Of a stretch of 64,000 nucleotides of DNA, positions 1-64,000 are shown one piece after another. Origin of the DNA: Cephalotus follicularis (taxonomy: Eukaryota; Streptophyta; Magnoliopsida; Oxalidales; Cephalotaceae); NCBI GenBank assembly GCA_001972305.1, contig BDDD01000722.1, positions 139,500 through 203,499 on the forward strand, in the 5' to 3' direction. A program made the position numbers and the translations under genes. How positions within the stretch are numbered: the first letter of the stretch is position 1; each line of letters starts with the position of its first letter. Below the pieces are notes generated by a model. It worked only from the letters and a program-made list of their open reading frames with translations. It did no database searches and had not been told where the DNA came from.

Positions 1-688
1 TCGTCTACTATGATCATGGCATATGATTTACCACCTAAACTTCTAATATCTATTGGACCAAACAAATCTATATGCAAAAGTTGCAATGGCCTAGTTATTG
101 ATACAATGTCTTTGCTTTTAAACGAAGCTCTAGTTTGTTTTCCGTATTGACATGTGTCACAAACTTTATCTTTTTCAAAGCTAATTTTAGGGAGTCCTTT
201 AACTAGTTCATGTTTTAGAAGCTCTGATATAGTTGACATACCTGCATGACCTAATCTTCTATGCCATAGCCAACTATCTTCACTTATTGACACTAGACAT
301 TTTACATTTTGCAAGTCATCTATATCTACCACATATACATTCCCATGTCTATATCCTATAAATTTTATTTGATCATTGTTTATATCTATTACTTTACAAG
401 AATCCTTTTCAAATGTGACTCTACAATCCTTGACACATAATTGGCTTATGCTCAAGAGATTGTGCTTGAGTCTATCAACAAATAGAACATTATGAATAGA
501 GGTTTTATGGTTACCTATGGAGCCAAAACCTTCGATCTTTCCTTTTGCATTATCTCCAAAGGTTACATCTCCTCCTTCCTTTGATTCGAATTTGACGAAG
601 AGACTCTTGTCACCCGTCATATGCTTGGAGAACCCATTATCCAAGTACCATTGTGTCTTCTTGGATAGTGCCTTCAAGCATACCTACA
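1..688 (-). CDS. Element A pol, N-terminal part (protease, GAG-pre-integrase, start of integrase)
   Basis: My reading of the minus strand gives one open frame from about 683 to the window edge. It starts with the retropepsin-like protease, seen as WYLDNGFSKHMTGD; the usual motif has DSG, so Ser is replaced by Asn next to the catalytic Asp. The GAG-pre-integrase domain follows with WLWHRRLGHAG and the CDTCQYGKQT zinc-binding half, then the integrase core begins at LLHIDLFGP with the first catalytic Asp. The frame is displaced one base from gag and opens only downstream of the gag stop (698), so no frameshift overlap is left and this copy probably cannot make a Gag-Pol fusion. The family call is secure; function in this copy is doubtful. 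Confidence 0.82.
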
Positions 689-697
689 AACACATTT

Positions 698-2222
698 TCA
701 AATATTTGTTTGAGGTACCCAAAAAACCTTGGGTCCTTTGGGGTTAGTCAAGGTGGTTCCTTTGGGAACCCAACTTTTCTTTACTCTAGAAAAATTTGAA
801 TAATTTAATATATTTTCTTTGTAGAAACAAGAGGTAGAAGTATGATCATTCTTACCACAATTATTACAAGATATAATTATACTTCTTTTAGGCATAATCT
901 TTCTTTTATAAAAGCAAGATGAAGATGCATGACCGTATTTACCACAATGAATACATGAAGCATTTATCTTTTTCTTATATATGGCATTTTTCTTATGATA
1001 GCATTGTGAAGATGTATGTCCATGTTTGCCATAAAAATAACAAGAATTATTCATATTTTTCTTAAACATGGAATTCTTTCTATAAAAGCAAGTGAAAGAT
1101 GTATGTCCAATCTCACTACAATAGTCACAAGAAATTTTTACAATTTTCTTCTTAATTTGAACCTTTTGAACCTTTTCTTTTTCTATCCTTTCTTTCCTTT
1201 CAAAGAATGTTTGATAAAACTTAACGTTGTTCATCTCCTCATATCCTAGTCCGGCCTTATCAAAAACACATCTTTGCATGCCAAGAAGGTTTTCAAGTTT
1301 CTCACTACTATTAGAAAACTTTGAGAAAGTTTTATTTAATGCATCTATTTCTTCCTTAAGGTTTTTATTCTCCTTTTCTAAATATGCTACTTCATTTTCT
1401 AGGAGATCTACTTCAATTTCATTTGAGTTATCTTCCTTAGCCAAATTAATTGATTTAAGTTCCTCATTTTCATTTACTAATGTTTGGACATTTTTATTTA
1501 AAGATGCAATCATAGAACTATATTTCTCTACTATTAAGACAAGTTCATCATATGTTACCTCATCACTTTCTTCCTCTTCTTCTTCCTCCAAGGCCATCAA
1601 AGCTATTTGAGCCACTTCTTCATTTGAGTCTTCATCCGAGCTAGACTCATCACTATCATCCCATGTTACGATCGTAGCTTTCTTGTTCTTCTTCAAGAGA
1701 TCCTTCTTTTTGAGCCGACGGCAATCGTTTTTGTAGTGCCCCGGTTTGTTGCACTCGAAGCATATGATCTCTTCTAGCTTGCTTGGCTCTCCTTTTTGGT
1801 AGATTTTCTTGTTTGGCTTTCCACCAAACTTCTTCTTACTAGCTAGGAATTTCTTGAACTTTCGTGTGATGAGGGCTAGCTCTTCATCATCATCATCATC
1901 CTCTGAATCTTCAATTAGGGACGATTTCAAAGCAACTATCTTCTTCTTCTTTTTCTCCTTCTCCTCCTCATCATCTTTCTTTTGCATTGAGAGTTCATGG
2001 GTCATTAGTGACCCGAGAAGATCCTCTAGCGGAAGGATGTTGAGATTCTTTACTTATTCAATTGCAGTAACTTTCGACATCCAAGACCTTTGCAAGCACC
2101 TAAGAATTTTTCTCACCATTTCGCTGTTAGAATAAGTTTTATCCAAAGCTTGTAATGCATTAATAATATTTGTAAATCTAGAGAACATGGATTTAATGTG
2201 AATTGTAGTTTCTAAAAAATTA
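698..2222 (-). pseudogene. Element A gag (capsid/nucleocapsid), N-terminus deleted
   Basis: The long open part is 698-2005 (435 aa from an internal Met). The frame continues upstream to about 2215 through copia gag (UBN2-like) sequence but is broken by an in-frame TAA near 2060. Visible in order: a UBN2-type helical segment, a Lys/Glu/Asp-rich stretch, one canonical CCHC knuckle (CFECNKPGHYKNDC), a long acidic coiled-coil region, then four more knuckle-like repeats near the C-terminus. Gag packages element RNA into cytoplasmic particles. The N-terminal third is absent because LTR sequence abuts mid-gag. It is a relic, though its C-terminal 435 codons remain open. Confidence 0.83.
835..1131 (-). 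repeat. Four tandem 29-codon zinc-knuckle repeats in element A gag
   Basis: Four copies of a CxxCxxxGHxxxxC-type unit recur exactly every 29 residues (87 bp): CDYCSEIGHTSFTC, CYFYGKHGHTSSQC, CIHCGKYGHASSSC and CNNCGKNDHTSTSC. The second has lost its second Cys (Tyr) and the fourth has Asp for Gly before the His. Spacing was checked at the first two Cys codons (1129 and 1042, 87 bp apart). The array is separate from the canonical knuckle farther upstream in the protein. Confidence 0.85.
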
Positions 2223-2235
2223 ATTAACTTCTTAC

Positions 2236-3328
2236 AATTCTAAGTTAAAATCAATGAACAATATATGTGCGATCAAAAATAAATAAGTAAACTAATTTAA
2301 AGGGAGAGTTAGAGAGTTTGCAAACACGGTTTTAGAGTGGTTCAGCTTAACTCTTGCCTACGTCCACTTTTCCCAAGGATCTCCTTGAGTTTCCACTTGT
2401 CTCCGAATAAAATTCTGGGTGCTATTTGGTACACCTTTGTGATTGACCTCAATCACTTAGAATTCTCTTAGGGTTCACTCCCCAATCTCTCTTAGGGTTT
2501 ACTCCCCTATTAAAATCAAAGTGTAAGAAGAATAATGTTTGTTTTTAACCTCTCAAATGTTGGATTTTACAAGATAATCTCTCAATCTAAGTGGGAACAA
2601 ATATAGGCTAAGACACAAGACAAGAGCTTTTGAAATAGACTTGATGATTTTGAATGCCTTGTGGTGTTTTTGCTTGATTGATCTTTGTTTCTATGTTCAC
2701 TTGTGTTCTTGTTATTGTCTCTCTTCAAAAACCTTGTATATAGTCGTTTCTTGCTTTAGAAATCCGTTGGATGTGTCTTAAAACTTGTTGCTTCAAAAAC
2801 GGCGCATTAAAACTCTATCAGAAATTTTTCCAGCCGTGCAAATCGTCGACTGTTTGCCTCAAAGCGTCGCCGCTTATATGACCATTGGGTATTTGAATTT
2901 GAATTGTCTGGTCAAAGCGCAGGCGTTCTGAATGTTGGAGTCGACTGTTTCTTCAAAGCGCTGACGCTTTGTGTTGAGCGTCACCATTTTCTTCAAATTG
3001 ATTGGCTCCAAGAAGTCTCTGGTTTTAACCGCTGACTTATTGTGTCAAAGCGCAGACGCTTTGAATTCAAGCGCCGACGCTTCCATTTAGGCGTCGACGG
3101 TTTGGACACTTACTCCATTCCTCGAAAGGCTTCAACGGTTGAAATTTTTGTTTGCCTCGACTGTTGCACAAAGCGCTGACGCTTACTTCCTGACCGTCGA
3201 CGCTTTAAGCTGTTCCTGTAATTTTTCTTGCTGTTTTGCACATTCTATGTTTTTCTTGCACATAAAGTAACTTTGTTAAACACAAATATGTTATCATCAA
3301 AACTAGGATTGAGACATAAATGTCAACA
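2236..3328 (-). repeat. Element A 5' LTR
   Basis: Read on the minus strand it begins TGTTGACATTTATG at 3328 and runs toward 2236. It holds the palindrome array (2840-3205) and, near its 3' side (about 2318-2372), the block with GTGGACGTAGGC and GAACCACT also present in the LTRs of B, F and the neighbouring plus-strand LTR. The far end is approximate because it is truncated and fused to gag. Confidence 0.75.
2840..3205. repeat. Phased palindrome array, AAGCGCTGACGCTT type
   Basis: Degenerate palindromic 14-mers (for example AAGCGCTGACGCTT, AAGCGCCGACGCTT, GTCGAC cores) have centres near 2847.5, 2868.5; 2921.5, 2942.5, 2962.5, 2982.5; 3033.5, 3054.5, 3075.5, 3095.5; 3133.5, 3158.5, 3177.5, 3198.5. 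Within groups the step is mostly 20-21 bp, with one of 25 and one of 19. Counted by eye. Confidence 0.8.
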
Positions 3329-4419
3329 ATAAAGAAGTGCAGAAACAGGTCAAAACGCCGACGGTTTACACATAAGCGGCATCGCTTAATGGCAAACTGA
3401 CGAAGGTCTGAGCAAAATCGCTTAAAGCACCGATGGTCTAATAGAAAGCGTTAGCAGTTTGCACTAAGGCGTCAACGCTCAAGAGCTATGTATCAGCGGT
3501 TAAAAACAGAGACTTGTGGAACCAATTAAGGAACTCAAAGCGGCGACGCTCAAGGGAAAGCGTCAGCGCTTTATGCCAAACGGTGCCACGCTTGCAACAA
3601 AGTGCCAGCGGATTGAGCGAAGAATTCAAATTCAAACTTCTAACTGTAACGTAAGCGTCGACGCTTAGTGTTACTCCAGCAACGCTTTGCACGCGGGGAA
3701 CAATTACTGACAACAGTTTTAATGCGCCGTTTGAAGAAGGAATAATTCCCAAGTTTGAACTTATAACTCCCAAAACTAAAGCTACAACTTCCAAGGCAGA
3801 AGGAACCAATTTCAAGACAAAAAGTAGCACTTCCCAAGGCAAAATTTATAACTCCAACAATTCAAAAACATAAGATCAATAAATAGAAGCCAACACTCAA
3901 GATCAAAGTGAGACACTCACAATAGAACAAGAAGAAGAACTTTCATCAACTTAAGAGAGAAGATCTTCAAGGGAGCATAGCTTACACTTTCATATCCACT
4001 TCAAAGCTTGTGCCAAGCAATCTTTCACTTTCATATCAAATCTTTGAGAGGTTAATTTGTAAACACAAAATCTTTCCTACAAATATTTCTTTGTAAAGAG
4101 GGGAGTGGACTCTTATTAGGTGTTTCTTTGATTTGCACCCGTAAGCCAAAATCAAAGTGTAAGGTGTTTCTTTGATTTACATCCGTAATCCAAAATCAAT
4201 GGGTACTAGTTGATATCTAGTGGAATCTTAAGGGGATCTTGATAAAGTGGACGTAGGCAAGAGATTGGCCGAACCACTATAAACTGTGTTTGCATCTCTC
4301 TAACTCTCTCTCTTTATTATTAGTAATTGTTTGATTCTTCTTGTGTGATTGTTTATTTTCATAGTTTAATTTTGCTTTTTCCGTAAACAATTTATCTTTA
4401 GAGGTTGCCATATAGGACC
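3329..4419 (+). repeat. Plus-strand LTR related to element A's LTR, 5' end missing
   Basis: This plus-strand sequence is diverged from, but clearly related to, the element A LTR in opposite orientation. It contains the same type of palindrome array (centres about 3360.5, 3380.5, 3401.5; 3431.5, 3452.5, 3473.5, 3494.5; 3544.5, 3564.5, 3586, 3606.5) and the promoter block at about 4245-4300 (GTGGACGTAGGC ... GAACCACTATAAA). It ends near 4419. The first part is missing where element A begins; a likely reading is that A inserted into this LTR and the rest lies left of the window. Confidence 0.65.
4245..4300 (+). promoter_or_regulatory. Conserved Sirevirus LTR block, putative core promoter
   Basis: GTGGACGTAGGC, a short spacer, CCGAACCACTATAAA (a TATA-like tract) and GTTTGCATCTC occur in this order here and in the LTRs of A, B and F, although the surrounding LTRs have diverged. 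It lies near the 3' end of each LTR. Promoter function is an inference from conservation and the TATA-like sequence. Confidence 0.5.
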
Positions 4420-4829
4420 TTCAAGGCAAATAATATATAGCATTATATCTATTAAAAACCTCAATTCCCCTTTATTGTCAAAGTTAAAAAATTATATTAT
4501 CTTTATAGGTGACTAGTATAAAAGATTTTATTCAAAAATAATTATAAACAAAAGTACTAACGAATGATTTATTGAATATACTATAGTTTGTTACCATTGT
4601 TGTGTAAAAAAAAAAATAAGTCAGTGATATACAATCATAATTAATTAAAAAGATTATATATCCCAACAGTTAAATTTGAGCATGATAAAAACGAGTTAAC
4701 AATATTTTTTGTGCTTAACTATTATTTGATAATTTCGTAAAAATAACAAAACTAGCACACTATATAGATTTTATAAAAATAAAACTAACACTAGGGAAAT
4801 ATATATAATAAATAGTGTTGATACATAAA
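4420..4829. other. AT-rich spacer, no gene seen
   Basis: Very AT-rich sequence without a convincing reading frame or recognisable repeat. It separates the plus-strand LTR from the LTR-like sequence interrupted by element B. Confidence 0.6.
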
Positions 4830-5270
4830 TCATTCTCTCAACAGTATCCTACGTGGAGGACTTTTATTTGTTAAGAGAAACGCTTGTCACGGATGCCTAG
4901 AGGAAGACTTTGATCTCGGACACCTGCACAAGGTAACAATAATGGTGGAAGCCCAGGAGGTTGTTCTCCCGGGGACACTCCGACGCTCAAGTTAGACAAA
5001 GTGCAGATGAAACAATGTTCTTTTGAATGTAAAAATTGCTGACCTTTGTTCAGTCTGTTGAAGTCGTATTTATAGTGGTGTTTTGTAACTGATAGAGCAT
5101 GAAATTCGGAGTTGATGGTTGTCCCCTAAGGAAATTGCGAGGATCTCGGGATTTCCCTTATCTCCGCCTGAATTATCTCTTCTTTCCTTTATCGTCTACT
5201 TAATTATCTCCTTTCCTTGTTGATTGTTATCCCTATCTTATCTTCTATATTAGCTGGCAGTCATCCTTAT
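4830..5270. mobile_element. LTR-like sequence, left half (interrupted by element B)
   Basis: GC-richer than its surroundings, with a gypsy-LTR look (GGTGGAAGCCCAGG, CTCCGACGCTCAAG, TATTTATAG). It is continuous with 13671-14177 on the other side of element B, shown by B's target duplication. The terminal repeats of this older element cannot be fixed; the right end reads ...TTTTTCCCCA, compatible with an LTR starting TGGGG on the minus strand. Probably a solo LTR or remnant. Confidence 0.45.
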
Positions 5271-6534
5271 TGTTGGAAGTCTAGAGGGGGGGTGAATAAA
5301 CTTATAAAAATTTATCTAGCAAATATACCACCAATAAAATTAATTGCTCAAACACACAAGCGAAAAGTAAGGAGTTTAGGGTTTAGAGATTGCAAACGGA
5401 TATGTAGTGGTTCGGCAAACCGCCTACGTCCACTCCCCAAGGCCTCCCCTTGAGTATTCACTAGGTATGCCCCAATCCGGGCTTGGAACTCCAACCGAGC
5501 TCCAACACTTTCACTCCAACCAAGCGAATTACAACTTTTCTCCAAACGAGCAATACAAGAGACAACCTCTCTTGTATGAGTGAAAGTAGTAGTTTAAGTG
5601 TTTACAAATTCGTAGCGAATTTGTTTACAATGAAGCACAATTTATACAAAGCTACAAGTGTGTTTGTAATGTAAGAATAAAGCTTTGTAAATGTAGGTGA
5701 TTGCTTTGGATTGTTCTCTTTTGATTGTGTGAATGCTTAGTATTGAACTTGAGATAGCTTGAGAGAATGTGTAACTTGAAAGCTTGATCACTTGTGCAAG
5801 AGGTCCAATTTTCCTCTTATAGTTGAGCCTCCAACGGATCTATTTTTAACTGTCTGATACAAATCCAGTCGACTGGATTTGGACGGCAGTCGGCTGATTT
5901 GATGGCGCGTTTATTTGAATATAGCCGTTGGGAGTGGGCAGTCGGCTGGATCCTGTAGGCAGTCGACTGGTTGTGCTGGCAGTCGACTGGATCCCTGTTC
6001 CAGTCGGCTGTTGAGGCAAAATTGGAGATTACAAATGCTACTGCCTGGAATTGCATAATTGAAGGCAGTCGGCTGGATTCCCTGGCAGTCGATTGGACCC
6101 CCTGGCAGTCGACTGGTCCCCTACTTCAGTCGGCTGGATTGGGTGTAAAATGTTACAGAAGCTACTGCCTGACTTTCTGCCCATGGCAGTCGACTGATGC
6201 CCTGTGGCAGTCGACTGGAATTGCCTGGCAGTCCACTGCACCCCTGTGGCAGTCGACTGGATTGCTGTTTCTGCAGATTTTGAGTTTGGTTGAAGATGCA
6301 GTCGACTACATAGCCTTTGGGAGTCGACTCCTATCCTTGGCAGTCGACTGGATTTCTCTCCAGTCGACTGGAATTGCCTGTATCTGCATAAACATTCTTG
6401 GCACAACTTTGGACAAAGAATCAAGTGAGTAAATGCATTTATAACTTAAAGAATTATGCATACAAGTAACCTATGTTTGTTAATAATCAAAATAACTTAT
6501 GGTAAACATTTAATCGGGGTGGCAAAGGCCAACA
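5271..6534 (-). repeat. Element B 3' LTR
   Basis: 1264 bp. Minus-strand start TGTTGGCCTTTGCC at 6534, end CTTCCAACA at 5271. It contains the phased palindromes (5866-6370) and the promoter block near 5390-5435. The adjoining polypurine tract (from 6535 rightwards) makes this the 3' LTR. Confidence 0.92.
5866..6370. repeat. Phased palindrome array, CAGTCGACTG type, four quartets
   Basis: The 10-bp palindrome CAGTCGACTG or a 1-2 base variant (often CAGTCGGCTG) starts at 5866 and 5887, then at 5939/5960/5980/6001, 6066/6086/6106/6127, 6187/6208/6229/6250 and 6299/6321/6341/6361. Steps inside quartets are 20-22 bp; quartet starts are 112-127 bp apart. The linker sequence between quartets is also partly repeated. 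Confidence 0.9.
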
Positions 6535-6834
6535 ATCTCCCCCTTTTTGATGATTGACAAAACATGCATATTTTGCATAAATCTTGCCAAATTTTACCCA
6601 TTTTGTTCCAAAGTCCAAATTTTACCAATATAGGCATATCCAATGCATTTGATTACAAGACATTTCATCAGAATGCAATATATTTAATATATTCCCAAAA
6701 TGCATATGCAACCTTTCAAATTCATTTTGCAATGTGCAAAATATAAAACTTCTCTCCCCCTTTTTGTCAAACAACAAAAAGAGAAGTGGAAGCTCCCCCT
6801 CAATCATAGCACGGATTGAAGAGCTCCCCCTCAA
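6535..6834 (-). promoter_or_regulatory. Element B multiple polypurine tracts
   Basis: On the minus strand the tract AAAAAGGGGGAGAT directly precedes the 3' LTR (6535-6548). Further G-rich tracts lie at about 6750-6762, 6791-6802 and 6821-6834. The first primes plus-strand DNA synthesis in LTR retrotransposons; several such tracts in series are a known Sirevirus feature. No gene is visible between here and the extra ORF (6850-7216). Confidence 0.85.
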
Positions 6835-7216
6835 CTTATGCATTCCTATACAATTTTATCAATAAACTCAATGCAATAAGAGAGATCCATTAAGATTGAA
6901 GCACAATTCCATTAGAAACTTGAAGTGCATAAGCATTCATATTAACCACAAGTTTAAAGCAATAACATGACACATTGTAATTCAATACATAAACCAAAAG
7001 CATATTGTCATTCAACACTTTAAGAAACATCAAAAGCATTAACCAACATAACTTGTCTTTTACATAACCAAGGAAATTGAAATAAAGACAATAACACAAG
7101 CAATGTTTCGAAATACAAGTAGAAAAAAGCATGATGATGCAAATATAAGCTCAGGATGGAGGAGGGTGCTGTGGGAAAGCGTTTTGAAGGAACTGGAGGA
7201 TGTCTGCTTGTCCCTG

Positions 7217-8305
7217 TCAAAGATCGGCCTGTCCTTGAAGAATGTTTGCTTGCCCCTCACGAAATTGATGCATTTCACCTTTGATAAACTCCATATCAGC
7301 TTGGGCAATATCCATTCTGGCCATAAGAGAATCAAGAGTAGGCCTGCTGCTGCTACTACTCACTCCAGCACTTGGACGCATCTCATACTGCTGTGGAACG
7401 TCCTCCTCCTCCTCATCATCATCCCCAACCCTAACATGCTCTTGCTCTCTTGCTTGCTCTCTACCTCTCCCTCTCACCTTGACCCATTCTCCTTCCTCAA
7501 ATGCAAGGTTTAATTGTCTAAGTCCCGCCTTATTCACCAAATGCTTATGGGAAGGCTTAACACTTTGCTCATCATCTGGGATATCGATGTTAAAAGAAGC
7601 TAGGACAGTCGAAATAATCCTACTAAGAAGCATAGGATATGGAGTGTGATTTGGCCTAGACAAAAGATGGTTGACAATAAGATAGGGTAGGTTAATTTGG
7701 GTTCCGTTTTTAACACAAGCGACGAATTTAAGATCGCGCTCGGAGGGGAGTGTGTGTGATCCTTGTTTTGGAAGAAAGGTGTTGGTAACAAGAAGTAGAA
7801 TAATCCTAGAGGCAATAGGTAAGTGACTACTAGTCACATTCAAGAGTGGATTTACATTTGGTTGCTCTAGACAAATCCATAGTGCCTCGATTTTTCCTAT
7901 GTCATGAAAATTAGTAATTCCCTCATTGGGAATTCCTAATGTTTCGGCAACTAGGTCGGGCGTAATACAAATAGGAGTTCCTAGAACAAACGAATTGGCA
8001 ATGCAAGTGGTGGAGGTTGCTAAATTGGCATAAAACATTTTCACAAGCCTAGGGTAAATAATGTGTGATGAGCAAATGTAATCAAGCCATCCCATAGCTT
8101 CTAACCAAGTTATCACAACTGAAAGATTGCTAATCAATACATCCCTACTTATCCATTTCTCACAATGTAGCTTAACTGAGCTAAAATAGGAATTATACCT
8201 CATTTCTTTCTCCTTGGAGAGAAAGAGGTTGTTGTCATAATCTAACTCCTCTTGAGAGCCTCTTGCAAGCCTTGAAGAACCTCCTCTTTGTCTTTTGGGA
8301 CCCAT
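7217..8305 (-). CDS. Element B extra ORF at the env position (plant transposon protein family, unknown function)
   Basis: 362 aa, starting at ATG (MGPKRQRGG). It lies between pol and the 3' LTR, where Sireviruses may carry an env-like gene. The sequence resembles the family often labelled 'putative plant transposon protein'; this is recognition from memory. Visible parts: a basic N-terminus (KRQR), a hydrophobic helical middle, an acidic run (DDDEEEEDVPQQ) and a C-terminal helical segment with repeated QADI/QANIL units of 7-8 residues. I see no signal peptide, transmembrane segment or glycoprotein signature, so calling it an envelope would be unsupported. The stop at 7217 replaces the codon read as Arg in element F's copy (CGA to TGA) and removes about 23 residues; the downstream codons are still open. 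A quartet of palindromes lies 116-186 bp upstream. Confidence 0.75.
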   Translation of the reverse strand: MGPKRQRGGSSRLARGSQEELDYDNNLFLSKEKEMRYNSYFSSVKLHCEKWISRDVLISNLSVVITWLEAMGWLDYICSSHIIYPRLVKMFYANLATSTTCIANSFVLGTPICITPDLVAETLGIPNEGITNFHDIGKIEALWICLEQPNVNPLLNVTSSHLPIASRIILLLVTNTFLPKQGSHTLPSERDLKFVACVKNGTQINLPYLIVNHLLSRPNHTPYPMLLSRIISTVLASFNIDIPDDEQSVKPSHKHLVNKAGLRQLNLAFEEGEWVKVRGRGREQAREQEHVRVGDDDEEEEDVPQQYEMRPSAGVSSSSSRPTLDSLMARMDIAQADMEFIKGEMHQFREGQANILQGQADL

Positions 8306-8420
8306 TGATGATTGCAGGTTCGGAGATTTTGAGAGAGAATGAGTTTTGGCGTTTTAAAAACTGAGAGAAGTGAAGAGGGCAGGTGAAAAATCGAGTTTAA
8401 AACCCTGTCTGTCGAGACTC

Positions 8421-8491
8421 CAGTCGACTGGCCACTAATGGCAGTCGACTGGATGGCAAAGCAGTCGACTAGAAATAAATCCAGTCGGCTG
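8421..8491. repeat. Isolated quartet of CAGTCGACTG palindromes outside the LTR
   Basis: CAGTCGACTG at 8421, 8442, 8462 (CAGTCGACTA) and 8482 (CAGTCGGCTG); steps 21, 20, 20 bp. It sits between the RNase H remnant and the extra ORF, upstream of that ORF's start. The rest of 8306-8709 shows nothing else recognisable. Confidence 0.88.
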
Positions 8492-8709
8492 TTATCTGCA
8501 GAATGAGAAATGCAGAAAATTTTTGCCTATCCAATATAAATGCAAACCTTTGGTATACTATTATGGACTAATAGCAACCAAGGCAAGTGAGCTAATATAT
8601 GTTATTGAGTTTGAAAACTCAATGTTTAAATGCAAGATGATTTTTGAAAACATTTTTCACACAAATCAATAAAAAATCAATTAAGCATCATAATTTGACA
8701 TATATGGAG

Positions 8710-9011
8710 TTAGGAAGGATTTTGCATACCTAGCTCTCTCCTCAAAGTGCAGAATCTTTCGTTGTCCAGCGGCTTTGTGAAAATATCTGCAACTTGGTTC
8801 AACGTGTCAATATATTCAAGAAATATATCACCCTTTTCAACATGATCTCTAAGAAAATGATGTCTTATTTCAATGTGCTTAGACTTAGAGTGTTGAACGG
8901 GGTTTTTACTTAAATTAATAGCACTAGTATTATCACATTTAATACATACATTGCTAATGTTTATTCCGAAATCGCAAAGTTGTTGCTTAAGCCACAAATC
9001 CAATAATCATC
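8710..9011 (-). pseudogene. Element B RNase H C-terminal remnant
   Basis: About 97 codons reading into LWLKQQLCDFGI, CDNTSAINLSKNP, HIEIRHHFLRD and TLNQVADIFTKPL, the standard end of copia RNase H. The upstream part of RNase H and all of reverse transcriptase (which would include YVDD) are absent. The junction with the integrase frame is near 9003-9011, where GATTATTGGAT from the pre-RT region meets TTGTGGCTTAAG from RNase H, in a different frame. Short TTGGAT/TTGTGG similarity at the join fits a deletion. Confidence 0.85.
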
Positions 9012-10622
9012 ATTTAAGGCATCTAAAACATTTTTGGGTTCGATATTAGAAATAAAAGCTACATTATCGCAATACTCCCTAAGAGCGGAACGAGTTCTTA
9101 CCCCCTCGGTAGGGTTACCGATTACCTCGTTGTCCTTCACGTACCCTCTTTCTCTTCTTGCGATTGGCTCCTTGGTGACTTGAACTTGTTGAATTTCTTC
9201 TTCATGTTCTACTTCTTCTTCAACTTTGTCAACATCACCATCTTCATTGTTAATGTCCAAGCCTTCCATTTGCTCCAATATACCTACATCATCAACAATA
9301 TCTCCCTTTCTCGGAGCATAATTAGACTCTTCAAATAAGACATGAATTGACTCTTCAATAATCAATGTTCTCTTATTAAACACCCTATATGCCTTAGAAT
9401 TCAAAGAGTAGCCTAGAAATATTCCTTCATCACTTTTGGCATCAAATTTTCCAAGATTATCTTTCCCATTATTTAAAACGAAAACTTTGCAACCAAAAGG
9501 TCTCAAGTGACTAACACTTGGTTTTCTATCATTGAAAAGCTCATATGGGGTTTTCTTTAAAATTGATCTAATCATGACTCTATTTATTATATAACATGCG
9601 GTATTCACGGCCTCCACCCAAAGATATTTAGGTAAATTATTTTCACAAAGCATGGTTCTCCCCATTTCTTCTTGGGTTCTATTCCTCCTTTCAACAACAC
9701 CATTTTGTTGAGGATTTCTAGGAGCCGAGAAGTTATGGTGAATACCTAGTTCATTACAAAAAGTTTCAAAGCCAAGATTTTCAAATTCTTTGCCGTGATC
9801 ACTACGTATGCTAACAATAGATAGACTCTTTTCATTTTGAATACGTCTACCAAAATTAACAAAGGAATCTAAGGCATCACTCTTCAAATCTAAGAATATA
9901 ACCCAAGTAAACCTAGAATAATCATAAACAATAACTAATCCATATTGTTTACCACCAAGACTTAAAATTCTAGTTGGTCCAAACAAATCAATGTGTAGTA
10001 ATTGTAAAATGCGAGTAGTTGAAACAACATTTTTAGCTTTAAAAGATGTTCTTGTTTGTTTGCCTTGTGCACATGCATCACACAAATTATCATTTTCAAA
10101 TTTCATTTTAGGCAAACCAATAACTAAATCTTTTCTAGAAAGTTTGGCAAGGACATACATGCTAGCATGGCCTAACCTTCTATGCCAAAGCCATTTGTCA
10201 TTAGTATTAGCATTAAAACACACATCTTTTGAAAACATTTCTTTTAGATAAACTACATACACATTGCCTTGTCTATGACTAACAAACTTTACAATATTGG
10301 TGCTAATGTCAATTATGTGACGACAAGAGGATTCAAAATTAATTTTATACCCTTTGTCACACAATTGTCTAACACTAAGCAAGTTATGCTTAAGCCCTAC
10401 AACATAAGATACATTTTCAATAAGAGTAGAGAATTTGTTACCAATTGAACCAATGTCACAAATCTTGGCCTTGTTGTTATCCCCGAAGGTGACCTTTCCT
10501 CCATCAACTTCTTTAAGATCGATGAAGAGGCTTTTGTCACCCGTCATGTGCTTTGAGCACCCGCTATCCACATACCACGGTTGCTCCTCTTTGTGGTTTG
10601 CCCGCAAGCATTGTTCCACCTA
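8961..10622 (-). CDS. Element B pol: protease, GAG-pre-integrase and integrase
   Basis: About 552 codons are open immediately after a TAG at 10620-10622. In order: aspartic protease with WYVDSGCSKHMTGD (intact DSG); GAG-pre-integrase with WLWHRRLGHAS and CDACAQGKQT (zinc-binding HHCC); integrase core with LLHIDLFGP, a second Asp in SDHGKEFEN and Glu in NGVVERRNRT, so the D,D,E triad is present; then the integrase C-terminal region and an acidic pre-RT linker. It ends in frame-shifted RNase H sequence after the RT deletion. It overlaps the end of gag by about 55 bp in another frame. The protein could cut and integrate but not reverse-transcribe, so mobility would need enzymes from another element. 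Confidence 0.88.
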
Positions 10623-12354
10623 CAAAAGTGTTGAAAGAATTTGATCTTGGTACCCATTGTTTATTGGGTCCTTTTATGTTACTTTTAGGACTAATAGTTC
10701 CCTTGGGAACCCACACTTGTCTAAAAGTAATTGCATTATAATAAGGTGATGGTCTAGTGTGTGAGTGATGAGAATGTGCAATTCTTCTAAAGCACTTATT
10801 TCTAGTATGTCCCAATTTATTGCAATACGTACAATGAGGTCTTATTCTAGCCTTTTTTAATTTAGCCTTAACCTCTAAAGGGGCATAACCTATACCGGTC
10901 TTATCTAGGTATGACCTTTGACTACCTAGCATCTCTTCTAACTTTTTACTACCTAATGTGAATTTACTAAAAAGATTTCTCTAAATTCACATTCTTTTCT
11001 CTTAGGGTCTCTACTTCCTTTTCTAAGGTAATGTCACTAGGTGAAGTAGGTTTAGCTATGTCATTTTCCTTTTTAGCTAATTCATGTTCTAACATAGCAA
11101 TGTCACTTTTCAAATGCTCATTTTCAACAACTAGTAATTCCTTTTCCTATCCTATACTAGTCATATTTTTCTTAAGTGAAGTGCATTGTGAACATTTTTT
11201 CTTAAACTCTACAAGCAATTCATCAAATGCAAATTGCAATTCACCAAAAGTATAAGAGTCATCTACCTCATTTTCGCTATCCTCTTCATCATCACTCAAG
11301 GCCATAAAGCATAGGTTTGCTACTTGCTCGGTGACTTCATCTTCGGAGGATTCATCATCACTCAGGTGCCAAGCCTTGAGTGCTTTCTTCTTGAATAACT
11401 TCTTTTTCTTCAGTTGTGGGCAATCAACTTTGATATGCCCCAGCTTGTTGCATTCGAAGCATGTGGGAGGATCCATCTTGCTTCCTTCTCCCTTGTTGAA
11501 GTTCTTTCTTTGGAATCTTCTTGCCTTGTTCATCTTTGTGAATTTTGTAAACCGTTTTGCAAAGAGAACATAGTCCTCTTCCTCTAGCTCCTATTCACTT
11601 GACATATCTTCCTTGTGAGTGCTCTTGAGGGCAATGTCTTTTCTTCTCTCCTCTTGTGGCTTTGTCTCCACAAGTTTCGCCGATTCCTTGTTCAACTTAA
11701 CCTCATGAGTCATGAGAGAACCAAGCAATTCTTCAATTTCCATTGTCTTCAAGTCCTTCGATTCCTCAATTGCCGTCACCTTGGGTTCCCACTCATCATT
11801 GAGACACCCTAGCAATTTCATTACAAGTTCGTCCTGCCCAAATACCTTACCAAGACCAAGCAAACCATTAGTAATATCAAGCAACCGATTATGCAAATTT
11901 TTAATCGATTCGTTCGGTTGCATTTTGAACAATTCGTAATCTCTATTTAGCAAGGCAAGTTTGGCATTCTTAAATTGCTCGGTACCCTCGTGGGTAAGAA
12001 TGAGCAATTTCCACACCTCATGTGCGGAAGTCATCTCCTAACGAGATTGTATTAGGTCTTGTCTAAAGATACAAGTAAAATGTTCAAGGCCTTGTTATCT
12101 ATAGTCAATTTTCTAAAGTCCTCTTCATCCCATTCGTCTTCCGGTTTGGAAACGAGTTCATTTTTGTCATTGAGCTTCATAGGGGTGTGAGGGTCATTCT
12201 TAACACTAAGCAAATTCCTAAAGTCTCTAGACTTAAGGTATATCTCCATACGGCTTTTCCAATAAGGAAAATCGTCACCACTAAAGAATGGGACCTTAAA
12301 TTCGGAGACGTCGTCATTGTGTCGGGATTGGTTGTTCATGCTAGTAGCGGCCAT
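10564..12354 (-). pseudogene. Element B gag, broken by three stops and two frameshifts
   Basis: Starts at ATG 12354 (MAATSMNNQSRH). The N-terminal part has the copia gag signature (VPFFSGDDFPYWKSRM), interrupted by a stop at 12052 and a one-base shift. The UBN2 region follows (NRDYELFKMQPNESI, VTAIEESKDL) to a TAG at 11591, then the main knuckle (CFECNKLGHIKVDC) and acidic coiled coil to a TAG at 11147, a shift near 10985, and a second knuckle (CTYCNKLGHTRNKC) before the end at 10564. Gag forms the RNA-packaging particle. Single-base lesions in otherwise well-kept sequence suggest recent decay. Unlike element A's gag, only one C-terminal knuckle is present. Confidence 0.87.
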
Positions 12355-12392
12355 GATCTAAACTCAAGATGTTAATCTTTAAAAAGAGTTAA

Positions 12393-12407
12393 CCCACTCT
12401 GATACCA
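12393..12407 (-). other. Element B primer binding site
   Basis: Minus-strand TGGTATCAGAGTGGG, separated by ATT from the LTR end. The first 11 bases match the complement of the plant initiator tRNA-Met 3' end (TGGTATCAGAGC). It primes first-strand synthesis. Confidence 0.9.
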
Positions 12408-12409
12408 AT

Positions 12410-13670
12410 TGTGGAAGTCTAGAGGGGGGGTGAATAGACTTATAAATATTTATCTAGCAAATATACCACCAATAAAATTAATTACTCAAACACACAAGCG
12501 GAAAGTAAGGAGTTTAGGGTTTAGAGATTGCAAACGGATATATAGTGGTTCGGCAAACCGCCTACGTCCACTCCCCAAGGCCTCCCCTTGAGTATTCACT
12601 AGGTATGCCCCAATCCGGGCTTGGAACTCCAACCGAGCTCCAACACTTTCGCTCCAACCAAGCGAATTACAACTTTGCTCCAACCGAGCAATACAAGAGA
12701 CAACCTCTCTTGTATGAGTGAAAGTAGTAGTTTAAGTGTTTACAAATTCGTAGCGAATTTGTTTACAATGAAGCACAATTTATACAAAGCTACAAGTGTG
12801 TTTGTAATGTAAGAATAAAGCTTTGTAAATGTAGGTGATTGCTTTGGATTGATCTCTTTTGATTGTGTGAATGCTTAGTATTGACTTGAGATAGCTTGAG
12901 AGAATGTGTAACTTGAAAGCTTGATCACTTGTGTAAGAGGTCCAATTTTCCTCTTATAGTTGAGCCTCCAACGGATCTATTTTTAACTGTCTGATACAAA
13001 TCCAGTCGGCTGGATTTGGACGGCAGTCGGCTGATTTGATGGCGCGTTTATTTGAATATAGCCGTTGGGAGTGGGCAGTCGGCTGGATCCTGTAGCCAGT
13101 CGACTGGTTGTGCTGGCAGTCGACTGGATCCCTGTTCCAGTCGGCTGTTGAGGCAAAATTGGAGATTACAAATGCTACTGCCTGGAATTACATAATTGAA
13201 GGCAGTCGGCTGGATTCCCTGGCAGTCGACTGGACCCCCTGGCAGTCGACTGGTCCCCTGCTTCAGTCGGCTGGATTGGGTGTAAAATGTTACAGAAGCT
13301 ACTGCCTGACTTTCTGCCCATGGCAGTCGACTGATGCCCAGTGGCAGTCGACTGGAATTTCCTGGCAGTCGACTGAACCCCTGTGGCAGTCGACTGGATT
13401 GTTGTTTCTGCAGATTTTGAGTTTGGTTGAAGATGCAGTCGACTACATAGCCTTTGGGAGTCGAATCCTATCCTTGGCAGTCGACTGGATTTCTCTCCAG
13501 TCGGCTGGAATTGCCTGTATCTGCATAAACATTCTTGGCACAACTTTGGACAAAGAATCAAGTGAGTAAATGCATTTATAACTTAAAGAATTATGCATAC
13601 AAGTAATCTATGTTGTTAATCATCAAAATAACTTATGGTAAACATTTAATCGGGGTGGCAAAGGCCAACA
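12410..13670 (-). repeat. Element B 5' LTR
   Basis: 1261 bp, paired with 5271-6534. Minus-strand TGTTGGCC at 13670 and CTTCCACA at 12410. The palindrome quartets lie at 13076-13507 and the promoter block at about 12526-12571 (GTGGACGTAGGC, GAACCACTATATATC). Confidence 0.92.
12526..12571 (-). promoter_or_regulatory. Putative core promoter of element B
   Basis: The same ordered block as at 4245-4300: GTGGACGTAGGCGG, then GCCGAACCACTATATATC and GTTTGCAATCTC. It is about 1.1 kb into the 1.26-kb LTR, which fits an R/U5 boundary. Inferred, not shown. Confidence 0.5.
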
Positions 13671-14177
13671 CTTATCTTCTATATTAGCTGATAGGGATCC
13701 CTGTAATTTAGGCTAACTCCCCGACCTTATTCCGTAAATGAGGAGGAGACCTTCTGTCAGTGATCTACTGAGGAAAGGAACTGCTGTGAGGCTAGTGAGA
13801 GTCAGTCCCTGGCTTCAAAGTCTTCACAGTCCATAGACTTACACTCGAAGTGAATGGCCTTCTGTTTTTATAGTCGGGAATGTCCTCGGCAATGTGTTTC
13901 AGTAGGTGTCCTCGGACCTGACGCCGAGGAGGATGGAAATTGTATGGCAATTACTGGACTGGTCCTCGGCACTTGTGTCGAGAAAAATGGCCTTTGTACT
14001 GTAACCACTGGGTGTGTCCTCGGCACTTATGCTGAGGAGGAGTCCTCCTAATATTGTTGCTTTCTTGACTAACGAACTTCCTTTGCTTCTGTTTCATCAA
14101 TTGTTGAATCACTTGGACACCTGGTAGTGCTTGGATGAGGACACGCGTTGTTTTTTATTTAACTTAATTTTTCCCCA
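13671..14177. mobile_element. LTR-like sequence, right half
   Basis: Continuation of 4830-5270 beyond element B. It has repeated CCTCGG/CGAGGA words and several short related blocks (TGTCCTCGGCACTT...GAGGAGG at 13905-14045). It ends at TTTTTCCCCA before a sharp change to AT-rich sequence at 14178. Confidence 0.45.
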
Positions 14178-14326
14178 TATCAAATAGAGTTGTTGAATAT
14201 ATATACACATGTTATATTTTGTCTAAATTTAAAGAATATATTATTTATATTTATAATTATTTCATAAGAAGTGATATCAGTTTAGTGGTAAGAGTATTCA
14301 ATTTAAACCTTTCAAATCCTACTAAC

Positions 14327-14550
14327 AAAATTTCAAAAAATAAATTACACAATTAAAAAAAACGATTTGACCTTGATCTGGTTTGATCGGTCTTTAACCG
14401 ATTCTTGACCATTACGGGATTCAAGTGTTACCCGGACCCAAAATTTCAAAAAAATTTACACATTAAAAAAAACGTTTGACTCTGATCCTGTTTGATCGGT
14501 CTTTAACCGGTTCTTGATCATTACGGGATTAAAGTGTTACCCGGACCGGG
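14327..14550. repeat. Direct tandem duplication of about 113 bp
   Basis: Two adjacent similar blocks (14327-14439 and 14440-14550) share TTTGATCGGTCTTTAACCG, TCTTGA.CATTACGGGATT and AGTGTTACCCGGACC. It lies just left of the CACTA-like sequence. No coding content. Confidence 0.75.
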
Positions 14551-14559
14551 AATATAAAG

Positions 14560-14830
14560 GTATTTTTGTGACGTCATTTTTGTCACTAATAAGAATATTA
14601 ACAGTGACAAATGTTGTAGTCACGGTTGTTATAAACTTCAAGGACACAAATTTTTATACTAAAACGAAGATATATAGTGACGATTTTTATTATATTGTCA
14701 CTGAAAGTTGCATTTTGTTTGTGGCAACCTAGTGACGCACCAAATATCGTCACTAAAACTATTAGTGATGATTTTTTATACTTTTAGTGACAATTTTTAC
14801 CGTCACAAAAAACCAAATTTCTTGTACTGA
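14560..14830. mobile_element. CACTA-like (En/Spm) transposon end
   Basis: Many short subterminal repeats in both orientations (TAGTGACGA, CGTCACTAAAA, AGTGACAATTTTTACCGTCAC) and an end reading, on the minus strand, CAGTACAAGAAATTTGG, one base from the common plant CACTA terminus CACTACAAGAAA. No transposase and no clear second end, so this is a fragment or short non-autonomous copy. Confidence 0.5.
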
Positions 14831-16574
14831 ACAATAAGATCCTTTCTAGAAGTGTAATTAAAGACAACTCCGGTAATCAATGAGCCAAAACCCTCCTAGA
14901 ACTCTAACAAAAGGAAAAATCTCTCGATTGGTGCATAATACGATGTCAGCCATGATTCAATAAGGTAACCCTACAAAGTATCTATAAATATGACCTTAAT
15001 TTACAAACACCATTGGGGATTTCGGTGACTCTTCAGCAAATCCTATATTCTCTTGAGTCAGATATTCTTTTTTTCTTCCTTATGTTGACTCAAGCATTAG
15101 AGGATGTTCTCGGAGTTCACATCCAGTTACTTTTCTTGTTTCAACGTGTCTTGCAGATCAAAGAAGCGAAGATTTTCATTTGCAGATCCTGTGTTGATCA
15201 AGCTACCGATTTCTTGCATCAACATATATATATCCGATTGATTTAAAATTTGAGATACATTATATATATGTTTATAACATCAAATCCAACGATTGGTTAA
15301 CAAAAAATAAATCATACAAAAAAATTATTAAAAGATATAATAGGAAGATGTAAGTTTAGGGGCATAAGGTAACCCTCGGATTAAATTGATTTCTACGGGT
15401 ATTTTAGTTTTAGAAACTCAAACCGATCCGAAAATTACGAGTATTTTAACATTTAAAAAATCTGATTTCAGTTTGAGATTTGGAAAATGAAAAATTTATA
15501 CCCATATCCTAACTTTAGTGAAATTCTTGTGTGTACTCAGCGTATAGTCCACGTAGTACCCTAAACCAACAACATAAAGCCATAGAAATATAATTAATGA
15601 CATTTGTCTTTAATTCATCTAATAACCATCATTAATTATGTTTACGTATATGAATATTATTGACTAAGTGTATAATCACGTGATACACTGAATGTATGTA
15701 TACAATAATTTCTCATAATTTTAACATAATAAATCAATAAAAAAAAATCCTTAATGAACAACCCCACTTTCTTTCTCATTTACTACAAAGAGTAAAAACT
15801 GGATCGTTGTTACAAGAAAGAATTGGCAATGGTAGGAACCATTTACTACCTCGCCTACCCAGACTGAGTTTGTAGTTGAAGTACGTCATGCACGTGTCGT
15901 CGAGCTGCTCATGCATTCGACCAAATGTCATTAAAGATATACGTAGGTCGGCACCGTTTCAGACAAATGTCATTCAAGATGTATGATGGGCCCGGTATGG
16001 TAATAGTAAATTTTGATGAGAGGATCAATCAAACATGTATGGTTTAATTAGGCATAGTAGAAGTAAAGTATTATAATATATTCACAAACATTAATTTACA
16101 TAGAAAAGTTATGGATGAATAAAAAATAATCAGGATAAAACCCATATGTAATAAAATTTTAATATTTAGTTTTCTTTAAACACTTTTAGGCACAACAATC
16201 CAATTAATGGGCATAATTAGTTGATCCCGTTGGTTAGCTTTGCTAGTGGTATACTTTAAAATTGTCAGCGATTATTCAAAGCAAAGGTGAATGGCAGGTA
16301 AAAATAGCATTAGACAACAAATCAAGATGTATAACAAACGTTGTTGGCAGCATATGACAACCGCTACCTATATCCGAAGAAAGAAGTAAATGCAATTTAA
16401 GAGCATAGATTAGCACACATGAGTAGATAACAATATTTATTATTCTCCACTCCCTATCACTATACACTATGCAACTATGGTTACTATAAGTTGCCCTCTA
16501 TAGCAAACACAACTGCACAAACAAATTCCCATCCTCCTTGTATTAGCTAGTTAACTATTCTACTATCGCTAAAA
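14831..16574. other. Non-coding region upstream of the acyltransferase-like gene
   Basis: No convincing gene. At about 15000-15220 a block (TCGGTGACTC, GAAGCGAAGATTTTCATTTG, TCAAGCTACCGATTTCTTGC) resembles LTR-end sequence of gypsy elements, weakly. The rest is AT-rich; the last few hundred bases should hold the promoter of the downstream gene, but I cannot place a TATA box with confidence. Confidence 0.45.
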
Positions 16575-18900
16575 ATGTCTAACCAACAAGCCATTGAGCT
16601 CAATGGCCGACCAGTGGGTGGCACTGAGTATAGTTGGTGCCGAGCCGTGGTGGGTGGCACCGGCATTGCTGTCGTTGCTCTCCAAACGTCCAAAAACCCG
16701 GACACTTCAAATTTCCAAAATGCCCTTCACAAACTCCAAACTACCCACCCCCTCCTTAGGTCTAGGCTACACTCAAACCCTAGTGCAACAGACACTTTTT
16801 CCTTCGTCACATCTCAGTTCCCTGTAGTTCAAGTTAAAACATTCAATTCCTCGTTAACTTTCGACATTTTTGATGATTTTCTAAACTCTAAAAACCAATC
16901 CGTTTCACCTTTACACTTAATCCTAGAGCACGAACTTAACAATAACGCATGGTGTATTCCTAACCGATCATGCGATAGGATTAACATGTTCTTTGCAAGC
17001 GTTTATGCGTTACCAAATGCGAAGTGGGTTGTCGTGCTAAGGCTACATGTGGCAGCATGTGACCGTACCACGGCTGTGTCTCTGCTAAGAGAACTGCTGG
17101 TGTTGGTGGGTGATGAAGAGAGAGGAGGGATACAAAAGGAAATAGGGAGCAAAGGGGATGTTAGTTTAGGAATAGAAGATCTCATACCAAGAGGCAAGTC
17201 GAAGAAGAGTTTGTGGACACGTGGGGTTGACATGCTCTCTTACTCCGTCAATTCACTAAGGTTAACAAACTTGAAATTCAATGATGCAAGGTCACCTAGA
17301 TCATCTCAGGTGGTGAGGTTGCAAATGAACCGAGATGATACTGAGAAGATCCTTACTGTAAGTTCATTATTCATGCATGGAAACTTCTTCTAATTTTCAT
17401 GTTTTTACATTTGCCGTTTTCCTTATTTTTTTTTCCAATGAAGTTTAGTAGGATTTAGATAAACTATATTTTAAGTTATTGAAATTAGAGACTTTAAAAA
17501 TTTTAACCAAAGCTTCGAATTTTTGGACTCCTACAGAAAAATTATCAAAATAAACTATATTTTAATGTTTTGGTCGATAGATTATAGCTGGTGTACAACT
17601 TATTAGTGTTTATATACTTCTTTCAAGTGTTTATTTAACAAAACATTAAAAAATAGTAAAAGCCGAAATGGACGTTGTCTCGCCTTGTCGGGACCCCAAT
17701 TCTGACACTGAATCCAAAATTGGGGTATTTCATAATATTTGCCTAATTTGTATTTAACAAAGAGAATTTTTTGAAGTGAGCCCTGATGTGAATGAGAAAT
17801 GGTAGCAAGTGGTCAAATATCTAACACGTACGCAACCTCTGACGTCAGGCTTGCAAGTCAAGAGGCATTAAATTATGCAGTGCACTGGCAGCTGCTGGAT
17901 TGATTGCAACGCATGGCTCCAAATGTCAATCCAAGAAGTATGGAGTCGTGACCCTCATTGACTGCCGTTCCCTTCTGGAACCACCTCTTTCTACTCATCA
18001 TTTTGGTAAGCCAAGTCCATGACCATGCATGCATGCATGTGATCTCCATATTCAAATAATATAATGTCCCCTCTAATGGGAATGGCTTTGGTACGTTAAC
18101 TTCTAATATGCAACATCGTTGAAGAAGTCAAGAAATTTATATTATATTATCCACAATGTCTACGATTTCAACTCCACTATATCTGGAACAAATTTAATGC
18201 TCCTTTCAAGACCATAATACAGTATTTTTCTATTAAAGGCAAAAGAAGACATTTAATTATTGTTTCAAATCCTATCTGCCATTCTTTTTGGCTGGTCTAG
18301 ATTTGGTATCTCTTTTAAATGCATCCAACAGCCACTCCCAATATATGTGAAATTAATAAAACATACACCTACCATTATTTCCACAAATTAATTATGCCTT
18401 ATCTCCGATGAATGAAGAATTTTTATCATATTGACCAAATTATCCTCTGATATTCAGGATTTTATCACTCGGCCATTCTCAACACACATGTCATGAAAGG
18501 AGGAGAAAATCTATGGGATCTGGCCCAAAAAATGTACTTGGCATTTGCAAACTATAAGAAATGCAACAGGCATTTCTCGGACATGGCGGACCTTAACTTC
18601 CTCATGTGCAAGGCCATCGAAAATCCCGGTTTAACCTTATCGTCGTCTTTGAGGACATCATTCATGTCAGTGTTCGAGGACACTGTGATTGACACTTCTA
18701 GTGAAATGCAACGAAAAGTTGGGCTAGAAGACTACATGGGGTGCGCTTCGGTTCATGGTATTGGACCCTCTATTGCTGTATTTGACACAGTACGCGATGG
18801 AAGGTTGGATTGTGCATGCGTATATCCGGCACCATTGCATTCAAGGGAGCAAATGGTAAAGCTGGTTGATAATATGAAGACTGTTCTTATTGGAGAGTGA
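16575..18900 (+). CDS. Acyltransferase-like (condensation-domain) protein, three exons, intact
   Basis: Exons 16575-17357, 17849-18005 and 18458-18900 join in phase to 460 codons. Introns have GT/AG ends (donors GTAAGT and GTAAGC; acceptors GACGTCAG and ATATTCAG). Start MSNQQAIELNGRPVGG; end at TGA 18898-18900. The protein resembles a plant family annotated as condensation or alcohol-acetyltransferase-like, distantly related to BAHD and chloramphenicol acetyltransferases: N-terminal RPVGGTEYSW, an early HPLLRSRLH, the position of the usual HHxxxDG as LRLHVAACDRTTA, and C-terminal SVHGIGPSIAVFDTVRDGRL. The second, catalytic His is Val and the Gly is Arg, so normal HxxxD chemistry is doubtful. 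Substrate unknown. No signal peptide or membrane segment, so probably cytosolic. No frame lesion is visible; it seems the only intact host gene here. Confidence 0.87.
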
Positions 18901-19204
18901 GAGTTAGATCGGTTCTTTATTTTTGCACTAGATGAAAGTTATGCCATCTAGCTGGGCTTATATATCCAAGTCACTATTATTTGAATAATTTGGGCTCGTC
19001 CATTTTTACTTTTCCCCTTGAGATATGTCTCAAAATTAATACCCAGATTCGACTTTGTGGCCAGTTGGGGAGCGTGTTTGAATGATCATTTTAAAAATAG
19101 TTTTTTAAATCCGATTTATGAAAAAATAAATTTGATAAAATCTATGAAAAAGGCAAAGATAGTTACAAAAAAAACAGCAAAAGCTCCGATTAAAAACCGA
19201 TAAT

Positions 19205-19312
19205 TTTGTAGTTGAATTAGCATCACTCTACTCAAATGAGTGAAAGGTCTCGGATTCAATTAACCCATGAGTTAAATCCTTGATTCCTCCAACTATATCA
19301 AAAAAAAAAAAA
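19205..19312 (+). mobile_element. SINE-like sequence
   Basis: A short unit with tRNA-like internal promoter traces (about TAGTTGAATTAG, then GGTCTCGGATTCAA as a B-box-like word), followed by an A-rich tail at about 19298-19312. Length and tail fit a tRNA-derived SINE. Target duplication not identified. Confidence 0.4.
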
Positions 19313-19429
19313 AGCTTTAACCAAAAGCGCTAAAAGCTTTAAAGTAGAGTTATTAACTTTTTATAAAGTTTTTCCAAAAGGATTATCCCACGAATGAAAA
19401 CAGTTTTATGAGTCTAATGAGTTGGTTAA

Positions 19430-19710
19430 TTGGACCGACGACATCATCATGGTTTTGGACCATCGATTGCACACGATACGTGATGGAAGGTTGGATATAT
19501 CCGACACCAGGGCAAATGGTAAAGCTGGTTCATAATATGAAGACTATTTTATTGGAGAGTGGAGCGATTTTTGGTTGGGTACACGGTCCACTGTGGAAAC
19601 ACCCTATCTCTCTAGAATAGAATAATATTTTTAAAAGAAGAGTGTGTTCATAGTGGACCTTGTTCCCACCAAGGAATTTTTCTAGAGAGTGAGAGTTAGA
19701 TCAGTTCTTG
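19430..19710 (+). pseudogene. Truncated duplicate of the acyltransferase gene's 3' end
   Basis: Resembles the last part of exon 3: TGATGGAAGGTTGGAT, ATATCCG.CACC, GCAAATGGTAAAGCTGGTT.ATAATATGAAGACT and TTGGAGAGTG, then the gene's 3' flank GAGTTAGATC.GTTCTT. Compared with 18760-18920 it has several small deletions (between GGTTGGAT and ATATCCG, and before GCAAATGG) and a 123-bp insertion at 19562-19684. It begins near TGGTTTTGGACCATCGATTG. No reading frame is kept. It appears to be a local partial duplication about 670 bp downstream of the source. Confidence 0.8.
19562..19684. mobile_element. MITE inside the duplicate
   Basis: A 123-bp insertion absent from the parent sequence. Its ends are imperfect inverted repeats of about 30 bp (ACGGTCCACTGTGGAAAC on the left; AAGGTCCACTATGAACAC when the right end is reversed). 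The flanking word GAGAGTG (19555-19561 and 19685-19691, 7 bases, 8 with one mismatch) is a candidate target duplication, which would suggest a hAT-type MITE. Confidence 0.6.
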
Positions 19711-20315
19711 TTGACACATGAAATATACAATCTTAATGTCATTAAGACCATAAGGAATTAAAAGTATATTGGTCGTTTCATTATTATGAATTCAGGTCTT
19801 GTTTTTAGTAGTCATGTAAAATAATCCAAGTATGGTGAGCGAGTTAACCAAGTTCTTCACCCTTTGAAGGTGACCGAGTTATTTATACAAATTGGAGATG
19901 GTTTTTTGAATCAAAGATGGTTACATCAAGAGTTTGAGGCATTAGATAAGATTATGTCTATAGAGTTACATTGAAAGAGGTTCCTGACCAATATCACAAA
20001 TGTGATTTCTATAATTTCATTATCTTTTTATCAATTCTTGTCTTGCAATTATCATTTCATAGGAGTAGTGTGCAATTGTTGGAATTCCATCAAGTATATT
20101 TCCACTTCTATTTCCATTGATCCGTTGACACATCCTTTCATTTTTTCCACAACAATTTCTACCTGTTGATACCGAGTATCAGAAGTGTAGAAGCGAGGGA
20201 AGATTATGGTCTTCTGCACTTCGCTCGATTTGTGTACATATATCTTAAGATTATTACTCCTTGGCACACCTGCATTCCTAGACCGTTTCTAGAAGTTGAT
20301 TTTTCCAAAAAAAAC
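19711..20315 (+). other. LTR-like sequence before the copia relic
   Basis: Begins TGTTGACACATG and ends ...AAACA just before a primer-site-like TTTGGCATGCCCGGTGGGAC, and is about 605 bp long, so position and length fit a 5' LTR. It shows no visible similarity to the 3' LTR at 25957-26580, so either it belongs to another element or the pair has diverged beyond recognition. Confidence 0.35.
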
Positions 20316-20364
20316 AATTTGGCATGCCCGGTGGGACAAACTGGGATTTTGTTGTCAAAATGGT

Positions 20365-21830
20365 AACCGCTACCCATTGATTACGGAAGGAGTACCGTCG
20401 AAAACATAACCAGTACCGTCGAAAACATTCACAAGGGAAAGCGTATGAACATACAGAAGGAGAAATCGTCCCAATTACGTTTGAAGAGGGACAATCCTCT
20501 GGCCGATCCTCTGGCCATCCTAACACGCTGGTAAATATTGATGCCAATCCAGTACAAAATGCTACAGAGAATGAGCCTCTTGATGATAAAACTCACTCAT
20601 ATCCGCTTAATCCTGGAGCATCACGATTGAGGAATGAAGAAGTGTTTCCTCCTGGTTGGGGTGAAAAAACAGTCGTATTTCAGTGTCAAATAGAGGAAGA
20701 ACATGAGAACTTGGCACAACGTGTGAAATGGGAGACAAACCGTATTTTTGATCAAGTACGCAATCATTTTTCTGAAATGTCCAATTTAGAAAGTTGTGAT
20801 TGAATTTAGAATTTGTAAAATGTATTCAACGTATGAGTGTAGTGATTGAACCAAACCCAACAGTGCTTCAGAACTTCTCCTTAACTCGACTACCAGGAAC
20901 CATAAACCGTGTTATATCTAATAACATGTATCAATTACTTGTTGGTTTTAATCTACAAACCCTTGGAAATCCCAATGTTGCAATACCTTTAATATTGATC
21001 TAGCTTTGGTCAATCAACCAGAAGGATATCCACCAAATATTGGTCATAATGTTCAAATTCCTTCAACAGGACTCAATAATGTTAGACCAAATATTGGTCA
21101 CATAAATAACCAAGGGCAACAACTATTTCCCCTTCCTAATCTAATGCCTAATACCAATTTTGGACAGACTGAACCCAATAATGGTAATGAAGTAGGTTTT
21201 AATGGTAATAGACAAAATTTTGGTCAAGGAATCAATAATGGAGGAATGGGTATGATTCCGTCTGGATCGACTAATGGTCAAAATATTCCTAACACTTGTC
21301 CTCAAAATAACGGTTATTTTCATAATCCGAATAACTTAAACTAGAATTACCCCTTTACGGGTTACAATGTTCAAAACGGTCCTAATATAGTTCCTTGGGA
21401 TTATGGAGTACCATTTTCTCCACCTCAAAATAAGAACATTGTTGTTGATTTAAACAAGAGAGAGAAATTGGATGGCGAGAACTACGATATCTGGCGCCGT
21501 AAGATCCAATATCTCCTAAATGAGCAAGAGGTACTGGAAACTCTTGAGCTATCCATGGTTGAACATGAAAAAAGGCGATACCCCCCAACACCGCCATGAT
21601 CTTGATGCCTACCAAAATTGGGGCAAAAAAGATCATTGCGCGCGCTTTACTATGTTAAGCGGAATAATAAATGGTTTGATTGGTGAAATTGAAAAGTATC
21701 AAACGGTTAGTGAAATGTAGAGCACTTTCAAACTGAAATATGGAAGTATCACTGCAACCAAGCTACGTGTGTTAACTACGAGGTTTGTTATCTTCGCTTC
21801 GATTGCTTAGTTTGTAGTAAAATTTTAGTT
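20365..21830 (+). pseudogene. Element I gag relic
   Basis: Fragments in several frames. An Asn/Gly/Pro-rich N-terminal region (21006-21344, with repeated PNIGH and NNGG words) is followed by VVDLNKREKLDGENYDIWRRK at about 21435-21500, a copia gag N-terminal signature, and KIQYLLNEQEVLETL. Stops and shifts separate the pieces, and the zinc-knuckle region is not recognisable. The Asn-rich leader before the gag domain is unlike gag of elements A to C. Confidence 0.65.
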
Positions 21831-21839
21831 GCTCACTCT

Positions 21840-24800
21840 ATTCCTTTATGGACTATAGACTCGGGAGCAACTAACCATGTAACGAGAGACCAAGTCGGGT
21901 AAGTGGAGTTTCGTCGAATTCCATATGGAAGTAGAATACTCCTCATGGGAAATGGAACCAGTGTTACAGTGCTAGGAATTGGAACTCACAAGCTGGAAAT
22001 GCATGGAGGATGCACTCTATATCTTTATGATGTTTTGTTCGCTCCTAAAGTTCAACGAAATCTTATTTCAGTTTTAGTCTTGCTTGGTTTAGGTTTTAAG
22101 TTTGTGTTTTAATCTGAAGGTGTTCAATTTTATTTGGGTACTGTTTATTATGGACGTGATTTTATTTCGGATGGTTTAATGATTATGGATTTGGATTACT
22201 CTGGTTATAATAATGATTCTTTTTCATTATTGACTACTAGTGATGATGTTACTTCTAATTCTGTGATATGGCATGCTAGACTTGGCCATAGAGGTCAACA
22301 AAGGATGACAAGGTTAACTAGAGAAGGCATATTAGGTCAACTAACTGAAATTTTCCTACCTACTTGTGAACATTGTCTTGCATGGAAGTCCACTAGAAAA
22401 CCATTTGGAAAAGCCAAAATGGCATATATTCCTTTGCAATTAATTCACTCCGACATCTGTGGTCCAATGAGTGTGAAGGCAAGGCATGGGACTTCCTATT
22501 TTATCACATTTATAGATGACTATACACGTTATGGTCATGTTTATTTGATCTCCCACAAATCAGAAGCATTAGATTGCTTCAAACGATATCTAAAGGAGGT
22601 TGAAAATCAATTGGACAAAACAATTAAGGCTTTAAGAACTAACTGTGGGCGCGAGTATCTATATGAACAATTTAAAGTGCTCTATGAAGAAAAAAGGAAT
22701 CCTTAGTTAATTAACCATTCATGGTAATTCGTAGCAAAATAGTTTTGCAGAGAGAAGGAATCGTACCTTGTTGAATATGGTTAGGTCAATTATGGCGTAA
22801 TCAAATCTCCTGATATCCTATTGGGGAGATGCACTTTTGACTACCACCTATGTTCTTAACCGAGTACTTTCCAAGTCAGTACCTTCCACCCCATATGAAT
22901 TACGGACAGTCGAAAAGCCTAACTTAGGCAATTTGCGGCCTTGGGGATCAACAACTTTTGTTCACAATACCTTTTATAAGTATAGAAAGTTAGATCATAG
23001 AGGAAAGAAACGTATCTTTATAAGATACTCCGAACACTCAAAAGGGTATGATTCATTGTTGAACAACTTGATTGAAGTGCGACTGAAATTGAGTCACGAT
23101 ATGTAGATTTTCTTAAAGATGATTTTCCAAGCAGAGGTGAAGTAAATAGAGAAACTGAACTCTATGAAATGGAAGAGCAAAATGAAGGCATACCTAGTAG
23201 CATAGTGATAGTGGGAGTGACTCATTACCTATTGGATTAGTTTCATTAGATGAGAATTCTCAAGAACCTCAACTACGCAAAAGTCAATGTGAAAAAATTC
23301 CCCGTCGTCGTTTTGAGATTGAAGGGGAAGCCTTCATGATTGTAGCACATGATGATGCTGAACCTAAAACAGTTCAAGAGGCTCTTTCATCCCCTGCTTC
23401 AAAAGAGTGGATTAATGCAATGAATGATGAAATGGAGTCAATGAGAACAAACCATGTCTAGGACTTGGTTGACCTACTTCTTGTGCGTTAGACTATTGGG
23501 AACAAATGGGTTCTAAAACTTAAGCTCAAAGTGAATGATTCAATTGAAAGGTACAAGGCTCACCTTATTGCAAAAGGCTATACCTAACAATATGGTATTT
23601 GACTATGAGGAAACCTTCTCATAGGTAGTAAGGTTTGCCTCAATTTTATTCTGGCTATTGTCGCTTATTTAGACTTGGAATTTTATCAAATATATATTAA
23701 AATTGCATTCCTCAATGGAGAATTGGAGGAAGAGATTTATATAGATCAACCAATTGGCTTTGTGGCAGAGGGTTAGGAGCGCAAGGTTTGCAATCTCGAA
23801 AGATCCCTATATGGTCTACAGCAATCATCCAGACAGTGGTATCTAAGGTTTCATTAAGCCATTAGCGATAATGGGTTTACAATGCTCAATAAAGACCATT
23901 GTGTGTATGTTAAACGATCCAAAGAAAGTTTCCTCTTATTGTCTTTGTATGTTGATGATATTTTTTTGGCTGTGAATGACAAGGAGATGATTGTCGCCAC
24001 TAAAGAATGGCTATCTTCTAATTTGGACATGAAGGACATGGGTTAATCAAATTATGTGCTCGGAATTTAGATCTTTAGGGATCGTTCAAGAAAACATCTC
24101 GATTTGTCTCAAGAGATATACATTAAGAAAATTCTTGAACGCTTCCAGATGTAAAATAGCAAACCCATGGACTCCCTTGTCGCAACAGGCATAACCTTGA
24201 ATCTTGATATATGTTCTAAGACTCCAAAAGACAAAGAAAAGATGGCCCAAGTACCCTATGCTAGTGTATTTTGTAGCCTGATGTACGCTATGATGTGTAC
24301 ACACCCTGACATATGTTAATTACGTTGTTGGATTGGTTAGTAGATTTCAATCAAATCCTGGACTTGCTCATTGAAAAGCGGTCAAGAGAATACTTATGTA
24401 CTTGAAAGGAACGGAGGACTATATGCTTTGCTATAAGGGATTAGATTTGCGCTTAGTTGGATATAATGACTTAGACCAGCGTAAATCAACCTCAAGATAT
24501 GCATTCTTCCTTAGCAATGGTGCTATCACTTAGAGTAGCAAGAAGCAATCCTACATAGCTTTATCCACCATGGAAGCGGAATTATAGCCTGTTCAGCAAT
24601 GGTACAAGAGGCTGTTTGGTTAAGAAGATTCTTTGGCCACCTTGGAGCCATCAGTGATGCTAATGATCCATTGAAGATCCATTGTGATAGTATGGCAGCT
24701 TTTGCCTATGCAAAAGATCTAAAATATCATGGAAAAGCCAAACACATTGATATTAAATATCATTTCATTCGAGATATGGTTGCATAAGAAGAAGTGGCCC

Positions 24801-24900
24801 TAAAATTCATTTCTTCTGATCATATGATCGCAGATCTTTTAACAAAGCCCATTAGTGGAAATACTTTCAAAGCTTTCGTTAAGGCTTAGGACTTCGAAGA
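21840..24900 (+). pseudogene. Element I pol relic (protease, integrase, RT, RNase H)
   Basis: Protease motif WTIDSGATNHV at about 21850; GAG-pre-integrase WHARLGHRG at about 22270 and CEHCLAWKST; integrase start LIHSDICGP at about 22440 with DDYTRYGHVY; RT with LSLYVDDIFLAV near 23940; RNase H with CDSMAAFAYAKD, HIDIKYHFIRD and DLLTKP up to about 24850. Numerous TAG/TAA codons (several look like CAG to TAG or TGG to TAG changes) and frameshifts make it non-functional. The catalytic words remain readable, so the assignment is firm. Confidence 0.85.
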
Positions 24901-25956
24901 ATGTAATGACATGACTTTCAGTGGATCACTAGATGTAATAGAGATATTGTTAAATAAACGATATTTCTTTTATGATAATGTCATAACATTAGTTATAAGC
25001 ACATATATTTTTACCATAGTTATGGTAAATTAAGGTATGTCAATAGGCCTAAATCGGCTTACTCACACAACTGATCTCCTTTGGCTCTTGGTAGAGTGAG
25101 CAAAGATGAGACACTTAAATGAAATCTCATCTTGGTAGGAGCCAAGATGAGATACTTCATATTCTTAGGTATCGAATGGATATTCCCACAATCTATAGCC
25201 TATTGTGTTAGCCAAACGTGAGATCTTATTTTGGCACCTTAAATGGTGAACAAATAGAGAACTCAAGTTAGTCACTTAAGTTAGCAATTAGACTAAGATA
25301 TATATGGTGTTAAAGAGAGACATACGCTTTTTTCATAAAGAGAACTCCACCATAGCATGTATTTCATACTACATGTAATGGCGACTGAAATAATGGAGGT
25401 GAGTGAATGAATCTCTGCTTCATCACTATATGAGTCTTATATACGGGTCATATATTTTGACTCAAAATTATGCCCTTTGTAACCTTCTGACTATGTTATA
25501 AAGTGAGGACTTGATGTTTGCTACTTTGTTTTGTTACCTATGACCAAGTGATCTTCGGTATAAAGGGACAATGCTGGGAAATCGGTTAATTCTTATTGAC
25601 ATGAGGGAAAAGGGAAGATCATTCGATAACACATTCATGTGTGTTATACTCACTGCTTACAGGTTGTGTTGCTTATTGAGTTGCGACAAAATCGTGAGTA
25701 TAGTGACAAAATGGGGTTAAGTATAGTTATTTTTTAGGGATTAGAGATACTCAATCCAATGTGGTCAAACGAGTTTGGGGCATATCGAGACACAATTTTT
25801 TTTTTTAGGATGTCATAGGCTATTTCGCATAGTGCTTCAAATTACAGGTGTAATCGACGGTCGCACGATCCATTAGGTAGTATGAATAGACTCAATGATA
25901 AATTTGATGAGAGAGACACACAATTGTGTTGTACCCACTAACGTGTGATTGGGAGA
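24901..25956 (+). other. Element I non-coding 3' region
   Basis: No open frame. Two halves contain related phrases about GAGATGAGACACTT and TGAGATACTT. It ends in the polypurine tract at 25945-25956. Confidence 0.55.
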
Positions 25957-26580
25957 TGTTAATAAATGGCTAGTAAATACACCCATTAGTGGTGTGTATG
26001 TTACAAGTTTTACATCCATTAGTAATGGTGGGTGTTACAAGAGTTACAAAGTTAGTAACTACATCTATTAGTGATGTGTATGTTACAAATGTTACACCCA
26101 TTAGTAATGGTGGGTGTTACAAGAGTTACAAAGCTAGTAACTACATCCTAGTGATGCGTATGTTGCGATGCGTATGTTACAAGAGTTACACCTATTAATA
26201 ATGGTGGGAGTTACTAGAGTTACAAACTCTTATAACTTCTCAACTTAATGGCTTGAGTAATGGGGATGTAATGGAAGAGATTTCAAGGGTTTCTTCCCAT
26301 TCCACCTCCTATAAATAGATGGTAGTTTCTCCCATTATATATATGCAATACCAAGGCATAATAGAACTCTCTTCCATATTGAGGTCTGTAAATAACTTTT
26401 GTGCTGTGGAATCTAACTTTTGCTCTAGTAGCATGAGTTTACCGACAAGCAACGTGAAATAACTCGGACACATACTCCGGAAGAATGATTTTTGAGACTG
26501 CAAGATGTTAGTACGTGATTGTATAGTTTAACGCTTCCGTAGCTCATTATTTTCTACAGGAAGAAAACATAGTTTCAACA
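25957..26580 (+). repeat. Element I 3' LTR with internal minisatellite
   Basis: Begins TGTTAATAAATGG directly after the polypurine tract and ends TTTCAACA. From about 25980 to 26230 it carries about three imperfect copies of a unit of roughly 80 bp built of CATTAGTAATGGTGGGTGTT, ACAAGAGTTACAAAG and ATTAGTGATGTGTATG. Confidence 0.75.
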
Positions 26581-26602
26581 TAGATTTTTTATATTAACTA
26601 AC

Positions 26603-27016
26603 TTACAACTTCTTCAATATCATGACTAACAAAGCCGATGAGATTATATTAAACATCAACAATACAAAAGCTATAGACTTTACACTACCAACAACACTCG
26701 AAACAACCTCATTCATCCCTTTAACCTTTTCATAATTCTTGCATTCCTCTTTCAGTGTTATACTCTCCCTTTTCAGCTTCAATTTTTCTTTAACCAAATT
26801 TTCTTGCATTGGAGATGGTCCAATAGTGCATACATTCGTCGCATCAATCATGGGCGAACACCAACCTACAAACCTGTGCTTTCTTATCTTCACAATAGTA
26901 GTAGAGTTTCACTTTTTTCTTTTCTCTTTCCACAATAGAGCCCTTCCCACAATTACAATATTTGGTATAAAATTTCAAACTCTCACAGTTGCTTTCATTG
27001 ACACTAGACGAAGACA
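26603..27016 (-). pseudogene. GRF-type zinc-finger-like small protein, frameshifted
   Basis: On the minus strand an ATG at about 27016 opens MSSSSVNESNCES, then YTKYCNCGKGS and KVKLYYYCE. A shift near 26895 moves the frame to KHRFVGWCSP, and the second frame runs to 26603 with a Lys/Glu-rich coiled coil (NLVKEKLKLKRESI) and a hydrophobic C-terminal tail (FVLLMFNIISSALLVMIL). CxCG, the C and the FxGW-type words, coiled coil and membrane tail resemble the small plant GRF-finger proteins that are common near transposons. Without the shift it would be about 135 aa. The family call is tentative. Confidence 0.45.
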
Positions 27017-28029
27017 TGGTTTTATCTACAAGACAAATTACTTAACTAATCAACAATTCAAACATTATAATATGAGTCATGCCACTGCTGCATAACACAG
27101 TTGATAAATTGCTAGAGAATTCAAGTACTAATTAAAAGCGTATTCAATATTTTCATTAGCTATTACATTCAAAATTACAGACAAGATATTAGCTAAGCAT
27201 GATTTTTTATTAACTTTTATGAATTCAATACAAAAAATATTTATAATTGTAAATATTTCAATCAATTTAAATTAATTATCAATCAAACCCAAGTTAAACC
27301 AACAAAGTTACTGTAACAGTTGGTAATTTGCATATTATCATCAATTCATTAACACGGGGTATATTGCAGTCAGTTATTAAGATCATCAATGCCTAAGAAT
27401 ATATTGCAGTAAGTGCTTGTAATATGTTAAGATCATGAAAAAAAATATAAAACATGGTAAGTATAGTTCCTTTGATCTATCATTTTGGGTAAAATTTTCT
27501 AACTTAAAAAGCGTAAGAATCTAACCTCAAATAACTTGTTAATTTAGCATAGATTTATAATGTAGTAATCAATTTCATCATGGCAAGAACAATTTTAAAA
27601 AAAAATTAAAAGAACCTGAGTGACACACGCACAACTGAGGATGACGAACACCGGTTATGCCGACAACTAGCACCGGTTGGTGACGCTGACGATAGAGGAT
27701 AAGTTACTTCGAAGATTGAGATGATTATGACATGAGAGAGAGAGAGAGAGAGAGAGAGACGTTAATATATAGTGAGTGCGAGATAGTGTGAGGAGATAAA
27801 TAATTTAGGTACTTTTTTAAAAAGTAATAGTTTGATATTGACTTTGACTAATTTAGTATCTTTTTTTGTTTGATAGTTTAATACCATCACAGAGATTTGA
27901 ATAAAAATATCAAAAAAAAAAAAAATATAAAAATATGGATTAACGTATCTTTGAAATCAAATAAAAAATGAATTTTTCTTTGTTGCTTATATATGTGGGC
28001 ATCACAAAAATGTTATTAACAGTATATAC
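27017..28029. other. AT-rich spacer with GA microsatellite
   Basis: No gene seen. A pure (GA)n tract lies at about 27734-27759. Poly-A runs near 27910. Confidence 0.6.
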
Positions 28030-28441
28030 GTGATAGTAAAAACCAAATAAAATAAAGAGTGTTGGTATATTTTGTGTTTAGGTAGCAATGAGTTTTTCTC
28101 TATTAGAGATTTTATTACTAAGTGGATTATAGGCAGTTCCCTTTAATATATAATTGTGATTTCTTTATCCACAGAGACAGATGCTTGAGAACATGAGAAG
28201 TTAACGTTAATTTTTATAACTGTCTTGTCCCTCATTGCTCCCATTCACATGTACCTCTCTAATAGGACTGTAAACCATGTCAAACCCCACTGAGCCAACT
28301 TGGTCAAAAACACTCATATATTTACTCAATTAATAGATAATAAACAATATGAAAATAAATTTTATTAATCAACACAACTTTATAGTGCAATGTTATTTGA
28401 CCTTTGCAATATTGAGGGCTATTAGGCCACCCAAACTAATA
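28030..28441 (-). repeat. Element C 3' LTR
   Basis: Matches 58370-58590 plus 61843-61956 with moderate divergence (shared TAACTGTCTT.TCCCTCATTG, CCATGTCAAACCCCACT, TAATAAACAATAT). The adjoining polypurine tract, minus-strand CCAAGTGGGAGAT, lies at about 28441-28453. The left boundary is uncertain by some tens of bases. Confidence 0.75.
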
Positions 28442-28519
28442 TCTCCCACTTGGCCAATTAGACCATGATCATTTACAAACAATTCTCATATTTTGAACAA
28501 GTCGACTAAATTCTTCAAA

Positions 28520-31247
28520 TCCAATTGTCTTTGTCAACGGATCTGCTATCATTCTTTTGATGATACATAATGAATTTCTATTTCATTCTTTTGAACCATA
28601 TCAAGTACAAAATAATATTTTTTTTTTGGAACTGAATCACATAATAATATTGATACTCAATATTTTGCCTTTTGTACCAAACTCACCATTTTTTATTGTG
28701 CTTAATGTTGCTTGATTATCACATAGCAAAGTCATTGGCCCAAAAGTTATTTGCTTGATATACAAATCAGCTAAAAATCTTTTTATCCAAACGACCTCAG
28801 ATGCTACATTAGTATAAGCAATATATTCAGCTTCCATTGTGCTTTTAGCTACACAAGTTTGTTTTTTACTACACCAAGAAATAGCACCTCCCCCTAAGAG
28901 GAACACATAAGCAGAAGTGCATTTTTAATCACGACTGTCAAGTGAATTATAATTGGCATCAGAATGACCAAGAACTTTTAATTCATTAACTTTGTTTTCA
29001 TAAGTCCATGTATGACTCTTTGTGCCTTTTAGATACCTCAAAATTCCTTTTACTGCTGTCCAATGTGTTTCACCAGGATTACTTTGAAATTTGCTTACTA
29101 GACTGACTGCAAAACTAATGTCTGGTCTTGTACACAATATAGCATACATAATAGATCCCACCGCTTAGGCATATGGTTTATTAGCCAATTTTCGCTTCTC
29201 TTCTTCATTTGTTGGGCACATGTCTTTTGACAAAATTGTATGTGTGTGAATAGGTGTATCCATAGGATTTGAACTTTCCATATTAAAGCATCTTAGTATG
29301 TTATCAATATACTGCTCCTGAGACAGTTTAAGAATTTTTGATTTTCTGTCTCTAATTATTTGAATGCCCAACACATAAGAAGCTACACCTAAGTCTTTCA
29401 TTTCAAATTGAGAATTTAAAAAATATTTCACATTATTAATATAGATTAAATTATTTCCAGCAATCAAGATATCATCTACATACAAAAACAAAATCATAAA
29501 ATCACTCTCATTATTCCAATAATATACACAAAGATCATAATCATTAGATTTAAAACCAAATTGAGTAATCGCATTATTGAAAGTGTAGTACCATTGTCTT
29601 GAAGACTGTTTTAACCCATATAAAGGTTTTTTTAAGCTTGTGTAGCTTATCTTCTTTTCCTTCAATTATGAAACCACTTGATTGTTGCATAAAAATTACT
29701 TCTTTTAATTCTCCATTTAGAAAATCTGTTTTAACATCCATTTAATATAATTGTAAATCTAATGCAGCAACAATGGACATAACAATTCTAATAGATGAAA
29801 ATTTTGCTGTAGGAGAATAAGTTTCTTCATAATCTAGGCCAGGTTTTTTGGTGAATCCCTTAGGAACTAACATTGCTTTGTATTTTTCAATTGTTCCATC
29901 ACATTTGAATTTTCTTTTGAGAATCCATTTACAACCAATTGCTTTTCTATCTTTTGGTAAATCTACTAATCCCCACACATCGTTTTTTAATATAGAATAT
30001 AGTTCTTCTTGTACAGCTTGTTTCCATTTTATTGAGTGTGAAGATTAAAAAGCTTCTTCAATTGTTAATGGCTCTTCAAAATCTTCTTCATTTATTAGTG
30101 TATAGTAATCTTTTAACTTATTGGACGGATTTCTTTCTCTTTGTATTCTTCCAAGAGTGTCATAAGGATTTTTACCAGGTTCTATTAAAAAATAAGTGTT
30201 AGGAGTTTCACTAGAACTTTCTTCTTCTTTTTTTTTTTTTGGAAATTTCAAAAATTTCTATCAATTTATTAGGATTCCTTGTATCAATTTCTTCTTTTAA
30301 AAATATGGCATCTCTACTTTCGATGACACTTATAGATCCATTATTATGATAAATAATAAATTTATAGCCTTTAGAGTTTTGAGGATATCCAATAAAAGTT
30401 CCTTCAATGGTCTTACTATCTAGTTTATTTCTAGAATGAGGTGAAATTAATATATGAGCTGAAGAACCCCAAACTTTTAAGTTTTCAAATTTTGGTTTTC
30501 TTCCCGTTCTTAATTCATGTGGATTTTTATTATGAGTTTTAGTAGGAACTAAATTTAGTAAATATTGAGCAGTACTAATTGCTTCTTCCCAAAATTCTTT
30601 TTCAACTGATGAATGACTCAATAAAGATCTACACATATCAAGAAGGGTTCTAATACGTCTTCAGCAACACCGTTTTGTTGATATGTATAGCTTATTAAAG
30701 TTTGATATACAATTTCATTATCTTTTAACAAATCACCAAGTAATTCTAACATATATTCACCACCGCGATCTAATCTTAAAATTTTAATACTTCTTCCCAA
30801 TTGATTTTTAACTTCCTTTTTATACTCTTGAAATTTTTCTAATCCTTTTTATACTCTTGAAAATTTTCAAATACTTCAGATTTTTTATGCGTCAAATATA
30901 TATATCCAAATCCAAAGTAATTATATATAAAAGTGACAAAATACCCCATACCTCTGTGCATTTTAACATTTAATGGTCCACATACATCACTATGAATAAT
31001 TGTTAAAAGTTCATTAGACCTTTATCTTTTCGGAAAATGAAGTCTAGTCATTTTCCATGTAAGCACAATTCACAAGTAGAGAAATTAGTATTTATGTTTG
31101 GTATTGATCATATACTTACCATTTTTTTCATTTTAATTTTATTTATGTGGCCTAATCTCATATGCCAAATAAAAGGATTATCAACAAATAAACAATCATC
31201 CATGCAATCGATATAAGTAGAAGAACTTGCTAGTGCATTATTATTTA
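28520..31247 (-). pseudogene. Element C pol, 3' part (integrase, RT, RNase H)
   Basis: Minus strand from right to left: GAG-pre-integrase IWHMRLGHINK near 31150; integrase with LDRGGEY and TYQQNGVAED around 30680-30770 and its C-terminal region at 30211-30636; RT with GCKWILKRK (about 29930), KPLYGLKQSSRQWY (about 29610) and FLYVDDILIAGN (about 29470); RNase H with [20 protein letters not shown] and [13 protein letters not shown] (28637-28906). Stops near 29163, 28922 and 29740 and shifts make it inactive. All catalytic words of RT remain recognisable. Confidence 0.87.
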
Positions 31248-32228
31248 GGGTAAATTACACAAAAACACTTGAATTTTATCTCCGTTGACACTTTAGTACA
31301 TGAAGATTACAAAATGACAAAATCACACACATTATTAATGTTGTTAACGGAAATTGCTAAATACAATACTACCTTTATATTAAAAAAATATGCACTTAGT
31401 GTATTTTAAAACAATTTCCTTTCTTTTTTTATTTTCTTCATCCTTTTCTTATCTCATTTCTTCTCCCCTTTTTTATTTTCTATTCTTCTTTACCCCTTTT
31501 TCTTCTTTGGTCGCACCCAACACCACCCTCTTCACTATTTCTCAAATCTCAGTTTCCTCTCCATGCTTTCCCTCCCTCACCAAACCACACAAACAATGGG
31601 ATCCATACCAGATTTGCGTTCAAAACTCTCAGGTTTGGATAGAGGAAGGGCGGTGATGGACGTCTGGATAGTGCGTGGCTGCTTGTGCATGGTGTACACT
31701 TGGGTGATTGGTTGGAGGTTGTTTTTTATGGCAGTGGAATTTTTTTATGTGGGTATGCTTTGTGGGTTTTGGTTTTTCAGGGTGTTTTGAGGTTGTGGTT
31801 TGGTTGTGGGTTTTTGTTTAGGGCAGTGGTTTTTGTTTAACAGTGGCTACTTGTTGGTAATTTAGGCACTGGATAAGGCTTTGGTTATAGGTTTAGGGGT
31901 TGTGTTTGGCTGAGCATTTGGTGGAGGTGAAGGGTTGTTTTGATGGAGCTGGGTTCATGTGGGGGTGTGAGTGGAGCTGGTGAAAATGGCTCTGCGTGTT
32001 CGGTGGCTATGGAGATGAGTTGAAGGGTTACTTTTGGTATTAACAAAATGTTATTAATATAATGCTGACGTGACGGTGAAAAACTAACGGATCAACTAAT
32101 AGCCGATTAACGGCAGGTGTCTAACTGTCTACCAAACAGCATCATAAGTGTCAAAGTTTCTGTTTTGAATCTTCAGGTGCTAAAGTGTCAACGGAGATAA
32201 AATTCAGGTGTTTTTGTGTAATTTGCCC
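31248..32228. mobile_element. Non-autonomous Mutator-like element (MULE), 981 bp
   Basis: Perfect 9-bp target duplication TATTATTTA at 31239-31247 and 32229-32237, the length typical of Mutator elements. Ends are long inverted repeats: GGGTAAATTACACAAAAACA and continuing, with few mismatches, for about 60 bp to CTTTAG.AC.TGAAGATT. The interior has only short frames (31390-31656 and 31563-31790) and no MURA-type transposase. The pyrimidine-rich then GT-rich interior is of unknown origin; captured host sequence is possible but not shown. Confidence 0.92.
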
Positions 32229-32237
32229 TATTATTTA

Positions 32238-32344
32238 TGGAAGCAAAAACATTCAAACGAAAAAACCCATCAAATATAGTACCCCAAATAAGAATCCTAC
32301 CATGCTTCCCAATTGAAACTTTACCAGAAAGAAAACGCACCTCA
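32238..32344 (-). pseudogene. Element C pol fragment between MULE and element D
   Basis: About 35 codons: EVRFLSGKVSIGKHGRILI... and GFFRLNVFASINN, the segment linking protease to GAG-pre-integrase. It continues in frame with DDKGFEV at 56712 once element D and one CCTCA copy are removed, and with NNALASSSTYIDC at 31238 once the MULE is removed. The CCTCA copy is 32340-32344. Confidence 0.85.
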
Positions 32345-32819
32345 TGTGACGACCGACCCCGACGAGAGTCCTTGGACTTCACCGGAGCCAGTCGGCACAG
32401 TGGCGTCCAGTCCCGAGGAGAGCCTTGTGCCTTCACCAGGATGGGGCGTCACGCTGCTGCTACTGAGCTCTCAAAATCTATCTTAACTTAATCTTCTTAA
32501 AGCTTAGCTTAACATAAAACTTCTTCTCGGGTGGCATAAAGGTAAAATATAAAAGATATAAACTTCCCGAGGACACACTCCAACCACGAGCTTCCCTCCT
32601 CTTCCCTTCTCTCAAGAGCTTCTTATATACATAATCCTTACCAGAGCACCAAAACGCACAGCATAACTAACTTAAAACACTGTAGCGTTAGAAAAATAAT
32701 ATTTTAATCTGCCACACGAAACCTTGAGGTCGGTCTCAGACCTCTCTTCCTTTATCTCTTGACACTCCCATCCGAGGACCCGACTTCAAGCTACACATAC
32801 ATACATATATATATATATA

Positions 32820-32884
<65 letters not shown>

Positions 32885-32900
32885 ATCCGAGGACTCCTTG
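32345..32900 (-). repeat. Element D 3' LTR, piece 1
   Basis: Corresponds to 54374-54860 of the 5' LTR. The (TA)n tract at about 32806-32882 is expanded to about 75 bp; the 5' LTR has only about 15 bp there. It ends at G's left target-site copy CCTTG (32896-32900). Confidence 0.85.
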
Positions 32901-35666
32901 TGTAAAGCCCCGTAGCTGTTTTGAAGCTTAAGAGAAAAACTTTTTATGGTGTATAAATTTTTTTCTTTTTTTGTGAGGGGAAGGTTAAGTGTTGTTTTGT
33001 TATAAGCCCAAGTATAAAGCATGATTAGTAATAGTTGGAGGACTTAAGTGCAAAGCTTGTTGAGGAAGCTTCCAAATCCCAAGACAAAGGACGGCTTAAG
33101 TTGGGTTTAGTGTGGAGACTTTTTTGAATTGTAGCCACCCTTCTTCTAACTTCATCAGAGAGTTTAGAGAGAGAGAGTTCTAGTTTTCTTCTTCTTTCTG
33201 TTGCATAGTGCCTAGACCAGAGGAAGCTTGAAGCGTTCGACCCCAGCAAGAAGAACCAGCGGACAAGGAGAGAAGCAGTCAAGCCAGAGGAAGAGCGTAG
33301 CAGAAAAGAAGGGACGCTAACGTCCAAGGAAGTAACAAGAACTGTGAGTGGGACATCCTTTCTATGTTTCTAGTTATTTCATGATGTTCTTGATAACTCT
33401 TTCAGCTTTTCAATATCCAGTTCAGTGAGAGTTTTCTAACGGGAATTTGCTTCCTTGGCGTCTTTGTATGTTTCATTGACAGAAGAGAGAGAAAGAGAGT
33501 TTCTCGAGCACTAGAGCTCAAGTTCTTCTAAGTGAATTAGTCACTTTCCAGATAAGGTAACGCGTACGTGCTCAACCCCACTCCCCAACCTACTTTTGTC
33601 TATGATAGGAAGTTGAGTGAGTCTGCCCCCGGGTTCCACACCTGGATCTCCTTTACACTAGTGTCTATGATGGTGTTTAGGGTTTGAGTAAAGCAGAGCA
33701 CTATGTACATAGCTCCAACCTCCTCGGTCTACTATTGTCTATGATAGGAAGCCGGGCAAGACTGTCCCCAGGTCCTACCTGGATCTCTTTTACACTATTG
33801 TCTATGATGGTGTTTAGGGTTTGAGTACAGCAGAGCTAAGTTGTCAGAATAGAGATTAGAGCCTTTCAGTAAGTCTTCTAGAGTAGGACTTTGTCCTCGG
33901 CAGTTATGCCATCAGCCCAGATAAGTAAGTAAAGCAAAGAATAGCAAGCACAGAAGGGAACCATGGGTTCTCGGCAGTTACTGCCAAGCAGGCTTCGGCC
34001 TAGATCAGCTCAGCTCAGCGCCACTATAAGTTGGCAACTATATTATGTAACCAGCAGGCTTCGGCCTAGATCAACATAGCAAAGAAAAGACAGTTCCTAG
34101 CTTAGTTGTTCTCCTCGGGTGTTTAGCTGGGAAGGACCCCAATTCTTTATCATATATCCTTCTTTTAATCAGTTGTACTCTTAAGTTTATTTCAACTTTC
34201 ATGAACAGTCTAGAATCAGCTAAGCAGAGAAAAGAGTAAGTTTTTCAAGTACTTTGAGCGTTTCTTTATTGTGTGCCATGACATATGTTTTGTTACAGTC
34301 TTTCCCCAGTTGGGATAGTTATTCATGTTTATGGTAAGCTTTCTTTCAGCACATTCATTTTATAAGAATGTACCAGAGGATGTTTTATTCTCATTCACTT
34401 AGTCAGTTGGACTAATTCCCTCACAGACTGTTTTGCAGACCAGCCAGTCGGAGGAGACCCTTCAGCTCAGCAGTAGATAGCTAACAAGGTAGTTTTTGAG
34501 CTCAGCACCGTGGAGCACCAACTCGGGCGTTTAGCATTGCATGACATGGGGAATTCTTGGGTTCTTTTACCCTTCTTTTGTAGTAGAGTAGTTGAGTGTT
34601 TACCCTTTGTATAGACAGTAAGCTTAGTTGTTCTTTTGCCTACCAGAGGAGGCAGTGTATATACCAGAGGACATATATGTAATAGTTTTATACTTTCATT
34701 ATATGTTATGGATGTTTTGAATTGATAGGTGTGCTTATCATGTGTTTTTATGAACTTTTCATGTTTTGAGTTTTGTGATCCCAGGCCTCGTAGGGGAGCT
34801 AGAGAGTCCCCGGGCTAGAATTGCGGGGATGAGCCCAGCAAGGGTGTTATGTTATGCTTGGGAGCAAGGGTTTGTTTTAAGAGCGTTACCCGGGGAGGCA
34901 AGGTGTCCCCAGGGTAATGATGATGTTGGGCTTGACAATGGAGCAGGGAAGGTGTCCCTGAAGAGAGTGGCCAGGGGTACCATGTTAGAGTAAGGCCCGG
35001 GATGGGCATAAGTTATGTTAAGATGTTTATGTTTTAAGTTATGCTGTGCATTTTAATGTTAGTTGTGTTGTTGAGTTGAGCAGGGTTGTACGCCGGGGGA
35101 CAACTTATGTTTGCGTAGTCTCCAGGGGAGTTTAAGTGAGCACGTGAGGCATGCGTGGGTTTCTCCCCAGGTGCTTACGTTGTTTTCTCCCCAGGGCGTT
35201 AGTTATGCGAAGCATTTTGGAACTTGGGCTAAGGATGTTTTAGCCTGAGAAAGAGAAAGACTCGAGGACAAGGAGCGTCCTCGGGCGTGTTGGACCACAG
35301 GTGGTTATGTGTGCTCGTGAGTTGCACGTGTGTGCTCTCCCCAGGCATGCTTTGCACGTTAAGTTAAGTGACCATGTGATGAGCATGTGGGGCTTAAGTG
35401 ATACGATTCGTTTGGAGCCTTGGTTAAGTAAAGCTTTGGGCATAAGTGTTACGGCGCGTTTTGGAGCTTTGGTTTTAAGTTGTGCGCGGGGCATGAGCAG
35501 GAGTCGTTGTTGGATCCTCTGCCCCAGCTGCCCTGTTAGCTTCGCGCCCAGCCCAGCCCAGGCTTTCTCCTCGGGCAGTCTTAGTTTAAGAGGGTTGTTG
35601 GCAAGAGGAGCGTCATCCCCGGTCATGGCACGTGTCCCATAGAGTTAGCGGGAACGGGTCCTGACA
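32901..35666 (+). repeat. Element G 5' LTR
   Basis: 2766 bp. Compared with the 3' LTR it keeps about 230 bp (about 35285-35530) that the other copy lacks. It contains two similar sub-blocks around 33590-33680 and 33720-33830 (TCTATGATAGGAAG, CTATGATGGTGTTTAGGGTT). Followed by PBS TGGTATCAGAGAGA. Confidence 0.88.
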
Positions 35667-35669
35667 GCA

Positions 35670-35680
35670 TGGTATCAGAG
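35670..35680 (+). other. Element G primer binding site
   Basis: TGGTATCAGAG, three bases after the LTR end; matches initiator tRNA-Met for 11 bases. Confidence 0.85.
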
Positions 35681-35804
35681 AGAAGGTTTGGGTTTTTCCT
35701 TGTGCTTCCTATGTTAGTTAGTGGGGTATCTGTTGGGTTGCATTCAAGCATTACATATAGTTGCGATGTTTTCGTGATACGTTTGTATGTTGTTGTAGAA
35801 GACG

Positions 35805-37190
35805 ATGCCACCTAAGACAAGTAGCGGAGGTCGTGCAAATCGTGGCAGAGGTCGTGGTAGAGGCAGAGGAAGAGCGATTCCTCACCAGACAGTGGAGCAA
35901 GAGTTTCCTATGGAAGCGCCAGAGGAACAAGCGCATGTGGGAGTTGAAGAGCAGGGAGCGCAGCAGGTACCGGAGGAGCCTGTTCCAGCAGCGCAGTCAG
36001 CCGCGCGTATGCCTCCTCCAGCACCTACCAGTGGACCTACAGAGATGATGCAGGCGATGACGATGTGGGCTCAAACTATGGGTTTAGCCAGACCTCAACC
36101 TCTTCCTGTGGAATGCATGCAATGGTTGGGAGCAACATCCTTTGATGGAACAGGAGACCCCATGGATGCAGATGCGTGGTTGAACCACCTAGAAGAGATC
36201 TTTGTTTAGTTAGAGATAGCAGAGGACACGAGAGCAAGGAATGCGTCTTTCTTCCTTGCAAGAGGTGCATAAAGATGGTGGGATGCTCTTGTAGCTCGAC
36301 ACGAGAGCTTGGCAGAGACCACGTGGGAGAAGTTCAAGAAGGAGTTTAGACAGTACTTCTTCCCACCCACGTTCGTTAAAGAGAAGAGAAAGGAGTTTTT
36401 GTATCTGCGGCAAAGTAATGGGACTGTATCTCAGTATTAGTATCATTTTATGGACTTGTCCCATTTTGCTCCAGCCCTGGTAGCAGATCAAGAGGAGCGA
36501 TGTGAGAAGTTTCTTGAGGGCCTTAGACCCGAGATCAGACATATGGTGTTCGTCACCCCGTGGTTGGTGTTTGGCGACTTGGTCGAAGCTGCCAAGAGAG
36601 TAGAGACGAGCCTAGCAGACCAGAGGATGCGTCAAGAGCAAGGACGGAAGAGATCCTCATCTCATTCCGAGCAAATAGAGAACCCCTCCAAGGCTTAGAA
36701 GCAGTGGGGACCTCAATCCTCAGGCAACGTCAGAGGAGGAGCTTCTCAGCAGACACAGACGGCTCCAGTTACTAGCAGTGTTCAAGGGAGTTCTTTTTAG
36801 AGCAATAGGGCACCTCAGTGTGAAGTTTGTGGAAAGCTGCATTCAGGAGAATGGAAGAAGGGAAGTTCTGCATGTTACAGGTGCGGCGAGGAAGGGCACA
36901 TGAAGAAAGATTGCCCTCAACAATCTCTTGGTGAAGCGCTGACGCCTGCGACAGCCCCAGTGAGGAAGCAGACCATGGCCAGTGGTACGGCCCAGTCATC
37001 TCAGCCATCAGGAGCGCAGAGAACAAGTTATACAGCACCCCAAACCAGTACAGCCAGAGCACATGGTAGCAGACCACCAGGCAGACCAGGGGCTACAGCA
37101 AGAGTTTACTCCCTTCACAGAGGGATGGATATGATAGCACCAGATATGCCACCAGGTGAGATCTTACGTTCTATGTTTCTTCTTTAGTAG
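35805..37190 (+). pseudogene. Element G gag (gypsy type) with several stops
   Basis: Opens at ATG 35805 (MPPKTSSGG) with a Gly/Arg-rich N-terminus (GRGRGRGRGRA). The Retrotrans_gag domain follows (WLNHLEEIF, RWWDALVARHESLAETTWE, FRQYFFPPTF, LRPEIRHMVF), then a CCHC knuckle (CYRCGEEGHMKKDCP) at about 36870-36915 and a Ser/Gln/Thr-rich tail. Stops interrupt it at 36207, 36270, 36438, 36696 and 36798. It ends at TAG TAG near 37185-37190 with no protease: sequence after ATARVYSL, where gypsy protease normally starts, is unrelated. All one frame, so decay has been by point changes. Confidence 0.88.
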
Positions 37191-37315
37191 GATAAGTTAA
37201 GTTATAGTGTCTGTTAGTTGAGCATAGTTGCAGAGAAGCCAAAGATGATAGAATAGTTTTTCTTAAGGTTTGACATAAGGAATTTTGAGGACAAAATTTC
37301 GTAAGACGTGGAGGA

Positions 37316-39852
37316 TGTAACGCCCTGTAGCTGTTTTGGAGCTTAAGAGAAAAACTTTTTATGGTGTATAATTTTATTTTTTATTTTTTTTTTTGTGAGG
37401 GGAAGGTTAAGTGTTGTTTTGTTATAAGCCCAAGTGTAAAGCATGATTAGTAATAGTTGGAGGACTTAAGTGCAAAGCTTGTTGAAGAAGCTTCCAAATC
37501 CCAAGACAAAGGATGGCTTAAGTTGGGTTTAGTGTGGAGACTTTTTGAGTTGTAGCCACCCTTCCTCTAGCTTCAGCAGAGAGTTTAGAGAGAGAGAGTT
37601 CTAGTTTTCTTCTTCTTTCCATTGTATAGCGCCTGGACCAGAGGAAGCTTGAAGCGTCCGACCCCACCAAGAAGAACCAGCGGACAAGGAGAGAAGTATT
37701 CAAGCCAGAGGAAGAGCGCATCAGAAAAGAAGGGACGCTAACGTCCAAGGAAGATGCAAGAACTGTGAGTGGGACATCCTTTCTATGTTTCTAGTTATTT
37801 CATGATGTTCTTGATAACTCTTTCAGTTTTTCAATATCCAGTTCAGTGAGAGTTTTCTAACGGGAATTTGTTTCCCTAGCGTCTTTGTATGTTTCCTTGA
37901 GAGAAGAGAGAGAAAGAAAGTTTCTCGAGCACTAGAGCTCAAGTTCTTCTAAGTGAATTAGTCACTTTTCAGATAAGGTAACGCGTACGTGCTCAACCCC
38001 ACTCCTCAGCCTACTATTGTCTATGATGGGAAGTTGAGTGAGTCTGCCCCCGGGTTCCACACCTGGATCTCCTTTACACTATTGTCTATGATGGTGTTTA
38101 GGGTTTGAGAGCAGCCGAGCACTATGTACATAGCTCCAACCTCCTCAATCTACTATTGTCTATGATAGGAAGCCGGGCGAGACTGTCCCCAGGTTCTACC
38201 TGGATCTCCTTTACACTATTGTCTATGATGGTGTTTAGGGTTTGAGTACAGGAGAGCTAAGTTGCCAGAATAGAGATTAGAGCCTTTCAGTAAGTCTTCT
38301 AGAGGAGGACCTTGTCCTCGGCAGTTATGCCATCAGCCCAGATAAGTAAGTACAGCAAAGAATAGCAAGCACAGAAGGGAACGATGGGTTCTCAGAAGTT
38401 ATTGCCAAGCAGTCTTCGAGCTAGATCAGCTCAGCTCAGCGCCACTATAAATTGGCAACTATATTATGTAACCAGCAGGTTTCGGTCTAGATCAGCATAG
38501 CAAAGAAAAGACAGTTCCTAGCTTAGTTGTTCTCCTTGGGTGTTTAGCCGGGAAGGACCCCAGTTCTTTATCAGATATCCTTCTTTTAATCAGTTGTACT
38601 CTTAAGTTTATTTCAGCTTTCATGAACAGTCTAGAATCAGCTAAGCAGAGAAAAAGTAAGTTTTTCAAGTACTTTGAGCATTTCTTTATTGTATGACATG
38701 ACATATGTTTTGTTACAGTCTTTTCCCCAGTTGGGATAGTTATTCATGTTTATGGTAAGCTTTCTTTCAGCACATTCATTTTATAAGAATGTACCGGAGG
38801 ATGTTTTGTTCTCATTCACTTAGTCAGTTGGATTAATCCCCTCACAGACTGTTTTACAGACCAGCCAGCCGGAGGAGACCCTCCAGCTCAGCAGTAGATA
38901 GCTAGCAAGGTAGTTTTTGAGCTCAGCACCGTGGAGCGCCAGCTCGGGCAGGTGTTTAGCATTGCATGGCATGGTGCATTCTTGGGTTCTTTTACCCTTG
39001 TTTTGTAGTAGAGTAGTTGAGAGTTTACCCTTTGTATAGACAATAAGCTTAGTTGTTCTTTTGCCTACCAGAGGAGGCAGTGTATATAACAGAGGACAAC
39101 TATGTAATAGTTTTATACTTTCATGATATTTTATGGATGTTTTGAGTTGATAGATGTGCTTATCATGTGTCTTTATGAACTTTTCATGTTTTGAGTTTTG
39201 TGATCCCAGGCTTGGCAGAGGAGCTAGAGAGTCTACGGGCTAGTATAGCGGGGATGAGCCCAGCAGGGGTGTTATGTTATTCTTGGGAGCAAGGGTTTTG
39301 TTTTAAGAGCGTTACCCCGGGGAGGCAGGTTGTCCCCAGGGTAATGATGATGTTGGGCTTAACAAGGGAGCAGGGAAGGTATCCCTGGAGAGAGTGGCCA
39401 GGGGTGCCATGTTAGAGTAAGGCCCGGGATGGGCATAATTTATGTTAAGAGCTTTATGTTTTAAGTTATGCTGTGCGTTTTAATGTTAGTTGTGTTGTTG
39501 AGTTGAGCAGGGTTGTACGCCGGGAGACAACTTATGTTTGTGTAGTCTCCAAGGGCGTTTAAGTGAGCACGTGAGGCGTGCGTGGGTTTCTCCCTAGGCG
39601 CTTAAGTTGTTTTCTCCCCAGGGCGTTAGTTATGCGCAGCGTTTTGGAACTTGGTCTAAGGATGTTTTAGCCTGGGAAAGAGAAATACCCGAGGACAAGG
39701 AGCGTCCCCGAGCGTCCCCTGTTAGCTGCGCGCCCAACCCAGCCCAGGCTTTCTCCTCGAGTAGTCTTAGTTTAAGAGGGTTTTTGGCAAGAGGAGCGCC
39801 ATCCCCGGTCAGGGCACGTGTCCCATAGAGTTAGCGGGAACGGGTCCTGACA
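37316..39852 (+). repeat. Element G 3' LTR
   Basis: 2537 bp, starting TGTAACGCCCTGTAG right after the chromovirus-like end sequence (AATTTTGAGGACAAAATTTC ... GTGGAGGA). High similarity to the 5' LTR apart from the missing block between AGGAGCGTCC and CCCTGTTAGC. Confidence 0.9.
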
Positions 39853-41001
39853 CCCTGGCTCCTCGGATGTAACTACTAACATAAAGAAAACTACTAACAT
39901 ATACATTACACAACATCTAGTCCTCGGACTACAAACAACCACTGTTGTCTTCATTCATCAAAAAGAATCAAAATAAGATTTCTTGCTTTAACATATCATA
40001 TTACAAAACATATCTATTCTCGGGTACTCCACAAAAGAAAATAAAGATAGAGAAGCCCAAAAAGAATGCCCAATGCAATGCATGCTGGAAGCCCGAGCTA
40101 CTTCCCGAGGTGCCGAGCACAAAAACTACCTTTCCTTAAGCTTTCTACTACTGGTCTGGAGGATCCCCTCCTGCTGGCTAGTCTGCAAAATAATCTGTGA
40201 GGGGATTAGTCAAACTGACTAAGTGAATAAGAACAAAAACATCCTCTGATGCATTCCTTTAAGATGAATGCACTGAATAAAACATACCATGAACATGAGT
40301 AAATATCCCAACTGGGGAAAATGAGTTGTAAACAAACATATATATCATGGCGTACAATAAGGAAACGCTCGAAGAACTTTGAAAGACTTACTCTTTTCTC
40401 TGCTTAGGTGATAATCTAGAGTGCTCATGAAAACTGAATAAAACTTAAGATTTCAACTGTTAGCAAGAATACTCTGAAAAGTCCGACTAGGCCAAAATGC
40501 CGAGAAGGACGAGAACTGATCTCGGGGATTACTTTTCTTTTCTTTCATTGCTTATACATAAATATAGGTGCCAACTTATAGCGGCCTGAGCTGATGCTGA
40601 GCTGATCTCAGCCTAAGCAGTAAACTGGCAGCTTACCTGCCGAGAACCATAGTTCTCCTCTGTACTTGCTTCTCTTTGCCTATTTTCTTTCTTATCTGAA
40701 CTGAGGACTGATTTATGAGAACGAAGGCCCTCCTCTAGAAAACTTACTGAAAGGATTTATCCTCTACTATCTGGTAACTTAGCTCTGCTGCACTCACTTC
40801 ATTATGTTATCCTTGACAATAGCATAAGCAGATCCAGGTATGGAACACGGGGACAGTCTCGCCCGACTTCCCATTATAGACAATGAGAAAATCGAAGAGG
40901 TTGGAGCTATGTACATATGTGCTCTGCTGCACTCAACCGCTATACACAGTCATAGACAACAGCGTAAAGGAGATCCAGATATGGAACCTGGGGACAGTCT
41001 C
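39853..41001 (-). repeat. Element D 3' LTR, piece 2
   Basis: Matches D's 5' LTR at about 54855-56020. It ends at element E's target copy GTCTC (40997-41001). Confidence 0.85.
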
Positions 41002-41054
41002 TGTAATGCCCCGGATATATATAAATATATATAATATTATGTAAAAAAAAAACA

Positions 41055-41082
41055 GGCGCATAACACAAGTGTGTTATGCGCC
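41055..41082. repeat. Perfect 28-nt palindromic hairpin near LTR start
   Basis: Arms GGCGCATAACACA and TGTGTTATGCGCC around AG, 13 bp each. Conserved in the other LTR at 48510-48537. It lies about 55 bp from the LTR start. Confidence 0.95.
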
Positions 41083-41396
41083 ATGCGCATCACACTTGCG
41101 CCAAAGAAACAGAGAGGACACGAGAGAGACACAGGAGAGAGAGAACCAGAGAGCGGGAGAGAGAGAGGCGCTGGAGAAGATGATGACGCCGACGAGAGAA
41201 CGACGCAGGTCCTGCACTGCCAACAGTAAGCTCCTTCCTTCTCCTATCTTTTCATTTCTTTCCTCTGTCGCCCGACGCCTTGCTACTGCCGTGCATTCCA
41301 CCATCGGTTAGCGTCGCGGGAAGGTTCGGTCTTCACCTAGGAGGCCGGCTACACCTATATCAGTGGCTGATTTTGCGCCATTCGGCCGAAAACGAC

Positions 41397-41800
41397 CGGA
41401 TTCGAACTGACGAGTTGACTTAGTGAAGCCAACTCGCTGCCTCCTTTGACCGCGCTTTCAGCGCCGAGTCATGGCGAGTCTCGGTCGCCAATGGACTGAT
41501 TGAAGGATTTTAAGGTCGGTTATGGCTTTTTTGAGTGTTGACCGGATTTGTGGTTGACCGCCGAGTCAACTCAGTGAGTTGAACTCACTGTCGGCCGTGA
41601 CTGGGCGTTTCGGCGCCGATTCACGGTGAGTTACGGGTGGAGACACCGTAAGCGGACTATTTTGTGACACTTTTGTGAAGTGGCCGGAATTGTGGATGTC
41701 CGGCGAGTCAACTCAGTGAGTTGACTCACTGTCCGCTGTGACTGCGCGATTCACGGCGAGTCGCGGTTATCAATGTGTAGATCGTAACGGAATGTCTGAT
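41397..41800 (+). repeat. Three degenerate repeats with palindromic cores
   Basis: Three blocks of roughly 130 bp, each with CCGGA.TT, a GAGTCAACTCAGTGAGTTGAC-like palindrome, a C-rich GTGACTG region and GATTCACGGCGAGT. The third has perfect 11-bp arms GAGTCAACTCA and TGAGTTGACTC (41705-41727). The same blocks occur in the 3' LTR at about 48860-49250. Confidence 0.75.
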
Positions 41801-42369
41801 TGTTATTGTAGCGATGCTGAAAGAGAAATAGAGCTCTGTTAACACCAGATGGAGCTGTGATCGTGATTGCGAGTGAAGCTTAGAGGAGGAGGCAGCTAGT
41901 CGATTCCACTGCAAGTCCTCCTGACTCGCAAGCTCAACTGTTAACAGGTAGGTATACATATGCTCCAACGGTACATGCTCAGATTAATGTTGGCTTGATC
42001 CCATTTGTATACGTTTGGGACATAGTATACAAATGGTAGATCACTAGAGTACGGTTATACTACTTTACTTGCATTCATGCATTTTGAATGGATTGTATGG
42101 ACATGACTGTTCATTGATGATTGTATGCTAAATTGATTGTTATGGTTATGCATGATTACTGATTACATGGTTTAATGAACTGTATACGGGCATAATGGAC
42201 TAAATGGAGAACTGAGAGAAGTTGAGCTTCTGCCTTCTCTCAATTCAAGGGTTATGATATTGGAAATGGATTATGGGTTATGGCTATTGTATGGATTGAT
42301 CAATTGTATTGCATGAGACTAAATGAGATAACCCATTCATGATCCTCATGAATTTTAGACCACATCAGA

Positions 42370-42805
42370 TAATGTTTATCCCACATCGTGGGAGGACCGA
42401 TATGGACAATGTTACCCCACATCGTGGGAGGATCGATATGGATAGTGTTTATCCCACATCGTGGGAGGACCGATATGAAAAATGTTACCCCACATCATGG
42501 GAGGACCGATATGGACAATGTTACCCCACATCACGGGAGGATCGATATGGATAGTGTTTATTCCACATCGTGGGAGGACCAATATGGACAATGTTACCCC
42601 ATATCGTGAGAGGATCGATATGGATAGTGTTTATCCCACATCGTGGGAGGACCGATATGGACAATGTTACCCCACATCGTGGGAGGATTGATATGGATAG
42701 TGTTTATCCCACATCGTGGGAGGACCGATATGGACAATGTTACCCCACATCGTGGGAGGATTGATATGGATAATGCTTGCCCCACATCGTGGGAGGACCG
42801 ATATG
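42370..42805 (+). repeat. VNTR with CCCACATCGTGGG hairpin unit, 12 copies
   Basis: Units of about 36 bp alternate in two versions (TTTATCCCACATCGTGGGAG and GTTACCCCACATCGTGGGAG), each with an inverted repeat CCCAC...GTGGG. I count 12 copies here and 4 at 49830-49975 in the 3' LTR. Confidence 0.88.
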
Positions 42806-43110
42806 GACGGTATGGTATAGATATGGTATGCATGGACCTACGGTATGCACGGTATGGTCAGTGTTATCTCAACCCTATTTGTCTACGACACGGAGAGTGC
42901 GTAGATTATGGAATGGACCTTATGGATCGTTATGGAATGTATAGTTATCGAATTGTATCGTACCGCATCGTTATCATATCGTTATGGATCGTATCAATAT
43001 CGTATCGTTATGGATCATATCGATATCGTATCATTATAGATCATATCGTTATCAAATCGTATCGTATCATTATAGTATCGCATCATTATAGATCATATCG
43101 GTATCGTTAT

Positions 43111-43405
43111 CGGACCAGGACCTTCGGGAATTGGGTAATCGTATCGTAATCGGACCAGGACCTTCGGGAACTGGGTAATCATATCGTTATCAGACCAGGA
43201 CCTTCAAGAACTGGGTAATCATATCGTTATCTGACCAGGACCTTCGGGAATTGGGTAATCGTATCGTTATCGGACCAGGAGCTTCGGGAACAGGGTAATC
43301 ATATCGTTATCGGACCAGGACCTTTGGGAACTGGGTAATCGTATCGTCATCGGACTAGGACTTTCGGGAACTAGTATATCGGACCAGGACCTTCGAGGAA
43401 CTGGG
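43111..43405 (+). repeat. Minisatellite, GGACCAGGACCTTCGGGAAC unit, 8 copies
   Basis: Unit of about 40 bp (GGACCAGGACCTTCGGGAAC, TGGGTAATC, TATCGTTATC). Eight copies counted here, five at about 50247-50420 in the 3' LTR. Flanked on both sides by degenerate TATCG repeats. Confidence 0.88.
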
Positions 43406-44380
43406 AATCGTATCGAATTGTTATCAAATCGTATCGTATCGTTATCGAATCATATTGTATTGTTATAGATTGTATCGTATCGTTATCGAATCGTTATGCA
43501 TCGAATAATTAGGGATTGTAAACGGTTATGGACCGTTATCGGATGTGGACCGTAAATGGATGTGAATTTTAACCGGATATGGACCGTAAACGGTTATGGT
43601 TATTGAGGGCAACAGTTATGGCTACGGATGGATAAGATATGGTTATGGACCGTATTGTTATGGCTCATGATGGTCCTGATTGTTATGGTATGGCTATACA
43701 ATGGTTACGGTAGGACCATGGTATGTATGCCTAGATGGTTGTTGTTGATCCTATTCTTATACGCTGGTATGGGGCGGTTGTATACGAATGGTAGATCACT
43801 AGCGTATGTGAATCTAGGGGAATGGTTGTAGTGGGCTAGAACCTTTGGGGTCTAACGATTGGCTTGTTAAAGAGTGATGATTGATTTGATCCCATTCCTA
43901 TACGCCGGTATGGGACGGTCGTATACGAATGGTAGATCGCATGTTCTATTGCTCTCTAGGTTATGGTGCATGACATTTATATAATGAGTTACATTGCTAT
44001 GAATTGGCATTCATGCATATCTTGTCATGCATATATCTCACATATTGTACACATATCTACTGCACTTCTATATGCTCATTGCATATGTATATCCTACACA
44101 ACCTTCGGGTTGCTGACCCATTGCATTGTATTGTAATGTAATGGGTCAGGTTCAGGTCTAGGTGACGCGCAACAGTGACCAGCCAGGTTAAATCCAGGGT
44201 AAGGATCTACATCTCCTCCGACCTACTTTGTATAAATGTGATATTGTAAAAGAACAAATTTTGGAGTATGGATGTATTTCTGGTTATTGTATGAGACAAA
44301 TCTAAAGTTAAAATAGAGATATGTTTTATATTCAGCTATTGACCTGCCGGCTTATGGCAGTTCATGTTTAATATGAGTGT

Positions 44381-45179
44381 TGTTGGCCTTTGCCACCCTG
44401 TTTATTTGCATTTACATATGTTATTTTGATGATTAACAAACATAGATTACTTGTGTTGCATAATTCTTTAAGTTATAACTTCACATACTCACTTGATCTT
44501 ATGTCCAAAGTTGTGCCAAGAATGTTTATGCAGATACAGGCCATTCCAGCCGACTGGTGAGCAATCCAGTCGACTGCCAAGGCTAGGAGTCGACTTCCAA
44601 AGTTATGTAGTCGACTGCATCTTCAACCAAAACCCAGAATCTGCAGGAACAACAATCCAGTCGACTGACACAGGGGTCCAGTCGACTGCCAGGCAAATCC
44701 AGTCGACTGTCACAGGGCATAAGTCGACTGCCATGGGTACAATTTCAGGCAGAAGCTTCTGTAACATTTTACACCCAGTCCAGCCGACTGAAGCAGGGGA
44801 ACAGTCGACTGCCAGGGGGTCCAGTCGACTGCCAGGGAATCCAGCCGACTGCCATCAATTGTGCAAAATCATACAGTAGGATCTGTAACTTCTTAATTAG
44901 CCTCAACAGCCGACTGAAGCAGGGCATCAGTCGACTGCCGAGCACACCAGTCGACTGCCTACAGGATCCAGCCGACTGCCGCACTACCAACGGCTATATT
45001 CAAATATACGCGCCATCAATCCAGCTGACTGCCGTACAAATCCAGCCGACTGGATTTGTATCAGACAGTTAAAAATAGATCCGTTGGAGGCTCAACTATA
45101 AGAGGAAAATTAGAGCTCTTGCACATGTGATCAAGCTTTCAAGTTACACATTCTCTCAAGCTATCTCAAGTACAATACC
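44381..45179 (+). repeat. Element F 5' LTR, 3' end deleted
   Basis: Homologous in sequence and order to B's LTR, opposite strand. Palindromes run from 44547 to 44978 (44547, 44567 and onward) with two more near 45022 and 45043. It stops at CTCAAGTACAATACCAA, where B's LTR would continue toward the promoter block. Confidence 0.88.
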
Positions 45180-45846
45180 AAGCGCCTCTAGGATCATTCT
45201 ACTTCTTGTTACCAACACTTTTCTTCCAAAAGAAGGATCACACACCCTCCCCTCCGAGCGCGACCTTAAATTCGTCTCTTGTGTTAAAAACGGAACCCCA
45301 ATTAACCTACCCTATCTTATTGTCAACCATCTTTTGTCTAGGCCAAATCACACTCCATATCCTATGCTTCTCAGTAGGATCATTTCGACTATCCTTGCTT
45401 CATTTAACATAGATATTCCGGATGATGAGCAAAGCATCAAACCTACCCATAAGCAATTGGTGAACAAGGCAGGCCTTAGATTGTGTGGCATTGCATTTGA
45501 GGAAGGAGAGTGGGTCAAGATGAGAGGGAGAGGTAGAGAGCAAGCAAGAGATCAAGAGCATGTTAGGGTTGGGGATGATGATGATGAGGAGGAGGACGAT
45601 CCACAGCAGTATGAGATGCGTCCGAGTGCTGGTCCGAGCAGTAGCAGCAGCAGGCCTACCCTTGATTCTCTTCTGGCCAGAATGGATATTGCCCAAGCTG
45701 ATATGGAGTTTATCAAATGTGAAATGCATCAGTTTCGTGAAGGCCAAGCAAACATTCTTCAAGGTCAAGCGGATCTTCGACAGGGACAAGCGGACATCCT
45801 TCAGTTGCTTCAAAACGCTTTCCCACAGCACCCTCTACCATCTTGA
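45180..45846 (+). pseudogene. Element F extra ORF, N-terminus deleted
   Basis: About 222 codons matching the C-terminal two thirds of B's extra ORF, from ASRIILLLVTNTFLP to the end. Differences are mostly single residues. The C-terminus is complete: after ILQGQADL it continues RQGQADILQLLQ to a stop at 45846, showing what B's premature stop removes. The frame is still open, and the deletion leaves it fused to LTR-derived codons (from about 45127) without a good ATG. The repeated GQA units suggest a coiled coil. Survival of this frame while gag and pol were lost is notable, but may be chance. Confidence 0.8.
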
Positions 45847-46129
45847 GCTTACATATGCATTATCATGTTTTTCTAAGTGTATTTTGGAAACTTTGCTTTT
45901 GTAATATCTTTAGTTGTTTTTGAAGTGTGAAAGACAATGTGAATGACAATATGCTTTTGGTTTATGTATGGAATTACAATGTGTCTCATACTATTACTTT
46001 AATCTTGTGGTTAATGTGATTACTTATAGACTTCAAGTTTTTTTTTTTAATGGAATTGTGCTTCAATCTTAATTGATCTCTCTTATTGCATTGAGTTTAT
46101 TGATAAAATTGTATAGGAATGCTTAAGTT

Positions 46130-46523
46130 GAGGGGGAGCTCTTCAATCCGTGCTATGATTGAGGGGGAGCTTCCACTTCTCTTTTTGTTGTTTGACAAAA
46201 AGGGGGAGAGATATATTATTTTGCACATTGCACATTGCATTCAAATTTATTTTGCACATTGCACATTGCATTGAAATTTATTTTGCACACTGCACATTGC
46301 ATTGAAATTTAAAGGTTGCATATGCTTTTGGGAAATATATTGATAAATATTGCATATTGATGAGATGGTTTGTAATCTTGCTTTGAGCAAGTATATTTTG
46401 TTATGACAAATGCATTGGATATGCCTATATTGGTAAATTTGGACTTTGGAACTATATTGGGTAAAATTTGTCAAGATTTATGCAAAATATGCATGTTTTG
46501 TCAATCATCAAAAAGGGGGAGAT
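46130..46523 (+). promoter_or_regulatory. Element F multiple polypurine tracts
   Basis: GAGGGGGAGC at about 46130 and 46160, AAAAAGGGGGAGAG at about 46198-46210, and AAAAAGGGGGAGAT directly before the 3' LTR (about 46510-46523). Between them (46240-46320) a short ATTTTGCACATTGCACATTG unit is repeated about three times. Confidence 0.85.
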
Positions 46524-47577
46524 TGTTGGCCTTTGCCACCCCGTTTAATTGCATTTACATATGTTATTTTGATGATTAACAAACATAGATTACTTGTGTT
46601 GCATAATTCTTTAAGTTATAACTTCACATACTCACTTGATCTTATGTCCAAAGTTGTGCCAAGAATGTTTATGCAGATACAGGCCATTCCAGCCGACTGG
46701 TGAGCAATCGAGTCGACTGCCAAGGCTAGGAGTCGACTTCCAAAGTTATGTAGTCGACTGCATCTTCAACCAAAACCCAGAATCTACAGGAACAACAATC
46801 CAGTCGACTGACACAGGGATCCAGTCGACTGCCAGGCAAATCCAGTCGACTGTCACAGGGTATAAGTCGACTGCCATGGGTACAATTTCAGGCAGAAGCT
46901 TCTGTAACATTTTACACCCAATCCAGCCGACTGAAGCAGGGGAAAGTCGACTGCCAGGGGGTCCAGTCGACTGCCAGGGAATCCAGCCGACTGCCATCAA
47001 TTGTGCAAAATCATACAGTAGGTTCTGTAACTTCTTAATTAGCCTCAACAGCCAACTGAAGCAGGGCATCAGTCGACTGCCGAGCACACCAGTCGACTGC
47101 CTACAGGATCCAGCCGACTGCCGCACTACCAACGGCTATATTCAAATATACGCGCCATCAATCCAGCTGACTTTACATTACATACACTTGTAGCTTTGTT
47201 TAAAGTGAGCTTCATTGTAAACAAATTCACTACGAATTTGTAATCATTCAAACACTTATTTCACTCATACAAGAGAGGTTGTCTCTTGTATTGCTCGGTT
47301 GGAGCAAAGTTGTAATTCGCTTGGTTGGAGCGAAAGTTGTTGGAGCTCGGTTGGAGTTTCAAGCCCGCATTGGGGCATACTAGTGAAATACTCAAGGGGA
47401 GGCCTTGGGGAGTGGACGTAGGCGGTTTGCCGAACCACTATATATCCGTTTGCAATTCTCTAAACCCTACACTCTTTACATTTCCGCAATTGTGTGTTTG
47501 TGTTTATTGAATTATTTTGTGGTATTATTGCTAGTAATTTTTATAAGTCTATTCACCCCCCCTCTAGACTTCCTACA
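46524..47577 (+). repeat. Element F 3' LTR
   Basis: 1054 bp, shorter than B's LTR because about 200 bp are missing at 47171 (CAGCTGACTTTACATTAC). Palindrome quartets start at 46690/46710/46730/46751, 46801/46822/46843/46864, 46924/46944/46964/46984 and 47049/47070/47090/47111. Promoter block at about 47408-47460. Confidence 0.9.
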
Positions 47578-47906
47578 AGTGTTGATGTAAAGGACATGTA
47601 ATGGTCCATATATTGTGATAAACTACTGTTTTCTCCTTTGAGAGTGTGGTTGTTGAGGGCTGAGCCCAAGATATAAAATGTGTTTTTCTTTACGGGGAGT
47701 TTAGTCCGATAAAAGAATACTTCATGCCAAATTTTTGGGAGATTTTAAGAGTTAGTTTTTATTTGAATTGATTATTCCGCTAGTTTATATGACTGTTTAA
47801 AGTTATAAACTTATAGCACTTTTGAGTATGGATATGAAATGATTGAATGGAAGGTATCTCACGCGTCGGATCATGGGGGTTTACTCTCGTGGTTCGGGGT
47901 GTGACA

Positions 47907-48454
47907 GCTTGGTATCAGAGCTACTCCTATGCTGGATACGCCAGGATAGGGTCCCCGGCTAGTGGAATTGTGATTGATGGATTGAGTTAAAGTGCTGTAT
48001 TTGGAGTTACTTGGAGTAGCGGAATAAGAAGTGTTATATGAAGTATCTTGGAATTATGGTTATGAAAGTTGATAGCTGACTGTTGTCTCTTATACAATGT
48101 GGGATATGGACGGTCAATGCGGAAGAACAGCAAGAGGAGATAGAGCCGGACCGACAACCAGACGGACCCGAGCCAATAGAATTGTTGAAAAGGAAAGTAC
48201 GGCTTAAGAAGTAGAACATGTTACTTCGGCTCAAGAACAGCCTAGAGGTTATTTAATGAGAGATGCATGGCATGATGACCAAATGAATGGAATGGTGCAG
48301 CGACAACCGACTGCAAATTGACGGTAGTTAATGTGAGGCTAAGTTTACTGAGGATAGCACCTCATATGGAAGACAAAGAAGATGGATGACATTGTACCTC
48401 ACATGTTTTAACCTAAGGAATCTCGAGGATGAGATTTCTCTAAGGAGGGGAGGA
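47907..48454 (+). other. Element E interior with gag N-terminal remnant
   Basis: Starts with PBS TGGTATCAGAGC (47910-47921, a full 12-base match to tRNA-iMet). Around 48110-48330 a frame reads MWDMDGQCGRTARG and TTRRTRANRIVEKE, with a stop soon after, then DAWHDDQMNGMVQRQ; this looks like the Arg-rich start of a gypsy gag, not a functional gene. It ends with the polypurine tract AAGGAGGGGAGGA. Confidence 0.7.
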
Positions 48455-51400
48455 TGTAATGCCCCGGATATATACACATGTATATAATATTATGTAAAAA
48501 AAAAAAAACAGGCGCATAACACAAGTGTGTTATGCGCCGGGCACATCACACTTGCGCCAAAGAAACAGAGAGGACACGAGAGAGACACGGGAGAGAGAGA
48601 ACCAGAGAGCGGGAGAGAGAGAGGCGCCGGAGAAGATGACGACGCCGGCGAGCGGACGACGCCGGCGAGCGAACGACGCAGGTCCTGCACTGCCAACGGT
48701 AAGCTCCTTCCTTCTTCTCTCTTTTCTTTTCTTTCCTCTGTCGCCTGACGCCTTGCCACTGCCGTGCGTTCCACCGCCGGTTAGTGTCATGAGAAGGTCC
48801 GGTCTTCACCTAGGAGGTCGGCTACACCTATATCAGTGGCTGATTTGGCCCCATTCGGTCGAAAACAGCCGGATTCGAACTGACGAGTTGACTCAGTGAA
48901 GCCAACTCGCTGCCGCCTTTGACCGCGCGCTTAGCGCCGAGTCACAGCGAGTCTCGGTTACCAATGGACTGATTGAAGGATTTTAAGGTCGGTTATGGCA
49001 TTTTTTAGTGTTGACCGGAGTTGTGGTTGACCGCCGAGTTAACTCAGTGAGTTGAACTCACTGCCGGCCGTGACTGGGAGTTTCGGCAAAGATTCACGGC
49101 GAGTTAAGGGTGGAGACACCTTAAGCAGACTGTTTTGTGACACTTTTGTGAAGTGGGCAGAATTGTGGATGTCCGGTAAGTCAACTCAGTGAGTTGACTC
49201 GCTGTCGGCTGTGATTGCGTGATTCACGGCGAGTCGCGGTTATCAATGTGTAGATCGTAACGGAATGTGTGATTGTTATTACAGCGATGCTGAAAGAGAA
49301 ATAGAGCTCTGTTAACACCAGATGGAGCTGTGATCGTGATCGCGAGTGAAGCTTAGAGGAGGAGGCAGCTAGTCGATTCCACTGTAAGTCCTCCCGACTC
49401 GCAAGCTCAACTGTTAACAGGTAGGTATACATATGCTCCAACGGTACATGCTCAGATTAATGTTGGCTTGATCCCATTTGTATACGCCGATATGGGACGG
49501 TAGTATACGAATGGTATATTACTAGAGTACAGTTATACTAGTTTACTTGCATTGCATTTTGAATGGATTGTATGGACATGACTGTTCATTGATGATTGTA
49601 TGCTAAATTGATTGTTATGGTTATGCATGATTACTGATTACATGGTTTAATGAACTGTATACGGGCATAATGGACTAAATGGAGAACTGAGAGAAGTTGA
49701 GCTTCTGCCTTCTCTCAATTCAAGGGTTATGATATTGGAAATGGATTATGGGTTATGGCTATTGTATGGATTGATCGATTGTATTGCATGAGGCTAAATA
49801 AGATAACCCATTCATGACCCTCATGACAATGTTACCCCACATCGTGAGAGGATCGATATGGATAGTATTTATCCCACATCGTGGGAGGACCGATATGGAC
49901 AATGTTACCCCACATCGTGGGAGGGTCGATATGGATAATGCTTGCCCCACATCGTGGGAGGACCGATATGGACGGTATGGTATGGATATGGTATACATGG
50001 ACCTACGGTATGCACGGTGTGGTCAGTGTCATCTCAGCCCTATTCGTCTATGACACTGAGAGTGCGTAGATTATGGAATGGACCTTATGGATCATTATGG
50101 AATGTATCGTTATCGAATCGTATCGTACCGCATCGTTATCATATCGTTATGGATCATATCGATATCGTATCATTATAGAGCGTATAGTTATCGTATCGAA
50201 TCGTTATAGTATCGCATCGTTATAGATCATATCGGTATCGGTATCGGACCAGGACCTTCGGGAACTGGGTAATCATATCATTATCGGACCAGGACCTTCG
50301 GGAACTGGGTAATCGTATTGTTATCGGACCAGGACCTTCGCGAACTGGGTAATCGTATCGTTATCGGACTAGGACTTTCAGTAACTAGTATATCGGACCA
50401 GGACCTTCGAGGAACTGGGAATCATATCGAATTGTTATCGAATCGTATCGTATCGTTATCGAATCGTATTGTATTGTTATAGATTGTATCGTATCGTTAT
50501 CGAATTGTTATGCATCGAATCGTTAGGGATTGTAAACGGTTATGGACCGTTATCGGATATGGAACGTAAATGGATGTGAATTGTAACCGGATATGGACCA
50601 TAAACGGTTATGGTTATTGAGGGCAACAGTTATGGCTACGGATGGATACGATATGGTTATGGACTGTATTGTTATGGATCGTGATGGTCCTGATTGTTAT
50701 GGTATGGCTATACTATGGTTACGGTAGGACCATGGTATGTATCCCTAGATGGTTGCTGTTGATCCTATTCTTATACGCTGGTATGGGGCGGTTGTATACG
50801 AATGGTAGATCACTAGCGTATGTGAATCTAGGGGAATGGTTGTAGTGGGCTAGAACCTTTGGGGTCTGAAGATTGGCTTGTTAAAGAGCGATGATTGATT
50901 TGATCCCATTCCTATACGCCGGTATGGGACGGTCGTGTACGAATGGTAGATCGTATGTTCTATTGGTCTCTAGGTTATGGTGCATGACATTTATATTATG
51001 AGTTACATTGCTATGAATTGGCATTCATGCATATCTTGTCATGCATATATCTCACATATTGTACACATATCTGCTGCACTTCTATATGCTCATTGCATAT
51101 GTATATCCTACACAACCTTCGGGTTGCTGACCCATTGCATTGTATTGTAATGTAATGGGTCAGGTTCAGGTCCAGGTGACGCGCAACAGTGACTAGCCAG
51201 GTTAAATCGCAGGGTAAGGTTCTACATATCCTCCGACCTACTTTGTATAAATGTGATATTGTAAAAGAACAAATATTGGAGTATGGATGTATTTCTGGTT
51301 ATTGTATAAGAGACAAATCTAAAGTTGAAATAGAGATATGTTTTATATTCAGCTATTGACCTGCCGGCTTGTGGCAGTGCTTGTTTAATATGAGTGTTGA

Positions 51401-52026
51401 TGTAAAGGACATGGAATGGTCCATATATTGTGATAAACTGTTGTTTCCTCTTTCGGGAGTGTGGTTGTTGAGGGCTGAGCCCAAGATATAAAATGTGTTT
51501 TTCTTTACAGGGAGTTTAGTCCGATAAGAATCAGTACATGAAATTTTAATGAATTTGAAAGAAATTGTATTGAGAAGCAATTTCTATGGATAAATTAATT
51601 AATTCAATTTTTAATTGAAATATCCAATGTCCAATTTATTCATTCACAAAAATTGATTAATCAAATTATTTTGGTAAGTCAAAATGAAATGTTAAAGAGA
51701 GAATTTATCTTTCGATATTTCCTTAACGAAATTGACGATATAAAATAAAACGAAGTTACTTTTTCTTAAATAATAAACCTATAAAAAAAACACAAACTAT
51801 CCAAAAAGTTAGTATCAAGTAAAAAAAAAGAGCATATTTGTTCATGCCAAAATTTCGGGAGATTTTAAGAGTTAGTTTTTATTTGAATTGATTATTTCGC
51901 TAGTGTATATGACTGTTTAAAGTTATAAACTTATAGCACTTTTGAGTATGGATATGAAATGACTGAATGGAAGGTATCTCACGCGTCGGATCATGGGGGT
52001 TTACTCTCGTGGTTCGGGGCGTGACA
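48455..52026 (+). repeat. Element E 3' LTR
   Basis: 3572 bp. Hairpin at 48510-48537, shorter VNTR arrays (4 and 5 copies), and an AT-rich segment of about 310 bp (about 51527-51840) that the 5' LTR lacks: there CCGATAAAAGAATACTTCATGCC is continuous. Ends ...GGGGCGTGACA. Confidence 0.9.
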
Positions 52027-52727
52027 GTCTCACTCAACAACCCATTCTAGACAATAAGTATGCCGGGGAGGGAGATGAACACGTACTGTTACCTTGCTGG
52101 GAAGTGACTGATCACTCAAAAGGAACTCAGCACTACTGCTCGGGAAAAACTGTCCACTCACAAGGAATGGCTTACATAAAACGCTAGGGAAGCAATTCCC
52201 GACTACACTCACTTGCTGTGCTGAAACTGAAAATGAAGATTTTCAAGAAATAACATGAACAAAATAACTATATAGGAAAGGATGTCCCACTCAAAGTTCT
52301 TTGCTACTTTCTCTGGCTACAACTTTTCTTCTTCCTCGTTATCTGACTCTTTGTCTTGCTGAGCTCGAAAGGCCTTAAACTACTACTGTCCTTCCGCTCG
52401 AGGAAAGGGAAAGAAAGAAAAAGGAAACTAGAACTCTCTCTCTCACCCCTCTAACTTTCTGAACCTAGAACTTTGTCACCCTTCTATCTCAACATGCTAT
52501 AACGCTGAAAACTCCTTACTGCATCATCATTACCTTGGAACTTGGAAACTTCTCTTGGAAGCTTTGCACTTAGCCCCCCTAAAACATCTACTATTTAGCC
52601 TTAAACCCTTGGGCCTCCTTAACATAATATTTTAGCCTCTAAACTTAAATGAGTCCTTCATAGAAAATCCTCTTACATCTCAATTATTTCTTTATCTCCA
52701 TAGAAAGAAAATATACAGGGCGTTACA
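52027..52727 (-). repeat. Element D 3' LTR, piece 3 (LTR start)
   Basis: Minus-strand TGTAACGCCCTGTATATTTTC begins at 52727, directly after the polypurine tract AATGTGGGGAGAT (52728-52740). Pairs with 56010-56711 of the 5' LTR. Confidence 0.87.
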
Positions 52728-52759
52728 ATCTCCCCACATTAAGAAATTTTGTCCTCAAA

Positions 52760-54229
52760 ATTTGGCATATCTGTCTACTGAGAAATCTATTCTATCATCT
52801 CCCGACTTCTCTGGGGTACTACTCAACTTATGACTTTTGATATAACTCAACTTACTTACATACCAAAAGGAAAAACTTATAAACGCATAACCTCACCTGG
52901 TGCTATCTCGGGAGCTGTCATGTCTTCTCCTTTTATCAGAGAGTAAACCCTCGTTGTAGGCCCTAGTTGGCCTAAAGGTCTGCTACCACTAGCTTTGGCG
53001 GTACTGGACTGGGGTGCTGAAAAATTCATTCTCGGTACTCCTGATTGCTAACTTGGCCGGGTTACTCCACTGCTTGTAGTCTGCCTCTCTACCGGTGCTA
53101 CCACTGGCGTCAGTGCTTCACTAAGGGATTGCTTAGGGCAATCTCTCTTTATATGCCCGACCTCGCCACATCTGTAGCATCCAGAACTTCCTTTCTTGCA
53201 TTCTCCATAATGGAACTTACTACAAACTTCACATTGAGGCGGTTTGTTGCCCTGATAAGAACTCCCTTGTACATTACTGGTAACCAGAGCAGTCTACGTC
53301 TGCTGAGATGCTCCACCTCTCGAGTTGCTAGAGAATTGAGGTCCCCACTGTTTCTGAGTCTTGGAAGGATTCTCCACTTGCTCGGACTGGTACGCTGATC
53401 TTTTCCGACCTTTCTCTTGTTGCACCCTCTGGTCTACCACTCAACTCTACTCTCTTGGCGGATTCTACCAGGTCGCCAAAAACATACCACTGGGTGACGA
53501 TACCATATGCCTCATCTTGGGTCTTAACCCTTCTAAGAACTTTTGACATCGCTCTTCTTGGTCTGCCACTAAAGCCGGAGCGAAATGTGACAACTCCATG
53601 AATCGGTACTCATACTGGGACACGGATCCATTACCTTGCCGCAAATGAAGAAATTCTCTTCTCTTCTCCTAAATGTAGGTGGGTGGAAAGAAGTACTGTC
53701 GAAACTCCTTCTTAAACTTCTCCTACGAGATCTCTGTCAAGTTCTCATTCCGAGCTACTAAAGTTTCCCACCATCTACGTGTACCCTTTTCCAGAAAGAA
53801 GGACGCATTTCTTACTCTTGAATCATCTGCTATCTCTAGCCGTTCGAAGATCTCTTCTAGGTGGCTCAACCATACATCTTCATCCGCTGGGTCTCCTGTT
53901 CCCTCAAACGATGTTGCACCTAAACGTTGCATGCGTTCTAAGGGTTGGGGTTGAGGTCTAACCAATCCCATGGTCTGAGACCACATCGTTGTTTCTTGCA
54001 TTACTTCCAGAGGTCAGCTAACGGGTACTGGAGGAGGCATACGTGCGGCTGATTGCGCTGCTGGAATATGCTCCCCTGGTACCTACTGGGCCTCCTGTCC
54101 TTCTACTCCCGTATTCGCTTGCTCTTACGATTCCACTATAGGTACCTCTTGCTCCACTGTCTGCCTGGGGATTGCTCTACCTCTACCTCTGCCTCTACCA
54201 CGACCTGAACTACGAGTTCGAGGTGGCAT
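52760..54229 (-). pseudogene. Element D gag (gypsy type), broken
   Basis: ATG at 54229 (MPPRTRSSGRGRGRGRGR). Parallel to element G's gag: LVRPQPQPLERMQRLG, WLSHLEEIFERLEIADD, RRWWETLVARNENLTEIS, FRQYFFPPTY, LRPKMRHMV, and a knuckle reading CYRCGEVGHIKRDCP near 53130-53175. Several stops (for example at about 54125, 53722 and 53690) and a shift around 53540 inactivate it. No protease, integrase or RT follows before the polypurine tract at 52740. It lies on the opposite strand to G's gag and the two are clearly paralogous. Confidence 0.85.
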
Positions 54230-54373
54230 CTTCTTCTACAACAACATGCTAGCGTATCACGATATCGTCGCAATCTATATGCAATGCATGTAATGCAATC
54301 CCAACATGTTACCCCACTAACTACCTTAAAGAACCACAAGGAAATCTCAAACATATCTCTCTAATACCATAAA

Positions 54374-56711
54374 TGTGACAACTGACCCTGACGAGGGTCC
54401 TCGGACTTCAACGAAGCCAGTCGGCGTAGTGGCATCCAGTCCCGAGAAGAGCCTTGTGCCCTCACCAGGACGGGGCGTCACACTACTGCTGCTGAGCTCT
54501 CAAAATCTATCTTAACTTAATCGTCTTAAAGCTTAGCTTAACATAAAACTTCTTCTCGGGTGACATAAAAGGGAAAATATAAAAGATATAAAACTTCCCG
54601 ATGACACACTTCAACCATGGGCTTCCCTCCTATTCCCTTCTCTCAAGAGCTTCTTATATACATAACCCTTACTCGAGCACCAAAACGCACAGCATAACTA
54701 ACTTAAAACACTGTAGCACTAGAAAAACAATATTTTAATCTGTCGCACAAAACCTTGAGGTCGGTCTCGGACCTCTCTTCCTTTATCTCTTGACACTCCC
54801 ATCCGAGGACCCGACTTCAAGCTACACATACATATATATATCCATCCGAGGACTCCCTGGCTCCTCGGATGTAACTACTAACATAAAGAAAACTACTAAC
54901 ATATACATTACACAACATCTAGTCCTCGGACTACAAACAACCACTGCTTTCTTCATTCATCAAAAAGAATCAACATAAGATTTCTTGCTTCAACATAACA
55001 TATTACAAAACATATCTATTCTCAGGTACTCCACAAAAGAAAAGAAAGATAGAGAAACCCAAAAAGAATGCCCAATGCAATGCATGATGGACGCCCGAGC
55101 TACTTCCCGAGGTGCCGAGCATAAAAACTACCTTTCCTTATGCTTTCTACTACTGGTCTGGAGGATCTCCTCATGCTGGCTGGTCAGCAAAATAATCGGT
55201 GAGGGGATTAGTCAAACTGACTAAGTGAATGAGAACAAAAACATCCTCTGATGCATTCCTTTAAGATGAATGCGCTAAATAAAACATACCATGAACATGA
55301 ATAAATATCCCAACTGGGGAAAATTAGCTGTAAACAAACATATATGTCATGTAAACAAACCTATATGTCATGGCGTACAATAAGGAAACGCTCGAAGTAC
55401 TTTGAAAGACTTATTCTTTTCTCTGCGTAGTTGATACTCTAGAGTGCTCATGAAAACTGAATAAAACTTAAGATTTCAACTGTTAGCAAGAATACTCTGA
55501 AAAGTCCGACTAGGCCAAAATGCTAAGAAGGACGAGAACTGATCTTGGGGCTTACTTTTCTTTTCTTTCATTGCTTATACATATATATAGGTGCCAACTT
55601 ATAGCGGCCTGAGCTGATGGTGAGCTGATCTCGGCCTAAGCTGTAAACTGGTAACTTGCCTGCCGAGAACCATAGTTCTCCTCTGTACTTGCTTATCTTT
55701 GTTTATTTTCTTTCTTATCTAAACTGAGTACTGATTTCCGAGGACGAAGGTCCTCCTCTAGAAAACTTATTGAAAGGCTCTATGCTCTACTATCTGGTAA
55801 CTTAGCCCTGCTGTACTCACTTCGTTATGCTATCCTTGACAATAGCATAAGCAGATCCAGGTATGGAACCCGGGGGCAGTCTCGCCCGACTTCCCATTAT
55901 AGACAATGAGAAAATCGAGGAGGTTGGAGCTATGTACATATGTGCTCTGCTGCACTATACACCGTCATAGACAACAGTGTAAAGGAGATCCAAGTATGGA
56001 ACACGGGGCCAGTCTCACTCAACAACCCATTCTAGACAATGAGTATGCCGAGGAGGGGATGAACACGTGTTGTTACCTTACTGGGAAGTGACTGATCACT
56101 CAAAAAGAACTGAGCACTGCTGCTCAGGAAAAAATCTCCACTAACAAGGAATGACTTACATAAAACGCTAGGGAAGCAATTCCCAACTACACTCACTTGC
56201 TGTGCTGAAACTGAAAATGAAGATTTTCAAGAAATAACATGAACAAAATAACTATATAGGAAAGGATGTCCCACTCACAGTTCTTTGATGCTTTCTCTGG
56301 TGACAACTTTTCTTCTTCCTCATTGCCTGACTCTTCGTCTTGCTGAGCTCGAAAAGCCTTAAACTACTACTATCCTTTCGCTTGAGGAAAGGGAAAGAAA
56401 GAGAAAGGAAACTAGAACTCTCTCTCTTACTCCTCTAACTTGCTGAACCTAGAACTCTGTCACCCTTCTATCTCAACATGCTATAACGCTGAAAACTCCT
56501 TACTATATCATCATTACCTTGAAACTTGAAAACTTCTCTTGGAAACTTTGCACTTAGCCCCCCTAAAACATCTACTATTTAGCCTTAAACCCTTGGACCT
56601 CTTTAACACAATCTTTTAGCCTCTAAACTTAAATGAGCCCTTCATAGAAAATATTCTTACATCTTAATTATTTCTTTATCTCCATAGAAAGAAAATATAC
56701 GGGGTGTTACA
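54374..56711 (-). repeat. Element D 5' LTR
   Basis: 2338 bp, minus-strand TGTAACACCCCGTATATTTTC at 56711 to ...CAGTTGTCACA at 54374. PBS TGGTATTAGAGAGA at 54356-54369 is four bases inside. It serves as the reference for the three 3' LTR pieces. Confidence 0.9.
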
Positions 56712-57866
56712 CCTCAAATCCTTTGTCATCCAGCTGAGAATTAGAAATAAGATTGCGCCTCATGGTAGGTGCAAAAAGCACATCAATGAGATAGAGGTTT
56801 TGATCTCCTGGTAACAAGATCTTCTTATTTCCAATTCCAATAACTTCACTATAAGTGTAGTTGCCCATGTAGACACGATGGTTACTGGATTTGACATCCT
56901 TCATATTAACAAAACAATCCCTCATCTTTGCCACATGACGAGATGAAGCTGAATCTATCCACCAAACTCTAAAATCGATATCAGCCAAAATAGATTCAGT
57001 AACAGCACAAATAATATCTTTGGAGCCCCCAAAATTTGGTTTTTTGTTATTGTTATTTTCATAACAATCAGATTGATAATAACCAATTTTTTCACAATTA
57101 AAAAATTTTCCTTTACCCTTTTTGAAGTGTTTATCATTGTTCTTAAAATCTTTTCCTTTCCCTTTAAAATTCTTTGAAAAAATTTTGTTTTCAATTTTTA
57201 AAATCACTCTTTGATTCAACTTTTGGTGCATCATTGGAGGCAGAAGCTATAGACAAAAAGGATTTAGATGTTTTCTTTTTAGATATTCTTTCAGCCTCTA
57301 TTCCTCATAGAGTAGGCAGATTTTTCATCGTCGTAGTTTGTGAAGATTAATTAAGTGGCATAATCACAAATGATCCCATGATTCAGGCAAACTATGTAAA
57401 ACAGTGGACACTTACATCTTATCAGGGATTGGGTATCCTAAGGTTGCTAGTTCTTTTGCACTAATAGACAATTTATTGACATGTTCAACAACACTATCAG
57501 TTTCACCCATTAGAGTTCCCTTAAAATTTTCAATTAAAAGTTGAACATAAGTTTCAGAGGAGGCACCGTAAGCTTCTGCAATAGCATCAAACATAAGTTT
57601 AGCATACTCATATTGTTCAAATAAGACTTCAATGCTAGGTTCCATAAAAGTAGGCATGATAAATCTAGCATTTTTATTATCTTCAATATATCTTTCATAT
57701 GTTCGTCTAGCAACAACATTAGCATTTTCAGGAGGTGGTGTAGGAATATCGATATCAATGACATACTCCACCTTGTCTTGGAAAAGTATGTGACGGATAC
57801 TACATTTCCAAATATGAAAATTAATTCCATTTAATTTTTCAGTTTTACTTCTTTCTTGACTCACTG
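56712..57866 (-). pseudogene. Element C gag and protease
   Basis: Gag N-terminus 57412-57864 (MSQERSKTEKLNGINFHIWK, LIENFKGTLMGETDSV), a shifted and stopped middle, then 56707-57234: Lys/Asn-rich linker, a knuckle reading CEKIGYYQSDC (its His is Tyr and the first Cys pair is disrupted), and protease WWIDSASSRHVAKMRD (DSA for DSG), followed by LYLIDVLFAPTMRRNLIS. The frame runs to DDKGFEV at the element D insertion and resumes at 32339. Non-functional because of shifts. Confidence 0.85.
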
Positions 57867-58590
57867 TTCTTTAAGCCATAATTTCAAACAATCAATAAAT
57901 AAAAATGTTTAGTTAGAGACCTTACCGTTTTTTAGGAGCCAAAAATAAAATTTGTTGTACCCAACCCTCTTGTCGAGTCAATCTGCTCTCCTATTGATCA
58001 AACAAAGAATTGTACTGCTACTATATATTGACAACGTCGTTTAACCACAGATCCTCAAATTAACTATAGCAATACTCGTACCATTGCTTTCTTCTTTATA
58101 TAAGCAGGAGTGGAGTGAAGAATTATCAAATATAGTGAAGAGAGCGTGAATAATTAACGAGAAGCTTACTATTGTTGCTCTTTACGCCATCAGAGAATAT
58201 TGAGTAGAAGTGCAAAGTGAGTGGCTTTGGGTTTGTAAGTGACTAATTCTATGAAGAGCATATAAAATGAATTTTCATAAAGAGAGCTACGATTTACAAA
58301 GTACTAAAGCCAATCACTTTGTTTTGGTTTCTTTTATTCTCTAATACAAGTGATAGAAACCACATAAAATAAAGAGTTGTGTATATTTTGTATTTGGGTA
58401 GCTTTTCTCTGTTAGAGATTTTATCACTGAGTGGATTATAGTACATGCCTCAAAACATGGGAAGTTGACGTTAATTTTATAACTGTCTTATCCCTCATTG
58501 CTCCCACTCACATGCACCACTCTAATAAGAGTGTAGACCATGTCAAACCCCACTAAGCCAACTTGGTAAAAAACACTGCTATATTTACTC
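57867..58590 (-). repeat. Element C leader and inner part of 5' LTR
   Basis: 58370-58590 matches the 3' LTR at 28030-28320. 57867-58250 is leader or LTR end without a gene; I could not find a convincing primer site. The LTR is cut at 58590 by element H (TACTC at 58586-58590). Confidence 0.7.
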
Positions 58591-60064
58591 CGTTAATGTA
58601 TATTCCTATTATATCTAGTTTTCCTAGTATAATTATCCCTATTGTACTTAGTATTTGTAACCGTATATAAAGGGGTGTTGAGGGTGGTTTTCGATTTTCC
58701 AAAGAGAACACAATGAAGAAACTGCGATAGTTGTAACTTCGTGGTGATAAAGTGATCTTTACACCTTTCTTTTTGTTACAGTGATTAACTCAAATTACAT
58801 TATTATGATGTAATACAAGATGTTGTAGCAGTACACTTGTAATTTGATATATCACAATAATGCTTTATTCTTCAAAAGAAAGAAAGGAATCCATGCTTTG
58901 ATTCAACTACACCAATATATTGTGTTCCTTGTGTTGTCTTCAATAACCTTCCTCTGTGAGTTCATAAAAAGGGAGTCTGGCATTGAAGTAGATTACGATA
59001 TGCTTTTCAATCGTTTCACCTTCAGCCTGAATTCCTTCACTATCAACCCAAAAAAGAGATGCAAACTATGATGATGAAATATGCATGCCTTTGTCTTCGA
59101 TATAGAGATGAGAATGTATCATTGAATGAGGGGAGAGGAAAATTCAGTATAGCCGCAACAATAACATAGTTGAAAACTGTTGTTGGAAGAACTATTGTAG
59201 ATAAGTTATAGTACAATGCAAACACTGTAGTGGAAGAACTGCGGTAAAAGTGAGGTAGAGAAATTGCAGTAGCAGTGCTGAGAATCTATTGCTTGTATGT
59301 CTTTGTAAAATGCTCAAAAGTCATTTTTCTATAAGGATAAGTTGTTGTAAGAACTGTAGTAGATAAATTGTAGTATAGAAACTGCAGTGGAGAAACTATG
59401 GTAAAAGTATAGTGGAGAAACTACGATAGAAAGATGGAGAAAAACTGATGTTCTTGTCTTTGCTTCGTTGATTCAAAGTCTTCTAAAAGTCCTTGTTGTA
59501 TGTTACTTATGTTATCTTCATATCACTTGAAATAATGAATAGAAAATTGTTGTAAATATGCAATGAGGAAACTGCGGTAAAAGTGCAGAGGATTTTCTGG
59601 TGTTTTTGCTTGTATCAAATGATCAAAGAGTGACCAAAAAGCCTTTTCAAAATCTCTATCTTCTGGTATTTATACCTCTGATTGTCCAGCAGAAACATCT
59701 CCCTCTTTAATGCAAGAACTGAATGCTTCTTTGTAAGTGTGAGTAAGCTTGTCACATGACAGTTCCTAATGCATCCAGCAGTTTGCTCCTAACAAATGGC
59801 AACTTCATGTGCATTTGAGGAAGAAAAAGTGACAAGTGAAGGTGAAGGTATGTTTCTCTCCATGCCACATGTCATTGTATGCATTTTCTTGCTTGCAAAG
59901 TGGACTTGTTGGTGTCACCCATGTGTGAAATGATGACAAGTGTGTGGCTTGAATGGGTGAACTGCTGTGTACCGCCACAACCAGCTTCCATATGTCTTCC
60001 ACTCAGCTGAAGTTTGTGTACAAGTTCCCATGATGCTGATGCAGGTTGATATTGTTGAAGTCCA

Positions 60065-60310
60065 TAACAGTTCGTCAGAAACTGCGGTAGGTTCTGGAAC
60101 ACAAAACTTAAAGTTGTTGAGGTTGAATTTAATGGCAGTTCGTCAGAATCTGCCGTAGGCTCTAGAACACAAAATGTATAAGCTATTGAGGTTGAACTTT
60201 GTAGCAGTTCATCAAAAACTGTCGTAGCCTCTAGAACACAAAATGTATAAGTTGTTTAAGGTTGAATTTCATGGCAGTTTGTCTGAAACTACTGTAACCC
60301 CTGGAACATA
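60065..60310 (+). repeat. Tandem repeat, about 75-bp unit
   Basis: About four copies of GGCAGTTCGTCAGAAACTGC, GGT/CGTAGGCTCTAGAACAC and AAAATGTATAAG.TGTTGAGG with substitutions. Confidence 0.75.
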
Positions 60311-60789
60311 AAAAACTGTCACAAACCCTGAAGCATGAAAAACTGTCGTGAGCTTTGGAGTATGAGAATTTGTCATTGTCTCTAAAAATATCCAATTAGG
60401 GGCTGTTTAAAATGTGAAACTGCCATAAGTCTTCAAAGTGTAAACATTGCCATGGCCCGCAAAGTGTTGAAACCTTCTACGCAATGATTCTTGATATGTA
60501 CTGTCGAAGATCCATAGGTACCAAATCCAAATCATTTGAAGTGAAGGAAGCCCAAGTTTCTTTATAATGTTTTGAGCAAGGACCACGAGACAATCATATT
60601 GAAATTTTCATGCCAACTAAACCACTCCACCAACAATAATCCCTGTTAAGATGTGTCTTGGGCCCACGTATGAGATGCAAGTGATGCAATGTGTGCCAAG
60701 CATGGGTTAGTAAGCATCATTAACATAACCATAATAAGAATGATTGAAATAAGGATATCATCGCGTACCTTTTACGCTTGATTTATAAA

Positions 60790-61620
60790 AACTTACAGGG
60801 GATACGGAATCACACCCGGGTTAGATATGTAAAGATTACGGGGGACATGGAATCACACCCGGCTTAGATATGTAAAGAATGTAGGGAACACAGAATCGTA
60901 CTCGACTTAGATATGTCAAATGCGGGGGACACAAAATCACACCAGCTTATGTAAAGACTGCGAGGGACCTTTTACCTCGGCTTATGTCATATGTATAGAC
61001 TGCATGAGAATTGAAGCCACCCGACTTATGTAAAGACTGCAAGAGACCTTTTACCTCGGCTTATGTCATATGTATAAACTGCATGAGACTTGAAGCCACC
61101 TGACTTACGTAAAGATTGCGAGAGACCTTTTACCTCGGCTTATGCCATATATATAAACTGCAGGAGACTTGAAACCACCCGACTTACGTAAAGATTGCCA
61201 TGGAAATTTTACCTTGGCTAATGTCATGTGTACAGACTACGAGGAACTTTTCACCTCAGCTTATGTCAAAGAATGCGGGGGACTCGAAGTCACGTCCGAC
61301 TTATGTAAAGAATGCGGGGGACACGAAGTCACGCCCAAATTATGTAAAGAATGTGAGAGACCTTTTACCTCGGCTTATATATAAATGCAAGAGACACGGA
61401 ATCACACCCGGTTTATGTGGAGATTGCAAGAGACACACTCTCAACTTATATAAAGAATGGGGAGACACGGAGTCACGTCCGGCTTATGTAGAGACTGCCA
61501 GAGACACACTCCCGAGTTATGTATGTAAGAATTACGTGGAACGCGAAGTTACACCTGGCTTATGTATGTGAGAAGTGAGAGGAACACGAAGTTACATCCA
61601 GCTTGTAATAAGATGTAGGC
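60790..61620 (+). repeat. Long degenerate tandem array
   Basis: Unit of about 45-50 bp: TTATGTAAAGACTGC, G.GAGAC or GGGGGACAC, AAGTCACACCCGGC. In 60950-61200 two versions alternate, giving a higher-order period of about 95 bp (CTTTTACCTCGGCTTATGTC against GACTTGAAGCCACC). Short frames here (61169-61571) are translations of the repeat, not genes. Confidence 0.78.
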
Positions 61621-61842
61621 GGTTGAAACCATTACTCAACATGTAAATAAGATGAACGAGTTACAATGTCCTCCTTAACATATAGTATATATGCCTTTGC
61701 CAGTGATTGAGTGAGCTTTACAAATTGAGGTACCAACAAGGGTTATCTTATATACTCTTTTAGTTGAAAGACACATATAATTCATACAATCATATTCTCT
61801 CCAAAAAAAAAAAAAAAAATTGGCATTATTTGTAACATACTC

Positions 61843-61956
61843 ACTTAATAAATAATAAACAATATCAAAATAAATTTTATTAATCAACACAACTTTACGA
61901 TGCAAGTTTATTTGACCTTTACAAAATTGAGAGTTTTTTTACCACCCAAACCAACA
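61843..61956 (-). repeat. Element C 5' LTR, outer end
   Basis: Matches 28325-28440 (TAATAAACAATAT, ATTTTATTAATCAACACAAC, TTTGACCTTT). Minus-strand LTR start TGTTGGTTTGGGTGG at 61956. Confidence 0.8.
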
Positions 61957-62099
61957 AATGACATAATAAATATATATAAAAAATATTATTTAAGAACAAA
62001 ATAATAATTATATTTGATGGAGGAAAAATATATTTATAAAAGCAAGGACACGTGTCCACAGGAGACTTGACCGACTGTCCATGGGGGATTAAAGGCTTA
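61957..62099. other. Short AT-rich spacer
   Basis: No feature beyond an A/T-rich run and the word GGACACGTGTCC (62046-62057, a perfect 12-bp palindrome) close to the 3' end of the neighbouring ORF. Confidence 0.5.
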
Positions 62100-64000
62100 T
62101 CAGCAAGCCATGCCGAGGACCACATGCTCCTCCTCTTGCCTCTGATGCCTTTCAAACTTGGCCACCAATTCATGGTATTTCTCCTCGGACGACCTTAGTT
62201 TGACATCAAGTATCCTAAACTCGGATTTCTCCTCCTCCAAGGCCTCCACTGCTCGCCTCTTCTCCTCGGCCAGGGACTCCTGAGCCTTAAGGACTTCATT
62301 CAGTTGGGCTTGGGCCGAGCGAGCAGTCTCTTCAAGAGTTGCCATGCTCGACCTCAGTTCTCGGTCCCTGGCCACAACCATACGAAGGTTGTCCACAAGC
62401 AACTGAGTGTCGTTCAGAGACTGTCACAAGAAGTAAAAGATGTTAAAAAAAAAGGGCTGAGGCACAAGAAAGAAGAAGGTAACCAGGGACGAGATCTCTT
62501 ACCCTCAGCTGCCTCCTCAGACACACGGTGGACAAGTCCTCATTGGTCCACCCCTGCCTAGACTCCAACTCACTGGGCACGAAGACTAGACGGCTGAGCC
62601 GTTGAGGGACTCCAGGATCGCTCAAGCTCAAGTTTGCAAAATTCAAACCCTCAAGCAGCTGGTCTATCGGCAGAGATGAAGGAATGATTATGGGATCCTG
62701 AGAACTGGCCCCAAGAGCAGCCACATCCTCGACTTCCCGAACTCTCTCGGAGCCATACACAGCCTTGTCTTTTCTACTCCTCTTGGTCAGAGGAGCATGC
62801 CCAGTTGAAGGGGTCTGGTCGGCCAGCCTCTTGTGGGTCTCCTTCCTCTTCTCGGTCACAGTTACCGAGACCCTAGTAGGAGGAGGAAGAGGTGTTTTGA
62901 CTTGTGGCCTTGCCTTCTCAGTCATTGGGGCCTTTCCCTTGGACTTCGACCCAGCGGCGTCAGAGGCCCTCTTCTGACTAGCAGACTTGAGGATGGCAGA
63001 TACATCTCGGCGAGGACCCATGGCTGAAACAAGACAGGAAAGTTAGAGTTAGAGAACAGAGAAACAAGGGTTATTAAAAATAGTACAAATAGAAAGCACA
63101 AAGAAGACAGAGATGCTATACAAGTTGGGGGCGGAGGACTATTATGTTCTTCCTCTTCCTCTGATTCTTCCTCCTCAGACCCTTCCGAGGAGGATTCATG
63201 TCCGAGGACCTTACTAAGTCCTGCTTGGACCAGGCGATCCTCGGTAACGGTGGCATTGACATTCTCTGGCTCAAGAGCCAGGAGTTTATTAAGTCCTACT
63301 TTCTCAGCCGAGGACAGGCGAGACTTTTGGTTCAGAGACTTGACGTCCAAGGACGTGCACCAAGGAGGGGAGATGAATCCCTCGAAGTCATTTATTAAGA
63401 AATATTTTCTTCTCCCGTTTTTTATCGATTGAGTGGGGTTGAGAAAAAGTTTTTTAATCCCAGAACGGGACTTGAAGAAATATCCATCTGTTTTGGGGGT
63501 GGCAGAGTTGACGTGAAACTCTTTGAAGAGATTCACAGTGGCTGATACCTCGGACTCTATACACCTAACTAAAAATCCTATCATGAAACCCCAAGATTGA
63601 GGTTGAACAAGCGAAGGGTGAAGGCTAAAGTTTAGAAGGACCGAGATGGCAAAAGAGGGCACAGGCACCCTCAGACCATGGGCAAGAGCAGCTTCGAAGA
63701 CCACGAAAAGGCCTTCTCGGCTCTCAGTAACAATCCGAGGATTCCTAGGGATACTAAAGGACAACCCACGAGGGATATTGTACTCCCTGGCGAGCCTCTT
63801 GACCTCGGCCAGACTAAGTTTACTCAACTCATAGGCACAGTCCTCGGACAGAGGATTGGCCTCTGCCGTGGGTGCATCAGGGACACCCACAGCAGCCCCT
63901 AGGCTACCTTCTACATCATTAGGCCTCTCAGCAGGGGGGAGTACCATGGCCAGGGGCACAATGGATAGGGGGGAAGGAGAAGAAGAAGAAGACCCAGAAG
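62100..64000 (-). CDS. Putative gypsy-type transposon protein (Transposase_28-like), three exons, cut by window end
   Basis: Minus strand. Exon 1 runs from beyond 64000 to 63122, exon 2 is 63023-62502 and exon 3 is 62420-62100. Splice sites are GT/AG (donors GTATAG and GTAAGA; acceptors TTGTTTCAG and TTGTGACAG) and phases fit: exon 1 ends with one base, completed by CC of exon 2; exon 2 ends on a codon. The first ATG in view is 63947 (MVLPPAERPND), but the frame is open to the window edge. The N-terminal domain (LRVPVPSFAISVLLNF, SLVQPQSWGFMIGFLVRC, DGYFFKSRS, PPWCTSLDVKSLN) is like the plant 'putative gypsy type transposon' family. An acidic run follows (EESEEEEEHNS), then a basic linker, and exon 3 is a strong coiled coil (REAEEKRRAVEAL-like heptads). 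Function unknown; such ORFs occur in large non-autonomous LTR elements. No stop interrupts this part. Confidence 0.75.

Follow-up and report, generated by a model that had tools for sequence, protein, structure and literature searches.

Palindromic repeated-motif (RM) boxes were described by Bousios et al. (2010) in 13 Sirevirus elements, with 3 to 14 boxes per LTR (PMC2829016). The boxes sit before the TATA box and, if an env gene exists, before the env gene as well; in the text of that description no function is shown for them, and no single binding protein could be named by its authors (PMC2829016). The same paper gives hallmarks of Sireviruses: about four polypurine tracts (PPTs) per linker before the 3' LTR, an AT/TG attachment after the terminal PPT with an inverted repeat bordering the PPT, a CA/ATTGG junction with the short PBS TATCAGAGC, and a polyC-rich integrase signal near the 3' end of the LTR (PMC2829016).

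The window analysed here is a stretch of 64,000 nucleotides from Cephalotus follicularis (contig BDDD01000722.1), in which we found two related LTR retrotransposons, element B on the minus strand and element F on the plus strand. The U3 part of their LTRs contained CAG(T/C)CGACTG-like boxes, 18 in each intact array. An earlier note on this DNA had mentioned short repeated motifs in non-coding regions of Sireviruses of other plants, and a motif of this kind was indeed reported in 2010 (PMC2829016). The evidence for selection on the boxes is the new element of the present analysis, which narrows the footprint to eight bases and points to a class of candidate proteins; its comparison of lineage differences with post-insertion differences is applicable to any Sirevirus family with many copies.

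Structure of the two elements

The coordinates of both elements and of their box arrays are given in Table 1.

Table 1. Features of elements B and F in the window (quartets numbered in element sense)
Feature	Position	Strand	Remarks
3' LTR of element B	5271..6534	-	TGTTGG...CAACA ends; 5-bp flanking duplication ATAAG
TATA-like box CTATAAGAG, B 3' LTR	5814..5822	-	downstream of last box; conserved in B 5', B 3' and F 5' LTRs
Closing box pair, B 3' LTR	5866..5896	-	starts 5866/5887; completes the 18-box array
Fourth quartet, B 3' LTR	5939..6010	-	
Third quartet, B 3' LTR	6066..6136	-	
Second quartet, B 3' LTR	6187..6259	-	
First quartet, B 3' LTR	6299..6370	-	
Linker end before B 3' LTR	6535..6830	-	four PPTs; AT lies between the terminal one and the LTR
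Env-position ORF, element B	7217..8353	-	Pfam PF20167 (putative plant transposon protein); 378 aa, stop to stop
Internal quartet, element B	8421..8491	-	starts 8421/8442/8462/8482; upstream of env-position ORF
Integrase part of pol, element B	8961..10619	-	gag_pre-integrs, rve and SH3_retrovirus domains
5' LTR of element B	12410..13670	-	alignment with 3' LTR spans 12408-13670
18-box array, B 5' LTR	13003..13507	-	layout as in B 3' LTR
Element F	44381-47577	+	flanking AGTGT
5' LTR of element F	44381..45183	+	shortened by deletion; 18 of 18 boxes at 44547-45052
3' LTR of element F	46524..47577	+	16 boxes in register at 46690-47120 plus remnant; internal deletion

The LTR pair of element B showed 97.9% identity. 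Four polypurine tracts precede the 3' LTR in element F as well as in element B, and the terminal PPT is attached in the AT/TG manner (AAAAAGGGGGAG-AT-TGTTGG). A 17-bp inverted repeat with mismatches was found, with its left arm bordering the PPT and its right arm about 42 bp inside the LTR. Element B contains a tRNA-Met primer site, and its primer junction reads ACA-ATTGG-TATCAGAG with T replacing the last C, so that the CA/ATTGG feature is present. About 25 bases before the LTR end lies the polyC-rich stretch CACCCCCCC, matched to the integrase signal by description only. The PPTs, the AT/TG attachment, the inverted repeat, the ATTGG junction and the polyC stretch agree with a Sirevirus-type (Ty1/copia) identity, and these hallmarks support what the earlier note had said of the LTR.

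The ORF between the internal quartet and the 3' LTR of element B would be an env gene by its position. All of its matches were from Cephalotus follicularis among the 120 listed of 288, and the top-scoring of these 120 showed 94% identity over 87% of the query. The approximately 600 bases between the integrase ORF and this ORF would be too few for reverse transcriptase plus RNase H.

In element F a deletion begins within the 5' LTR and extends into the internal region. At the joint 45183/45184 its 5' LTR is fused to the env-position region. At a second joint, 47172/47173, about 210 bases of the 3' LTR are gone including the end of the box array. Because this internal deletion took the array end, the F 3' LTR retains 16 boxes and a remnant and contains no TATA-like box.

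Several other repeats were observed in the window. Element F lies inside one of two long direct-repeat copies (41002-47909 and 48455-52027), which are apparently LTRs belonging to a different element. The first copy is followed at 47910 by a site resembling a tRNA-Met primer site (TGGTATCAGAGC), and the distance from one copy to the other is only about 550 bases. Both copies contain tandem arrays (42371-43593 and 49825-50613) with units of approximately 36-37/73, 40 and 17-21 bp, including the gapped palindrome TCCCAC-3-GTGGGA. A 2.4-kb direct repeat (32901-35288 and 37316-39715, 93.8% identity) is unrelated to the box array.

Layout of the box array

In element sense the array is composed of blocks of 4+4+4+4+2 boxes with steps of 20-22 bp. 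In the 5' LTR of element B the boxes start at LTR positions 164, 184, 204 and 226 (block 1), 275, 296, 317 and 338 (block 2), 398, 419, 439 and 459 (block 3), 524, 545, 565 and 586 (block 4), and 638 and 659 (block 5); the remaining LTRs hold this register to one or two bases. The array thus occupies LTR positions 164-668 and ends 44 bp before CTATAAGAG, which is located at 712-720.

All 16 sites that had been listed for the B 3' LTR were recovered, 15 of them with no mismatch or one mismatch to CAGTCGACTG and the site at 6321 (GAGTCGACTC) with two. The regular step of 20-22 bp within the quartets was found as described, the quartet starts are spaced by 127, 121 and 112 bp, in agreement with the recurrence at 112-127 bp, and the same layout does exist in the other LTR of element B (13076-13507) and on the opposite strand in the LTR of element F (46690-47120). 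The internal quartet, 67 bases before the open frame 8353-7217, was absent from that list.

Such an array is not expected by chance. In 530 bp of the B 5' LTR we counted 17 words with at most one mismatch, while in 2000 first-order Markov sequences the mean count was 0.016 and none had more than 1. When 18 boxes were placed randomly in 505 bp, 13 of 17 steps of 20-22 bp were never reached in 20,000 trials, the maximum being 7.

Of the exact palindromes of 8 or 10 bases that occur five or more times in the window, none but the box word was clustered; one gapped palindrome also clusters, elsewhere in the window. GTCGAC words at 2845-3657 are scattered with irregular distances. A second tandem repeat of 25-26 bp (GCTCGGTTGGAGC-like) was observed at 12645-12696 and 47286-47356, downstream of the TATA-like box in LTRs of the B/F family.

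Origin of the layout

The 13 linkers within the blocks of the LTR align with each other above shuffles (z 8.7), with a common form like CCAGGGGATC, which makes the step of 20-21 bp the length of one repeat unit in an old tandem array. Tandem Repeats Finder (TRF) also revealed 20-21 bp arrays in the box blocks. Homology between spacers was found for the pair that follows blocks 2 and 3 (z 6.0) and for none of the remaining five pairs. The array therefore goes back to old tandem repetition of a unit of 20-21 bp, in which at least one quartet was duplicated along with its spacer. The three linkers of the internal quartet showed no detectable mutual likeness (z 0.6, n=3); compared with the LTR linkers they gave a mean score of -3.38 against -4.92 for shuffles (sd 0.31), a resemblance above shuffles.

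The 13 steps within the LTR blocks have a mean of 20.7 and sd of 0.63, and those of the internal quartet are 20, 20 and 21. Linkers of 10, 11 and 12 bases occur seven, eight and one times. From the ratio of indels to substitutions we roughly expected 0.24 indels per linker, and the linker lengths are therefore no tighter than expected. Of the indels fixed between B and F, one fell within the 288 bases of the quartets and four within the 358 bases elsewhere (p=0.39), which is too few to tell.

Within the blocks, the boxes of a quartet do lie on one helical face as the earlier note had it (R 0.82-1.00 at 10.3-10.6 bp/turn). For all 18 boxes, R was 0.29 at 10.5 bp/turn (P 0.66 with random block offsets), and, both without a P value, 0.74 at 10.3 and 0.40 at 10.6 bp/turn. 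Helical phasing may be a selected property of the boxes, but the homologous linkers, the indel comparison and the absence of a common block phase at 10.5 bp/turn do not demonstrate it.

Selection on the box

The four LTRs (the B pair and the F pair) were aligned to position 646, with gap columns omitted; the comparison ends there because the second LTR of element F is deleted beyond. A base common to both B LTRs and unlike the base common to both F LTRs was taken as a lineage difference, which predates insertion, and a base differing in one LTR only as a singleton, which arose after insertion. One linker column with another pattern was included in the total only.

Lineage differences were found at 3 of 168 box positions, 19 of 127 linker positions, 27 of 186 positions between blocks and 15 of 163 positions in the 5' flank. 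The boxes differ in this respect from the rest of the compared LTR (3/168 versus 61/476, p=7e-6) and from the linkers (p=2e-5). Singletons were as frequent in the boxes (6/168) as in the rest (15/476, p=0.80), and the lineage and singleton patterns differ from each other (p=0.006). A first pass without the cut at 646 gave lineage differences of 3/177 for boxes and 19/138 for linkers; there the deletion raised the number of singletons.

No lineage change occurred at the 128 positions that make up the inner eight bases (AGYCGACT) in 16 boxes. Shifting the mask by one base gave 3-4 changes versus 2, shifting by ten bases gave 18-22, and none of 20,000 random masks was as low (minimum 3). In this one lineage pair the constrained footprint is the eight bases AGYCGACT. 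The comparison, of one lineage pair and four LTRs, showed that the boxes were kept while the lineages replicated and mutated like their surroundings after insertion. Since fixed differences were compared with post-insertion differences, selection on the box is separable from tandem copying.

Box composition and candidate binding protein

Box composition was determined for 74 boxes, those of the four LTRs plus the internal quartet. Positions 2, 7, 8 and 9 are invariant in all of them, and at position 4 there is a T in 49 boxes and a C in 25. With T the box (CAGTCGACTG) is perfectly palindromic, and with C it is not. As position 4 varies while its mirror base A7 is fixed (A7G in none of the 74), the symmetric DNA-binding protein that had been suggested for these sites is weakened, with the reservation that duplicated boxes are not independent.

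On the element strand, G(C/T)CGAC was found in 69 of 74 boxes and (G/a)(C/t)CGAC in 70. A CBF/DREB-type AP2 factor might be named tentatively as the reader of the box, and it is the best candidate that we can name. To our knowledge, other factors fit the box less well. The suggestion is made because the binding motif of barley HvCBF1 is (G/a)(C/t)CGAC, according to the title of Xue (2002) as cited in reference lists, and that same C/T is the one place in the eight-base box core where variation is common.

Proposed explanation and alternatives

The array is probably a U3 enhancer of a Sirevirus-type Ty1/copia element, built from binding sites for a host protein and representing a variant of the RM boxes. 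Each box would be a putative site for a host DNA-binding protein with the footprint AGYCGACT, and bound boxes would activate transcription; protein binding, the identity of the protein and activation are all our inference. The layout itself was produced by duplicating a unit of 20-21 bp in tandem, and one quartet or more was duplicated along with its spacer. The boxes are situated upstream of the TATA-like box and in element B also upstream of the env-position ORF. Against an enhancer it can be held that shuffled sequence folds less well than the array.

A neutral minisatellite, in which only recent tandem duplication acted and the box is unconstrained, could account for the homologous linkers, the homologous spacers of blocks 2 and 3 and the TRF arrays, but it predicts equal divergence of boxes and linkers, and the lineage differences reported above are far from equal at alike post-insertion rates. 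We regard it as highly improbable: tandem duplication without constraint had been raised as a refuting case, and copying does account for the layout but not for the conservation of the box. The narrow distribution of the steps might suggest instead that the two-turn step was selected, the proteins on a quartet facing one side. Each quartet, with its four AGYCGACT boxes spaced by two helical turns, would then act as one cooperative platform on which a host AP2-type factor binds, multiplied in the LTR and placed once more before the env-position gene for a second coordinated promoter. The internal quartet retains the step despite its less similar linkers, which still resemble the LTR linkers above shuffles. 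But the unit length of the tandem repeat yields the step for free, the linker lengths vary, the lineage indels do not discriminate, and the blocks share no phase at 10.5 bp/turn; selection of the step and the cooperative platform both seem quite unlikely to us.

Structure in RNA or as a cruciform is another alternative, in which neighbouring boxes would form hairpins either in supercoiled DNA or in the transcript, whose 3' end includes U3, with the stems conserved. The array folded better than 40 shuffles in four of four LTRs (z -3.5 to -6.5), single quartets gave z of -2.3, -6.1, 0.0 and -4.9 and the internal quartet -8.3, and palindromes in maize LTRs are described as small-RNA hotspots (PMC5311732, PMC10760457). 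Any repeated palindrome would give strong folding, though, and the quartet with z 0.0 folds no better than its own shuffles. The C at position 4 of 25 boxes mispairs with A7 of any partner, and there is no compensating change at position 7; stems are therefore disfavoured as the conserved property, and we consider this explanation unlikely. Methylation could also set the promoter on or off through the boxes as a CpG cluster. The boxes contain 18 of the 22 CpGs of the 530-bp stretch, the CpG o/e ratio is 0.62 with the boxes and 0.21 with the boxes masked, and RM clusters define predicted CpG islands in other Sireviruses (PMC2829016). The footprint, however, spans eight bases and not the CpG alone, and a methylation effect is compatible with protein binding and could act through it; as an explanation in its own right we think it very unlikely. 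Both roles, stem-loop and CpG switch, had been offered in the earlier note and keep some standing, with less support than the U3 enhancer.

Comparison with known systems

The 4+4+4+4+2 layout does not occur in the text passages on RM boxes of PMC2829016, and quartets are not mentioned in the titles and abstract beginnings of the literature on Sirevirus palindromes and repeats; the layout may have been reported elsewhere all the same. Among the literature containing CAGTCGACTG, no titles or abstract beginnings concerned a retrotransposon LTR. A search of viral contigs with two spaced boxes gave no match, and one with the integrase ORF gave no relative that could be confirmed. A chance ORF crossing the array, used as a probe for more LTRs, gave 49 candidates, of which none was scored.

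Compared with the HvCBF1 motif of CBF/DREB factors, the boxes are alike in G(C/T)CGAC, which is a sequence resemblance only. The tomato LTR retrotransposon Rider is comparable in that its U3 contains a CBF-type site; unlike in B and F, no array is described in the passage on this site (PMC6762207). Its transcripts respond to drought and salinity and cold induction was not observed (PMC6762207), so that a CBF site is no proof of a response. The maize Ji, Opie and Giepum LTRs have similar palindrome clusters in their cis-regulatory part, with the consensus CACCGGACNNNGTCCGGTG, and small-RNA data exist for maize (PMC5311732, PMC10760457).

The closest likeness is to the Sirevirus RM boxes, which are also near-palindromic, CpG-rich and located in the upper LTR half before the TATA box, with a further cluster before the env gene (PMC2829016), represented here by the internal quartet. 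The copy number, 18 per intact array plus four internal boxes, lies above the threshold of at least eight, and CTATAAGAG resembles the Sirevirus cTATA-type motif in motif and place (PMC2829016). Over the box stretch, where the RM clusters of other Sireviruses have a predicted CpG island, GC content is 52% at the o/e ratio given above. The RM of Vitis (CGGTCGACCG) differs from CAGTCGACTG in two mirrored bases, and the array starts 164 bp into the LTR here versus 200-400 bp for RM boxes (PMC2829016). The CGG-CCG signature of the RM core is absent from CAGTCGACTG and CAGCCGACTG, as it also is from Tnd-1 (PMC2829016). With place and make-up matching the RM boxes and this signature absent, the box array is therefore a variant of the known RM-box kind without CGG-CCG.
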